The notes under the pieces were generated by a model, which saw only the letters and a program-made list of their open reading frames with translations, had not been told where the DNA came from and made no database searches. From Verrucomicrobiia bacterium (GTDB lineage Bacteria > Omnitrophota > Omnitrophia > Omnitrophales > Aquincolibacteriaceae), in assembly GCA_035495615.1 (NCBI GenBank), contig DATJFP010000065.1, forward strand, positions 1 through 53,979: a DNA stretch of 53,979 nucleotides, given 5' to 3'. The position numbers were made by a program, and so were the translations under genes. Of the stretch, positions 1-53,979 are shown piece by piece; positions within the stretch are counted from its first letter, which is position 1; each line of letters starts with the position of its first letter.

Positions 1-60
1 TAATTCGACTTCCACTTCTAGCCTTTTTGTTGCAACGGAGGTTTCTTTACACTGCGCATA

Positions 61-77
61 GCAGGAATCGAACCTGC
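61..77 (-). other. tRNA T-arm-like remnant
   Basis: Read on the minus strand, this segment has the form of a tRNA T arm: a 5-bp GCAGG/CCTGC stem around a TTCGATT loop. I could not fold a complete tRNA around it, because neither a matching acceptor stem nor an anticodon arm is present nearby. It may be a decayed tRNA, the 3' end of an integration site, or part of a tmRNA-like gene lying outside my recognition. The surrounding 1-190 holds no gene I can support; a GACACCG/CGGTGTC hairpin lies at 135-152. Confidence 0.3.
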
Positions 78-197
78 ATGACACCGCAACTGTGAAACCA
101 TTTTATCCCCAAAGCCCTTGCCTGTCAAAGAAGCGACACCGCTCTCGGTGTCATTTTGGTGACACAACTACCCGGAAAGTAGCGGTTTGCGTGAGTG

Positions 198-214
198 GCT
201 CAATTGGATAGAGC
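198..214 (+). repeat. Inverted copy of the tRNA-Arg D arm
   Basis: These 17 bases (GCTCAATTGGATAGAGC) are identical to the D arm of the neighbouring tRNA-Arg but lie on the opposite strand; the tRNA copy is at 322-338. The two copies form an inverted repeat about 107 bp apart. No complete tRNA can be built on the plus strand here, so this is a fragment. A footprint of past integration or recombination at the tRNA gene is possible. Confidence 0.5.
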
Positions 215-221
215 CTATGAC

Positions 222-263
222 GAAAAAAGGCGTAAGCCGCTGTGGGTCGTCAGCTTACGCCTT
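222..263 (-). terminator. Intrinsic terminator of tRNA-Arg
   Basis: A perfect 11-bp stem (AAGGCGTAAGC, 227-237, with its complement at 253-263) encloses a 15-nt loop. On the minus strand it is followed by a run of T (complement of 223-228). It begins 11 nt beyond the end of tRNA-Arg, the right place and polarity to end that transcript. Confidence 0.8.
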
Positions 264-273
264 AGAAGAAGAG

Positions 274-347
274 CGCGCCCGCCAGGAGTCGAACCTGGAA
301 CCTTCTGATCCGTAGTCAGATGCTCTATCCAATTGAGCTACGGGCGC
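274..347 (-). tRNA. tRNA-Arg (anticodon ACG)
   Basis: A full cloverleaf is present: acceptor GCGCCCG/CGGGCGC, D arm GCTC...GAGC, anticodon stem TCTGA/TCAGA around loop CTACGGA (anticodon ACG), and T arm CCAGG TTCGACT CCTGG, with discriminator G. CCA is not encoded. The A34 is normally converted to inosine so that all CGU/CGC/CGA codons are read. A terminator follows directly, so it looks like a single-gene unit. Confidence 0.95.
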
Positions 348-534
348 ATGAAATCAAACGAAAATGGCTTCGAGGGATTATGTGGGGCCCTTCGATAAGA
401 GGGGGAAAGTATATCTAAAAATGGGGGGTGCTGTATAGAGGGAAATAAGCGATCCGCTAGGGCTGGGCTTCCCTTCGCCCCGGGCGAAGGGGCATGCCGG
501 AGCGGGCCGGCCGCGTACTGAGACGCGCTTCTTC
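348..534. other. Intergenic region, one GC-rich hairpin
   Basis: No gene is visible. A 9-bp GC-rich hairpin (CCCTTCGCC/GGCGAAGGG, 471-491, 3-nt loop) lies downstream of the response-regulator gene. It lacks a T tract on the minus strand, so its role as that gene's terminator is doubtful. Confidence 0.4.
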
Positions 535-900
535 TTACGTTTTCAAAAATCCATTAATTTTTTCCAGGAGTTCCGCGAAGTGGAAAGGCTTGATCAGATA
601 ATCGGAAGCTCGGATGGACTGCATGTGGCGGGGCGTCAACATCTGGGGACTTGCCGTCATAAAAACAACGGGAACGCTTTCCAGTTCCGGCTTGCCTCGG
701 ATCCACCTGCATAAATCCGCGCCGCTTTCCCCCGCGATCACATAATCCAAAAGGAAAAAATCGGGCTTGTGCTGGTCGATAAGGCCGAGCGCTTCATGGT
801 ACCGGTAGGCGCTGACCACCTTGTACCCGACTTTGATGAGCTGCACGGAAAGGATCTTGATCAGGTCTTCTTCGTCATCCACGATAAAAAGCGTTTTCAC
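535..900 (-). CDS. Stand-alone response regulator receiver domain
   Basis: A 121-aa CheY-like receiver domain with no output domain. The acidic pocket D8-D9, the phosphoacceptor D52 (in FFLLD), the switch residue T82 (FMTAS) and the conserved K104 followed by P105 are all in place, so it should be phosphorylated by a histidine kinase. The start is GTG at 900-898, preceded by GGAGG about 4 nt upstream on the minus strand. No kinase or chemotaxis gene is visible nearby, so its partner is encoded elsewhere. Single-domain regulators act by protein-protein contact or as phosphorelay intermediates; which applies here cannot be told. Confidence 0.9.
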   Translation of the reverse strand: MKTLFIVDDEEDLIKILSVQLIKVGYKVVSAYRYHEALGLIDQHKPDFFLLDYVIAGESGADLCRWIRGKPELESVPVVFMTASPQMLTPRHMQSIRASDYLIKPFHFAELLEKINGFLKT

Positions 901-983
901 GGCGCCTCCGCAGGCCGGTGCCGGAGCGTTCCGGCACTCATCTTAATGATAACAGCTTTTAACAGGAATTGCCTCCCCGCGGC

Positions 984-1796
984 TTACAGGACGCGGCCTT
1001 CCAGCAGGCCTTTGCCGACGGGATGGATGCCCCGCAGCCGGATATAGGGCAGTTTTTTCCAAAGGGCGGCAATGAGAAGTTCCTTGGCACGGAAAGCATC
1101 GTCCAGAAAAAAAGGCGTTCCGCTTTTGAGAAAAGGCCGGATTTGCGGCAGAGTTCCGTACCGGCTTGGCGTTTCCCTGTCAAAGGGGCCGTCGATCAAG
1201 ACAAAGTCCGCCTTGCGGCCGCCGAAAAATGTGCCGATGTCTTTCATTTCATAGCACCGGATGGTGTGGCCGTTGATCTCTTGCGCGCCAAGCGGCGCGA
1301 CAAACACGCCGGCCATGTTGTCCAGTCCTGCTTTCTTCAGCAGCCCGCGCGTGATTTCCGCGTAGCCGTCGTCCTGATCGACCGATAGCACCCTTCTCTC
1401 TCCGCTGGGACCGTGGAGCTCTTGCATAAAGCGCGCGAGGCAGACTGTGCTGATGCCGCTGCCGAACTCGAAGATCAATTGTGGCGCGAAAGATTTGATT
1501 TGGGCCTCGAGAAAATCAAGGGTGGGAACCGTCAAGCTCGTGTTTCCGACTTCCACATCTCTGAAAAATTCCGACAAAAAAGGATTCCGGATCGAGGCCC
1601 CGGAAGAAATGCATTCCTGGAGAGGCGGCGTCAGCGCTATCCATTTGCCGACTCGATCCAAGAGCCGGACCGCCGTCACGGGCCAGGGACGCTGACCGTA
1701 AATCCGGCGGAGCACGCCGATGCCGAAACGCACGGCCATTGCGCGCTTGCCTTTGTATTTTTTCGGTTGGGTGGATCGATCGGCGCTGGATGACAT
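984..1796 (-). CDS. Class I SAM methyltransferase-like protein
   Basis: A protein of about 270 aa with a Rossmann-like core. A motif-I-like glycine loop (FEFGSGIST) follows a beta strand, then an acidic residue in LSVDQDD and a later strand DFVLIDGPFD, the arrangement seen in FkbM/class I methyltransferases acting on small molecules or sugars. The substrate is unknown. An in-frame GTG at 1838 would add 14 residues, but no Shine-Dalgarno precedes it, whereas a TATACT -10-like hexamer (minus strand, 1816-1811) sits just upstream of the ATG at 1796. I therefore prefer 1796. The gene is divergent from the small gene at 1960. Confidence 0.65.
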   Translation of the reverse strand: MSSSADRSTQPKKYKGKRAMAVRFGIGVLRRIYGQRPWPVTAVRLLDRVGKWIALTPPLQECISSGASIRNPFLSEFFRDVEVGNTSLTVPTLDFLEAQIKSFAPQLIFEFGSGISTVCLARFMQELHGPSGERRVLSVDQDDGYAEITRGLLKKAGLDNMAGVFVAPLGAQEINGHTIRCYEMKDIGTFFGGRKADFVLIDGPFDRETPSRYGTLPQIRPFLKSGTPFFLDDAFRAKELLIAALWKKLPYIRLRGIHPVGKGLLEGRVL

Positions 1797-1959
1797 GGGT
1801 AATGGAAGAAAGTATAACGCAAAAAGTTCGCGCGGCACAGAAAGACCGCGCTTGCTTCACGTCTAAGGCCTAGTGTATTTGCCGGTACGGAAATTCTCTT
1901 TGACCTGACATCCGGCTTTTTTGTTTTTGTTTAAACTGCGGTCAAAAAGGAGGTGCGCG

Positions 1960-2163
1960 ATGAGCGACCCTAAACGTTTCGGTGCGGAGTTCGAAGATAC
2001 GGAAGTGCCGGATTGGGATGTGCGGCCTGAAGACAGCCGCGAGACCCGCGAAGAAGAATTTCGCAGCATGGGTTATGCGGAAACCGTTTCGATCGAAGCT
2101 TCCGAGATCGAAGAGGATACTTCCCTCATGGCGGGCATGTGCCGCGGAAGAAAGATTGCCTAA
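1960..2163 (+). CDS. Small acidic hypothetical protein (67 aa)
   Basis: Not recognised. A 67-aa protein beginning MSDPKRFGAEF, very rich in Glu and Asp, with no membrane segment and one Cys near the C-terminus (MCRGRK). The start is well fixed by a strong AAGGAGG ribosome-binding site 6 nt before the ATG. A perfect intrinsic terminator follows 18 nt after the stop, so this is a compact single-gene transcription unit, which argues that it is real despite its size. Confidence 0.7.
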   Translation: MSDPKRFGAEFEDTEVPDWDVRPEDSRETREEEFRSMGYAETVSIEASEIEEDTSLMAGMCRGRKIA

Positions 2164-2181
2164 TTTCTATCGTTCATAATG

Positions 2182-2211
2182 AAATCCCGCCGGTTCTCCG
2201 GCGGGATTTTC
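2182..2211. terminator. Bidirectional intrinsic terminator
   Basis: A 12-bp stem AAATCCCGCCGG/CCGGCGGGATTT with a 4-nt loop is flanked by A and T runs. It ends the small gene at 1960-2163 and can also end the convergent minus-strand gene at 2237-2662. Confidence 0.85.
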
Positions 2212-2236
2212 GGAAACCTTCCTCTTTACCCGCCCG

Positions 2237-2662
2237 CTAGGCGAAGGTCTTGGCTGCCGCCTCGGCAACAGCGGCGTCGTTTTCGACGGTGCTTCCGGAA
2301 ACGCCGACCCCGCCGATCACCTGCCCTTCCTTATTCTTGATGGGAACGCCGCCCGGAAAGCTGATCAGCCCCTGGTTCGAGTGTTCGATCCCGTAAAGGG
2401 AACCGCCCGGCTGGGAAAGCTTGCCGATCGCACCCGTGGGCATGTCAAAAAAGCGCGCGGTCTTTGCCTTTTTGATGGAGATGTCGATGGAGCCTAGCCA
2501 GGCCCCATCCATGCGGGCAAAGGCCTTGAGGTTGGCACCGGCATCCACGAGCGCGATGTTCATTTTCACGCCGAGTTCCTTGGATTTGTTGACGGCGGCG
2601 GTGACGGCCGCGCGCGCCTGTTCGAGAGAGATATCGTTCTGGAGTTCCGTGGATGTTTGCAT
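2237..2662 (-). CDS. GlcG/HbpS-like protein (DUF336)
   Basis: A 141-aa protein of the GlcG/HbpS family. Typical elements are [19 protein letters not shown], the strand [21 protein letters not shown], and the glycine-rich C-terminal signature [21 protein letters not shown]. Family members bind haem or other small ligands or serve in glycolate and corrinoid clusters; function here is not known. The reading frame stays open upstream into the tRNA-Ser gene, but ATG 2662-2660 has AGGAGA at the right distance and matches the family N-terminus. There is no signal peptide, so it is probably cytoplasmic. Confidence 0.85.
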
Positions 2663-2773
2663 GGGGTCTCCTGCGAAAATGCGGTTGGTGAAAGGGGGTA
2701 AGAGTCGCAAAGTTTGGGATTTGTCTACTTCGCCCGAACGGAGCCGCTTCAAACCCCTTGGGTTGGAAAATGG

Positions 2774-2864
2774 CGGAGAGGGGGGGATTTGAACCCCCGG
2801 TGGCGGGTTAACGCCACAGCGGTTTAGCAAACCGCCGCACTAAGCCGGGCTATGCGACCTCTCC
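2774..2864 (-). tRNA. tRNA-Ser (anticodon GCT)
   Basis: Acceptor GGAGAGG/CCTCTCC, anticodon stem GCGGT/ACCGC around TTGCTAA (anticodon GCT), a long variable arm (GTGGCG..CGCCAC) typical of class II tRNAs, and a T arm GGGGG TTCAAAT CCCCC. Discriminator G; CCA is not encoded. Reads AGC/AGU. Confidence 0.95.
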
Positions 2865-2894
2865 ATAAGCCATCAAAGGATTTCAAAATAATTT

Positions 2895-2981
2895 CGGAGG
2901 AGGTAGGATTCGAACCTACGAGAGCCTTGCGACCCTAACGGTTTTCAAGACCGCCGCATTCGACCACTCTGCCACTCCTCC
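2895..2981 (-). tRNA. tRNA-Ser (anticodon TGA)
   Basis: Acceptor GGAGGAG/CTCCTCC, anticodon stem GCGGT/ACCGT around CTTGAAA (anticodon TGA), long variable arm, T arm GTAGG TTCGAAT CCTAC, discriminator G, no encoded CCA. Reads UCN codons, mainly UCA. It is 30 bp from tRNA-Ser(GCT) and 91 bp downstream of serS, all on the minus strand. Confidence 0.95.
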
Positions 2982-3072
2982 CAAAACGCAGATGTGCGGG
3001 GCCGAGTTCCAGAGGCTCCAACCGGAATTGCAAGCCGGTTATTATATGCCGATTTCAAAAAACCGGCATGAT

Positions 3073-4338
3073 TTATTTGGGCGGCTCGAGATACGGCTTC
3101 AGGGCCTTGGGAAATTCGATCTTGCCTTCCGCCGTTTGAAAGTTTTCGATGATACAAAGCACCGTACGCGCCAGAGCAACGCCTGAGCCGTTCAGCGTGT
3201 GGACGAATTCCAGCTTGTTTGTGGCCTCGCGGCGGAAGCGGATATTGGCCCTTCTCGCCTGGAAATCCCCGAAAGTGCTGCAGCTCGAGACCTCGAACCA
3301 TTTTTCCGTGCCGGGCGCCCACACTTCGAGATCGTAGCATTTCGCGGCCGCGAAGCTCATGTCCCCGCTTCCGAGAAGGACGACGCGGTAAGGAAGCTCG
3401 AGGGCCTGCAGCACGGCTTCTGCGCAGCCCGTGAGCGACTCCAGTTCGTCCATCGAAGATTCCGGCTTCACGAACTTCACCATCTCGATCTTGTCGAACT
3501 GATGCACGCGCATGAGACCCTGCGTGTCTTTTCCGTAGGAACCGGCCTCGCGGCGAAAGCACGGCGAATACGCGGTGTAATAAACCGGAAGATCTTTTTC
3601 CTGAAGAACATCGTCGCGGTGGATGTTCGTCACCGGCACCTCGGCCGTAGGGATCAGAAAAAAGTCCTCCTCTTTCAGGCGGTACATGTCCTCTTCCATT
3701 TTGGGAAGCTGTCCCGTGCCGGTCATCGACGCACGATTCACAAGCGCCGGCGGCCACACCTCGGTGAATTTGTGCTTGGAGACATGCAAATCGATCATGA
3801 AATTAATGAGTGCGCGCTCCAGCCTTGCGCCCAGCCCGCGGTAAACCGGAAATCCGGATCCGGTCAGTTTTGCTCCCCAGGCCATGGAAAACAAGGCATT
3901 GCGCTCGGCGCCAAGCTCTAAGTGATTGGCGGGCTTGAAGTTGAACTTCCTCGGCTCACCCCAGGTTCGCACGATCTTATTCCCCTCGGCCCCACGGGCA
4001 ATGGGAACCGATTCATGAGGAACATTTGGGATCATGAGTTCAAATCCGGCTATCTTTTGAGAAACATCCCCCACTTTATCGTCTAAATCTTTGATTTTTT
4101 GGGAAACCTCCTTCATGGAGGCGATAACCTGGTCGGCGGGCTGTCCGGACTTCTTAAGGCGGGCGATTTCATCGTTCACCTGGTTGCGTTTGGCCTTGAG
4201 CTGGTCGGCCTCATGAAGATAGCCGCGTCTTTCCTGATCCAGACGCAGCAATCCGTCGAGATCCAATGTGACGTTCTTGGCTTTAAGGCCTTCGCGAACT
4301 TTGTCCGAATTTTCACGAATCCATTTGAGATCGAGCAC
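3073..4338 (-). CDS. serS: Seryl-tRNA synthetase
   Basis: Charges tRNA-Ser with serine using ATP, in the cytoplasm. The 421-aa product has the usual length and architecture: an N-terminal antiparallel coiled-coil arm (about 30-110) that grips the long variable arm of tRNA-Ser, then a class II catalytic core with motif 2 (SPCFRREAGSYGKDTQG) and motif 3 (LNGSGVALARTVLCIIENFQ). A TTG start at 4344 abuts the ribosome-binding site. The GTG at 4338-4336 lies 6 nt from AAGGAG and gives MLDLKWIREN, the normal SerRS beginning, so I choose it. Two tRNA-Ser genes follow downstream on the same strand. Confidence 0.97.
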   Translation of the reverse strand: MLDLKWIRENSDKVREGLKAKNVTLDLDGLLRLDQERRGYLHEADQLKAKRNQVNDEIARLKKSGQPADQVIASMKEVSQKIKDLDDKVGDVSQKIAGFELMIPNVPHESVPIARGAEGNKIVRTWGEPRKFNFKPANHLELGAERNALFSMAWGAKLTGSGFPVYRGLGARLERALINFMIDLHVSKHKFTEVWPPALVNRASMTGTGQLPKMEEDMYRLKEEDFFLIPTAEVPVTNIHRDDVLQEKDLPVYYTAYSPCFRREAGSYGKDTQGLMRVHQFDKIEMVKFVKPESSMDELESLTGCAEAVLQALELPYRVVLLGSGDMSFAAAKCYDLEVWAPGTEKWFEVSSCSTFGDFQARRANIRFRREATNKLEFVHTLNGSGVALARTVLCIIENFQTAEGKIEFPKALKPYLEPPK

Positions 4339-4358
4339 AACCAACTCCTTTAAAAAAC

Positions 4359-4374
4359 AGGGACTGTCCTTGGA
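4359..4374. repeat. Short REP-like palindromic motif
   Basis: The motif AGGGACTGTCCTTGG upstream of serS contains the palindrome GGACTGTCC. It resembles one half of the larger perfect palindrome at 49641-49666 (GGGACAGGTCCTTGG). Two copies of a related extragenic motif suggest a dispersed repetitive element; with only two examples this is tentative. Confidence 0.35.
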
Positions 4375-4416
4375 AAATACTCTCCGGGGAATTAGAGACC
4401 GCGGTTGCAGCTCCGG

Positions 4417-6906
<2,490 letters not shown>

Positions 6907-6944
6907 AATCCTCTGCCTTTTGTAGTTTTGCGGGATCGCCGCTA

Positions 6945-9473
<2,529 letters not shown>

Positions 9474-9521
9474 CTATCTCCGTTCATTTTTTTCGCGAAG
9501 GCTGTCGTTCCGTCCTCGGGC

Positions 9522-9815
9522 TCATCTCAGCTGGCCCACCCGGAAAAAAACTTTCTGGACCGCTTGCTCCCCCAGCACGGCCTGGACTCTTTTTAAAATC
9601 GACTGCCGGTAATTTTGGTTTAGCTCAAACGCAAGGGACGACTGGTCCACCCAGACAAAAAGCCTTCCATCATCGGCAAGCGACGGTCGCGTATGGGGAG
9701 CAACGGCGGGACCCGCGATGGCACCCCAGGAATCGATCAGGGTTTGGCGTTTTGTTTTTTCCGGCGTTCTCATGCCAGACAGAACATCCGGGAGGCATTC
9801 TTTCAGGCTCTTCAT
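9522..9815 (-). CDS. dciA: DciA-like protein (DUF721), probable helicase loader factor
   Basis: A 97-aa DUF721/DciA-family protein. The N-terminal part has the family pattern (TLIDSWGAIAGPAVAPHTRP, then DGRLFVWVDQSSLAFELNQNY, then ILKRVQ). DciA is the widespread ancestral partner of replicative helicase DnaB where DnaC/DnaI are absent; it acts in helicase loading at oriC. Position supports the call: it starts 2 bp after dnaN and precedes gyrB, the slot usually held by recF plus this gene. Sequence similarity is weak by nature in this family, so position carries part of the weight. Confidence 0.8.
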   Translation of the reverse strand: MKSLKECLPDVLSGMRTPEKTKRQTLIDSWGAIAGPAVAPHTRPSLADDGRLFVWVDQSSLAFELNQNYRQSILKRVQAVLGEQAVQKVFFRVGQLR

Positions 9816-9817
9816 AA

Positions 9818-10918
9818 TCAGTTGAGCTGCATCGGCATAATCACGTAAAGGTAGCCTTCCTTGCCTTTGACAAGGCCCGGCTTATCCGGATCCGACAAGG
9901 AGATCGAAATGTTGTCAATGTCGAGGTTCTTCAGGACATCGATCAAGTACTGCGGGTTGAATCCAATGGCGAGATCCTCGCCTTTCACATCCGCGGACAA
10001 TTCTTCCTTGGCTTCGCCAAGATTCGGCGACCGGGAGGAAATGAGGATCTTCCCCTTTACGAAATCCAGTTTCACGGCCGGCGAATCCGCAGAGGTCAGC
10101 AGTGAGGTCCGGCGGACCGCCTGCAAAAAATCTTCGCGGCTTGCCTGAGAAAACGTTTTTTCGCTTTTTGGAATGACTTGCTCGTAATTCGGAAAATTTC
10201 CTTCGATGACGCGCGAAAAAATAAGCGTGTCGCCGATCTGGAAGATCACCTGATTTTTGGACGGGGAAATCTTGACGGCGCCTTCCCATCCCAGGTTTTT
10301 CATGACTTCCTGGACCGCTTTCGTGGGGATGATCAATTCAAAGTTTTGTTTGGCAGCCTTCGCGAGCTTTTTGTCGATGAAGGCAAGCCGCCGGCCGTCG
10401 GTGGCCACGAACTTGATCTGGTCGCCCTGGATGGTGAGCAAAACCCCGTTCAGCACATAGCGCGTTTCATCGTAAGAAATGGCAAACGACGTAAGCTCGA
10501 AGCTTTCCTTGACCAGAGACTGGTCGATCTCCACCGTGTTCTTCTCGTCAAATTCCGGCAGCTTCGGATAATCTTCCTTCGCAAGTCCCATGATTTTGAA
10601 GAAGGCTTTGCCGCCGCGGATGTTGATGGCGTTATTCTTAGCCACTGAGATCTCCACTTCGCCATCAGGAAGCTCGCGCACGATCTCCTGGATCTTCTTG
10701 GCGGGAATCGTAATGCTTCCTTCTTTAATAACTTTCGCGGGAAGAAGCGTGGAAATCCCCACTTCCAAATCCGTCCCCACAAGGCGCACGCTGCCATCCC
10801 CTTCGGTTTCCATGAGAAGATTGCTCAAAATAGGAAGGGTGTTTGTTTTCGTGGAGGTAACGCCGCTGACAAGTCCTACGCCTTGCTGAAGACTGCTTTT
10901 GGAGATTAAGATTTCCAT
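9818..10918 (-). CDS. dnaN: DNA polymerase III sliding clamp (beta subunit)
   Basis: A 366-aa beta clamp made of three similar domains, the standard length. Recognisable segments include TNTLPILSNLLMETE near 23-37, the middle domain TRYVLNGVLL and TDGRRLAFI, and the C-terminal YLYVIMPMQLN, which forms part of the partner-binding pocket. The clamp encircles DNA and tethers the polymerase, DnaE/PolC and repair factors. It follows dnaA across a 143-bp gap with candidate origin elements, and is followed 2 bp later by dciA. Confidence 0.98.
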   Translation of the reverse strand: MEILISKSSLQQGVGLVSGVTSTKTNTLPILSNLLMETEGDGSVRLVGTDLEVGISTLLPAKVIKEGSITIPAKKIQEIVRELPDGEVEISVAKNNAINIRGGKAFFKIMGLAKEDYPKLPEFDEKNTVEIDQSLVKESFELTSFAISYDETRYVLNGVLLTIQGDQIKFVATDGRRLAFIDKKLAKAAKQNFELIIPTKAVQEVMKNLGWEGAVKISPSKNQVIFQIGDTLIFSRVIEGNFPNYEQVIPKSEKTFSQASREDFLQAVRRTSLLTSADSPAVKLDFVKGKILISSRSPNLGEAKEELSADVKGEDLAIGFNPQYLIDVLKNLDIDNISISLSDPDKPGLVKGKEGYLYVIMPMQLN

Positions 10919-11061
10919 GGGTGAGAGCCCTTTACTTTTAAGAGGCTATTTTATCAAAAATATAATTATAGTCATCATCTTATTAGGGAATGTCAATATG
11001 TGAATAAGTGTTGCATCCGCCCGTTTTAAAAAGAGTTAGAAGAAACAAAACATGTTGATAA
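10919..11061. other. oriC: Candidate origin subregion between dnaA and dnaN (AT-rich)
   Basis: This spacer holds two DnaA-box-like 9-mers: TGTGAATAA at 10999-11007 (reverse complement of TTATTCACA) and TGTTGATAA at 11053-11061. Next to them lies an A+T-rich run (about 10942-10990, with TTTTATC and ATATAATTATA), a candidate DNA unwinding element. It also contains a minus-strand TATAAT that could serve dnaN, with a TTGACA 20 nt upstream, which is too wide for an ideal promoter. The arrangement resembles bipartite origins in which the unwinding element lies downstream of dnaA. Confidence 0.55.
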
Positions 11062-12468
11062 CTAGGCGCTTTTCTTCAACATATCTTTGATTTCCTCGAG
11101 CATGCGCATTTTTTTTGTGTCGGTGAGGATGTCTTTGGACACTTTATTGTAAGCATGGAGGACCGTGGTATGGTCTCGTCCCCCGAAGTATTCCCCAATC
11201 TCCGGAAAGGAATGCGTGGTCAGGGTTCGGATGAGGTACATGGCGATCTGGCGCGGCTCAGCCACGGATTTGGTCCGCCGCTTTGACCTGAGGTCCGAGA
11301 CCTTGATGTGAAAGTATTCCGAAACCAGGCGCTGGACTTTTTCCATGCTGATTTTCTTTTCTTCTTCCTGCATGGAATGATGAAGGATTTCTTTGGTGAG
11401 CTCCAAAGAAATTGGCTTGTTGGTGAGCGCGCAATAAGCTACCACGCGGATCAGCGCACCTTCGAGTTCCCGGACGTTGGACTTGAACTGGCTTGCGATG
11501 AAAAAGCAAACTTCGTCGGGAACATAAACCGTTTCTTTCTCCATTTTTTTCTTGAGGATGGCGACGCGCGTCTCGAAGTCCGGCGGCTGGATATCGGTCA
11601 CAAGGCCCCATCCGAAACGGGAGATCAAACGTTCTTCGAGACCGGGGATTTCCCTTGGAGAGCGGTCGCTCGACACCACGATTTGTTTATGAGCGTCGTA
11701 GAGCGTATTGAACGTGTGAAAAAATTCTTCCTGGGTCGCTTCTTTTTCCGCGATGAAGTGGATGTCGTCGATGAGAAGCAGGTCGAGCGTCCGGTACTTG
11801 GCGCGGAATTGCTGGGTCGAGCGGGTTTGGATGGCGGTGATCAGCTGGTTGGTGAACTTTTCGCTCGAAATGTAAAGGACGCGGAAGTGCGGGTAGCGGC
11901 GCTTCATTTCATGGGCGATGGACTGCATGAGATGCGTCTTGCCCAGCCCTACGGGACCATGGATGAAAAGAGGATTGTAATTCTTTGCCGGAGCCTCACT
12001 TACAGCGACCGAAGCCGCATGGGCAAACCGGTTTCCGGGCCCCACAACGAAGTCATCAAACGTGTAGCGGCGGTTGAGCGCCGCTTCCTGAACGGTGGTC
12101 GGCCCCTGGGCCGCAGAAGGCTCTACGCGGGGAGATTCGGGAACGCGGGCATCGGGAACGGGTTTTTCTTCCGCCACGACCGCAAAAGAAATTTCCCGCG
12201 GGCCGCCAAGGACTTCTTTCACGCCGTTCTGAAGAATCGCCTGATATTTATCTCGGATCCAGCCCCCGAAATATTCGTTGGGAACCCCGAGCACGATCTC
12301 CGTGTCGGTCAACGCCAGGCATTGAATGGGTTCGAACCATGCCTTGCGGGATTGGTCGCTCAGCTCGCGCGAAAGAAGGAGGAAAATTTTCTCCCAGGAT
12401 TCGCGTGCGGCAAAAGAGTTCGCGGCAGAGGTCACGTTGGATTTTTCGTTCACGAGTTGATTATCCAC
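11062..12468 (-). CDS. dnaA: Chromosomal replication initiator protein DnaA
   Basis: A 468-aa DnaA with all four domains: domain I (WEKIFLLLSRELSDQSRKAWFEPI, about 25-50), a Pro/Glu-rich linker (about 100-130), AAA+ domain III with Walker A GPVGLGKTHL at 171-180 and Walker B LLIDDIHF, and a C-terminal helix-turn-helix with the DnaA signature GGRDHTTVLHAYNK. It binds DnaA boxes and melts oriC in an ATP-dependent way. The start is GTG 12468-12466. A DnaA box (12461-12469) overlaps this start codon, so autorepression by DnaA is likely. Confidence 0.98.
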   Translation of the reverse strand: MDNQLVNEKSNVTSAANSFAARESWEKIFLLLSRELSDQSRKAWFEPIQCLALTDTEIVLGVPNEYFGGWIRDKYQAILQNGVKEVLGGPREISFAVVAEEKPVPDARVPESPRVEPSAAQGPTTVQEAALNRRYTFDDFVVGPGNRFAHAASVAVSEAPAKNYNPLFIHGPVGLGKTHLMQSIAHEMKRRYPHFRVLYISSEKFTNQLITAIQTRSTQQFRAKYRTLDLLLIDDIHFIAEKEATQEEFFHTFNTLYDAHKQIVVSSDRSPREIPGLEERLISRFGWGLVTDIQPPDFETRVAILKKKMEKETVYVPDEVCFFIASQFKSNVRELEGALIRVVAYCALTNKPISLELTKEILHHSMQEEEKKISMEKVQRLVSEYFHIKVSDLRSKRRTKSVAEPRQIAMYLIRTLTTHSFPEIGEYFGGRDHTTVLHAYNKVSKDILTDTKKMRMLEEIKDMLKKSA

Positions 12469-12557
12469 AGCTAAAAAGACCGGTATGACAGGCTAAAGAG
12501 GAACGTTGGGTTAGTTTTATTCACAGAAAGAAACCGCAATACCAAAGGATATTCACA
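12461..12557. other. oriC: DnaA-box cluster upstream of dnaA (candidate oriC subregion)
   Basis: Three DnaA-box-like 9-mers lie in the same orientation: TTATCCACA at 12461-12469 (exact consensus), TTATTCACA at 12517-12525 (exact) and ATATTCACA at 12549-12557 (one mismatch). They lie at the point where gene orientation switches from minus (dnaA side) to plus (rpmH side). Together with the boxes in the dnaA-dnaN gap they make this the best origin candidate in the window. The rest of 12558-12700 shows no gene. Confidence 0.7.
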
Positions 12558-12703
12558 GCTTATTCGAGTGAGAATGCCGCTGCGGTGATCCTTGCGAAGT
12601 GAAGCAGGGTATTTTACCCCTGGGCAGTGAAATGTCTACGGGATTTTAGCCGGAGCGCGCGGCCGCGCCCGTTTTCTCCGGCGCACGCAATCCGAATATG
12701 CGA

Positions 12704-12732
12704 TTGTTGCCGTGAAAGATTTGTTATATAAT
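12704..12732 (+). promoter_or_regulatory. Promoter of rpmH-rnpA-yidD-yidC
   Basis: A -35 box TTGTTG (12704-12709), a 17-bp spacer and a perfect -10 TATAAT (12727-12732) lie about 80 bp before the rpmH start and point away from dnaA. Confidence 0.75.
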
Positions 12733-12814
12733 CCCAACCTCTTCGGGGCGGCAGGGACATTTTTAAAAAAGTTCCCGGGCCCGTGTCAAAGATGTCGTTA
12801 AGAAAGGGTTTCAA

Positions 12815-12961
12815 GTGAAAAGAACATACCAGCCATCCAAACGCAAACGTCGTACTAAACACGGGTATCTCGCCAGAGTCAAAACCAAGGGCGGACGGGA
12901 AGTTTTGAAACGCCGGCGCAGAAAAGGCAGAAAGCGCCTGATTCCCATTTACAAAAAATAG
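12815..12961 (+). CDS. rpmH: 50S ribosomal protein L34
   Basis: A 48-aa highly basic protein beginning [19 protein letters not shown] and containing the family core [24 protein letters not shown]34 binds the large subunit 23S rRNA. It is two to four residues longer than typical L34. The start is GTG at 12815, needed to give the invariant MKRTYQPS N-terminus; the upstream AAAGGG is a weak ribosome-binding site. Its location next to dnaA, divergently transcribed and leading into rnpA, is the classic bacterial arrangement. Confidence 0.97.
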
Positions 12962-13015
12962 TCCCGCTTGGCCCGCGCGCTGACGATGCCGGCCAAGAGG
13001 GCGATCGCCTCAAGC

Positions 13016-13399
13016 ATGAGCGGCTCCTCCAAAGGTCATCGCAAACTAACGCCCGGGCAAAAAGTCCGCGAGCGAAACGAATTCAAGGCTATTTTTGAAA
13101 AAGGAACCAAGGCGCGGGGCATTTTTCTCAACCTGTGGTACTGCCCCACTCCCGGTCAGCGAGGCCCCGCAAAACTGGGAATCGTGGTCGGGAGAAAAGC
13201 CGAACCTCTGGCAACCCGCAGGAATGTCTGGAAGCGGCGGCTGCGGGAAATTTTCAGAAACAACAACGGCGAGATCAAGCCGGGTTACTCTTTGGTTTTG
13301 ATGGTATTAAAATGCGAAAAAATGCCGGCCAGCCGCGAAATCGAAGCCGATTTTCTGGGGCTTCTGACGAAAAGCGGCCTCATCAACAGGAGACCGTAA
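13016..13399 (+). CDS. rnpA: Ribonuclease P protein component
   Basis: Protein subunit of RNase P, which with the M1-type RNA removes 5' leaders from pre-tRNAs. From ATG 13016 it is 127 aa and contains RERNEFKAIFEKGTKARG and the RNR-type RNA-binding signature RRNVWKRRLREIFR. An in-frame ATG at 12986 would add ten residues; neither start has a clear ribosome-binding site, and I prefer 13016 because the family normally begins shortly before the KLTPGQKVRER segment. It follows rpmH by 54 bp and precedes yidD by a few bases. Confidence 0.9.
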   Translation: MSGSSKGHRKLTPGQKVRERNEFKAIFEKGTKARGIFLNLWYCPTPGQRGPAKLGIVVGRKAEPLATRRNVWKRRLREIFRNNNGEIKPGYSLVLMVLKCEKMPASREIEADFLGLLTKSGLINRRP

Positions 13400-13401
13400 G
13401 G

Positions 13402-13623
13402 ATTTTCTCATGGCCCAACGCCGCTGCCATCGCCTTGATCCGCGCTTATCGCCGGCTGCTTTCTCCCCTGCTTGGATCGCATTGCCGCTTCTATCCTTCC
13501 TGTTCCGCGTATGCGGAAGAAGCGTTCCGCGTGCAACCTTTTTTGGCCGCGGCTGCGGCGACTTTTTTGCGTCTGTCGAAGTGCCAGCCGTTTCACCCCG
13601 GAGGCTTTGATCCCGTTGAGTAA
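13402..13623 (+). CDS. yidD: Membrane protein insertion efficiency factor YidD
   Basis: A protein of about 73 aa with the full YidD signature: ALIRAYRRLLSPLLGSHCRFYPSCSAYAEEA, conserved cysteines in CRFYPSC, and the C-terminal LSKCQPFHPGGFDPV. YidD assists YidC/Sec-dependent insertion at the inner membrane. There is no ATG or GTG in a suitable place: the candidates are ATT 13402 (about 9 nt after GGAG) and TTG 13435, so the start is uncertain. It begins right after the rnpA stop, and its end overlaps the yidC start by a few bases, so the three genes are probably translationally coupled. Confidence 0.85.
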   Translation: MFSWPNAAAIALIRAYRRLLSPLLGSHCRFYPSCSAYAEEAFRVQPFLAAAAATFLRLSKCQPFHPGGFDPVE

Positions 13624-15256
13624 AGAGTCGTCACCGGAACGCAATCAGATCATGGCGCTTGTTTTGTGCATGGCCGTGCTGTGGATTTATCCCATGGCGC
13701 TCAAAAAGTTTTATCCTGCGGCCGCTGCCCGTCCGGCCGCAGCTCCCGCCGCGGATCAGGCCGTGGAAAACGGCGAAAAGCCCCTGAGTCCGCCCGAAGG
13801 CCCGTTTCTAGAGAAGCCTGAGGCACCCGCCATCATCCGGTTTGAAAATAATCTCTACGAAGCGGAATTTTCCACGCTCGGCGCTTCCGTGGTTCGGCTG
13901 GTTTATAAAGGAGATCCCGAAAACCGCGATAGAACGCGGGCCGTGCTGCTCAATACGACCGGAGAAGACCCGGGCCTATTCGCGGCCCGATTCACCAACG
14001 AAACCACGGACCTCAGCCGCGCGCTTTTCAAATTAAATAAGCAGGACGGCGACAGTTTCGAGTTTGTTTACGAGCGGCAGGGACAATACCGGTTCGTCAA
14101 ACGGTTCTTCATGAGCGGGACATCCGCGATCATCAATCTCGAGATGGAGATCGAGAACCTCTCGGACACGGAAAAGCAGTTTCCCGTGGATCTCTCGCTC
14201 GGGCTTCTCGCGGAAGCCAACGAATCGACGCGCATCCACGATTTCGAAGCCGTGGCCTGGACCGACAAGGTCATGGCTTCCGACCATACCCGCATCCGCA
14301 AAAAAGGATTCGAGGTTTCAGGAAAAATCGCGTGGGCGGGACTGCTCAAAAAGTATTTCGCGCTGCTGGTCAAGCCGGACATCCAGGCCATGGGCTACGA
14401 CGTCCGGGAAGTAGGCCATACGCTTTGGGCGGACTTGAAGCTGGAACCCGTGTCCGTGCCCGCGGGCCAGAAAATAACCAAACAATTTTTCGTTTATGCG
14501 GGGCCGCAGCGGTACAACACGCTGAAGAGTTTCGGCGTGGGCTTTGAAAACATCCTCTCGAGAGGGTTTTTCGGCGCGTTCGAACTCTTGCTGCTGCAGG
14601 CCATGAAATTTTCCCACAAGTATACCGGCAATTACGGATGGGACATCCTCCTGCTGACGTTCCTGCTTAAGCTTCTCTTCTCTCCCCTGACGCACATGAG
14701 CTACAACTCCATGGCCAAGATGAAAGCCTTGCAGCCCAGGCTCCAGTCGATCCAGGAGCGCCACAAAAAAGATCCGACGCGGATGAACAAGGAAATGATG
14801 GAGCTGTACAAGAAAAACCGCGTGAACCCCATGGGCGGCTGCCTGCCCATGGTCCTCCAAATCCCGGTTTTCATCTCGTTCTACAACGTGCTCAACAAAA
14901 CCATCGACTTGAAGGGCGCTGCTTTTATATGGTGGATCAAAGACCTGTCCGAGCCGGACCGCCTTTTGATGCTGCCGTGGGATCTTCCGGTCATTGGTCA
15001 CAGCTTCAATCTTCTTCCCCTGCTCATGCTGGCTTCCATGTTTGTTCAGCAAAGGCTTAACCCGCAGGGCGGCATGCCTTCGGACCAGCAAAAGGCCTTT
15101 GCGTTCATGCCGCTCATTTTCGGGTTCATTTTTTATAAAATGCCCTCAGGCCTCGTGCTCTACTGGTTTTTGAACAACGTCCTTTCGATTATCCAGCAGG
15201 GATTGGTGAAGCCGGTGGTGGTTGCGCTTCATCACGAAGACGCCAAGCACACCTAG
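13616..15256 (+). CDS. yidC: Membrane protein insertase YidC
   Basis: A 546-aa insertase of the long Gram-negative type. An N-terminal transmembrane helix (ALVLCMAVLWIYPMALKKFY) is followed by an Ala/Pro-rich linker, a large periplasmic beta domain (about 60-330) and the C-terminal 60KD_IMP core with further helices (YGWDILLLTFLLKLLFSPLTH; NPMGGCLPMVLQIPVFISFYNV; LVLYWFLNNVLSIIQQGLV). The chosen start TTG 13616 overlaps the yidD stop and has GGAGG 11 nt upstream; the frame is open further upstream, but that part is antisense-like coding overlap with yidD. It inserts membrane proteins alone or with SecYEG. Confidence 0.95.
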   Translation: MSKESSPERNQIMALVLCMAVLWIYPMALKKFYPAAAARPAAAPAADQAVENGEKPLSPPEGPFLEKPEAPAIIRFENNLYEAEFSTLGASVVRLVYKGDPENRDRTRAVLLNTTGEDPGLFAARFTNETTDLSRALFKLNKQDGDSFEFVYERQGQYRFVKRFFMSGTSAIINLEMEIENLSDTEKQFPVDLSLGLLAEANESTRIHDFEAVAWTDKVMASDHTRIRKKGFEVSGKIAWAGLLKKYFALLVKPDIQAMGYDVREVGHTLWADLKLEPVSVPAGQKITKQFFVYAGPQRYNTLKSFGVGFENILSRGFFGAFELLLLQAMKFSHKYTGNYGWDILLLTFLLKLLFSPLTHMSYNSMAKMKALQPRLQSIQERHKKDPTRMNKEMMELYKKNRVNPMGGCLPMVLQIPVFISFYNVLNKTIDLKGAAFIWWIKDLSEPDRLLMLPWDLPVIGHSFNLLPLLMLASMFVQQRLNPQGGMPSDQQKAFAFMPLIFGFIFYKMPSGLVLYWFLNNVLSIIQQGLVKPVVVALHHEDAKHT

Positions 15257-15306
15257 TCCCCGCCTCTCTTCGGATAAAACTCTCAAGCTCTCCGGCGGCA
15301 CGCCGC

Positions 15307-15335
15307 TTGTCATAAAGCGCGGGCAAAAGTACAAT
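15307..15335 (+). promoter_or_regulatory. Promoter of mnmG, probably leaderless
   Basis: -35 TTGTCA (15307-15312), 17-bp spacer, -10 TACAAT (15330-15335). The ATG of mnmG begins 8 bases after the -10 box, so transcription should start at or within a base or two of the start codon. Confidence 0.7.
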
Positions 15336-15343
15336 ACCCGCTT

Positions 15344-17167
15344 ATGAAATCCACCCAAACCTTCGGCGCCATCGTTGTCGGCGCCGGCCATGCTGGTGTC
15401 GAAGCCGCCCTTTCCATCGCCCGGTCAGGCCACGAAGTCCTGCTTATTACAATGGATGCCAAGGCTGTCGCACGTATGTCCTGCAATCCCGCCATCGGCG
15501 GCATTGCCAAGGGCCACATGGTGCGCGAGATCGATGCCCTGGGCGGCGAAATGGCGCTCGCCACCGATGCTACGGGAATTCAATTCAAGATGCTCAACCG
15601 CTCCAAGGGCCCGGCCGTGTGGTCGCCGCGGGCTCAGGCCGACAAGGAGCAGTACTCGCAATATATGCAGCGGATCATTGCCGCAGAAAAAAATATTATC
15701 CTCAAAGAAACGCAGGCCACGGAACTTTTAATCGAAAACGGAAAATGCTGCGGCATTCAGACGCAGGAAGAAGAACGCTTTTACGCCGAGGCTGTTATTT
15801 TAACGACCGGGACTTTTTTGCAGGGCCTGATCCACGTCGGCGAAAAAAATACTCCGGGCGGCCGCACGGGCGAAAAACCCGCGGTGGGACTGAGTGATTC
15901 GCTGCGCCGGGCCGGCATCGAGTTGGTGAGGTTCAAGACCGGCACTCCGCCGCGTCTTGATGCCAAAACCATTAACTGGAGCATCCTAGAAGAACAAAAG
16001 GGCGATGCCCCTCCGCAGCCCTTTTCTTATCGCACCCAAGAATTGCAAGTTGAACAGTTGTCGTGCTTTATAACGCACACCAACCCTGAAATCCACCGAC
16101 TTATTCACGCCAATTTGCACCGTTCACCTCTGTATGGCGGTCTTATCAAAGGAACGGGCACGCGGTATTGCCCTTCCGTCGAAGATAAAATCGTGAAGTT
16201 TCCGGACAAGGAACGGCATCAGATCTATCTTGAGCCGGAAGGCCGGGATACAGATTCGATTTATGTGAATGGACTTTCCACCAGCCTGCCCGAAGATGTT
16301 CAAAGAGGCATCGTGGCACAAATTCCCGGCTTGGAGAATGCGGCTTTTTTGCGGCTGGGCTATGCCATTGAGTATGATTGCGCCCCTCCGACCCAACTCA
16401 AGCATTCTCTGGAAACCAAACAGATCGAAAATTTATTCTTGGCAGGCCAAATCAATTGCACCTCCGGCTATGAAGAAGCCGCGGCCCAGGGCCTTATGGC
16501 CGGGCTCAACGTGATTCGCAAGATTCGCAAAGAACGGCCGTTCGTTTTGGGGCGGGCCGAAGCGTATATCGGTGTCCTGATTGATGATTTGGTTACGAAA
16601 GGAACTCCCGAGCCCTATCGCATGTTCACTTCCCGCGCGGAATTTCGCCTTCTTCTGCGGCAAGACAACGCCGACCGCAGATTGATGAAATACGGCCGCA
16701 AATTCGGATTGATTTCGGCGAATGTCGACGAGGCCATGCAAAAAAAATACGAACGGATCCAAAACGATATCCAGGCGCTAAAAGCCAAAGGCTACGGAAG
16801 CGGCAATCTCCACCGTTATCTCAAGCGGCCCGGCATTTCCTATAAATCGCTCGAGAACCAATCTCTCCACCTCGCCGATCTTTCCGAAGAAGAAAAACTC
16901 GCGGTAGAAACCGAAGTTAAGTATGAAGGATATATTTCTCGCCAAAATCTCGAAGTTGAAAAATTAAAGCGCCTAGATCGCAAGAAAATACCCGAAAAGA
17001 TCGATTATGAGACAATTCGGGGCATCAGCCGCGAGGCGCGAGAGAAATTCTCCAAAATCAAGCCGATCTCTGTGGCTCAGGCCGCACGGATTCCGGGAAT
17101 TTCACCCTGCGATATTTCTCTGCTCGTCGTCCACTTGGAAAAGAACGCCGCGTCCTTTTCTTCCTAA
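15344..17167 (+). CDS. mnmG: tRNA uridine 5-carboxymethylaminomethyl modification enzyme MnmG (GidA)
   Basis: FAD-dependent partner of MnmE in forming the xm5U34 wobble modification. The 607-aa protein has the dinucleotide-binding loop VVGAGHAGVEAA at the N-terminus, the family signature SCNPAIGGIAKGHMVREIDALGG, the segment GLIKGTGTRYCPSVEDKIVKF, and the C-terminal helical MnmE-binding domain (YEGYISRQ). It is slightly shorter than the typical 620-630 aa. No Shine-Dalgarno is present and the promoter abuts the ATG. Its partner mnmE is not in the window, unlike the common yidC-jag-mnmE-mnmG-rsmG order. Confidence 0.97.
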   Translation: MKSTQTFGAIVVGAGHAGVEAALSIARSGHEVLLITMDAKAVARMSCNPAIGGIAKGHMVREIDALGGEMALATDATGIQFKMLNRSKGPAVWSPRAQADKEQYSQYMQRIIAAEKNIILKETQATELLIENGKCCGIQTQEEERFYAEAVILTTGTFLQGLIHVGEKNTPGGRTGEKPAVGLSDSLRRAGIELVRFKTGTPPRLDAKTINWSILEEQKGDAPPQPFSYRTQELQVEQLSCFITHTNPEIHRLIHANLHRSPLYGGLIKGTGTRYCPSVEDKIVKFPDKERHQIYLEPEGRDTDSIYVNGLSTSLPEDVQRGIVAQIPGLENAAFLRLGYAIEYDCAPPTQLKHSLETKQIENLFLAGQINCTSGYEEAAAQGLMAGLNVIRKIRKERPFVLGRAEAYIGVLIDDLVTKGTPEPYRMFTSRAEFRLLLRQDNADRRLMKYGRKFGLISANVDEAMQKKYERIQNDIQALKAKGYGSGNLHRYLKRPGISYKSLENQSLHLADLSEEEKLAVETEVKYEGYISRQNLEVEKLKRLDRKKIPEKIDYETIRGISREAREKFSKIKPISVAQAARIPGISPCDISLLVVHLEKNAASFSS

Positions 17168-17173
17168 TTTCAC

Positions 17174-17189
17174 CGTTTCACGTGAAACA
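17174..17189. promoter_or_regulatory. parS: parS centromere site 1
   Basis: CGTTTCACGTGAAACA matches the bacterial parS consensus TGTTNCACGTGAAACA at 15 of 16 positions; the first base differs. It lies just after mnmG. Confidence 0.85.
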
Positions 17190-17239
17190 TTCTCTTTCGT
17201 CTTGAGATTTCCAATCAAGATGTGTAAGATGCCAGCCGA

Positions 17240-17255
17240 TGTTTCACGTGAAACA
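17240..17255. promoter_or_regulatory. parS: parS centromere site 2
   Basis: TGTTTCACGTGAAACA is a perfect 16-bp palindromic parS. It lies 14 bp before the parA start codon and 66 bp from site 1 (start to start), so ParB binding here can both load the partition complex and affect parA expression. Confidence 0.95.
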
Positions 17256-17269
17256 TTTGGGAGGCAATC

Positions 17270-18160
17270 ATGAAGAATGTTTTTGCTTTTTGTAATCAAA
17301 AGGGCGGCGTGGGAAAGACCACATCTGCCGTAAATATGGCTACTATCGTCGCTTCGAAAGGGTATAAAACCCTTCTTATCGACATGGACTCGCAGGGAAA
17401 TGCCACCAGCGGTCTGGGAATCGAGAAGCAAGATCTGAAATCCACAAGTTATCAACTTCTTGTGGATAATTCCGACCCGGAGGGAATCGTCATTCAGACA
17501 GGGATTAAAAATTTGCGGCTTATTCCCGCAAATGCGGATCTGTCTGGAGCGGATTTGGAACTGATCAACCGAGAGCGGCGAGAATTCATCTTGGCGCAGC
17601 GTCTGGCTTCCCTTAAGGAGCGCTTTGAATTTATCTTCATCGACTGCCCGCCGTCACTCGGGCTTATAACTGTAAACTGTTTAACAGCAAGCGATTATAT
17701 CATGATACCATTGCAGTGCGAGTATTATGCGCTCGAAGGATTGGGGCAATTGATCAGCACGTTTCAGCTGGTCCAAGCGAATCTCAATCCCGCGCTTGAT
17801 ATCGGCGGAGTGATTCTCACCATGGCGGATTTTCGCACGAATCTTACGCAGCAGGTCATCGAGGAAGTCCGGAATTACTTTAAAGACAAAGTGTTCGAGG
17901 CCGTGGTGCCTCGCGCGGTTAAGCTGTCGGAAGCACCGAGCTTCGGCAAGCCCGCTGTTCTTTATGATCCGCACAATCGCGCGTCCAAAAGCTACCAGCA
18001 GATGACGCGGGAATTTTTGCGCCGGTTCAAACCTGAATCTTCGGCGGAGCCGGAGCCGGTTCAGGAAGCTTCCGATGAGCCCATCGCGGCGCAGGAACAA
18101 AACCCCGCACCCGTTCAAAATCCTCAAGGAGGAAATCATGATCAAGAAGGCGCTCGGTAA
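17270..18160 (+). CDS. parA: Chromosome partitioning ATPase ParA (Soj)
   Basis: A 296-aa deviant-Walker ATPase that drives segregation of ParB-parS complexes. Visible motifs are the signature-lysine P loop NQKGGVGKTT (9-18), the A' motif LLIDMDSQGNATSG and the Walker B-like FIFIDCPPSLGL. It has a roughly 35-residue Pro/Glu/Gln-rich C-terminal tail beyond the family core. GGGAGG lies just before the ATG. Its 3' end overlaps parB by 23 bp. A DnaA-box sequence (TGTGGATAA) lies inside the gene at 17461-17469. Confidence 0.97.
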   Translation: MKNVFAFCNQKGGVGKTTSAVNMATIVASKGYKTLLIDMDSQGNATSGLGIEKQDLKSTSYQLLVDNSDPEGIVIQTGIKNLRLIPANADLSGADLELINRERREFILAQRLASLKERFEFIFIDCPPSLGLITVNCLTASDYIMIPLQCEYYALEGLGQLISTFQLVQANLNPALDIGGVILTMADFRTNLTQQVIEEVRNYFKDKVFEAVVPRAVKLSEAPSFGKPAVLYDPHNRASKSYQQMTREFLRRFKPESSAEPEPVQEASDEPIAAQEQNPAPVQNPQGGNHDQEGAR

Positions 18161-19061
18161 AGGATTAAGTGCATTAATTCCGGATACGTACGTCAAATCG
18201 GGCGAAGTGCGCAAAGATCTTCCCGCAGTTCAGGCCGCTCAGCCGCAGGCGGAGACAAAACTTCCTGAAAACGCGCTGGAAATGATCCCCATCGAGCATA
18301 TTCGCGCCAATGAAGACCAGCCTCGGAAAGAATTTAAGCCAGAGGCCATTGAAGATTTGGCCGCCTCTATCCGCGAAAAGGGGATTTTGCAGCCGGTCAT
18401 CGTTAAAAAAATCGCGGATAAAACGTACGAGCTGATTTGCGGCGAACGGCGGTACCGCGCCGCAATCCTCTGCGGTTTGGAAAAAGTTCCCGCGGTCATC
18501 AAAGATATCGCGCGCAGCGATTTCCTGGAATGGGCGCTGATCGAGAACATTCAGCGCGAAGACCTCAATCCTATCGAAGAAGCGGAAGCCTATCAGAAGC
18601 TGGCTGAAGACCATAAAATTTCCCAGGACGAGATCGCCAAAAGGCTGGGCAAGAGCCGCGTTGCCGTCACGAACACGCTCCGGCTCCTGCGGCTGCCGCA
18701 GGACCTCCGGGGGTGGCTTGTCGACGGAGTGCTTTCGGCGGGGCATGCGCGGGCGCTGCTCGGGCTTCTGACGCCGGAACACCAGCGGCAGATCGCCAAG
18801 AGGATCGTGGAGGAAAATCTCTCCGTCCGCCAGGTGGAAACCCTTGTCAACCGGAGCCTTGCGCATAAACGCAAGCCGAAAAAGGCAAGAAACCTGAGCC
18901 CTGAAATCGTCGATCTGGAGAACCATCTCTCGCGGCATCTGGGCACGCAGGTGCGGGTTCATCCCAAGAAAAACATGAAACAGGGCCGGATCGAGCTTCA
19001 TTATTTCTCACTGGACGAACTCGACAGCATCCTAGAGAGAATGCGCTTTCCCAAAGTTTAG
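18138..19061 (+). CDS. parB: Chromosome partitioning protein ParB (Spo0J)
   Basis: A 307-aa parS-binding CTPase. It starts with the conserved KKALGKGLSALIPD, followed by the N-terminal CTP-binding box ICGERRYRAA and the ENIQREDLNPIEEA segment, then the helix-turn-helix (ISQDEIAKRLGKSRVAVTNTLRLLRLP) and a C-terminal dimerisation domain. ATG 18138 has AAGGAGG at ideal spacing, whereas upstream in-frame starts do not. It overlaps the end of parA, so translational coupling is likely. The two parS sites lie about 0.9 kb upstream. Confidence 0.97.
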   Translation: MIKKALGKGLSALIPDTYVKSGEVRKDLPAVQAAQPQAETKLPENALEMIPIEHIRANEDQPRKEFKPEAIEDLAASIREKGILQPVIVKKIADKTYELICGERRYRAAILCGLEKVPAVIKDIARSDFLEWALIENIQREDLNPIEEAEAYQKLAEDHKISQDEIAKRLGKSRVAVTNTLRLLRLPQDLRGWLVDGVLSAGHARALLGLLTPEHQRQIAKRIVEENLSVRQVETLVNRSLAHKRKPKKARNLSPEIVDLENHLSRHLGTQVRVHPKKNMKQGRIELHYFSLDELDSILERMRFPKV

Positions 19062-19091
19062 CCGTCCGCGCGAGTCTTCCGTTTTGCGGAA

Positions 19092-19120
19092 TTGACAGTG
19101 CCCGCCAGGGTAGATATAAT
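19092..19120 (+). promoter_or_regulatory. Consensus sigma70-type promoter
   Basis: A perfect -35 TTGACA (19092-19097), 17-bp spacer and perfect -10 TATAAT (19115-19120) precede the solute-binding protein gene by about 30 bp. This is the strongest promoter-like sequence in the window outside the rRNA operon. Confidence 0.85.
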
Positions 19121-19150
19121 TTACGACTTTCATCACCCAATGAGGGCCCT

Positions 19151-20449
19151 GTGATTTCGAAGTTTCCAAAATCTTTTCTAAGCGTCGCGCTCGCGTTTTT
19201 CTTTTCCTTCTCCCTGGCAGGATGTGGCGGAAGCTCCTCCCAATCTACCAACAAAGAAATCAAAGTCACGTTCTGGGGCAGCCCCGAAGAAATCGAGATC
19301 ATCACCAACTCGATTAAAGACTGGCAGACGGCCCACCCGGATATCAAGGTCGTGTTTGAGCACACGCCCTATACCGGCTACGACAGCAAAATCCTGACGC
19401 GCATTGCCGGTGGCGCCGCGCCCGACATCATCGCGACCGAGGTCGATTACTTCGTGACGTTCGCGAGCAAGGGTGTTCTCGAAAATCTTTCGACGTATGC
19501 GGACGCGGATCCCGAGTTTCACAAAGAAGATTACTTTCCGACGATTCTCGACCGCTTCACGGTCGGAGGAAATATGTACGCGGTGCCCCGCGACGTCGCG
19601 CCGTTCGCCTGCGTTTTCTATAATAAGAAGCTGTTCGACGAAGCCGGCCTCCAGTATCCCACGGATGATTGGACCTGGGACGACATGCTGCGCATGGCGC
19701 GCGCGCTCACGAAAAAAGACGAGAGCGGCAGGATCACCCAATACGGTTTCTACGGCTGGGCGTGGCAGGATTTTATTTATAGCAATGGCGGCGCGATCGT
19801 CGACGACGTAAAAAACCCCAAGGCCACGCGGATCAACGAGCCCGCGGCCATCGAAGGCCTGCAGTTTTATTCCGACATGATCAACCTTTATAAGGTCATG
19901 CCCACGCCGGTGGCCCTGGCGAACCTGGGCATGGGCATTGATTTGATGTTCGCAAGCGGCAGGCTGGGTATGTTTTTGTCCGGCGTTTGGGAAACTCCCG
20001 GCTTGCGGCGCTATGATTTCGATTGGGACGTCGCGATGTTTCCGAAGAGCCCCAAGGGCGGGCGGGGTTTCGGCTCCGGCGGCTCTGGCTATGCCATCCT
20101 GAAGACGTCGAAACACAAAAAAGAAGCGTGGGAAGTCATCAAGGCGCTTACCGGCGCGGCGGGGCAGAGAGAGCTGGCCAAGCGCGGTCTCGCGCAGCCT
20201 TCCAGAATTTCCGTCGCCGAGTCCGACGCGTGGGCGCAGAACACCGACAAGCCCGTGAACAAGAAAATGCTGAACGAGGCCGTGAAGTACATTCAGTTTG
20301 GCCCGTTTCATTCGCGCTGGCGCGAAATCGAAGAAAAATATCTAAGCCCCCAATTAGATTTGGTTTTTAATGGGAAGAAGACCGCGGCGGAAGTTCTGAA
20401 TACCGTGGCTCCCCAAATCAACGCTATCTTACAAGCTCCCGAAAAGTGA
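19151..20449 (+). CDS. ABC transporter sugar-binding lipoprotein
   Basis: A 432-aa family 1 extracellular solute-binding protein. A lipoprotein signal peptide ends in the lipobox LAGC with the acylated C25. The mature part shows the typical EIKVTFWGSPEE start, a sugar-binding domain and PRDVAPFACVFYNKKLFDEAGL, the family hinge segment. It should bind an oligosaccharide outside the inner membrane and deliver it to an ABC permease. The start is GTG 19151 with GAGG about 7 nt upstream. No permease or ATPase gene lies nearby, which is unusual for this family. It runs into the GH94 gene with a few bases between or overlapping. Confidence 0.9.
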   Translation: MISKFPKSFLSVALAFFFSFSLAGCGGSSSQSTNKEIKVTFWGSPEEIEIITNSIKDWQTAHPDIKVVFEHTPYTGYDSKILTRIAGGAAPDIIATEVDYFVTFASKGVLENLSTYADADPEFHKEDYFPTILDRFTVGGNMYAVPRDVAPFACVFYNKKLFDEAGLQYPTDDWTWDDMLRMARALTKKDESGRITQYGFYGWAWQDFIYSNGGAIVDDVKNPKATRINEPAAIEGLQFYSDMINLYKVMPTPVALANLGMGIDLMFASGRLGMFLSGVWETPGLRRYDFDWDVAMFPKSPKGGRGFGSGGSGYAILKTSKHKKEAWEVIKALTGAAGQRELAKRGLAQPSRISVAESDAWAQNTDKPVNKKMLNEAVKYIQFGPFHSRWREIEEKYLSPQLDLVFNGKKTAAEVLNTVAPQINAILQAPEK

Positions 20450-20463
20450 GGAAAAACAAAACC

Positions 20464-22947
20464 ATGACCATGACGTTAGAGAAAAAAAGCTCCAAGAAAT
20501 CTTCCAAAAGCGGCGCGAAACAGGCGACGCAGGGCGCGGCTTCCGAAAAAAAGTTTGCGTCCAAGTACGGCCATTTCACCGCGGACGGCAGCGAGTACGT
20601 GATCACGAACCCGCGCACGCCGCGCCCGTGGATCAATGTCTGCGCCAATGAAAACTACGGCTTCGTCGTCACGCAGACGGGCGGCGGTTTTTCCTGGTTC
20701 GGAAACTCCCAGCTTTCCCGTCTGACCACGTGGTACCAGGATCTCATCCGCGACCCGTACGGCAAGTACGTGTACGTCCGCGACAACAAGACCGGCAAGC
20801 ACTGGTCCACGACGTGGAAGCCGACCGGCTTCAAGTATGATTCGTACGAAGCCCGCTACGGTCTCGGCTACACGAAGTTCACGACGCGCTATCAGGGCAT
20901 CAAGACCGAACAGCTCATGTTCGTCCCGCGCGAAGACTCCTGCGAAATCTGGCAGGTGACGCTGACAAACGAAACGAAGAAGGCGCGCGACATCAGCGTG
21001 TTTCCGTTTTTCGACTGGTGCCTCGGCAACGGCACGGAAACGCACCGCGAATTCCAGAAGACCTTCATCGAAGTGCAGATCAACCGCAAGCTCGGCGCCA
21101 TCATCGGCCGCAAACGTCCGCCGCTGGTTCCTCCGCACATTTCGACGGGCCTGAAAGATACGCCGCTCACCGGCGTGTTCGCGCTCACGAACCAGAAGCC
21201 GGCGGCTTACGACGGCGACAAGGAAACGTTCGTCGGCATGTATGGCACGTACCAGGATCCGAAGGCCGTTCTCGAAGGCAAGGTGCAGAATCGCCGCGAG
21301 CTCGAAAAATGGGGCGATCCGATTGCCGCCATGCAGGCCAATGTGAAGCTCAAGGCCGGCGAATCGAAAACGCTCGTTTTCCTTCTCGCCCGTATCGAAG
21401 ACGCTTCCAAGGCTCCCGCGATTATCAAGAAGTACAGCACGCTGGCGCTGGTCAAGAAAGAGCTCGACCGCATCGTGAATTACTGGAAAGACCTCACGGA
21501 CAAGTCGTGGGTCGAAACGCCGGACGAAGCGCTAAACTTCGTCACCAATAAATGGTACCGCTATCAGGCTGTTTGCGCCCGCATGTGGGCCAAGACCGCC
21601 TTCTATCAGTGCTCCGGCGGCATAGGCTTTCGCGATCAGCTCCAGGATTCGAACTGCATGCTCGAGTCCGATCCGAACATCACGCGCAAGCAGATCCTGG
21701 TCCATGCTGAACAGATGTTCCCCGACGGAACCGTGTACCACTGGTGGCATCCGGGCGCGGGCATTGGCGCGCACACCGAAATGGTCGACGACCTTCTTTG
21801 GCTTGCCCTCATCACGCTCAACTACATCGATGAAACCGGCGATGAGTCGATCCTCGATGAAGTGGCCCCGTATGTGACCAAAGGCAATGAACCGAAGCAG
21901 GAAGGCACGGTGTACGATCACATCTGCCGTTCCTACGAGAAGGTCCTTTCGCGCTGGTCGCCCCGCGGCCTGCCGCTGATGGGCGAAGGCGACTGGAACG
22001 ACGGCATGAGCCATGTCGGTCCGAAGTGGAAGGGCGAATCCGTGTGGCTTGCGCACTTCTTCCATGGGCTGCTCAACCGCCTTGCGCCGGTTTGCGAAAA
22101 GCGCGGTGAAAAAGACCGCGCGCAGCGCTACCTCGACCGTGCCAAAAAGCTCAAGGCCGCTGTCAATGAACACGCTTGGGACGGCGAATGGTACATTCGC
22201 GCGACCCGCGACAACGGCATTCCGCTCGGCAGCAAGACTCAGGACCGCGGCAAGATCTTCTTGAACGCGCAGACCTGGGCGGTTATCTGCGGAACGGCGA
22301 CGCCGGAACGGGCGCGGACAGCCATGAATTCGGCCTACAAGTGGCTGTACCGTGAATATGGTCCGCTGCTCTTCACGCCGGGTTATGACAAGCTCGATGA
22401 AACCATCGGTTACCTGTCGCGTTACGCGCCTTCCGTTCGCGAGAACGGCGGCGTTTATACGCATGCCGCTTGCTGGGGCGTTCAGGCCGCGGCCATGATG
22501 GGCGATGCCGAAATGGCGTACAAGGCCTACACCAACATGAACCCTGTTTACCGCGGTCTGAATCCCGATCACTACTACGGCGAGCCTTATGTGACGCCGG
22601 GCAACGTGGATGGTCCCGATTCCCCGAATTTCGGGCGTGGCGGCTGGACCTGGTATTCCGGTTCCGGTTCGTGGATGCAGAAGGTCGCTTACAATTGGAT
22701 CTGCGGCATCCGCGCTTCCCGCGATGGGCTGATCATTGATCCCTCGATCCCGAAAGCCTGGAAAGGTTTCAAGGCTAAGAGGACGTTCCGCGGCGCCACG
22801 TACATGATCGACGTGCAGAATCCCAGCGGCGCCAATGGCGGCGTGAAGGAAATTACGGTGGATGGCAAGAGGCTGTCGTCCAACGTGGTTCCCACGTTCT
22901 CCGACGGCAAGACCCATCAGGTCCGCGTCGTTTTGGGAAAGAAGTAA
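20464..22947 (+). CDS. GH94 family glycoside phosphorylase
   Basis: An 827-aa inverting phosphorylase that cleaves beta-glucosidic oligosaccharides with phosphate to give a sugar 1-phosphate. The N-terminal beta-sandwich (YGHFTADGSEYVITNPRTP, then TGGGFSWFGNSQLSRLT) is followed by the (alpha/alpha)6 barrel. The predicted catalytic Asp is in GEGDWNDGM, and the phosphate-site region is in YSGSGSWMQ. Related enzymes act on cellobiose, chitobiose, cellodextrins or beta-1,2-glucans; I cannot assign the acceptor. The N-terminal Lys/Ser-rich tail is low complexity. An in-frame GTG at 20446 overlaps the preceding stop; ATG 20464 is preferred. A strong terminator follows. Confidence 0.9.
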   Translation: MTMTLEKKSSKKSSKSGAKQATQGAASEKKFASKYGHFTADGSEYVITNPRTPRPWINVCANENYGFVVTQTGGGFSWFGNSQLSRLTTWYQDLIRDPYGKYVYVRDNKTGKHWSTTWKPTGFKYDSYEARYGLGYTKFTTRYQGIKTEQLMFVPREDSCEIWQVTLTNETKKARDISVFPFFDWCLGNGTETHREFQKTFIEVQINRKLGAIIGRKRPPLVPPHISTGLKDTPLTGVFALTNQKPAAYDGDKETFVGMYGTYQDPKAVLEGKVQNRRELEKWGDPIAAMQANVKLKAGESKTLVFLLARIEDASKAPAIIKKYSTLALVKKELDRIVNYWKDLTDKSWVETPDEALNFVTNKWYRYQAVCARMWAKTAFYQCSGGIGFRDQLQDSNCMLESDPNITRKQILVHAEQMFPDGTVYHWWHPGAGIGAHTEMVDDLLWLALITLNYIDETGDESILDEVAPYVTKGNEPKQEGTVYDHICRSYEKVLSRWSPRGLPLMGEGDWNDGMSHVGPKWKGESVWLAHFFHGLLNRLAPVCEKRGEKDRAQRYLDRAKKLKAAVNEHAWDGEWYIRATRDNGIPLGSKTQDRGKIFLNAQTWAVICGTATPERARTAMNSAYKWLYREYGPLLFTPGYDKLDETIGYLSRYAPSVRENGGVYTHAACWGVQAAAMMGDAEMAYKAYTNMNPVYRGLNPDHYYGEPYVTPGNVDGPDSPNFGRGGWTWYSGSGSWMQKVAYNWICGIRASRDGLIIDPSIPKAWKGFKAKRTFRGATYMIDVQNPSGANGGVKEITVDGKRLSSNVVPTFSDGKTHQVRVVLGKK

Positions 22948-22974
22948 ACCCCTCGTTTTCAGATCGGGCTTTCA

Positions 22975-23010
22975 GCCACCCCTTTCTTCGGAAAGGGGTG
23001 GCGGTTTTTT
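22975..23010 (+). terminator. Strong intrinsic terminator with UUCG loop
   Basis: A perfect 12-bp stem (22975-22986 with 22991-23002) closed by a UUCG tetraloop is followed by GG and six T. It should end the transcript covering the binding protein and the GH94 gene. Confidence 0.92.
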
Positions 23011-23056
23011 GAGCGTCCTCGATGCGTTTGTTCTGATTCCCCCGAAAGAGACAACC

Positions 23057-25048
23057 ATGCGCATGCAAAAAAAAGGCCGCGGGTTTATCTCGGCCGCCCT
23101 TGTCACTCTCATCGCTTCCGCTTCGCCCGCCCATGCCGCATCCGACCCCGCTATTTACGGGCTGGTGCCTGCGGAAAAGTCCCTCGAAACCTCTTCTCAG
23201 TTCATCCTCGTCGATGATTTCAATACCGGAAAATTTCTGATTCGCGAAGGCGCGGGGTGGCGCGTCAAAGGCCCGCTCGGCGCGTTGGAAATCATGATCG
23301 ACAAAACCGATGCGCGGAATCCTGAGCGCGGGTATTCCCTCAAAAACGATTTCAGCCTTGCCTCCTCCGAAAAAGCATCTTTCGAAACTTCGCTGGACCA
23401 CATGGACGTGAGCAAGGCCACGCATCTGGTCTTTAAAATCAAATTGGCGATGAAAGACAAAGCCGCTTTTCCCGGCAAGCTCGCCGTGACTCTTATGGAT
23501 TGGAACCAGAAGCAGGCCGAGGTCGACCTTTCCCCGCGTGTCGCGGCCGCGGACGGTTCCTGGATCGAGGTCGAGCTTCCGATCGGGGATTTTTCGGGAT
23601 TGGACCCTGACCAGTTGACCCGCCTTAAATTTACGCTGACCGCTCCGGACTCGAAAAAAATGCACGGGGCCTTGTGGCTCGACGAAATCGCTTTCTTCGG
23701 CCCCGGCAATGCGGAATTTCTCAGCCACCGGGACAACATCGTTTCTTTTCCTTCCGGCATGTCTTCGGAGCGACGGCACAAGCTCGCAAAACAGAAAAAA
23801 GATGCCAAATTTTTGAAGATGATCGCGGAAGACACGTGGAAATTTTTCGAAAATGCGAGGGACAAAAACACGCACTTGATCGTCGACCACATCCGTCTGG
23901 GAGACGCGCCTCTCATTGCCGATTACACGTCGCCCACCAATATCGCCATGGACCTTTTGTCGACGATTGCCGCCATGGATCTGGAAATCCTGTCCCGCGA
24001 GCAGGCTGCGGATTCCGTGGGAAAGGTACTGAAAACGCTGGACCGGCTGCCTAAGTACAAAGGCTTTTTCTACAATTTTTATGACATCGCAAAGCTTTCT
24101 ATCCAAAGGAGTTACATTTCGACCGTGGACAGCGGCTGGCTCGCTATCGCGCTCGTCGTGGTGCGTCAGGCCTTTCCCGAATATAAGGAGCAGGCTTCTA
24201 AGTTTCTCGACGGATTCCACTTCGGAGATTTCCTGGATCCGGAAAACAACCAATTGGTCGTAGGGCTGGATGTTCCCATGAAGGATTTCGGTAAGTACCA
24301 TTACGGCCTGCTGGTTACGGAGGCGCGCGCGACGAGCCTTTACGCGATCGGAAAAGGCGATCTCCCGCGGGAGCATTGGTGGTTTATCTACCGAACGCTT
24401 CCGCAGGTCTGGGGATGGCAAAAGCAAAAGCCCGCGGGCGATTTCATTACCGAAGATGGGGTGGAATATTTTCAGGGGTATTACCAGCAGGACGGAAAAA
24501 AGTTTGTGCCGAGCTGGGGCGGGTCCCTGTTCGAGTTTTTGATGCCGACTCTTGTTCTAAAAGAAAGGAAGCTTGCGCCCCAGGGCCTTGGCCTGAACGA
24601 CAAGATCGCGACAGAGCTGCAGCGGGATTATGCGCTTAAAAAAGGATATCCGGTCTGGGGGATGTCGCCCTGCGCAGTCTCCAACGGTCGCCAATGGACG
24701 TACCGGGAATACGGGGTGCCGGGCCTGGGAGCTAAAGGATATCCGGATGCCGGCGTGGTAACGCCGCACGTGAGTTTTCTGGCTTTGGACAGCCTGCCGC
24801 AAGATGCCCTCAAAAATATCCGTAATCTACTGAAATTCGATATTTATGGGGAATACGGCTTTTACGATGCCATCGACCTCAAAAAAGGCCGGGTCAACCC
24901 TCAGTACCTGTCCCTGGACCAGGGCATGATCCTTGTCGCCATCGCCAATTATTTAAAGGAAGGGACCATCCAGAACCGTTTTCACGCGGATCCGGTCGGA
25001 AAGAAGGCGGAGGATTTACTGTCGAAAGAAAGTTTTTTCAAGACGTAA
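23057..25048 (+). CDS. Secreted glycoamylase-like (PF10091-type) protein
   Basis: A 663-aa exported protein. The signal peptide (MRMQKKGRG, then a hydrophobic FISAALVTLIASA, cleavage after AHA) is followed by a beta-sandwich domain (about 40-230: FILVDDFNTGKF, LWLDEIAFFGPG) and then an (alpha/alpha)6-type domain resembling the glycoamylase-like family. That domain has IVDHIRLGDAPLIADYTSPTNIA, STVDSGWLAIAL, GGSLFEFLMP, and a late YGEYGFYDAID. Known members are beta-1,2-glucanases and domains of cyclic glucan synthases. With the GH94 enzyme and the sugar-binding protein upstream, a role in external beta-glucan breakdown is likely. ATG 23057 is chosen because the frame upstream runs through the terminator. 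Confidence 0.75.
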   Translation: MRMQKKGRGFISAALVTLIASASPAHAASDPAIYGLVPAEKSLETSSQFILVDDFNTGKFLIREGAGWRVKGPLGALEIMIDKTDARNPERGYSLKNDFSLASSEKASFETSLDHMDVSKATHLVFKIKLAMKDKAAFPGKLAVTLMDWNQKQAEVDLSPRVAAADGSWIEVELPIGDFSGLDPDQLTRLKFTLTAPDSKKMHGALWLDEIAFFGPGNAEFLSHRDNIVSFPSGMSSERRHKLAKQKKDAKFLKMIAEDTWKFFENARDKNTHLIVDHIRLGDAPLIADYTSPTNIAMDLLSTIAAMDLEILSREQAADSVGKVLKTLDRLPKYKGFFYNFYDIAKLSIQRSYISTVDSGWLAIALVVVRQAFPEYKEQASKFLDGFHFGDFLDPENNQLVVGLDVPMKDFGKYHYGLLVTEARATSLYAIGKGDLPREHWWFIYRTLPQVWGWQKQKPAGDFITEDGVEYFQGYYQQDGKKFVPSWGGSLFEFLMPTLVLKERKLAPQGLGLNDKIATELQRDYALKKGYPVWGMSPCAVSNGRQWTYREYGVPGLGAKGYPDAGVVTPHVSFLALDSLPQDALKNIRNLLKFDIYGEYGFYDAIDLKKGRVNPQYLSLDQGMILVAIANYLKEGTIQNRFHADPVGKKAEDLLSKESFFKT

Positions 25049-25056
25049 CTAGTGCT

Positions 25057-25084
25057 TTGAAAATCATTTGTTTAGTTATACAAT
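25057..25084 (+). promoter_or_regulatory. Candidate promoter of the ROK regulator gene
   Basis: -35 TTGAAA (25057-25062), 16-bp spacer, -10 TACAAT (25079-25084), about 70 bp before the ROK gene. Both boxes are close to consensus. Confidence 0.5.
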
Positions 25085-25157
25085 ACCGAGCCATTAGGAC
25101 GAATTCCCCGGTTTTTTTCTTGATTTAGGGACGGAAGTTGGGAAAGGAGAGGGCCTC

Positions 25158-26375
25158 GTGATTAAACAGATTCTCTTAAAAGACCGCATCCTGACAGACA
25201 AAGAGAGAAAGAACCTCGCCATCCTGGAGGTCATCAGGAAAAACGGCCCCATCTCCCGCACGGACATCTCCAAGATCACCGAACTCAACATCGTCACCGT
25301 CTCCAATTACGTCAATCATTACATCAAAAAAGGCCTTGTCGTCGAAGGCGAGCTGGATGAATCCACCGGCGGCCGCAAGCCCGTTCTGGTAGAGCTCAAT
25401 CCGAAAGCCGGCTACATCGTCGGCGTCGGCCTCAACATGCTCAGCGTGGTTGGCGTTCTCGTCGACCTCGAGATTAATGTCATCGCCGAAGTAAAGCGCG
25501 AGCGCAATCCCGAAAATTCTGAGTCCGTGATCGAGAACATGGTCGACATGGCCCAGGAAATCATCGAGAAGGCCGAAATCGACAAGAGCAAAATCGTGGG
25601 CGTCGGCGTCGGCGTTCCTGGCATCATCGATGAGCGCGGCCGTACCATCCGCTGGCCGCAAAGCCTCGGCGAAAAAGACATCAACGTTTGTCTTTCTATC
25701 AAGGATACGTTCGAAAAGCGCCTCGAGATTCCGACGTTTGTGGAAAATGATGCGAATGCCGCGGTGCTAGGCGAAAAGTGGCTGGGTCTCGACCGCGACG
25801 TGCGCCACATGTTGTACATGTTTTCAGGCGTGGGCGCGGGCATTCTGATCAACAGTGAAATCTACCGCGGGGCCACGGGCGCTGCCGGCGAGCTGGGAAT
25901 TTCCAGCAGCCGTTCCGCAAAAGATTATGCCAAGGAAATCGCGCCGCAGCTAGGCCGCTGGGAAATGGACCTCGGCATGGTCCTGCACGCCAAAGCCAGA
26001 CTGGAGAAGGGCGAGAAGTCCATGCTCCGCGATTTCGTGAACGGAAACATCAACCAGCTTACTTTCAAAGAAATCGTGCGGGCCGTGAAGGAAAAAGATA
26101 GTCTCGCGCTTCAGGTCGTGGATGAAGCCGGCCAGGCTCTCGGAAAAAAAATCGCGTTTCTTGTGAATCTCCTCAACCCCGAAATCGTAGTCATCGGGGG
26201 CGGCGTCGAAGATTGCGGTGCTCCTTTGCTGGATGCCGTTAAAAACGCCGTAAAAGAATGGTCTGTCGAAGAAGCTTCCAGCCACGTTAAAATCATTCCT
26301 TCTGCTTTCGGCGAAAATGCCGTGGCTCTTGGTGTGGTTGGCATCGTGGCGCGCGAAGTTTTCGCGCAGGCCTAA
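25158..26375 (+). CDS. ROK-family transcriptional regulator (NagC/XylR-like)
   Basis: A 405-aa repressor-type ROK protein. An N-terminal winged helix-turn-helix (about 20-65, PISRTDISKITELNIVTVSNYVNHYIKKG) joins a sugar-kinase-fold domain with a glycine-rich ATP/sugar-site segment (GVGVGVPGIIDERG, then FVENDANAAVLGEKW, then GVGAGILINSEIYRG). The cysteine cluster that binds zinc in most ROK proteins (CxCGxxGCxE) is missing: GELGISSSRSAKDYAKE stands in that place. It is probably the sensor for the sugar released by the neighbouring enzymes. GTG 25158 has a ribosome-binding site (GGAGAGGG). Confidence 0.9.
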   Translation: MIKQILLKDRILTDKERKNLAILEVIRKNGPISRTDISKITELNIVTVSNYVNHYIKKGLVVEGELDESTGGRKPVLVELNPKAGYIVGVGLNMLSVVGVLVDLEINVIAEVKRERNPENSESVIENMVDMAQEIIEKAEIDKSKIVGVGVGVPGIIDERGRTIRWPQSLGEKDINVCLSIKDTFEKRLEIPTFVENDANAAVLGEKWLGLDRDVRHMLYMFSGVGAGILINSEIYRGATGAAGELGISSSRSAKDYAKEIAPQLGRWEMDLGMVLHAKARLEKGEKSMLRDFVNGNINQLTFKEIVRAVKEKDSLALQVVDEAGQALGKKIAFLVNLLNPEIVVIGGGVEDCGAPLLDAVKNAVKEWSVEEASSHVKIIPSAFGENAVALGVVGIVAREVFAQA

Positions 26376-26404
26376 TCCCCAAGCTCTTCGGCCCTGAGCG
26401 GCCT

Positions 26405-27157
26405 ATGATGGACACGACCCCTGATTTCCTTTCCCATTTGGAAGAATTGCGGAAGAGAATTCTCGTCTCGCTTTTTGTTTTCGTGGCGTGCACGGTCGCG
26501 GCGTATTTTTTTTCCCGCCAGATCGTAAATTTTTTAATCGAGCCGCTGCACAAGCAGCAGAATGCGCAGCTTGTTTTTCAGACGCCCTACGAAGCCTTTT
26601 TGACGTACGTGAAAGTCTCAGCGGTGACGGGCCTGTTGCTTTCGCTGCCGGTTATTTTTTTCGAATTCTGGAAATTTGTTTCGCCGGGCTTGTATGACCG
26701 CGAAAAAAAAGTGATCCTGCCTCTGTCATTTGTCTGTGTTTTGCTGTTTCTTGCGGGCGTTTGTTTCGCCTATTTTTTGGTCATTCCTTTTGGGCTGGGT
26801 TTTCTTCTCAGCTTTCAGACCGAAAGCCTGCGGCCGCTCATCGCCATTGCCCCCTATTTCTCATTTTTATTGGGGATGATCCTCGCTTTCGGAGCGCTTT
26901 TTGACTTCCCAGTTGTGCTCTTAGGCCTTATAAAACTTGGGGTTATGAAAACCGAGACACTGGCTAGCATGAGGAAGCTTATTGTGGTCGGAATCTTCGT
27001 TGTGGCGGCTATATTGACGCCTTCTCCGGATCCGGTCAGCCAGCTTTTGCTGGCGATTCCTCTGGTTTTGCTGTTCGAAATCACGCTTTTGATTGCCGGC
27101 CGGATCGAGAAAAAAGCCCCAAAAACGCCTCAAGATCAAGGGATTCAGGGACGATAA
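26405..27157 (+). CDS. tatC: Sec-independent translocase subunit TatC
   Basis: A 250-aa membrane protein with six predicted helices that forms the twin-arginine signal receptor of the Tat export system. The N-terminal signature FLSHLEELRKRILVS, the glutamate-bearing FEFWKFVSPGLYDREKK and the late segment FGALFDFPVV match the family; length is normal. Two ATG codons lie in tandem (26405 and 26408). No tatA/B is adjacent. It lies 29 bp after the ROK gene and may be cotranscribed; it is the last gene before the rRNA promoter. Confidence 0.95.
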   Translation: MMDTTPDFLSHLEELRKRILVSLFVFVACTVAAYFFSRQIVNFLIEPLHKQQNAQLVFQTPYEAFLTYVKVSAVTGLLLSLPVIFFEFWKFVSPGLYDREKKVILPLSFVCVLLFLAGVCFAYFLVIPFGLGFLLSFQTESLRPLIAIAPYFSFLLGMILAFGALFDFPVVLLGLIKLGVMKTETLASMRKLIVVGIFVVAAILTPSPDPVSQLLLAIPLVLLFEITLLIAGRIEKKAPKTPQDQGIQGR

Positions 27158-27177
27158 ACTTTTTTGTGTTTTCTCGC

Positions 27178-27206
27178 TTGACAGTGTAGGGCTGCCTCAG
27201 TAGAAT
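27178..27206 (+). promoter_or_regulatory. rRNA operon promoter
   Basis: -35 TTGACA (27178-27183), 17-bp spacer, -10 TAGAAT (27201-27206), about 180 bp before the 16S gene. A boxA-like antitermination motif (TAGCTCTTTCTCA, about 27326-27338) follows in the leader. No gene is visible between 27158 and 27385. Confidence 0.75.
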
Positions 27207-27385
27207 TACAAACCCCTGCAACAGGGAACGCTGCGAAATACATTCTTCGTAAGCAAGTCTTTCTTAAATTTATCTTTGAATATCAAGTTTTTTGGAGAAG
27301 CCCTTGGCTCACCAAGGCGCTCCAATAGCTCTTTCTCATTGATGTGCGGAGCCGACGATTCAGTTCGAGAGGATCTAAACTTTCT

Positions 27386-28950
<1,565 letters not shown>

Positions 28951-29142
28951 CTAAGGAGCACATTCCCGAATCGAAAGAAGAGGGAAGAGTGCTTAAAAGA
29001 TGTAATCCCTAGAATTGGATCGCCGTCCGCACATCAATGTCTTTTGCTAATATCAAATACTCCTAACCATGCCCTTGCTCTGCAAGGGCGTGAGTTACGA
29101 GTACGATAATGATTTGAGCATAAGCCGCAGGAATTTTCATTT
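28951..29142 (+). other. 16S-tRNA spacer
   Basis: Transcribed spacer of the rRNA operon between 16S and tRNA-Ile. I see no gene in it. Confidence 0.6.
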
Positions 29143-29219
29143 GGGCCCATAGCTCAGATGGTTAGAGCACAGTGCTGATAACGCTGGGGTCAGTGGTTCG
29201 AATCCACTTGGGCCCACCA
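29143..29219 (+). tRNA. tRNA-Ile (anticodon GAT)
   Basis: Acceptor GGGCCCA/TGGGCCC, anticodon stem CAGTG/CGCTG around CTGATAA (GAT), T arm GTGG TTCGAAT CCAC. The 3' CCA is encoded. It sits in the 16S-23S spacer. Confidence 0.97.
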
Positions 29220-29299
29220 GACGCCAGCTAAAACCAGAGTCCAAGAAATAAATTGGCTTTGAGTTTTTCCGAGCCTGTCCCTTCAGGGAAGGTTCCTTC

Positions 29300-29372
29300 G
29301 GGCCTGTAGCTCAGCTGGGAGAGCACCTGCTTTGCAAGCAGGGGGTCAGCGGTTCAATCCCGCTCAGGTCCA
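29300..29372 (+). tRNA. tRNA-Ala (anticodon TGC)
   Basis: Acceptor GGGCCTG/CAGGTCC (one G-U pair), anticodon stem CCTGC/GCAGG around TTTGCAA (TGC), T arm GCGG TTCAATC CCGC. CCA is not encoded, unlike the neighbouring tRNA-Ile. Confidence 0.97.
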
Positions 29373-29534
29373 GTAATCAAAACATTCGTGATTTAAAAAA
29401 TTTTCGTCTCTCCTTTAAAGAGAGACTGGTGCATTTTGTTCTTCAAAATGCGTCGTTCTTTGACAACGTAATGAAGTCTCGGCAGATTCATCGATATTTC
29501 ATCGAGTAAATTTGCGGGATTTTCATCGAGAAAT
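29373..29534 (+). other. tRNA-Ala to 23S spacer
   Basis: Transcribed spacer. It has a TTCTTTGACAA motif (about 29456) that often precedes 23S genes and may serve antitermination or processing. No other feature is seen. Confidence 0.5.
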
Positions 29535-32860
<3,326 letters not shown>

Positions 32861-32961
32861 CCCGATAAATCCCAAAAATTTATTGGTGAAGTATCGATGT
32901 CTCTGTCGAGACTCATTACGTTGGAATATTCGCGCTCCAGTTAAAACTGGAGCCAATCACT

Positions 32962-33079
32962 TCTCGGTGACCATTGGAGAGGGGCCACACCCGTTCCCAT
33001 TCCGAATACGGAAGTTAAGCCCTCTACCGGCGATGGTACTAACGGAGCAGTTCGTTGGGAGAGTAGCTAGTCGCCGGGA
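32962..33079 (+). rRNA. rrf: 5S ribosomal RNA
   Basis: A 118-nt gene closed by helix I, TCTCGGTGAC with GTCGCCGGGA, containing the conserved CCGTTCCCATTCCGAATACGGAAGTTAAG loop B/C region and GATGGTACT. It lies about 100 bp after 23S. Confidence 0.95.
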
Positions 33080-33120
33080 TTAATTATTGCGGACTTCATC
33101 GAAAGCCCGCAGCTAATCCC

Positions 33121-33155
33121 AAAAAGACCGGAGATTCATTTCTCCGGTCTTTTTA
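33121..33155 (+). terminator. rRNA operon terminator
   Basis: A 14-bp stem (33121-33134 with 33141-33154), 6-nt loop, and a T run. It lies about 40 bp after 5S and ends the rRNA operon. Confidence 0.92.
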
Positions 33156-33225
33156 TTTTCGGCCTTGTTCGGCCGCACGAATCCATTGATTCTTTTTTTG
33201 TTCCCGATTAGGATACACATTCAAT

Positions 33226-33585
33226 ATGATTCGCCTTTTTATCTATCTGATCTTGCTGGGCAGCGTCTTGTATTTGCTTTCTGTATGGAGCCGGAGACAA
33301 ACCGAAGGCGCTCCCTCTGTCGGCGGAGTTTTGCCGGGCAAGCAGAAGAGCATGTTCAAGTCCCGCGCAAATCCGCGGGAAGTCTGGGTTCAAGTCTATG
33401 AAACCGCGACTCTCGATGAAGCGCGGCGTTATCAAGCCCGGATCCAGGAAGAAGAGATCGAATGCATTATCTATGAGCAGGGCAAAAAAGATATTCACGG
33501 CAACCCGCTCATGGGAATCGGCATCGCCGTTCCAAAAACAGCCGTGGGGCTTGCGCAGGGAATCATCAGCAGGATTTCAGTCTAA
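33226..33585 (+). CDS. DUF2007-like protein with N-terminal membrane helix
   Basis: A 119-aa protein. One hydrophobic N-terminal segment (LFIYLILLGSVLYLLSVW) is followed by a basic linker and then a small ferredoxin-like domain (VWVQVYETATLDEARRYQARIQEEEIECIIYE), resembling the DUF2007 'putative signal transducing protein' family. Function is unknown. It is the first gene after the rRNA terminator and is on the same strand as the three following genes, with 34 bp to the ACT gene. Confidence 0.65.
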   Translation: MIRLFIYLILLGSVLYLLSVWSRRQTEGAPSVGGVLPGKQKSMFKSRANPREVWVQVYETATLDEARRYQARIQEEEIECIIYEQGKKDIHGNPLMGIGIAVPKTAVGLAQGIISRISV

Positions 33586-33619
33586 GATTCTCTGCTGCCC
33601 TTGAGTCAAAGGAGCGATC

Positions 33620-34015
33620 ATGGGGGCGATTCAAAAACAGTTATCGGTTTTCCTTCCCAACCGGCCCGGTGTCCTCGCCCGCACCTGCTCCATCCTCTCT
33701 GAAACCGGAGTCAACATTCTTGCAATGGCCGTGCATGACACCGTGGACAACGCGGTGGTCCGCTTTCTCGTGGATCATCCCACCAAGGCGCTTCTGCTTT
33801 TCGAACAGGAAGAGCTTTACGTCCTCGAGCAGGAAGTTGTCGTCCTCGAACTTGATAATGCGCCCGGCGAACTGACGCGCATTTGCCAGGCCCTGGCCGA
33901 AGCGGACATCAACATTGCTTATGCCTACTGCACCGCGATCCCGAGGCAGGAATGCGGATGCCTTGTTCTCAAAACCGACCAGCCGGAAAGAACGCTCGAA
34001 ATTTTGTCGCGGTAA
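33620..34015 (+). CDS. Double ACT-domain protein
   Basis: A 131-aa protein with two ACT domains. The first (about 5-65) begins KQLSVFLPNRPGVLARTCSILSETGVNIL; the second (about 70-130) begins VVVLELDNAPGELTRICQALAEADINIAYAYC. ACT domains bind amino acids or similar ligands and regulate enzymes. This stand-alone tandem form is common, and its partner is not known. A ribosome-binding site (AAAGGAG) precedes the ATG. Confidence 0.85.
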   Translation: MGAIQKQLSVFLPNRPGVLARTCSILSETGVNILAMAVHDTVDNAVVRFLVDHPTKALLLFEQEELYVLEQEVVVLELDNAPGELTRICQALAEADINIAYAYCTAIPRQECGCLVLKTDQPERTLEILSR

Positions 34016-34040
34016 CCAACCTCATCACGGTTCCTCTCGA

Positions 34041-34805
34041 ATGAAAATCCTATCCTGGAACGTCAATGGAATCCGCGCGGCACAGCGCAAAGGTTTTTTG
34101 GAGTGGCTTTCCAAAGAATCACCCGACGTCTTGTGCGTCCAGGAAACCAAGGCGCAGCTGGACCAGCTGGATATTCTTCTCGCCACCCCGCCGGGTTATC
34201 ACACCGTTTGGAATTCCGCCGAAAAGAAAGGCTACAGCGGCGTCGCGACCTTTTCCAAAGAGAAGCCGCTGCGCGCCGACAAGGGCTACTGCGTTTCCCA
34301 TTTTGACTGTGAAGGCCGCGTTCTTCTGACCGAGTTCGAGCATTTCACGCTTCTCAATATTTATTTTCCCAACGGCCAGCGCGGCGAAGACCGGCTGAAG
34401 TTCAAGCTCGATTTTTACGAAGAGACGCTGCGTTTCGTGAAGAATCTGCGCAAGAAGGGAAAAGAAGTCATCGTCTCGGGAGATTACAACACCGCGCACA
34501 AGGAAATCGATCTTGCCCGGCCCAAAGAAAACGAGAAGACCTCCGGCTTCCTTCCCGTGGAGAGGCAGTGGATGGACGTTTGGGTTGACGCCGGCCACAT
34601 CGACGTTTTCCGCGAGTTCAATAAAGACGCCGGGCAATATACGTGGTGGGATCAGAAGTCTTTTGCCCGCGAGCGCAACGTAGGCTGGCGCATTGATTAT
34701 CATTTCGTGACCGAAGGGCTGATGCCCAAAGTCAAAAAAGCCGGCATCATGCCGGACGTTGTGGGCAGCGATCATTGTCCCGTCAGCCTCGAGCTGGAGC
34801 TCTGA
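34041..34805 (+). CDS. xth: Exodeoxyribonuclease III (AP endonuclease family)
   Basis: A 254-aa enzyme of the endonuclease/exonuclease/phosphatase fold that repairs abasic sites and 3' blocks. Motifs are present: N8-G in MKILSWNVNGIRAA, the metal ligand E in CVQETKAQ, the GDYNTAHKEIDLA strand with catalytic D and N, WRIDYHF, and the C-terminal GSDHCPVSLEL with catalytic D-H. The start is at ATG 34041, giving the family N-terminus; further upstream in-frame sequence overlaps the ACT gene. It may belong to the xth/exoA subgroup. Confidence 0.93.
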   Translation: MKILSWNVNGIRAAQRKGFLEWLSKESPDVLCVQETKAQLDQLDILLATPPGYHTVWNSAEKKGYSGVATFSKEKPLRADKGYCVSHFDCEGRVLLTEFEHFTLLNIYFPNGQRGEDRLKFKLDFYEETLRFVKNLRKKGKEVIVSGDYNTAHKEIDLARPKENEKTSGFLPVERQWMDVWVDAGHIDVFREFNKDAGQYTWWDQKSFARERNVGWRIDYHFVTEGLMPKVKKAGIMPDVVGSDHCPVSLELEL

Positions 34806-34807
34806 CC

Positions 34808-35251
34808 ATGGGTGAAATCCGGAAGCAATATTTTTTTAAGGCGTCCGTCTCGAAAGCGTGGGATGTCTGGACGAACGTCGAGAAGTATCCGGAATGGGTT
34901 GCCGGCGTTTCCCAAAGCCGGATCACGAGCGCTGTTCTCCAGGGCCCTGGATTTTCCTGGCAAGAGGACGCGGTGTTCGGGGTGACGCCGGTGCAGATGG
35001 ATCACCGCATCGAATCCTGGGAGCCGCTAAAAAAAGCCGTAGTGGAAACCTCGCTGCCGCTTGGCGGCAAGCTTCACCGTGAATTGGGATTCCAGGAAAC
35101 AGCCGAAGGCGCGGCCGTCGACATCCTGATGCGCTGGGACCTGGGGATCGCGGGCTCTTTTTTCGCGCCGGAATATGTCCACGACGTCATGGAAAAAAAT
35201 CTGGAGTTGACGGTTTCTAATTGGAAGCGGCGCGCTGAGGGCGGAGCCTAA
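34808..35251 (+). CDS. SRPBCC/START-fold protein
   Basis: A 147-aa protein with the helix-grip SRPBCC pattern: KQYFFKASVSKAWDVWTNVEKYPEWVAGV at the N-terminus, a run of beta strands, and a long C-terminal helix (DVMEKNLELTVSNWKRRAE). Members bind hydrophobic ligands in a cavity; the ligand is unknown. It starts 2 bp after the exodeoxyribonuclease gene. It ends within 4 bp of the end of the convergent 694-aa gene, with which it overlaps slightly. Confidence 0.75.
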   Translation: MGEIRKQYFFKASVSKAWDVWTNVEKYPEWVAGVSQSRITSAVLQGPGFSWQEDAVFGVTPVQMDHRIESWEPLKKAVVETSLPLGGKLHRELGFQETAEGAAVDILMRWDLGIAGSFFAPEYVHDVMEKNLELTVSNWKRRAEGGA

Positions 35252-37332
35252 GCTGCCGCGAGGAAAGACTCGAGGTTTTCAGCCTCGCCGAGGATGCTCC
35301 GTACCGACTGGAAAAATTCCGGATGGCGCACGAGTTCGCGCAGCGAGGGGTTGGACAGAAAGGCGCGGTACAGGAAAGAAACCGGCGACGAGTTCGGCAG
35401 CGCAAGGATTCTGTCGTCGATCCCTTCCGTGCCTTCGGGCACAATGGCCGCCACCAGATTTTGATTGAGCAGCTCCCGGAACTTTTCTTTGAATTCCGCC
35501 CCTGAGGAAACCTCCACCACGCTTTTCCCTTCGATGCGATGGACCCGGAATTTCCCACCGATGGCGTCCGTCGGAATGTCCGCCAGAGAACCGTAGACGA
35601 GCACAACCGAGGACGAACGCTCGGAGCGGACCGCCAGTTCCCAGAGTGTTTCGCCCGGGGGCTCTTTCAGCAGAGCATCCAGGTCCGCGGCCGTAATGAC
35701 AAGCAGGGTGCGCGCGGCACTTTCCCGCGTCTTTTGCAGCCAACCTTTCAAGGCCGTTTTCTTTTCTTCGGGCGTCATCTTTTCGTAATCCGCCCAAGCC
35801 ACTTGTTTCACCTGTGCGGCGGGTGCGGCCTCGGCCCCGCCGCCGTAGTTCATTGTCATGTCGACGGCTTTCAAAACATTGCGGTCGGTTTTGAGGTAAG
35901 CGACGCCGGCCGTGAAACCTTTGTCAAAAGACGGCGGGAAAAAACGGTTCTGGACTTCGGAAAGCGTCTGGCTCTTGACCGTCTCGGACATGCGCTTGTC
36001 GTAAAGCGCTTCATCCGGCGCCTGGCCGCCGAGCTCCGGTGTGATGACGACGTACGAGACGCCGGCTTTGCGCAGGCGCGCGGTAATTCCTTCGGTATGA
36101 AAACCGCCGGCCACCATCACGATGTTGCCTGAAAGCCGCGCGTCCGTTGTCACGGCCGAGAAAAAGCGTTCGTCGCGGGCCTTGGCGAGCGAATAATATT
36201 CGAGCGCAGTTTTCAATTCCCCGGAGAGGCCGGCCTCGGCCGTTTCCGCATCGATTGTATTCTTGTCTTGCTCATAATAGCCCAGGACATCGGGTGTGGC
36301 TTTGAGATCGAGGATGTTTTTGGCGACAAGGAACCGTTCCCATTTCTCCGCCAGGCTCCGTTCTTCGTCCTTGGCGAACAAGACATTCTGGACCCGCGCG
36401 ATCGCGTCGTCCAGCTGGGCAAAAAAATCTTTGTGTGAAATGCCGAGCTGCAGGTTCAGGAGTTCCAGGTAGCTCCGGCTGGCCGGGTAATGCTGAAGCT
36501 GTTCCTCGGGAATGATGCCGCTTTTCAGGAGCTCTTCAAAGCTGAGACGCTTCCTTTTATAGGAGTTCATGAGCCGTTCGGCCTCGGACTTCAGCTTTTC
36601 CTTGTCCAGGGCTTTTTCCATTTCCAGCGCCTTCTCGAAGAGTTTCACCTGAGTCAGGTCATCGAAAGAAAGACTGCGCTTACGCGCTTCGGCAACGACC
36701 ATCGGCAGAAAAACCTCCGCTTTCTTCCCTTCGCGGAACGCGGTCAATGCGTCGTCGAAACTTTTCAGCTCCGGATTAAACAAGGCGGCCTTGGCCTGGG
36801 TGAGCTTTTTTTGCGCGGCCCCGATTTTTTTCTGCATGGCTTCGCTGGCCTGGTGGTGCTCGAGATAGGCGGCGCGGTTTTTCTGATAAAGGTCTTCCTG
36901 CTCGATACCCACAAGCTTGAAGGGGGATTGGGAGAAGAGCGCGGCAAAGGCCGGGCCCGTGATGTCGCCGTCCTCGAGAAGCGCGCGGGCAAGCGTTTGT
37001 TTTTCCCGGGAATTGGGCAGCCCCCAGCTTTCCGGAAAACTTGTTTCCGACCAGCCGCCTTCCAGCGCCGCGGTGTTCAAGCCGTAAACCGCGTTCAGGT
37101 GATCCAGGATCGCGGCGATGTTTTCCTGGGCGGGAAGGTGCGCGTGCACGTCCTGGATCTCGATGACCCACCGCGATCCGGTTCCTTGAAATCGTTCTTC
37201 GATTTTTCCCAGGGATTTGGGGATCAGGAGACTGTCGAGCGAAAGCGGGGCCGCGGTCTCTTCGGTTTGGGCCGGCAAAGAGGAAGCACTCCAAAGAACG
37301 TATAAAAGCATGATGAGACAAACCCGTTTCAT
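35248..37332 (-). CDS. Exported 694-aa protein with IQDxH and GGFH motifs (ChaN/EreA-like)
   Basis: Not a named family that I can give with certainty. A signal peptide (MKRVCLIMLLYVLWSASSLPA) precedes a domain with WVIEIQDVHAHLPAQENI (D61, H63), E91 in AALEGG, a GIEQEDLYQKN segment, a long coiled-coil-like helical middle, and AGGFHTEGITARL (H412) ending in VSYVVITPEL. The same motifs occur in the giant protein at 38430. The DxH...E...GGFH order recalls the ChaN haem-binding and EreA/TIKI superfamily, which has GExH and GxGH in these places. The C-terminal 250 aa is separate and unrecognised. A TATACT -10 (37345-37340) lies 7 bases from the ATG, suggesting a leaderless mRNA. Confidence 0.75.
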   Translation of the reverse strand: MKRVCLIMLLYVLWSASSLPAQTEETAAPLSLDSLLIPKSLGKIEERFQGTGSRWVIEIQDVHAHLPAQENIAAILDHLNAVYGLNTAALEGGWSETSFPESWGLPNSREKQTLARALLEDGDITGPAFAALFSQSPFKLVGIEQEDLYQKNRAAYLEHHQASEAMQKKIGAAQKKLTQAKAALFNPELKSFDDALTAFREGKKAEVFLPMVVAEARKRSLSFDDLTQVKLFEKALEMEKALDKEKLKSEAERLMNSYKRKRLSFEELLKSGIIPEEQLQHYPASRSYLELLNLQLGISHKDFFAQLDDAIARVQNVLFAKDEERSLAEKWERFLVAKNILDLKATPDVLGYYEQDKNTIDAETAEAGLSGELKTALEYYSLAKARDERFFSAVTTDARLSGNIVMVAGGFHTEGITARLRKAGVSYVVITPELGGQAPDEALYDKRMSETVKSQTLSEVQNRFFPPSFDKGFTAGVAYLKTDRNVLKAVDMTMNYGGGAEAAPAAQVKQVAWADYEKMTPEEKKTALKGWLQKTRESAARTLLVITAADLDALLKEPPGETLWELAVRSERSSSVVLVYGSLADIPTDAIGGKFRVHRIEGKSVVEVSSGAEFKEKFRELLNQNLVAAIVPEGTEGIDDRILALPNSSPVSFLYRAFLSNPSLRELVRHPEFFQSVRSILGEAENLESFLAAA

Positions 37333-37390
37333 GACTTGAAGTATACTCAAGCGCAAGGGGTTCCCACAAGGGTTCGTAAGCCCGTTTGGC

Positions 37391-37419
37391 TTGCCGGAAG
37401 GCGGCTCTTCCTGTATATT
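37391..37419 (+). promoter_or_regulatory. Promoter of mqnD-like gene, probably leaderless
   Basis: -35 TTGCCG (37391-37396), 17-bp spacer, -10 TATATT (37414-37419). The ATG follows 6 bases later, so the mRNA probably begins at the start codon. This 93-bp region also holds the divergent promoter of the 694-aa gene. Confidence 0.65.
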
Positions 37420-37425
37420 GCACCC

Positions 37426-38274
37426 ATGCCAGCCACCCAGCAGCAGACCATCCGTTTCGGCCACAGCCCTGATCCTGACGACGCGTTCATGTTCTATGCC
37501 TTTGCCAAAAACAAGATTCCCATGGACGGGTTCCAGGTCGATCACGTCATCGAGGATATCGAGAGCCTGAACCAGCGCGCGCTCAAGGCGGAGCTGGAAG
37601 TGACGGCCGTATCCTGCCATGCCTATGCCTACCTGGCGGACAAATACGCGGTCATGCGTTCCGGCGGCAGCATCGGCGATAAATACGGGCCCATCGTCGT
37701 GGCCCCAAAAGGGACTTTTCCCGGCCAGCCTTTGAGAGGGAAGAGGATCGCCATTCCCGGCAAGCTGACGACGGCCTTTCTCGTGCTGCAGCTCTATGAA
37801 AAAAATATCGTCCCGGTCTTTGTTCCTTTTGACCAGATTTTTGATGCGGTCCGCGAAGGCAAAGCCGATATGGGGCTCATCATCCACGAAGGGCAGCTTA
37901 CCTATAAAGATGAGGGCTTCGAAAAGAGAGTGGACTTGGGCGAATGGTGGCATCAGACCACAGGGCTTCCTCTTCCGCTGGGAGTGGACATTATCCGCAG
38001 GGACCTCGGCGCGGACATCATGCAAAGGTTCGCGCGCCTTTTCAAAAAAAGCATCCAATATTCTCTCGATAACCGAGCGCCGGCGCTCGAGTACGCGATT
38101 CAATACGGCCGCGGACTCGCGGAAGATCTTAACGACCAGTTCGTCGGCATGTACGTCAACGACGCCACAGTGGACATGGGCGACAAAGGCCTTCGCGGTT
38201 TCCAGACTCTCCTCGATCAAGGGTACGAACAACGCCTGATTCCTCACCGCATCAAGATCGACCTCGTTGGATAG
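37426..38274 (+). CDS. mqnD: MqnD-like protein (1,4-dihydroxy-6-naphthoate synthase family)
   Basis: A 282-aa periplasmic-binding-protein-like enzyme of the MqnA/MqnD family in the futalosine route to menaquinone. The N-terminal FGHSPDPDDAFMFYAF is the MqnD hallmark, and VSCHAYAYL, GKRIAIPGKLTTAFL and GLIIHEGQLTY are further family segments. MqnD converts the cyclic de-hypoxanthinyl-futalosine product to 1,4-dihydroxy-6-naphthoate. No other mqn gene is in the window, so MqnA or another paralogue cannot be fully excluded. Lack of a Shine-Dalgarno and the abutting promoter point to leaderless translation. Confidence 0.85.
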   Translation: MPATQQQTIRFGHSPDPDDAFMFYAFAKNKIPMDGFQVDHVIEDIESLNQRALKAELEVTAVSCHAYAYLADKYAVMRSGGSIGDKYGPIVVAPKGTFPGQPLRGKRIAIPGKLTTAFLVLQLYEKNIVPVFVPFDQIFDAVREGKADMGLIIHEGQLTYKDEGFEKRVDLGEWWHQTTGLPLPLGVDIIRRDLGADIMQRFARLFKKSIQYSLDNRAPALEYAIQYGRGLAEDLNDQFVGMYVNDATVDMGDKGLRGFQTLLDQGYEQRLIPHRIKIDLVG

Positions 38275-38319
38275 CCCTGCCCTGCGGCTTAAAAAACTTA
38301 AAAATTTTTAATCTCCCCC

Positions 38320-38347
38320 TTGACGCCCCGAAAAAAAATGTTACACT
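38320..38347 (+). promoter_or_regulatory. Candidate promoter of the giant gene
   Basis: -35 TTGACG (38320-38325), 16-bp spacer, -10 TACACT (38342-38347), about 85 bp before the ATG at 38430. Confidence 0.6.
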
Positions 38348-38367
38348 TGCTTTTGCCGATTGTTGCC

Positions 38368-38395
38368 ACAGGTTTATAAAGCTTTATAAACCTGT
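38368..38395. promoter_or_regulatory. Perfect 28-bp palindrome in the giant-gene leader
   Basis: The sequence centred on TTTATAAAGCTTTATAAA is a perfect inverted repeat of 14 bp per arm with no loop. It lies about 20 bp after the -10 box and 35 bp before the start codon. It could be an operator for a dimeric regulator, or act as a hairpin in the mRNA leader. Confidence 0.7.
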
Positions 38396-38429
38396 TTAAC
38401 CCGTAAGGGGGGAGAAAGCGAGATGTCGC

Positions 38430-41400
38430 ATGCGCTACCCCTTATGGAAGAAGCTCACCGCCGTTCCCGTCCTTTTCACCTTCATTTTCTCCAGCATTGT
38501 TTGGGCTGCTCCCGCAGAATTTAATCTCGCAGGGCCGGTCCATGCCTCCGTCCAGGACGGCGTACTGCTGCCGTCTCTTGCGCAGACGCTCGACATCCCG
38601 GCGACGTATGGCGATATCAAGGAACGCTTTCTCGCGGAATCGTCGCGGCCGCAAACCGCATCCGGAATGATCATTCATATCCAGGACGCCCACGCCAATC
38701 TCGAAGCCCAGCAAAACATTCTGCAAATCATCCGCCACGTCACGGCGCATCATGGCGTGGGCCTCATCTTTGTAGAAGGCGCGATTGACCGTCTCGACGC
38801 GGATCGCCTGCGTTATTTCAAAGAGGAATCCTGGAACCAGGAAATGGCGGGCCTGCTCGCCAAGGAAGGCGTGCTGGGAGGGGCCGAGCTTTTTCTTCTC
38901 GAGAACACGGCGTCGAAAAAAGGAACGGTCGCAGGCTACGGCGTCGAGCGGGCCGATCTCTACGTAAAAAATCTGCAGGCCTACCGCGCCGTTTACGCGG
39001 AAAAAGAATTCACGGACAAGGCCATGGAGCGCATGAAGTCCGAGATCCTGACGCAGAGCTCCAAGGTTTTCAACAAAGAGCTCAAGGCGTTTTTCAGAGA
39101 ATGGCTTTTTTATCAGGATGTTCCCAGTGAACTCATGCGCCATATGAATGTTCTCAGCCAGGATGCTCTCAAGTACCTTAGCCTGGACCTGAACGATGCC
39201 CGTCAGCAGGCGGATTGGCCCCAGCTCGTCCGGTTTTCCAAATTCAAAACCCTGGAAGCGGAAACCGACGCAGCGGCCGCGCTCGCGGAGCGTGACCTGT
39301 TGGCAGATTGGGCCGCCCAACATGGGGTGCCCGAAAAATACACCGCTGAATTGCGGAATTGGAAGCCGGGCCAGGCCCTGGAAGGCGGGACGTTCAGCGA
39401 TCTGAGAATGTTCCTGGAAGCCTTTCATGACGCGGCCGCACCTAAGGGATTTTCTTTCAAGGATTACCCGCGGCTTGCGAAGGCCATGGGCGCGTCGGTT
39501 CTCAGAAGCGAGATCCGCGCCGAGGAATTGATGGAGGAGATCAAGAAGCTGAGCGATTCCATCCTGGACAAGCTTGCGCGGACGCCCGAAGAAGGTGCCT
39601 TGATCGCCCGGTACAAGGATTATCTCCTGCTCGAAAAACTTTTTTCTCTCGAACTCGTCGATGAAGAATACGAAACGCTGCAAACCCGCCGCGAAACGGT
39701 GAAGGCGGCGCTCGCCCGGCCGGAAGAAAATGAAAAGGCCGCGGCGGACGAGACTTCCCACCGCGCTTACGAACCGCGCGTTCCTTCGCTTGCGCAGCTT
39801 TTTGACCAGGCCATGGCGTTTTACAAGCTCGCGCAGCAGCGCGAAGAAGTGATTTATGGGAACATGATCCGCAAGATGAGGGAGACCGGTAAGACAAACG
39901 CCATCTTAATCACGGGCGGATTTCACGCGCGCGGCCTGCACAAAATTTTCGAGAACCAGGGCCTTTCTTACGTCGAAGTGACGCCCGCCATTTCCGAGAT
40001 CACCGAAAATAAAAACTATTCCGACATCATGCTTATGAAGGGCGATCCGTTCACCCGGCGTTCTTACGTCAACACGCCGCGCATGGCGGACACCGGCCTT
40101 GGAACGAACCTTCCGGACTACGCTCTTAGCCTGCAGCAGAATCACGTGCTGCCGGTTTTGGGCACGGTCGTAGCACGGCACGTTGCTCAAGGGACAGAGC
40201 TGGGCAAAATCCTCAAGTCACTCGGCCGCTCTCATGCGCTCGCGGGCCAGGGCCTGGCCATCGCCGATAATGGACTCGTTTTACTTAACGGAAAGCCGCT
40301 CCAGATCAACGGACGGACCGCGGTCCTGACCGCTCAAGGATTGAAATCGGAAGAGGGACGCGCCGAACTGCGCGCTTCCGAATTTCCGAGAAGTGTCGCG
40401 CTCAACGTGCAGTATCTGGAAGAAAGACGGCTTCTCAACGGCGCGCCGGCGGACGAAGATCATGTCGTCATGCCGGAACCTCAGTATCAGCCGGCTTTGG
40501 TGGGCGCGGCGAATCCGGGCGCTCCGGTACAGAGCGGCACGACGGTTGTGGGCTATCAGCATTCGATTTATCTTCCGGGCACGGAAAGTTTTTTGCCCGG
40601 CGGCATTGCCACGGGACAAAGCCGCACGTACGGCACCGCGCCTACCGGTCCGGTTTCTTCCGGGGCTTCGGTCATGCCGATGTCGAGCCCCTCGGGAAGC
40701 ATTGCTTCTCCGGACGGTAAAAAATCCATCGCATTGGAAGGCTCTTCTCTCGTCGTCCAGGACCTGCAGGATGCGAGCAAGACGATCCGTTATGACGCGC
40801 CGTTTCTTCTCAAAGTCAGCGGCATCCAGTCCTACGCCTTCAGCAGCGACAACAACTGGATCGTGATCGCGGACGGGCAGCGCATGGTCTATGCGTTTCA
40901 TCTGAACAACCCCAATCTTCTCAACTCGCCCCAAGGTTCGGTGCGCGGATTCCAGATTCCGGGATTGGATCCCGCGTTTCTTTCGGGCATGCAGCGGAAT
41001 CCGGAAGGTTACAACGTAAAGATCCTCGGCCGCTCTCTCGACCACCCGAACATTTTTAATGCGGAACTGATCAACGGCGAAACCTACCAGCTCTACCTCG
41101 ACGACCATGAATTCCGCCAGGAATCCGGACCTGTCGTGACGCTGGCGCGGGAAAACGTCCCCGGCGCGCAGATCACGGCGCTTCCCGACACCTACACGGT
41201 CAGGGCCTTCAACGGCTCCACGATCACGAGCCGCACGGACCACGGCGTCACGTTTCATTACGATACCACGCATCAAAGCGCCACAGGCATCGGCATTACC
41301 TTCGATCAGCCCGCGGATCTGAGCCAGATGGGATTTTTGAAAATCGGAATCGAAGGCGTGGCTTCGCAGATCATGCTCACGATCAGGACCTACGACGCAC

Positions 41401-44400
41401 AGACGGGCGGCACCATCGGCGCCCTGTATCTGGCCGACGTCCAAAACATTCCCGGAAAAGGCGCGGTCGTGGATTTGTCGAAACTCGCCAGCCAGGGGCG
41501 CGGCGTGGACCTGCGGCACGTGGGCGAAATCAATTTTACGCTGGGCATTGCCCACGCCGGCGGCGGCGAAATCCCGGCCACAGGAGAGGTGACGATCAAT
41601 TTCGCTCCTTTTTCCCAAGCCACGCTCGCGGACGTGAACCTTCTCAGCCCGCAGCAGTCGGTGCTGACGGACATCGGTTTGATCGACAGCGGTGATGCGC
41701 CGCACACAACACGCGTCCCCGGAGACAAAGTGCGCGTGCCCGTGAAAGGCCCGGCCTTTGATTTCGGGGGCTTCACGTACGGCTTTCCTCTGAGCCGCGC
41801 GGAGATCGAGCGCCGCGGCAATCTCGTCTTCACGCTGGAAGCCGAAGGCGAGACCGGCAATCTTTTCATGGAATTTCAGAGTTCGGACCGTAAAGTGGTG
41901 AGAGTCGCGGTGGCGCTGACGCTGGCCGACGGCCGTAAAGTCTTTTCGATTTCGGCGCAGCAGCTCGCGTCGCTTCCGGATCTCAATTACGTGCAGGTGG
42001 TGGCGGAATCTAAAAACAGCGTTCCGCTGAACGGCGCGGTCACGATCGGGCTGCGTCCCGAAGGCCTTGAAATCTTCGGGCCATCGGCGTTGACGGCCCA
42101 GGACCTCACGGATTTTCAGTTTACCGGACAGGTTGTGTCGCTCGGAAACTCGGAAGACAGCCGGACCACGTTTAATCTTGCCGCGAAAACGGTCAGCGTG
42201 CATGTGAACACCGGCCCTGCCGGAGCGCTGAATGGATTTGCCGGCGGAGGCGCCACGTCGCTGCGCCCGCAGGTGGTGGGCGACCAGGTCGTGCTCGCGA
42301 TCGCTTCGACCGCGGGAACGGTCCTCGATGTCGAGTTCAACGATTTCAGCACGGGGCAGCAGCGGAGCGTGAAATTCGAAGTCCAGGGCGTGGAAACCGG
42401 CCTGACGGTTTATGCTTTTCCGCGCGCGGCTTTTACCCGCGCCGGAATCCAGCCGGAAAACGTCTCGAACGTGATCGCCATTGCCTCGGTCAATCATGCC
42501 GGGCCCCAGGAAGGCGACATCATGATGAAGCTGGCCCCGCTTTCCGTCCCCGCGGGATGGACGGCCGCGGCCTCGAACGGCAACTACGCGTTTCATCTTG
42601 AATCCAACCGCCTGCCCAGCGGCGTTACGGAAGAAAAACTTTCTTTGATGGACCTGAGAACGGGCGCGGTTCAAATCCTCGCGCAAGCGCAGACGCCTTC
42701 CGGCGGAAGGATCGGAAGCGTTTACGACGTTTCTCCGGAATCGTTCCCGGGTTTCCCGGTCGTGGTTTACGAAACCGGAGGCCCGCGCACGGACAGCGGC
42801 CATTTTTTCACGGTGCACGTGCAGCGCATCGACAATGCCGCGCAGTATCAGGAAACCTACAGCCGGGTTCAGCAGGCGGAGCCCGTGCTTCAATCCGTCC
42901 GGTTTGAAAATAATATCGTAACGCTGACGACGCGGAACCGTTTTCCCAGCGGCACCGTGACTCAGGATCTCGACGCATTTGAAGTTGGCGCTGGCTCCAT
43001 TCTCCGGAGCGGCCGTCCGCTTACGACGATTCTGACCGCGGGCACGGGCCTTCTCGTCGACCAGGACACGCCTATCGTGCTTCAGCCCGAGCACCTCGGC
43101 TCTGAAAGCGGCCGGTTGTTCCAGGTTTACGTCTATGATGCCAGCCAGGGGCAGGTGAACATGCCCACCAAACGTGTGCTCGGCCTCGGCGGGGATTCGA
43201 GCGGCGCTTATACGCTTCTCGATGGCTACACGACTCCCTCAGGAAAACAGATCATTTCCATTGGCGTCGACGGCAGCACCGCCAACCGCAGCGTGATCGA
43301 AGAACAAACGACCTTCAAGGTCCTGAATCTCCCGGGCGCCGTCATCTCGGTCCAATATAATGGAAACCTGGGAACGTACCGCGTCCGGAATAATGACGGG
43401 ACGGAGCAGACCGTGGCCGTGAATTTCGACACCATGACGATTGTCCCGACCTTCGCGGACGTGAACCTCTTGACGCCACAGGAGTCGGTGCTGACCGGCA
43501 TCGGCCTCATCGACAGCGGGGACCGGCCGAACACCACGCGTGTGCCCGGAGACAAAGTGCGCGTGCCGGTGCGCGGCAATACTTTTGATTTCGGCGGGTT
43601 CACTTACGTCCAGCCTCTCAGCCGCGCGGAAATCGACCGGCGGGGAAATCTCGTGTTTACCCTGGAAGCCGAAGGCGAGATCGGCAACGTCTTCGTGGAA
43701 TTCCAGAGCTCCGACCGCAAGGTCGTGAAAATTCCGGTGACGATCGCGCCCGCGGACGGACGCAAGGTATTTACGGTGTCCGCGCAGCAGCTCGCCGCGC
43801 TTCCGAATCTCAATTACGTGCAAGTGGTGGCGGAATCCAAGGGCGCCGCGCTGAACGGCGCGGTCACGATCGGCCTGCGCCCCGAAGGCCTGGAAATTTT
43901 TGGACCTTCCGCGGCGCTGGCGACGCGCGATGTGACGGATTTTCGTTTCACGGGCCAGACCGTCTCGCTCGGCACGAGCGAAGACAGCCGCATTGTTTCA
44001 ATCGACACCACCGGGAAAGCGGTGACCGTGCATGTGGATACGGGCTCCGCGGGAACGCTGAGCGGTTTTGCCGGCGGTGGCGCGACCGCGCTTCGTCCCC
44101 AAGTGGTGGGCGATCAAGTCGTGCTTGCGCTTTCGTCCACGGCCGGAACCATCTTGGACATCGAGTTCAATGATTTCACCTCAGGCCTGCAGCGGAGCGT
44201 GAAATTCGAAGTGCAAAGCGTGGGAACCGGCCTGACGGTTTATGCTTTTCCGCGCGCGGCGTTTACCCGCGCGGGCATTCAGCCGGAAAACGTCTCGAAC
44301 GTGATTGCCATCGCGTCCGTGAATCATCCGGGACCTCAGTCGGGCGACATCAGCCTCCGGCTTGCGCCCGTGGAAAATCCTTCGGTCATCGTGGATCGCG

Positions 44401-47400
44401 AGATCATCATTGCCGGCAACACCGTGACGGGCACGAACCTGTCCACGGTGCTCGCGCAATCCGGCCTCGACCAGAAAGGCGTGACGCCGGCCAGCCTGAA
44501 TTTTCCGGCGGGCCTCGAAAACGCGCACTATTACGCGGCGCTCATCCACACGTCCGAAGGCGACAAGTATTTTGTCGCCTACAGCGGGCAGATCAATCAC
44601 TATGAAACGCGGACTTCGTACACGACCGGTTACGGCGACCACGGTGTGCCCATTTCCATCCCGTATACTTACAGCGCGCTGGTCTCGGTCAATCCCGTGG
44701 GAGGCCTTTATTACGTGCGCCCGGGGCATGAGACTTTGCGCAAGGACGTGGGGCCTCTGGGCAGCATCGGTTTTAATCCCGGCGCGGAGCTCATCGTGCA
44801 GCGCCAGTACGCGAGCAATTTCGTGGCGGATTCCATCCGCCCCGACGGCACGTTTGCCGCGAGCGTGCGGGAAGTGGTGGTGGCGGACAGAACGCTTTCG
44901 AATCCCGAGTTTTTTTATGCGACGCGGTACCAGGGCGGCGCTGCGCCGTACGTTTATGACGTTTACCGCAAGGACGGCACGCTCGTCGCGACGTTCACGA
45001 AAACCATGAACCTCGGTCCGTCTTCGGTCAATGCTGTGGGCGTTCCAGACGTGTCGCCGGACAGCCACTATCTGATCCTGGGCCAGCAAAGCCGTTCGCT
45101 TTACACGGGCCATGACACGAAACGCTTGTATGTCCTTGTCTATGACGCGCAGACCGGCCGGCAGCTGCCGGGATTCACGATCCAGGACGTGGACAATCAG
45201 GCGCTGACGATTCCCTCGGACATCCGTTTTATGCCCGGATCCAGCCGTTACGTGCGCGTGCTTTATCCGACCGGGCAGGCGGATTTCTATGACGTGACCA
45301 GCGGTCAGAAGGTGAATGTGCGTTCCAGCGTGCTGGCGCCGGGGCTGATCAATTATTTCCCGCCGGAAGGCACGGCGTTCCAGATCGACGCGCGGAACGG
45401 ACAGTTCCACCTCCTCGAGCTTCCGGCCATCATCTCGGTCAATACCAACGTGGTCGGCACTTCGTTTGTCCGCCTCGTGAACACGGCGCACGGCGAGCTT
45501 CAGATTTATCACAACAGCCAGCGCTCCAACGACAGCCTTGTCGTTTTCAATGCCCGCACCGGTTACGTGCAGGTGGATTCCGCCCAGGGCTTTCCTTTCG
45601 TGGGAGAAGGCGAAGAAGCGGCCGTGGCGTTCAGCCCGAGCGGCAATCAGATCGCGATCGCCGGCGGCGTCAACCGCGTGTACTTTATTCCTTACAAAGA
45701 ATTCGCGCAGACCGGCACGGTGGATCTCGTCAATCTGCCGCTGAATTCCCAGACCGGCCGGACGCAGCGCGCGGTTAAAATCACGTTCGAATCCGAAACC
45801 GTGGCGATCGTCGAAACCAAAGCCACGATCACGACGCCGCAGGGAGTCGTCACCGGAGAAATGCCGGGAGACAAATTCAAGATCGACCTCGGCACGCATC
45901 CTGCCACGGTCACCCGGATTTCCGGGCTGCCGGCCGGCTACACGCTGGCGCCTTCGAACGCCAACTTCGCGTTCCGCACCGACGTGCTGAACGGCTATCT
46001 GCTGCGCCTGTTTTTGCTGGACGTGCGCACGGGCCAGGAGCAGCAGCTCGCGACCGCGTCCATCGAATCCTACGGCGACCAGGTTTTCAAAGTTCACGAC
46101 GTTTCGCCGCAGGGCGACTTCGCGGCCTTCGGCATCGCGGGCTCGAATGCACGCGTGCAGAAAATCAGCAATGCCGCGCAGGGGATTTCAGTGCCGATCA
46201 CCTACGGCCTCAACACGATTACTTGGACCACGCTTCCGGGCGGCGACCGCGCCGTGGTTCTGGCTAGCCCGAACCCTGCGATCAACAAGACCGTGAATCT
46301 CCGGACGCTTCAAGTTGAGCCGACGCTTCCAGCAGGCTACAGGCTTGCCGCATCAAACCCTAATTATGCGTTTGCCGTGAAGCTCGATGCGACGCAGCTG
46401 AACGCGAATCTCTACCTCATCGACGTGCGCAATCCTACAAATGAGATCCTGGTCGGCGGCGGAAGCCGCGTGCGCCACAGCCCGGGGAAGTACGACATTT
46501 CGCCCGACGGCAGCGTCGTGGTCGCGGCTTTCTATGAAGCCGGCCCGATTCTCGGCCAGCTTTCACAGGTGAACTTTTACCGGCGCTCCGATCTCGAAGC
46601 GGGCAACCGCACGCCGGTTAAAACCATTGGACCGGCCGCGGCCAATTCCATCCGTTTCGAGCCGGGTTTCGCGGTTGTGGAAGCCACGGTGAGGACGGCG
46701 TCCTATCCGAACGAGCCGGCGACGGAATCGAAGACCTTCCGCGTTTCGCTTTCGGATTTCCTCCCGGCGGTCCCGGCGGGATTCACGGTGACGCCGTCGA
46801 ATCCTGCTTACGCGTTCCACGAAGTGCGTGCGGGCGAAACCATTCAGAGGCCCGGAAGCAATGTCCAGCGCATTGTCCTCTTGAACCGGCTGACGTCCGA
46901 GCAAAGTGAGCTTACGGTCGTCGATCATCCGGAACACGTGGACGTAAGCCCGGACGGAAGATTCGCGATCGTATCTTCGTACATTCCGCAGGGCGCGCAG
47001 ACGGCCTTTATAAGGAAGCAGTCCACGATTTTCGTCCGCGATTTGAACGCGAAGACGAACCGGAACATCGATCTTCCGGATGCGAAGCCGGTTCTGGACG
47101 CGCGCTTTTTGCCGGGCTCCAGCAGCTTGATCCGAGTCGTTTACAAAAACGGCGAGGCCGAGCTTTACGACGCGGCCTCGGGGCAGAAAGTCACGCTTCG
47201 GAAAGACGTGCTCGCTCCCGGCCTGGTCAATTATTTTCCGCCGAACCAGGGCAAGGCCTTTCAAGTGGACACCCGCCAGGGGCAGGCCGAGCTCATCGAG
47301 CTTCCTCCCGTGATCGCGGTCCGCACGAACGTGGCCGGAACTTCTTTCGTGGGCCTCGTGCAAACCGCGCATGGAGAACTGCAGGTTTACAATTACGACG

Positions 47401-49481
47401 AACGTTCGAATACGCATGTCGTTGTTTTCAATGCCAGGACGGGTTACGTGCAGCAGGACTATGCCCAGGGCTTCGGCAGCGATTCGCCGGTGGTTTTCAG
47501 CCCGAGCGGCAATCAAATCGTGACCGCCAACAGCATCAACCGCGTTTACCTGATTCCTTACCGGGAATTCGCGCAGACCGGGAGGACGGAAGTGATCAAT
47601 CTCCCGCTGAGCACGAAAACCGGACACCTGCAAAGGGCGGTCGGGTTCACGTTCCAGTCGGAAAAAATAATCGTCGCCTCGACTAGGGCCACGGTCGCCA
47701 CGCCGCAGGGCATTGTGACCGGCGAGATTCCGGGCGACACGTTCAAGATCGATTTGAACACGCGCCCGGCTACTGTGACGATCATGCGTCATGCGCCTCC
47801 GACGCCCGTGACACCGCGGCCGCAGCCCGGACCCGTGCAAGGCCCTGTGCAGCAAGGGCCCAAGACTCCCGTGAAGGCGGAAAAGCCGCGGGAGCAAAAG
47901 CCGGGCGTGAGCCCCTTGTTTTTCCTGCCGCCGAATGCGCTCAATGCCATGACCGCGCCGCACGTGGACGTGAATCCCGTGGTGCTCAACGCGCTTTTCG
48001 GAAATGGTAATCCCACTCTGCCCGCGCAGGCGCTCCCTGTTCCGCAGAAGCAGCCGCTTTCCCCTTACGGTTATTTCGGAGGAGGGGGCGACCTCATTCC
48101 CGACCAGATCATCGAAGGCAATACGCCGCTCGGGCGCGTGCGTATCGAGTATTTCGCGCGTGAAACCCGGGAAGGCCTGCTGCACACCTTCCGTATCACG
48201 GTGACGGACGCGGAAGGCCGGACAACCCAGCTCCAGATCCAAATCCGCACGCCGCAGGGCACGGCGCCGTTCCGGAAGCTGGAAATCCGCGGCACCAAGG
48301 TTTTGGGAGACGGGGAAGAAATCCTCGATTTCGAAAAGAGGCTCAAAGAAAAGGCGGAGAACGAAAGACGAATCGATGAATTGTTCGCCGATCACGACGA
48401 ACTTTCGGATCTCGGCCTGGCGGTCGTGCTGTCCGGCGTTTATCTGGGCGGGACTTCGCCGGTAGCGCCCACCAAAAAAGTGACGCGCATTGTTCCGCCG
48501 CGGAAGTCGGAGCTTCGCATCAGTGCTCCCGCGGCCGTTTCCGAGGACGTGCTGACGCGTTATTTTGCCCGGTATCCGAATACGCTGGACGCCGTCGCGG
48601 AAACCGCGCACGTCGCGGCCGACACAATCGGCTATGCGCATCGCGTGGATGATATAGTTTTCCGCGCGCTGCTGGACAAGATCGTTCCTGCTGTGGCGAA
48701 AGTCGCGCAGATCGATGTGGCCAGCTTCCGTTCGGAAATCGACTCGAGCATTGCTGCCACACAGAAGCTGCTGGCCAACGGCACGCTTGTCCTGGAAGGC
48801 GCGGGCTCGGTAATTCTGACGACGTCAGGCGCGCTGCAGGACCGCAAGCCCTTGCTGCTCGCGGCCATCCCGTTCATGGTGGCGCTTGCCAAGCAGGACA
48901 AAACCGGAACGTACGCGCAGTCGTTCAAGCTCGTGGGCGAAAATGCCCGCGCGTTGAAAGACGCGGTGTACGCGGCGAGTAACAATCTCACTCCCGAAGA
49001 AAAGAACCTGGTGGGCAAGATCGTGGATTTCGCGACGCAGCCGAATACTTCCTTGTCGGATGTGGTCGGCGAGTACATCCACCAGGAAGAAAAGAGCAAC
49101 CGCTCCGTCGCCGTATCGCTGAAAAGCGAAGAAGCGTCGCAGCTTTCCAAGGTGCTCGCAAATATCCTCAAGACGATAGAAAACGCCCAGGAAATGAAAG
49201 TCAGCGGCAACCCGCAGGCCCTCGTCAAGACCGCGGAGGCTTATGTGACGCGCGCGCTGCTGCTCCTCGACCTGGCGTCGAAGCTCAAGATGAGCGCCGA
49301 GCTTTTGAAACAGCAGCCGGACCAGATCGCGGTTTTGATCCGCGAATATTTCGCGCAGAAATTGCCGGACATCCACGTGGACGTGGCAAACGACGGTTCT
49401 TTCGATCTGCCGCTGAATGCCGTGGCCGCGCAGCTCGCGATCTTCAAGGCCGCGCAACGGAAGGTGGATGCCGCCGCATAA
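38430..49481 (+). CDS. Giant secreted protein, 3,683 aa
   Basis: Not recognised as a whole. A signal peptide (LTAVPVLFTFIFSSIVWA, cleavage near A26/A27) precedes an IQDxH domain: IIHIQDAHANLEAQQNI (D86, H88), E116 in FVEGAID, and GGFHARG (496-502), paralogous to the 694-aa protein. Next come a linker (about 690-770) and beta-rich blocks with propeller-like SPDGK/SPSGN strands, including two large duplications. A Pro-rich linker (about 3125-3165) leads into a final, mainly helical domain (about 3370-3683). No transmembrane or anchor segment is visible at the C-terminus. A perfect terminator lies about 120 bp after the stop. Function is unknown; an outer-surface or periplasmic role is inferred. 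Confidence 0.85.
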   Translation: MRYPLWKKLTAVPVLFTFIFSSIVWAAPAEFNLAGPVHASVQDGVLLPSLAQTLDIPATYGDIKERFLAESSRPQTASGMIIHIQDAHANLEAQQNILQIIRHVTAHHGVGLIFVEGAIDRLDADRLRYFKEESWNQEMAGLLAKEGVLGGAELFLLENTASKKGTVAGYGVERADLYVKNLQAYRAVYAEKEFTDKAMERMKSEILTQSSKVFNKELKAFFREWLFYQDVPSELMRHMNVLSQDALKYLSLDLNDARQQADWPQLVRFSKFKTLEAETDAAAALAERDLLADWAAQHGVPEKYTAELRNWKPGQALEGGTFSDLRMFLEAFHDAAAPKGFSFKDYPRLAKAMGASVLRSEIRAEELMEEIKKLSDSILDKLARTPEEGALIARYKDYLLLEKLFSLELVDEEYETLQTRRETVKAALARPEENEKAAADETSHRAYEPRVPSLAQLFDQAMAFYKLAQQREEVIYGNMIRKMRETGKTNAILITGGFHARGLHKIFENQGLSYVEVTPAISEITENKNYSDIMLMKGDPFTRRSYVNTPRMADTGLGTNLPDYALSLQQNHVLPVLGTVVARHVAQGTELGKILKSLGRSHALAGQGLAIADNGLVLLNGKPLQINGRTAVLTAQGLKSEEGRAELRASEFPRSVALNVQYLEERRLLNGAPADEDHVVMPEPQYQPALVGAANPGAPVQSGTTVVGYQHSIYLPGTESFLPGGIATGQSRTYGTAPTGPVSSGASVMPMSSPSGSIASPDGKKSIALEGSSLVVQDLQDASKTIRYDAPFLLKVSGIQSYAFSSDNNWIVIADGQRMVYAFHLNNPNLLNSPQGSVRGFQIPGLDPAFLSGMQRNPEGYNVKILGRSLDHPNIFNAELINGETYQLYLDDHEFRQESGPVVTLARENVPGAQITALPDTYTVRAFNGSTITSRTDHGVTFHYDTTHQSATGIGITFDQPADLSQMGFLKIGIEGVASQIMLTIRTYDAQTGGTIGALYLADVQNIPGKGAVVDLSKLASQGRGVDLRHVGEINFTLGIAHAGGGEIPATGEVTINFAPFSQATLADVNLLSPQQSVLTDIGLIDSGDAPHTTRVPGDKVRVPVKGPAFDFGGFTYGFPLSRAEIERRGNLVFTLEAEGETGNLFMEFQSSDRKVVRVAVALTLADGRKVFSISAQQLASLPDLNYVQVVAESKNSVPLNGAVTIGLRPEGLEIFGPSALTAQDLTDFQFTGQVVSLGNSEDSRTTFNLAAKTVSVHVNTGPAGALNGFAGGGATSLRPQVVGDQVVLAIASTAGTVLDVEFNDFSTGQQRSVKFEVQGVETGLTVYAFPRAAFTRAGIQPENVSNVIAIASVNHAGPQEGDIMMKLAPLSVPAGWTAAASNGNYAFHLESNRLPSGVTEEKLSLMDLRTGAVQILAQAQTPSGGRIGSVYDVSPESFPGFPVVVYETGGPRTDSGHFFTVHVQRIDNAAQYQETYSRVQQAEPVLQSVRFENNIVTLTTRNRFPSGTVTQDLDAFEVGAGSILRSGRPLTTILTAGTGLLVDQDTPIVLQPEHLGSESGRLFQVYVYDASQGQVNMPTKRVLGLGGDSSGAYTLLDGYTTPSGKQIISIGVDGSTANRSVIEEQTTFKVLNLPGAVISVQYNGNLGTYRVRNNDGTEQTVAVNFDTMTIVPTFADVNLLTPQESVLTGIGLIDSGDRPNTTRVPGDKVRVPVRGNTFDFGGFTYVQPLSRAEIDRRGNLVFTLEAEGEIGNVFVEFQSSDRKVVKIPVTIAPADGRKVFTVSAQQLAALPNLNYVQVVAESKGAALNGAVTIGLRPEGLEIFGPSAALATRDVTDFRFTGQTVSLGTSEDSRIVSIDTTGKAVTVHVDTGSAGTLSGFAGGGATALRPQVVGDQVVLALSSTAGTILDIEFNDFTSGLQRSVKFEVQSVGTGLTVYAFPRAAFTRAGIQPENVSNVIAIASVNHPGPQSGDISLRLAPVENPSVIVDREIIIAGNTVTGTNLSTVLAQSGLDQKGVTPASLNFPAGLENAHYYAALIHTSEGDKYFVAYSGQINHYETRTSYTTGYGDHGVPISIPYTYSALVSVNPVGGLYYVRPGHETLRKDVGPLGSIGFNPGAELIVQRQYASNFVADSIRPDGTFAASVREVVVADRTLSNPEFFYATRYQGGAAPYVYDVYRKDGTLVATFTKTMNLGPSSVNAVGVPDVSPDSHYLILGQQSRSLYTGHDTKRLYVLVYDAQTGRQLPGFTIQDVDNQALTIPSDIRFMPGSSRYVRVLYPTGQADFYDVTSGQKVNVRSSVLAPGLINYFPPEGTAFQIDARNGQFHLLELPAIISVNTNVVGTSFVRLVNTAHGELQIYHNSQRSNDSLVVFNARTGYVQVDSAQGFPFVGEGEEAAVAFSPSGNQIAIAGGVNRVYFIPYKEFAQTGTVDLVNLPLNSQTGRTQRAVKITFESETVAIVETKATITTPQGVVTGEMPGDKFKIDLGTHPATVTRISGLPAGYTLAPSNANFAFRTDVLNGYLLRLFLLDVRTGQEQQLATASIESYGDQVFKVHDVSPQGDFAAFGIAGSNARVQKISNAAQGISVPITYGLNTITWTTLPGGDRAVVLASPNPAINKTVNLRTLQVEPTLPAGYRLAASNPNYAFAVKLDATQLNANLYLIDVRNPTNEILVGGGSRVRHSPGKYDISPDGSVVVAAFYEAGPILGQLSQVNFYRRSDLEAGNRTPVKTIGPAAANSIRFEPGFAVVEATVRTASYPNEPATESKTFRVSLSDFLPAVPAGFTVTPSNPAYAFHEVRAGETIQRPGSNVQRIVLLNRLTSEQSELTVVDHPEHVDVSPDGRFAIVSSYIPQGAQTAFIRKQSTIFVRDLNAKTNRNIDLPDAKPVLDARFLPGSSSLIRVVYKNGEAELYDAASGQKVTLRKDVLAPGLVNYFPPNQGKAFQVDTRQGQAELIELPPVIAVRTNVAGTSFVGLVQTAHGELQVYNYDERSNTHVVVFNARTGYVQQDYAQGFGSDSPVVFSPSGNQIVTANSINRVYLIPYREFAQTGRTEVINLPLSTKTGHLQRAVGFTFQSEKIIVASTRATVATPQGIVTGEIPGDTFKIDLNTRPATVTIMRHAPPTPVTPRPQPGPVQGPVQQGPKTPVKAEKPREQKPGVSPLFFLPPNALNAMTAPHVDVNPVVLNALFGNGNPTLPAQALPVPQKQPLSPYGYFGGGGDLIPDQIIEGNTPLGRVRIEYFARETREGLLHTFRITVTDAEGRTTQLQIQIRTPQGTAPFRKLEIRGTKVLGDGEEILDFEKRLKEKAENERRIDELFADHDELSDLGLAVVLSGVYLGGTSPVAPTKKVTRIVPPRKSELRISAPAAVSEDVLTRYFARYPNTLDAVAETAHVAADTIGYAHRVDDIVFRALLDKIVPAVAKVAQIDVASFRSEIDSSIAATQKLLANGTLVLEGAGSVILTTSGALQDRKPLLLAAIPFMVALAKQDKTGTYAQSFKLVGENARALKDAVYAASNNLTPEEKNLVGKIVDFATQPNTSLSDVVGEYIHQEEKSNRSVAVSLKSEEASQLSKVLANILKTIENAQEMKVSGNPQALVKTAEAYVTRALLLLDLASKLKMSAELLKQQPDQIAVLIREYFAQKLPDIHVDVANDGSFDLPLNAVAAQLAIFKAAQRKVDAAA
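41628..42521 (+). repeat. Giant protein, internal repeat A, copy 1 (aa 1067-1364)
   Basis: 298 residues beginning ADVNLLSPQQSVLTDIGLID and ending GPQEGDI are repeated almost unchanged at aa 1676-1974. Shared runs include RVPGDKVRVPV, RRGNLVFTLEAEGE, GLRPEGLEIFGPSA and VYAFPRAAFTRAGIQPENVS. The content is mostly beta strand. Confidence 0.9.
43455..44351 (+). repeat. Giant protein, internal repeat A, copy 2 (aa 1676-1974)
   Basis: Second copy of the 298-residue block, with one extra residue; it differs from copy 1 mainly by conservative changes. Codon use has drifted more than the protein, so the duplication is not very recent or selection has kept the protein constant. Confidence 0.9.
45222..45920 (+). 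repeat. Giant protein, internal repeat B, copy 1 (aa 2265-2497)
   Basis: About 230 residues from IRFMPGSSRYVRVLY, including VLAPGLINYFPP, VFNARTGYVQ, FSPSGNQIAIAGG and TTPQGVVTGEMPGD, recur at aa 2891-3119. SPSG-type strands suggest a beta-propeller or similar. Confidence 0.85.
47100..47786 (+). repeat. Giant protein, internal repeat B, copy 2 (aa 2891-3119)
   Basis: Second copy of block B (ARFLPGSSSLIRVVYKNG, VLAPGLVNYFPP, VFNARTGYVQ, FSPSGNQIV, TPQGIVTGEIPGD). It is more diverged than repeat A and leads into the Pro-rich linker. Confidence 0.85.
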
Positions 49482-49503
49482 GACGGCGGTTTCTCCGTCC
49501 GCC

Positions 49504-49545
49504 GCTTATGCGGTACTCGGCTATCAAGCCGAGTGCGGCATAAGC
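49504..49545. repeat. Imperfect inverted repeat after the giant gene
   Basis: An 18-nt arm GCTTATGCGGTACTCGGC faces a near-complementary arm across a 6-nt loop, with two non-Watson-Crick positions. It has no T tract, so it is more likely a repeat element or a 3' mRNA-stability hairpin than a terminator. Confidence 0.5.
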
Positions 49546-49600
49546 TGGAGAAAAAAACTTTGTTCTTTGGAAGAAACGCTGGCTTTTCCAAGGGACGGCA

Positions 49601-49635
49601 ACAAAAGAGGCGCCTTTTACGGGCGCCTCTTTTGT
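49601..49635. terminator. Bidirectional terminator of the giant gene and the M24 peptidase
   Basis: A perfect 14-bp stem (49601-49614 with 49622-49635), 7-nt loop, flanked by A and T runs. It lies between the converging giant gene and M24 peptidase gene and can end both. Confidence 0.9.
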
Positions 49636-49640
49636 TTCAT

Positions 49641-49666
49641 GGGGACAGGTCCTTGGACCTGTCCCC
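49641..49666. repeat. Perfect REP-like palindrome
   Basis: GGGGACAGGTCC and its exact complement are separated by TT. A related partial motif occurs at 4359-4374. Extragenic palindromes of this kind are often dispersed REP elements. Confidence 0.5.
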
Positions 49667-49671
49667 TGGAC

Positions 49672-50811
49672 CTAGCGGATCTCGAGGAATCTTGCGGCTT
49701 TGGTGAGATTGCGGCAGCCGGTTTTGGTGACGACGACCACGTCTTCGAGGCGCACGCCGCCGAGGCCTTCATAATAAAGGCCGGGCTCCACGGTGACCAC
49801 GTGGCCGGCTTTCAGGATGTCTTTCACGCCGCCGACGCGCGGCAGCTCGTGGATGTCCAGGCCCAGGCCGTGGCCCGTGCCGTGGAAAAAGCCCTGCATG
49901 CGTCCGTTGATGAGACCGGTCTTGAAGCCCTGCGCTTCGAAGGACGCGTGGATTTTCGCGTGCACCTGGCTCGCGTCCACGCCTTCGCGGATCATGCGGA
50001 AGCCGATCTCCTGGCCTTCGTGTACGGCCGCGTACATTTTTTTGAGCTTGGGGGAGGCCTTGCCTTTGACGACCGTGCGCGTGAAGTCCGCGTAATAACG
50101 GCTGCCCGAATCACGCGGGAAGATGTCCATGATGATGGACTGGTTCGCATAAATGGGCCCGGTGCCGCGGTCATGCGGGTCCACGGCGTGTTTGCCGCAG
50201 GAGATGATCGTGTTTTCCGCGATGCAGTCGTTTTCCATCAGGCTTACGTTGACGACCTTTTTCAGGAACTCGGAAGTGACGAGCGTGCCGCGGTAATAAA
50301 CTTTGCCTTTTTTGATCACGGATTTTTTCAGGACGTCGACGGCGGCGGCAAAAGCTTTTTCCACCTGGCGGATCGCCTTCTCGATGGCTTTGACTTCCGC
50401 GGCGGACTTCACCACGCGCTCGGGAAAAAACGGATCCGGCTGCCTTTCGAGTTTGAAGCCTCTCTCGCGCAGAGGGTCGGCGTATTCCAGCGCGAAGTTG
50501 CCGGGCACAGCCACGTCGCGCACCTTTTTTCTTTCCAGGAAGTCCGTGACCAGGTCCACGTAACCGGGCCGCTTGCCCGTCCGTTCCTTGTATTCCCGGG
50601 CCAGGACAGAAGTGGAGATGACCTCGTGGACATTGGCCTGCTTGCGCGCGCGGTCCACTTCGAGGTCGTTCATGAGCAGGTATTTCTTGCCCTTGATCTG
50701 CAGGAAGATGAAAGGGTCCGGGGCAATGAACTGCGTGGCGTAATAAAGATTCGCGTCGTATTCGCTCGCCGCGATCATGAGAATATTTCGATTGTCCGTC
50801 TGCTTTTTCAT
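49672..50811 (-). CDS. M24-family metallopeptidase (Xaa-Pro aminopeptidase-like)
   Basis: A 379-aa pita-bread peptidase. The five metal ligands are visible: D in IMDIFP, D in YADFTRTV, H in FFHGTGHGLGLDIHE, E in VEPGLYY and E in GGVRLEDVVVV. The N-terminal domain (1-140) is of the creatinase/prolidase type. It should remove N-terminal residues next to proline or cleave Xaa-Pro dipeptides; the substrate is uncertain. The start is ATG 50811, with GAGGAA 7 nt upstream; an in-frame ATG nine residues earlier (50838) lacks one. It runs against the giant gene. Confidence 0.9.
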   Translation of the reverse strand: MKKQTDNRNILMIAASEYDANLYYATQFIAPDPFIFLQIKGKKYLLMNDLEVDRARKQANVHEVISTSVLAREYKERTGKRPGYVDLVTDFLERKKVRDVAVPGNFALEYADPLRERGFKLERQPDPFFPERVVKSAAEVKAIEKAIRQVEKAFAAAVDVLKKSVIKKGKVYYRGTLVTSEFLKKVVNVSLMENDCIAENTIISCGKHAVDPHDRGTGPIYANQSIIMDIFPRDSGSRYYADFTRTVVKGKASPKLKKMYAAVHEGQEIGFRMIREGVDASQVHAKIHASFEAQGFKTGLINGRMQGFFHGTGHGLGLDIHELPRVGGVKDILKAGHVVTVEPGLYYEGLGGVRLEDVVVVTKTGCRNLTKAARFLEIR

Positions 50812-50905
50812 TGCGGGTTCCTCAAGTTTAAGTATCATTGTAGAGGTTTTGCCGGAACCGGAACAAGTTTTTTATCGGTATCTTTATCTTTTGATTGAGG
50901 AGCGC

Positions 50906-51211
50906 ATGGGCAAGTTCGTCAAAGTGGCCAAGAAAAGCGAAATCCCGACCGACCGCGGGCTTTGCGTCGAGGCGGGCGGGCGCGAGATCGCGCTTTTCAA
51001 AATAAATGACAAGGTGTATGCCATCGACCACATCTGCCCCCATGCCGGCGGCCCGCTTGCCGAAGGCGCGGTGCACGGCGAACAGGTCATGTGCCCCTGG
51101 CACGGCTGGGAATTCAACATCAAGAACGGCCAGTGCGGCTTCAATTCTGCGCTGAAGCAGGACGTTTTTAAGGTGAAAGAAGACGGCGACGACGTGTACG
51201 TCGAAGCCTGA
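50906..51211 (+). CDS. Rieske [2Fe-2S] protein
   Basis: A 101-aa soluble Rieske-type ferredoxin. CPHAGG supplies one Cys-His pair and CPWHGWEF the other, spaced as in NirD-like or dioxygenase ferredoxins. There is no membrane anchor, so it is a cytoplasmic electron carrier or a small subunit of an oxidoreductase; no partner gene is adjacent. ATG 50906 has GAGGAG just upstream. It is divergent from the M24 gene, with 94 bp between. Confidence 0.9.
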   Translation: MGKFVKVAKKSEIPTDRGLCVEAGGREIALFKINDKVYAIDHICPHAGGPLAEGAVHGEQVMCPWHGWEFNIKNGQCGFNSALKQDVFKVKEDGDDVYVEA

Positions 51212-51268
51212 GCGCCTCTTCGGGCCGTGCGCTTCGCCTTGTCCCGCTTGAGTTTCCAGAATTTCACG

Positions 51269-51297
51269 TTGACGCTCCCGTAGAAAAACGATAAACT
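51269..51297 (+). promoter_or_regulatory. Promoter of the transketolase pair
   Basis: -35 TTGACG (51269-51274), 17-bp spacer, -10 TAAACT (51292-51297). The ATG follows only 10 bases later, leaving a leader of a few bases at most. Confidence 0.65.
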
Positions 51298-51307
51298 CCT
51301 CAATCTC

Positions 51308-52147
51308 ATGCCCACTCAGACAAAAACCGTGAAAACACCCTCGATCGAAGAACTCAAGGCCAAGGCCAAACAAATCCGCAGGGACATCGTCCACATGACG
51401 GCGGTGGCCGGTTCCGGCCATCCCGGCGGTTCCTTGTCCGCGACGGAAATCCTTACGGCGCTTTACTTTGCGGTGATGAAGCACGACCCGAAAAGCCCCA
51501 AATGGGCCGACCGGGACCGCTTCATTCTGAGCAAGGGCCATGCTTCTCCGCTTCTTTATTCCGTGCTTGCCGAGGCCGGCTATTTCGACCGCGATCTTCT
51601 GCCGACTTTCCGCAAATTGAACAGCCCGCTGCAGGGACACCCGGACCGCCGGCGCCTTGCGGGCGTGGAAGCATCCACGGGTTCGCTCGGCCAGGGGCTT
51701 TCCATCGGCATCGGACACGCGCTCGCGCGGCGCCTCGACCAGAAATCTTTTTATACCTACGTGGTCGTCTCGGACGGCGAATCCAACGAAGGTCAGATCT
51801 GGGAAGCCGCGGCCATGGCCGCCCACCACAAGGTGGACCACCTGATTACGTTTTTGGACTACAACAAATTCCAGCTCGACGACGCCACGCACGTGATCTG
51901 TAACATGGAGCCCATGGGCGCGAAGTGGGCGAGCTTCGGCTGGAACGTGCAGGAAATCGACGGCCATGACCTCGGCCAGATCCTCGCGGCGGTGGAAAAA
52001 GCCAAGCAGGTGAAGAACCAGCCGGCCATCATCGTCTGTCATACCGTGAAGGGCAAAGGCATTTCCTTCATGGAGAACAACAATCATTTCCACGGCGTTT
52101 CTCCGACGAAAGAAGAAATGGAAAAAGCCCTGAAGGAGCTCAGCTGA
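51308..52147 (+). CDS. Transketolase, N-terminal subunit
   Basis: A 279-aa protein carrying the thiamine-diphosphate-binding half of transketolase. GSGHPGGSLSATEILTALYF, FILSKGHASPLLY, ASTGSLGQGLSIGIGHALA and the GDGESNEGQIWEAA-type SDGESNEGQ motif for the diphosphate and Mg are present. Transketolase moves two-carbon units in the pentose phosphate pathway. The subunit is split from its partner, a form widespread in archaea and many bacteria. No Shine-Dalgarno is visible. Confidence 0.95.
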   Translation: MPTQTKTVKTPSIEELKAKAKQIRRDIVHMTAVAGSGHPGGSLSATEILTALYFAVMKHDPKSPKWADRDRFILSKGHASPLLYSVLAEAGYFDRDLLPTFRKLNSPLQGHPDRRRLAGVEASTGSLGQGLSIGIGHALARRLDQKSFYTYVVVSDGESNEGQIWEAAAMAAHHKVDHLITFLDYNKFQLDDATHVICNMEPMGAKWASFGWNVQEIDGHDLGQILAAVEKAKQVKNQPAIIVCHTVKGKGISFMENNNHFHGVSPTKEEMEKALKELS

Positions 52148-53091
52148 TGCCGCTCGAGAAAAAGTACGGCAAAGCGACGCGCGACGCATACGGCGAAGCG
52201 CTGGTCGAACTCGGAAAAGAAAATTCCAGCGTGGTTGTGTTGGACGCGGACCTTTCCAAGTCCACGAAGACCGCGAAATTCGGCGAGACTTTCCCGGACC
52301 GTTTCTTCAACGTCGGCATCCAGGAAGCGAACCTTGTCGGCGTGGCTTCAGGCCTTGCCGCCGCCGGAAAAATTCCTTTTATCTCCAGCTTCGCGACGTT
52401 CCTCATGAGCAAAGGCTTTGACCAGATGCGCATGGCCGTCGCCTTTTCCGAATGCAACGTGAAGATGGTCGGCACGCACGGCGGCATCTCGATCGGCGAA
52501 GACGGCGCTTCGCAGATGTCGATCGAAGACTTCGCGCTGGCCGCCGCGCTTCCGGGTGTTGCCGTGATCGGCCCTGCCGACGAATTCTCCGCGCGCGACC
52601 TGATCAAAGAAGCCGCGAATTATCCGCATCCCGTTTACGTCCGCGTCGGACGCCCCAAGGCGCCGCTGATTTACAACAAGCAGGGCGTCGCCAAGATCGG
52701 CAAGGCCAACCGCCTGCGCGAGGGCAAAGACGTTTCCATCGTGGCCAACGGCCTCCTGGTTTTCGAAGCGCTTTCGGCCGCGGAAACGCTTGCCGCAGAA
52801 GGCATCCAGGCTTCCGTCGTCGACCTTCATACGATCAAACCCCTCGACGAAGCCCTCCTCGTCGAAGAAGCCAAGAAGGGCCGCATGGTCGTGGCCGAAG
52901 AGCACCAAATCTGGGGCGGTGTCGGCAGCGCGGTGGCGCGCTTTCTGGCCGGCGCGCATCCCTGCAAGATGGAATTCGTGGCGATCAACGACACGTTCGC
53001 CGAATCCGGTGCCCCGGACGAAGTGATGGAAAAATACGGCATGACCGCGCAGGGCATTGTCCGGGCCGTCAAAAAAGTCCTTTCTAAATAA
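52147..53091 (+). CDS. Transketolase, C-terminal subunit
   Basis: A 314-aa protein with the pyrimidine-binding and C-terminal domains. DADLSKSTKT, RFFNVGIQEANLVGVASGLAAAGKIPF (with the catalytic Glu in GIQEAN), and THGGISIGEDGASQMSIED match the family. It pairs with the preceding protein to make one active site at the interface. Its ATG shares one base with the TGA of the N-terminal subunit (TGATG), so translation is coupled. Confidence 0.95.
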   Translation: MPLEKKYGKATRDAYGEALVELGKENSSVVVLDADLSKSTKTAKFGETFPDRFFNVGIQEANLVGVASGLAAAGKIPFISSFATFLMSKGFDQMRMAVAFSECNVKMVGTHGGISIGEDGASQMSIEDFALAAALPGVAVIGPADEFSARDLIKEAANYPHPVYVRVGRPKAPLIYNKQGVAKIGKANRLREGKDVSIVANGLLVFEALSAAETLAAEGIQASVVDLHTIKPLDEALLVEEAKKGRMVVAEEHQIWGGVGSAVARFLAGAHPCKMEFVAINDTFAESGAPDEVMEKYGMTAQGIVRAVKKVLSK

Positions 53092-53125
53092 TTTCCTTCG
53101 CAGTCCTGTTCCTTTGGGTTGAACG

Positions 53126-53979
53126 ATGATTTCTCGTTCCAGCAAAATCTTTTTTGCTTTTACCCTCCTTTTATCCCCCGCGTCGTTTTCCTTTGCCGCC
53201 GTTTCCCAAAAAGCCATGGTGGCCACGGCCGAACCCCTGGCCACGCAAGCGGCGGTCGAGACTCTCAAGCTGGGAGGCACGGCCGCGGATGCCGCCATTG
53301 CCGCGCAATGGGTGCTGAATGTCGTGGAGCCGCTTTCCTCGGGCCTGGGCGGCGGAGGCTTTTTCGTTTACTACGAAGCGGCCACTCGGAAGGTCTACAC
53401 GTTCGACGGCCGCGAAACCGCGCCGGCCGCCGCGTTTCCGGAAATGTTCCTGGATAAACAAGGCAAGCCGTACGAATTCTGGCCGGACCGCAACACAGGA
53501 GGCCTTCCGGTGGGCGTGCCCGGCACGCTGCGGCTTCTCGAAACCGTGCACCAGAGATTCGGCAGCGGCAAGATCCCGTTCGGAAAGCTTTTTGAGCCAG
53601 CCATTGCCGTGGCCGAAAACGGATTTCCGGTTTCGGAAAGGCTGTCCGCCTACATCGACGGCGAAGCGCCGCGTCTTCATCTTTTCCCGGGGCCGCGCCG
53701 CATTTTTCTCGACGCCCAGGGCCAGGCTCTCAAACCGGGAACGATTCTCAAACAGCCGGAGCTCGCCAAGACGTTCCAGCTGATTGCCGAGAAAGGCCCG
53801 TCGGTTTTTTACGAAGGGGAGATGGCCGAAGAAATCGTCCGTGCCGTGCGCGGCGCGTCCTTTCATCCGGGCCTCATGACCCTTGAAGATTTGAAGGCTT
53901 ACCGCGTCAAAGAACGCGAGCCCGTGAAAGGCGAGTACCGCGATTACGAAATCTGGAGCATGGGGCCGCCTTCTTCCGG
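53126..53979 (+). CDS. ggt: Gamma-glutamyltransferase, partial (3' end outside window)
   Basis: The first 284 residues of an exported gamma-glutamyltransferase. A signal peptide (KIFFAFTLLLSPASFSFAA) precedes the family start (AMVATAEPLATQAAVETLKLGGTAADAAIAA) and VVEPLSSGLGGGGFFVYYEA, where the GGGG loop is typical; REtAP is present as GRETAPAA. The mature enzyme splits itself into two chains at a Thr beyond the window end, so its catalytic residue is not seen. It would cleave glutathione or transfer gamma-glutamyl groups in the periplasm. The start has no ribosome-binding site and the reading frame is open to the window edge. Confidence 0.9.
   Translation, partial: MISRSSKIFFAFTLLLSPASFSFAAVSQKAMVATAEPLATQAAVETLKLGGTAADAAIAAQWVLNVVEPLSSGLGGGGFFVYYEAATRKVYTFDGRETAPAAAFPEMFLDKQGKPYEFWPDRNTGGLPVGVPGTLRLLETVHQRFGSGKIPFGKLFEPAIAVAENGFPVSERLSAYIDGEAPRLHLFPGPRRIFLDAQGQALKPGTILKQPELAKTFQLIAEKGPSVFYEGEMAEEIVRAVRGASFHPGLMTLEDLKAYRVKEREPVKGEYRDYEIWSMGPPSS

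Follow-up and report, generated by a model that had tools for sequence, protein, structure and literature searches.

The two paralogous proteins encoded in the window (the whole stretch of 53,979 nucleotides analysed here) begin with a domain that is the common head of the giant, predicted exported proteins of the phylum Omnitrophota, and that is very probably a TIKI-like member of the TIKI/EreA/ChaN fold superfamily. The best reading of the combined data is that this TIKI-like head matures or guards an exported body to which it is fused or which is encoded by a neighbouring gene. In a more specific form, to which we give a probability of roughly 40%, the head would act as a hydrolase outside the cytoplasm, maturing or releasing its own body.

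The paralogues of the window and their family

The first-pass annotation had described two secreted paralogues on opposite strands, with IQDxH and GGFH motifs, around a menaquinone biosynthesis (mqn) gene. The features of the locus are the following:

35248–37332, − strand: 694-aa protein, with predicted signal peptide, TIKI-like head (aa 30–460) and short -FLAAA tail
37147–37158, − strand: I59-Q60-D61-V62 of IQDVH in the 694-aa protein
37144–37146, − strand: H63 of the 694-aa protein
37060–37062, − strand: E91 of the 694-aa protein, 28 residues past H63
36097–36108, − strand: GGFH of the 694-aa protein, residues 409–412
37426–38274, + strand: mqn (PF02621), an ordinary gene between the two and outside the system (Pfam, neighbourhood comparison)
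38430–49481, + strand: giant of 3683 aa, with predicted signal peptide, TIKI-like head, β-rich repetitive body of 3.1 kaa and -AAA C-terminus
38430–38510, + strand: signal-peptide-like N-terminus of the giant, about aa 1–27 (...SSIVWAA/PA; sequence, hydropathy rule)
38562–40064, + strand: TIKI-like head of the giant, aa 45–545 (A1 profile match; AlphaFold)
38682–38693, + strand: IQDxH motif of the giant, Q85–H88 (H88 invariant)
38775–38777, + strand: E116 of the giant, invariant, 28 residues past H88 (member alignment)
38946–38948, + strand: E173 of the giant, E or D in every member (member alignment)
39840–39842, + strand: R471 of the giant, invariant, 28 residues ahead of H499 (member alignment)
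39915–39926, + strand: GGFH of the giant, aa 496–499 (G496, G497 and H499 invariant; member alignment)
49470–49478, + strand: -AAA C-terminal tail of the giant (Ala ends in 17/17 complete paralogues)

The motifs lie where they had been placed, both in the 694-aa protein (IQDVHAH with D61/H63, E91, GGFH at 409–412 and SYVVITPEL) and in the giant (IQDAHAN with D86/H88, E116, GGFH at 496–499 and SYVEVTPAIS). BLASTP aligned the two proteins with E=1e-14 in the N-terminal segment and 8e-8 in the GGFH segment, so their likeness is not due to chance and the claimed paralogy holds. Both have signal-peptide-like N-termini by a simple hydropathy rule, in keeping with the proposed secretion (as predicted export), and the gene between the opposite-strand pair is indeed a menaquinone biosynthesis gene (PF02621, E=1.5e-72). 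Pfam and NCBIfam scans of both proteins gave no match worth naming.

The notion of a pair arranged around mqn did not hold up, and the shared domain is instead the common head of the giant exported proteins of the phylum. In genome G012, an orthologue of the 694-aa protein (48% identical) and a head-bearing giant are direct, divergent neighbours, and mqn was rejected as a functional partner because it is absent from this equivalent locus. Between the G012 locus (L236, G012:C62:1–5200) and window positions 33226–38430, a small gene of 119/128 aa, an ACT-domain gene, the 694-aa orthologue and the divergent headed giant are conserved, while mqn and an exonuclease-III-like gene are extras in the window.

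Used as a query, the N-terminal 497 aa of the giant found dozens of matches in its own genome and matches in all 39 relatives, with up to 55 per genome. With a profile of the head (A1, built from 51 rows), 173 of the 384 Omnitrophota genomes sampled gave a match, among them every one of the 47 that belong to the same order. No relatives were found in the plasmid and viral collections searched, and a low-sensitivity scan of genome contigs matched one Omnitrophota locus; the head is likely confined to Omnitrophota. The stretches around the own-genome matches hold 28 family genes of 604–23,964 codons (stop-to-stop frames, several of them clipped at contig ends), amounting to 116,814 codons, free of masked bases, or 11.1% of the 3.16-Mb assembly. 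The head is a single N-terminal copy in 28/28 of these genes, right after a stretch that the hydropathy rule reads as signal-peptide-like in every one of them. The 23,964-codon headed frame (G000:C88:18416–90307, − strand) has no Cys in head or body and directly adjoins another headed giant of 4,414 codons; a 24,209-codon frame in G028 was discarded as an artefact of masked bases.

Predicted fold and putative active site of the head

The AlphaFold model of the giant's head has a mean pLDDT of 86, with core blocks mostly at 93–98, and the model of the 694-aa protein has a confident head and a poor C-terminal third (overall pLDDT 75). As modelled, the head is a parallel β-sheet core flanked by helices in strand-α-strand order (strands 80–86, 112–115, 168–172, 490–496 and 513–519 of the giant), with the putative functional residues at strand ends as in the TIKI superfamily. 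H88, E116, E173 and GGFH each lie just past successive strands, and the two models agree in that the invariant residues cap successive β-strands at their C-terminal ends. A helical insert of about 300 aa is predicted between the third and fourth strands.

The motif pattern had been likened to ChaN/EreA/TIKI folds. Foldseek searches of the PDB gave no match at E<=0.001 for either model (best E 0.18), but superfamily entries ranked high: 3b55, 2rad, EreC, HopBA1 and ChaN ranked within the first 42 of 350,542 chains with the giant head, and the same superfamily entries fell within the top 15 for the 694-aa model, with 3b55 at rank 1. The entries ranked high with the two models were 3b55, 2rad, 6xcs, 5t09 and 2g5g; the remaining top matches were mainly coiled-coil and helical entries. 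At sequence level, a ChaN HMM (PF04187, Cofac_haem_bdg) gave weak matches at the GGFH end, and 20 of the 21 loci with a sub-threshold match in the relatives are members of the head family. However, the curated cut-off was exceeded in 0/39 relatives, head members scanned singly reached a best E of 0.005, and the head measures 500 aa, against about 215 for ChaN. Expansion of true ChaN into a profile was unsuccessful. A true ChaN-type protein was seen at L117 (G059:C28), where GGASH corresponds to GGFH and an in-frame TAG stop splits the two motif halves.

The erythromycin esterase family PF05139 (EreC 6xcs, BcR135 3b55/2rad), which supplied the rank 1 Foldseek match of the 694-aa model, shares the 28-residue spacing and the register of GExxH...E with IQDAH...E. 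It differs in that no head member passed its curated Pfam cut-off, that GE is replaced by Q[DN] in most members, and that insert and context are other ones. The one true EreA found in 193 genomes (L119) is not a head. Alignment of head and EreA profiles with hhalign put IQDAH...E in register with GExTH...E at a score of 30.6 (probability 5.8), compared with 19.2 for a reversed control and a maximum of 24.1 over 40 block-shuffles, and PDB sequence searches with the protein and with the profile returned chance matches only. The proposed resemblance is thus carried by AlphaFold/Foldseek, the ChaN HMM and the residue spacing, although each fold or profile match is individually non-significant.

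The spacing and conservation of the site residues are strict. His-to-Glu spacing is 28 in 109/115 members, and the same count was obtained for EreA L119, with 29 for the ChaN-type L117; published values are 28 for both RRSP (H3902–E3930) and Bcr135 (H85–E113) (PMC6254334). The late His sits in a G-rich turn and is preceded in most members by a conserved Arg 28 residues ahead, the corresponding Arg-to-His distance in RRSP being 29 (R4001–H4030), where E3900, H3902, E3930 and H4030 plus R4001 are essential (PMC6254334). H88 and E116 are present in 113/113 distinct members, and R471, G496, G497 and H499 in 111/111 of those in which these positions are present. Position 173 is E in 104 and D in 9, two own-genome paralogues being among the members with D.

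The first acid is the exception. The first-pass annotation had the first Gly-Glu changed to Gln-Asp, and Q[DN] is indeed found in most members, but D61/D86 is not invariant: position 86 is D in 92, N in 11, T in 4, E in 3 and S in 3 of the 113 distinct members. The first Glu of ExH, part of the 2His/2Glu set of active TIKI peptidases, is accordingly not a conserved feature of the head, which we therefore file as a divergent family of the superfamily and not as a TIKI peptidase; with mostly Asp, and also Asn, Thr or Ser, at this position, a TIKI-type mechanism is not assured. The suggestion of a new subfamily is fair. The head has no Pfam model.

This variable acid would also suit a head without catalytic activity, namely a module for folding, export or assembly that might dock other giants or the -AA tail, and in which the H/E/R/H residues bind a ligand or have a structural role. 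Superfamily members without the catalytic set exist, for example PMT (PMC6254334), and the head is always N-terminal, right behind the signal peptide, in proteins that vary in the middle but are constrained at both ends. Of the complete own-genome members, 17/17 have Ala as their last residue (14 of them end in [SA]A), compared with 4/23 background ORFs, as do 27/34 giants of the relatives. We nevertheless regard a non-catalytic head as unlikely, as the unbroken retention of H88/E116 (113/113) and R471/G496/G497/H499 (111/111) at the catalytic positions and spacings of the superfamily looks like a site in use.

The proposal of a periplasmic haem- or metal-dependent enzyme, or of a ChaN-type haem carrier, has in its favour that ChaN belongs to the same superfamily and that the GGFH end was picked up with the ChaN HMM; a metal could also be held by the two His together with the two acids. 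No sign of haem or metal, and no ChaN-like haem evidence, emerged from the analyses, however; the superfamily peptidase RRSP is metal-independent (PMC6254334), and at the loci examined the family keeps company with giant bodies and metabolic enzymes and shows no link to iron uptake genes. Haem or metal dependence is therefore unsupported, and we consider it highly improbable.

Bodies, embedded enzymes and split pairs

The bodies behind the head range from tens to >20,000 aa, mostly without TM-like segments and in many cases with internal repeats. They are almost purged of cysteine: the bodies of the 28 own-genome proteins contain 9 Cys in 102,066 residues (0.009%). The corresponding share in 26 other ORFs is 0.85%, and catalytic residues make up most of the few Cys left in the bodies. 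The giant of the window has 0 Cys in head and body and no recognisable enzyme in its body. Two β-rich repeats of ~75% identity lie about 600 aa apart in this body (aa ~1070–1400 and ~1675–2000), which also has propeller-like segments without a Pfam match. Together, the signal-peptide-like N-termini and the Cys depletion suggest that the headed proteins are exported. Both further giants read to their end also finish in Ala, and the -Ala tail is mostly missing from stand-alone heads. The -[SA]A tail of complete headed giants could be a signal for a tail-specific protease or for docking.

Enzymes of cytosolic type are embedded in these proteins, and several bodies carry enzymes of central metabolism. 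Pfam identified GNAT, methyltransferases, glutamate dehydrogenase, parts of PTS enzyme I and 4-alpha-glucanotransferase in the bodies, as well as pseudouridine synthase, ARMT1, acyl-CoA dehydrogenase with all three domains, a beta-CASP nuclease-like unit and M23. One giant (G000:C49:7314–32657, L169+L170) combines PGK (1e-88), GAPDH (4e-52), GPI, TIM (6e-49) and FBPase; it has two GAPDH-C units, and its sole two Cys past the signal peptide lie in the GAPDH motif SCTTNC. A giant in G024 joins the head to PGK, aldolases, GPI, FBPase, PGM and TIM, and another in G025 contains TIM, PGK, GAPDH, aldolase and GPI, its N-terminus running off the contig so that the head is out of view. Ordinary PGK, TIM and GAPDH genes are also present in most relatives, which usually makes the giant copies additional ones. 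In G025 (79% complete), PGK, TIM and GAPDH were found only embedded in giants, which may reflect an assembly gap or a real loss.

The enzyme-containing bodies might also be captured, decaying genes that serve as non-enzymatic filler behind an old head. The modules are extremely divergent, the embedded branches of a PGK tree, which points to no clear source of the embedded enzymes, measuring 3.8–10 changes per site, and some are damaged, as in an HPr match without its His region and a TIM that has lost E97. Where checked, however, catalytic residues survive: SCTTNC and the His of GAPDH, Lys/His/Glu of TIM, His and Cys of PPDK, and the metal motifs of M23 and beta-CASP. A PPDK body retains one Cys in 1876 aa, that of the catalytic CGE, and 7 of the 8 Cys outside the signal peptides of three GAPDH-containing giants sit in SCTTN-type GAPDH motifs. 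Against this retention, decay into filler appears quite unlikely.

Tentatively, Omnitrophota may instead possess, outside the cytoplasm, a second set of metabolic enzymes, for central carbon and other pathways, in the form of giant multi-enzyme chains purged of Cys, each of which would be chaperoned or cut by its own TIKI-like head. Such an arrangement would have GPI, aldolase, TIM, GAPDH, PGK, FBPase and PGM on one chain, and PPDK, FBPase and PGK as split partners, and its site might be the periplasm, a compartment bounded by a membrane, or the interior of prey.

In other classes the head occurs in split form, as stand-alone genes of 518–610 codons. At six of eight informative loci (L227, L229, L230, L231, L232 and L233) the stand-alone head is directly followed downstream, on its own strand, by a gene whose product bears a signal peptide, and the other two (L228 and L234) have no body gene beside it. 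The bodies scanned at five of the paired loci contain PPDK, FBPase (8e-94), PGK, and SIS with glutamine-synthetase or amidotransferase parts. That one lineage has head and body fused and another has them side by side argues that they work jointly. The stand-alone heads upstream of enzyme bodies look like an ancestral or split form.

These pairs also bear on the possibility that the hydrolase is aimed outwards, at prey or host envelopes, peptides or esters, in which case each giant would display it for attack or feeding, with the body as a stalk or a carrier of more enzymes. The signal peptides and the soluble, Cys-poor bodies suggest a surface or extracellular location, the superfamily includes secreted or injected hydrolases such as RRSP, HopBA1 and EreA, and predation or adhesion has been proposed for Omnitrophota giants (PMC10066038). 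Service to the body nevertheless agrees better than attack on varied prey with one copy per giant, an essentially unchanged site and the pairing of split heads with exported metabolic enzymes, and the scanned bodies have no Pfam toxin or pore domain, one M23 peptidase being the only wall-lytic match. An outward-aimed hydrolase thus seems rather unlikely.

Proposed role and relation to known systems

Retention of the site in all own-genome paralogues despite unrelated bodies is expected if each head is used, and in combination with the split pairing it favours maturation over an outward weapon or an inert module. According to this maturation model, the signal peptide would carry head and body out of the cytoplasm, where the H88/E116/H499/R471 site would hydrolyse its substrate, most likely as a peptidase- or amidase-type enzyme. 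The head may act on the attached body (in cis) or on a neighbour-encoded body (in trans), and the exported body with its enzyme modules would thereby be matured, trimmed or released. No cleavage-site pattern was found in the giants, and an interaction between head and tail is only an idea.

The TIKI superfamily comprises Tiki, TraB, RRSP, PMT and HopBA1 (Sanchez-Pulido and Ponting 2013, as cited in PMC6254334). The head shares with it the parallel β-sheet core flanked by helices, the 28-residue distance from His to Glu, and a late His with an Arg about 28 residues before it. It is set apart by D/N/T/E/S in place of the first Glu of ExH, by the extra near-invariant acid E173, by the helical insert, and by its position at the N-terminus of giant exported proteins. 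MARTX toxins with an RRSP effector likewise place a TIKI-type endopeptidase in a very large secreted protein, but RRSP is one internal, delivered effector, whereas the head is the constant N-terminus of dozens of proteins per genome.

Very long, predicted extracellular ORFs are already known from Omnitrophota (Seymour et al. 2023, PMC10066038), including a 39,678-aa protein in Velamenicoccus archaeovorus, and were characterised there by poor conservation, a small number of annotated domains and a possible role in adhesion or predation. To that description the present work adds the shared head, the C-terminal tail, the Cys purge and the metabolic-enzyme modules. Our literature search found no account of a common head or of metabolic modules; West-Roberts et al. 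2023, a giant-gene preprint cited in PMC12057145, may have priority. The giant ORFs themselves are thus not new, and the novelty lies in headed, Cys-purged, predicted exported enzyme arrays. The head family was previously unnamed and, taken alone, is a new family of a known superfamily.

The shared head offers a handle on the function of the Omnitrophota giants, which are among the longest known proteins. With a catalytic-looking head, a common tail and the Cys purge, these proteins gain a shared anatomy, a profile to search with and biochemistry that can be tested, and the head's superfamily contains resistance enzymes, peptidases and effectors. If true, an exported glycolysis on a string would be a new way for bacteria to organise or export metabolism, and would change the view of how the host-associated, possibly predatory cells of the Omnitrophota live.

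Follow-up and report, generated by a model that had tools for sequence, protein, structure and literature searches.

A giant exported protein of Omnitrophota is one of a large family with a common, predicted TIKI-superfamily head and a short C-terminal tail

The 3,683-residue protein encoded at 38430-49481 of the window (the whole stretch of DNA analysed here, 53,979 nucleotides) is a member of an extensive family of giant exported proteins with the same kind of N-terminal head and a short fixed tail, while their middles are nearly unrelated. On its family and predicted fold, the head very probably belongs to the TIKI/ChaN/erythromycin-esterase superfamily. The best account we can give, at a probability of roughly 0.5, is an exported giant whose head is a TIKI-type hydrolase and whose C-terminal tail serves for recognition.

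The gene is a single uninterrupted frame, as the original prediction had it: it opens with ATG and stays open over 3,683 codons on the plus strand, with internal stops absent. The predicted signal peptide was also found, as a putative one judged by eye from the hydrophobic N-terminus MRYPLWKKLTAVPVLFTFIFSSIVWA, and the predicted N-terminal IQDxH motif reads IQDAH at residues 84-88. The parts of the frame are as follows.

38430-49481, plus strand: giant headed protein, 3,683 aa, cysteine-free
38430-38507, plus strand: putative Sec signal peptide, residues 1-26, from a by-eye reading of the sequence
38589-40052, plus strand: head, a predicted TIKI-superfamily domain of about 490 residues (54-541), from homologues and predicted fold
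40053-41588, plus strand: linker and Gly/Pro/Ser-rich to beta-rich region, residues 542-1053, with no family match
41589-42554, plus strand: beta-rich block A, residues 1054-1375, from self-comparison of DNA and protein
43413-44384, plus strand: second copy of block A, residues 1662-1985, from self-comparison of DNA and protein
45048-45932, plus strand: block B with SP[DS]-type strands, residues 2207-2501, from self-comparison of DNA and protein
46941-47798, plus strand: second copy of block B, residues 2838-3123, from self-comparison of DNA and protein
47787-47924, plus strand: Pro-rich linker, residues 3120-3165, from sequence reading
48603-49478, plus strand: C-terminal region common to other proteins, residues 3392-3683, from sequence matches elsewhere
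49401-49478, plus strand: C-terminal tail signature, the last 26 residues, ending VDAAA-COOH, from tail comparison

Behind the head, the body is beta-rich by composition. The duplicated beta-rich blocks reported earlier were found as two pairs at both protein and DNA level, with 69-77% identity over aligned slices between the copies of block A (1054-1375 and 1662-1985) and 54-61% between those of block B (2207-2501 and 2838-3123). Also confirmed were the SPDG/SPSG motifs (residues 753, 760, 2402, 2691, 2840 and 3024), the Pro-rich linker (residues about 3120-3165) and the helical end, where the C-terminal region is rich in Ala, Leu, Lys and Glu. AlphaFold, given residues 2540-3125 with three sequences as input, returned a pLDDT of 36, and the propeller-like reading of the earlier prediction stays putative. 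A Pfam search with the whole protein produced sub-threshold matches only, none of them on the head, and a PDB sequence search with it produced nothing useful and nothing above threshold. The G+C content of the giant frame is 0.60-0.61 from 40 kb on (measured over 40001-48000), against 0.50-0.58 for the remaining part of the window before 40 kb.

The flanking DNA bore out one of three predicted elements. The palindrome upstream of the gene is perfect over 28 nt (38368-38395). When its 24-nt core was searched genome-wide at up to 3 mismatches, no second occurrence was found, and this single occurrence rules out a family operator. The proposed promoter of the gene's own, TTGACG-16-TACACT at 38320-38347, does not stand out: the region has four such promoter-like sites, and chance alone would give 2.9. 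The proposed terminator is a strong hairpin at about 49502-49548 followed by A7 instead of a T run, and it is therefore not a canonical intrinsic terminator on the plus strand.

38368-38395, no strand: perfect 28-nt palindrome, 3' of the promoter-like site and 5' of the start codon
49502-49548, plus strand: strong hairpin 3' of the stop, without a T run, folding z -6.6
35248-37332, minus strand: second headed protein, 694 aa, ATG at 37332, with IQDVH, GGFH and a tail ending FLAAA

The minus-strand frame listed from 38247 over-extends this 694-aa protein, whose true start is at 37332. Antisense to the over-extended portion, and upstream of the giant gene, lies an ORF at 37430-38274 (plus strand), whose product looks by eye like a menaquinone enzyme of MqnD type (futalosine pathway). 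About 5 kb upstream of the giant gene, at 27386-33079, there is a complete 16S-Ile-Ala-23S-5S rRNA operon.

With residues 1-640 as the query, at least 28 loci with the head were found in the same 3.16-Mb genome (our grouping of 42 matched pieces), in open frames of 604-23,964 aa and with the head near the N-terminus. A profile search of the same genome gave 31 matches, with 33 of 39 candidates scored. The headed frames total 118,503 aa, or 355.5 kb and 11.2% of the assembly, counted as stop-to-stop frames of which several are cut at contig ends; 11 of the 28 run off a contig end. The bodies of these 28 proteins hardly match one another, and residues 641-3524 of the 3,683-aa protein found a sole match of 76 residues in their own genome, near the C-terminus. 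The original prediction described a combination that it could not match. This no longer holds, with the head being one of at least 28 in the genome and phylum-wide, and what is specific to this gene is the repeats behind the head, not the head. Contig ends in this assembly often lie inside giant frames, with the last residues common to another contig; such pairs were matched computationally (C28/C21, C14/C31) or by eye (C44/C33, C35/C39).

Beyond this genome, a profile of the 28 heads found matches in 104 of 193 genomes of the phylum, with few candidates scored per genome. The head was present in all 49 genomes sampled from the class, at up to 43 matches per genome, where one match can be a piece. 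Because the head alignment A1 was too divergent for a pattern scan, the scan was built on a 10-row subset of it; fixing QDAH and covering one genome per species (84,980 species), it returned 136 relatives. Among the best 80 of the 136, 79 were titled as Omnitrophota relatives and one as Elusimicrobia. The Elusimicrobia-titled MAG carried 16 head matches, and 35 of 119 genomes from its phylum, whose name comes from one NCBI record title, carry the head, which rules out a restriction to Omnitrophota. For the 80 named loci, which like the rows of alignment A3 derive from the QDAH-fixing scan, all 79 frames with an uncut upstream end had the head at most 162 residues from the stop before it, and in 73 of the 79 a strongly hydrophobic stretch came ahead of the head. 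A search for the same domain order in other Omnitrophota, proposed along with the original prediction, recovered the head plus the tail and, largely, not the middle.

AlphaFold modelled the head from 60 aligned sequences with a pLDDT of 91 and a pTM of 0.87. Foldseek alone gave no significant match to this model, its best E value being 0.16. VIA-align, in a ranking that covered only folds on Foldseek's own list, placed EreC (Z 9.0 and 8.8), HopBA1 (8.4), ChaN (8.4) and Bcr135 (8.0 and 7.9) at the top. All six rows are of the TIKI superfamily and the following row fell to 5.4, with a Z of 8-9 being near the level that this tool calls middling. In the accessible part of a study of this superfamily, HopBA1, Bcr135 and ChaN are grouped as TIKI-superfamily proteins and the Ere family is tied to them (PMC6254334). 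The Pfam family most often matched by the heads was PF04187 ('Haem-binding uptake, Tiki superfamily, ChaN'), which 13 of 60 heads hit with an E value of 1 or less, as against 4 of 60 for the next family. The best of these E values was 2e-4, all matches were below the cut-off (one head of another genome scored 23.6 bits against a cut-off of 27.7), and none of 145 genomes of the phylum had a PF04187 match over the gathering score. The erythromycin-esterase profile PF05139 had no match in the own genome, and hhalign of alignment A3 with one Ere-like protein gave no profile match. Sub-threshold ChaN matches apart, membership of the head in the recognised Ere or ChaN families by sequence was thus unsupported. 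The earlier guess of a metal- or haem-site fold survives in part, in that the predicted fold is that of the TIKI/ChaN superfamily, whose ChaN branch binds haem.

Four residues of the head are of particular note.

38691-38693, plus strand: H88, first catalytic-position His (IQDAH); 28 of 28 own heads and 128 of 128 rows, selected partly by motif
38775-38777, plus strand: E116, catalytic-position Glu at the end of the second core strand; 28 of 28 and 128 of 128, outside the selection
39840-39842, plus strand: R471, conserved basic residue (FYxxAxxR[DE]); 28 of 28 and 128 of 128, outside the selection
39924-39926, plus strand: H499, second catalytic-position His (GGFH); 28 of 28 and 128 of 128, selected partly by motif

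All four are among the invariant columns of the 28 heads, where mean column identity is only 31%. Rows of the 128-row set were chosen by a motif pattern in which H88 and GGxH are partly fixed; P519, outside the selection, is likewise invariant in 128 of 128. In the AlphaFold model, H88, E116 and H499 sit at strand ends. The TIKI peptidase VvRRSP, as described in the accessible portion of its report, needs a 2His/2Glu set and a conserved Arg for activity (PMC6254334). H88, E116, R471 and H499 follow the order of His3902, Glu3930, Arg4001 and His4030 in VvRRSP, a correspondence drawn from residue order and not from superposed structures. The head has no Glu at the first Glu position of the 2His/2Glu set; Q85 and D86, each present in 123 of 128 heads, take its place, and D86 may stand in for it. 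We consider the head to be probably an active hydrolase.

At the other end, headed proteins finish in what reads as a helix of fixed register closing in Ala. All 17 complete headed proteins of the own genome end in [ASMQ]A, compared with 14 of 388 sampled ORFs (Fisher p 6e-22). For the ending [AS][AM]A the counts are 11 of 17 and 1 of 388 (p 1e-16), and for any final Ala 17 of 17 and 51 of 388 (p 1e-14); the tail classes were defined after the own-genome tails had been seen, and the controls are the complete ORFs on a further 40 contigs of that genome, which together have 599,627 bases. A further headed giant runs off the end of contig C14 into C31 and ends in QASA. When 36 tails were aligned gap-free from the C-terminus, I, L, V or F occupied position -5 in 33 and I, L or V position -15 in 30, and positions -18, -19 and -22 were mostly hydrophobic. 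Of the 388 controls, 97 have ILVFM at -5 and 72 have ILV at -15. The 36-row table excluded the complete non-Ala frames L083, L084 and L143, the masked ends of L065, L067 and L120, and the stand-alone enzymes.

Fresh sets were drawn from 40 fetched frames, of which 14 were cut or not closed and 2 duplicated rows of the 36-row table. In the Omnitrophota set, 8 of 12 frames end in Ala with a matching score and 4 have no tail, two of these four having masked bases near the end. In the Elusimicrobia set, 12 of 14 end in Ala and all 14 have a hydrophobic residue at -5; positions -9 and -15, at 3 of 14 and 5 of 14, were not reproduced there. A tail marking all giants is ruled out by L201 and L168, which have none; L168 is a large exported-looking protein of the same genome (3,102 aa) with neither head nor tail.

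In other classes the head occurs as a stand-alone, exported-looking protein of about 520-650 aa. The neighbours of these were compared at 20 loci after duplicate removal, of which 18 have an intact head (in one case truncated right at the start); L083 and cut copies in genomes G151 and G123 were left out. Each of the 18 intact heads is followed on the same strand by a gene for a leader-bearing protein (leader read by eye). The follower frames begin anywhere from overlapping the head to about 630 nt from it, 13 of the 18 have at least 1,000 aa, and at some loci they form arrays of two to four. A 1,187-aa exported-looking protein comes after one of the two broken heads; the other has no such follower. 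Across four control stretches, 1 of 66 ORFs reached 1,000 aa, and this was the follower of a broken head. The analysis shows the head to be linked to an exported protein, by fusion or as neighbouring genes. In a tree of the 128 heads (midpoint root, quick method), 18 of 19 stand-alone rows fell in one half, and the label 'alone' required 4 changes as against 18.1 when shuffled.

The known follower ends in some lineages are AFQA (in two genomes), LKAA, LIQA, LIQA and ALQA. Followers in the lineage coded f21 and in genome G008 are not Ala-ended, so that head and tail are not strictly tied; a strict tie fails in f21. Many headless exported giants encoded behind stand-alone heads (L250-L269, first 60-100 residues) show LRP soon after the leader, for example in ALRPGIEG, YALRPLAAG, DKLRPEAF and DMLRPP, and this start may mark a second family of giant exported proteins.

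The bodies contain assorted domains. Of 12 own headed frames or parts scanned, 7 had a Pfam match at E up to 0.001. One carries PEP-utilising enzyme, Glu/Leu dehydrogenase and HPr domains; others carry a three-domain acyl-CoA dehydrogenase, a 4-alpha-glucanotransferase, a methyltransferase, an FHA domain, HEAT repeats and weak HAD and ATPase matches. Most of these domains are normally intracellular. Metabolic enzyme domains of the PEP-utilising enzyme, acyl-CoA dehydrogenase, amylomaltase and methyltransferase kinds were seen inside the leader-bearing giant frames L031, L030, L026 and L035 (contigs C62, C63, C84 and C43), and a headed frame in another genome (L270:454-3261, G032 contig C10) has sigma-70 region 2 (E 9.2e-07) and a weak helix-turn-helix behind the head. 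The Pfam search found none of these domains in the body of the 3,683-aa protein. Similar domain mixtures have been noted in gigantic Omnitrophota proteins, according to the accessible part of one report (PMC12419801).

In the account that we prefer, the protein is laid out as a signal peptide, a TIKI-superfamily head, a variable body and a helical C-terminal tail ending in Ala-COOH. It would cross the inner membrane by Sec. His88, Glu116 and His499, together with Arg471, would activate water, as proposed for TIKI and Ere enzymes, and the fixed-register C-terminus would serve as a recognition signal that needs a free carboxylate. The beta-rich body of the 3,683-aa protein may be a display or binding region at the cell surface. 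Because the same enzyme adjoins exported proteins when unfused, we infer that the head acts on or with such proteins, and the partner that it acts on or matures would be the giant to which it is fused or adjoins rather than a chance one. That the head acts on its own giant partner is nevertheless a tentative proposal, to which we give clearly less than even odds. The replaced Glu and the partners that have no tail count against the account. Broader still, and in our estimate unlikely, is a maturation system in two phyla, not described in the literature searched, in which a TIKI-family hydrolase, fused or encoded alongside, would recognise or cut giant Sec-exported proteins with an Ala-COOH tail.

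Several other readings were weighed against this account. The head may be a non-catalytic haem- or metal-capture module of ChaN fold at the cell surface, for which the body would be a stalk. Such a module is favoured by the high structural rank of ChaN, by the Pfam matches of the heads, which fall on the ChaN family more than on any other, and by the replacement of one Glu of the catalytic set; however, the invariance of His, Glu, Arg and His at catalytic positions is as expected of an enzyme, and we hold a haem-binding head to be improbable. A slightly better, though still poor, chance is given to a lytic or effector-like hydrolase aimed at prey or host, with binding and enzyme modules in the bodies and the tail as an export signal. 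Giant Omnitrophota ORFs are tied to attachment and predation in the accessible parts of two reports (PMC10066038; PMC12419801), and the superfamily includes the secreted effectors HopBA1 and VvRRSP. Nonetheless, stand-alone heads adjoin exported proteins of the cell itself, a better fit to self-directed action, and an acyl-CoA dehydrogenase, an amylomaltase and a sigma-70 region would be odd parts for a weapon.

The bodies could also be loosely selected collages of stray genes, of which only head and tail are kept while the middle has no defined function. This would explain why the 28 bodies hardly match each other, why assorted intracellular domains are embedded in them and why the body of the 3,683-aa protein matches almost nothing in its own genome. 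However, the frames stay open over 11-72 kb, and the lack of cysteine in 3,683 residues together with duplicated blocks kept at 54-77% identity suggests some constraint, so that we rate the collage about as low as the haem-binding head. Far less probable than any of these is an assembly artefact or spurious frame. The genome is a draft MAG in which 11 of 28 headed frames run off a contig end, but the head accompanies long open frames in every one of the 49 genomes sampled from the class, and for two headed frames the continuation was found on another contig with a common end; for the family as a whole, an artefact is already refuted.

The common enzyme-like front end is a first handle on the role of giant proteins in these uncultured bacteria. 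Head and C-terminal signature together make it possible to detect, tally and sort a large share of the Omnitrophota giants. H88, E116, R471, H499 and the last few residues are the positions whose change should break the system, and the 694-aa paralogue in the window, having both ends and little between, is a minimal test case.

The closest known proteins by phylum are the giant Omnitrophota ORFs, which the accessible text of their report describes as poorly conserved, with few annotated domains and unclear function, and which include a 39,678-aa protein of V. archaeovorus (PMC10066038). Going by that text, they come from the same phylum as the 3,683-aa protein and, like it, are giant and exported and carry few annotated domains. 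The description there makes no mention of a head or tail common to them. The same text counts ORFs above 20 kb, and the 11-kb frame falls short of this; family members of the same genome exceed it, for example one of 23,964 aa.

The head resembles the TIKI superfamily (TIKI, TraB/GumN, ChaN, erythromycin esterases and RRSP) in its core alpha/beta fold with a parallel sheet, by structural alignment, and in having a His after the first core strand, a Glu after the second and a His (GxxH) after a late strand. The order and placing of His, Glu, Arg and His and the sub-threshold ChaN profile matches add to this likeness. It differs from the superfamily in a long helical insert between core strands, in having Q/D for the first catalytic Glu, in being covered by no Pfam model, and in being fused to giant exported bodies or encoded beside them.

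For the tail, two kinds of C-terminal signal invite comparison. LPXTG and PEP-CTERM sorting signals consist of a motif, a membrane helix and a basic C-terminal cluster. Like the tail, they are short signals at a fixed C-terminal distance on otherwise unrelated exported proteins, with a partner enzyme; unlike them, the tail has no membrane helix or basic cluster and ends directly in Ala-COOH, and none of the three features was seen by eye in the 36 tails. By analogy, the doubtful maturation system considered above would parallel sortases and exosortases, with an unrelated enzyme and an unrelated tag. Ala-COOH tails are themselves recognised ends for tail-specific proteases and in the tmRNA tag. 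These have in common with the tail a C-terminal -AA and a hydrophobic residue a few places earlier, whereas the tail of the headed proteins is encoded in the gene and follows about 20 residues of a putative fixed-register amphipathic helix.
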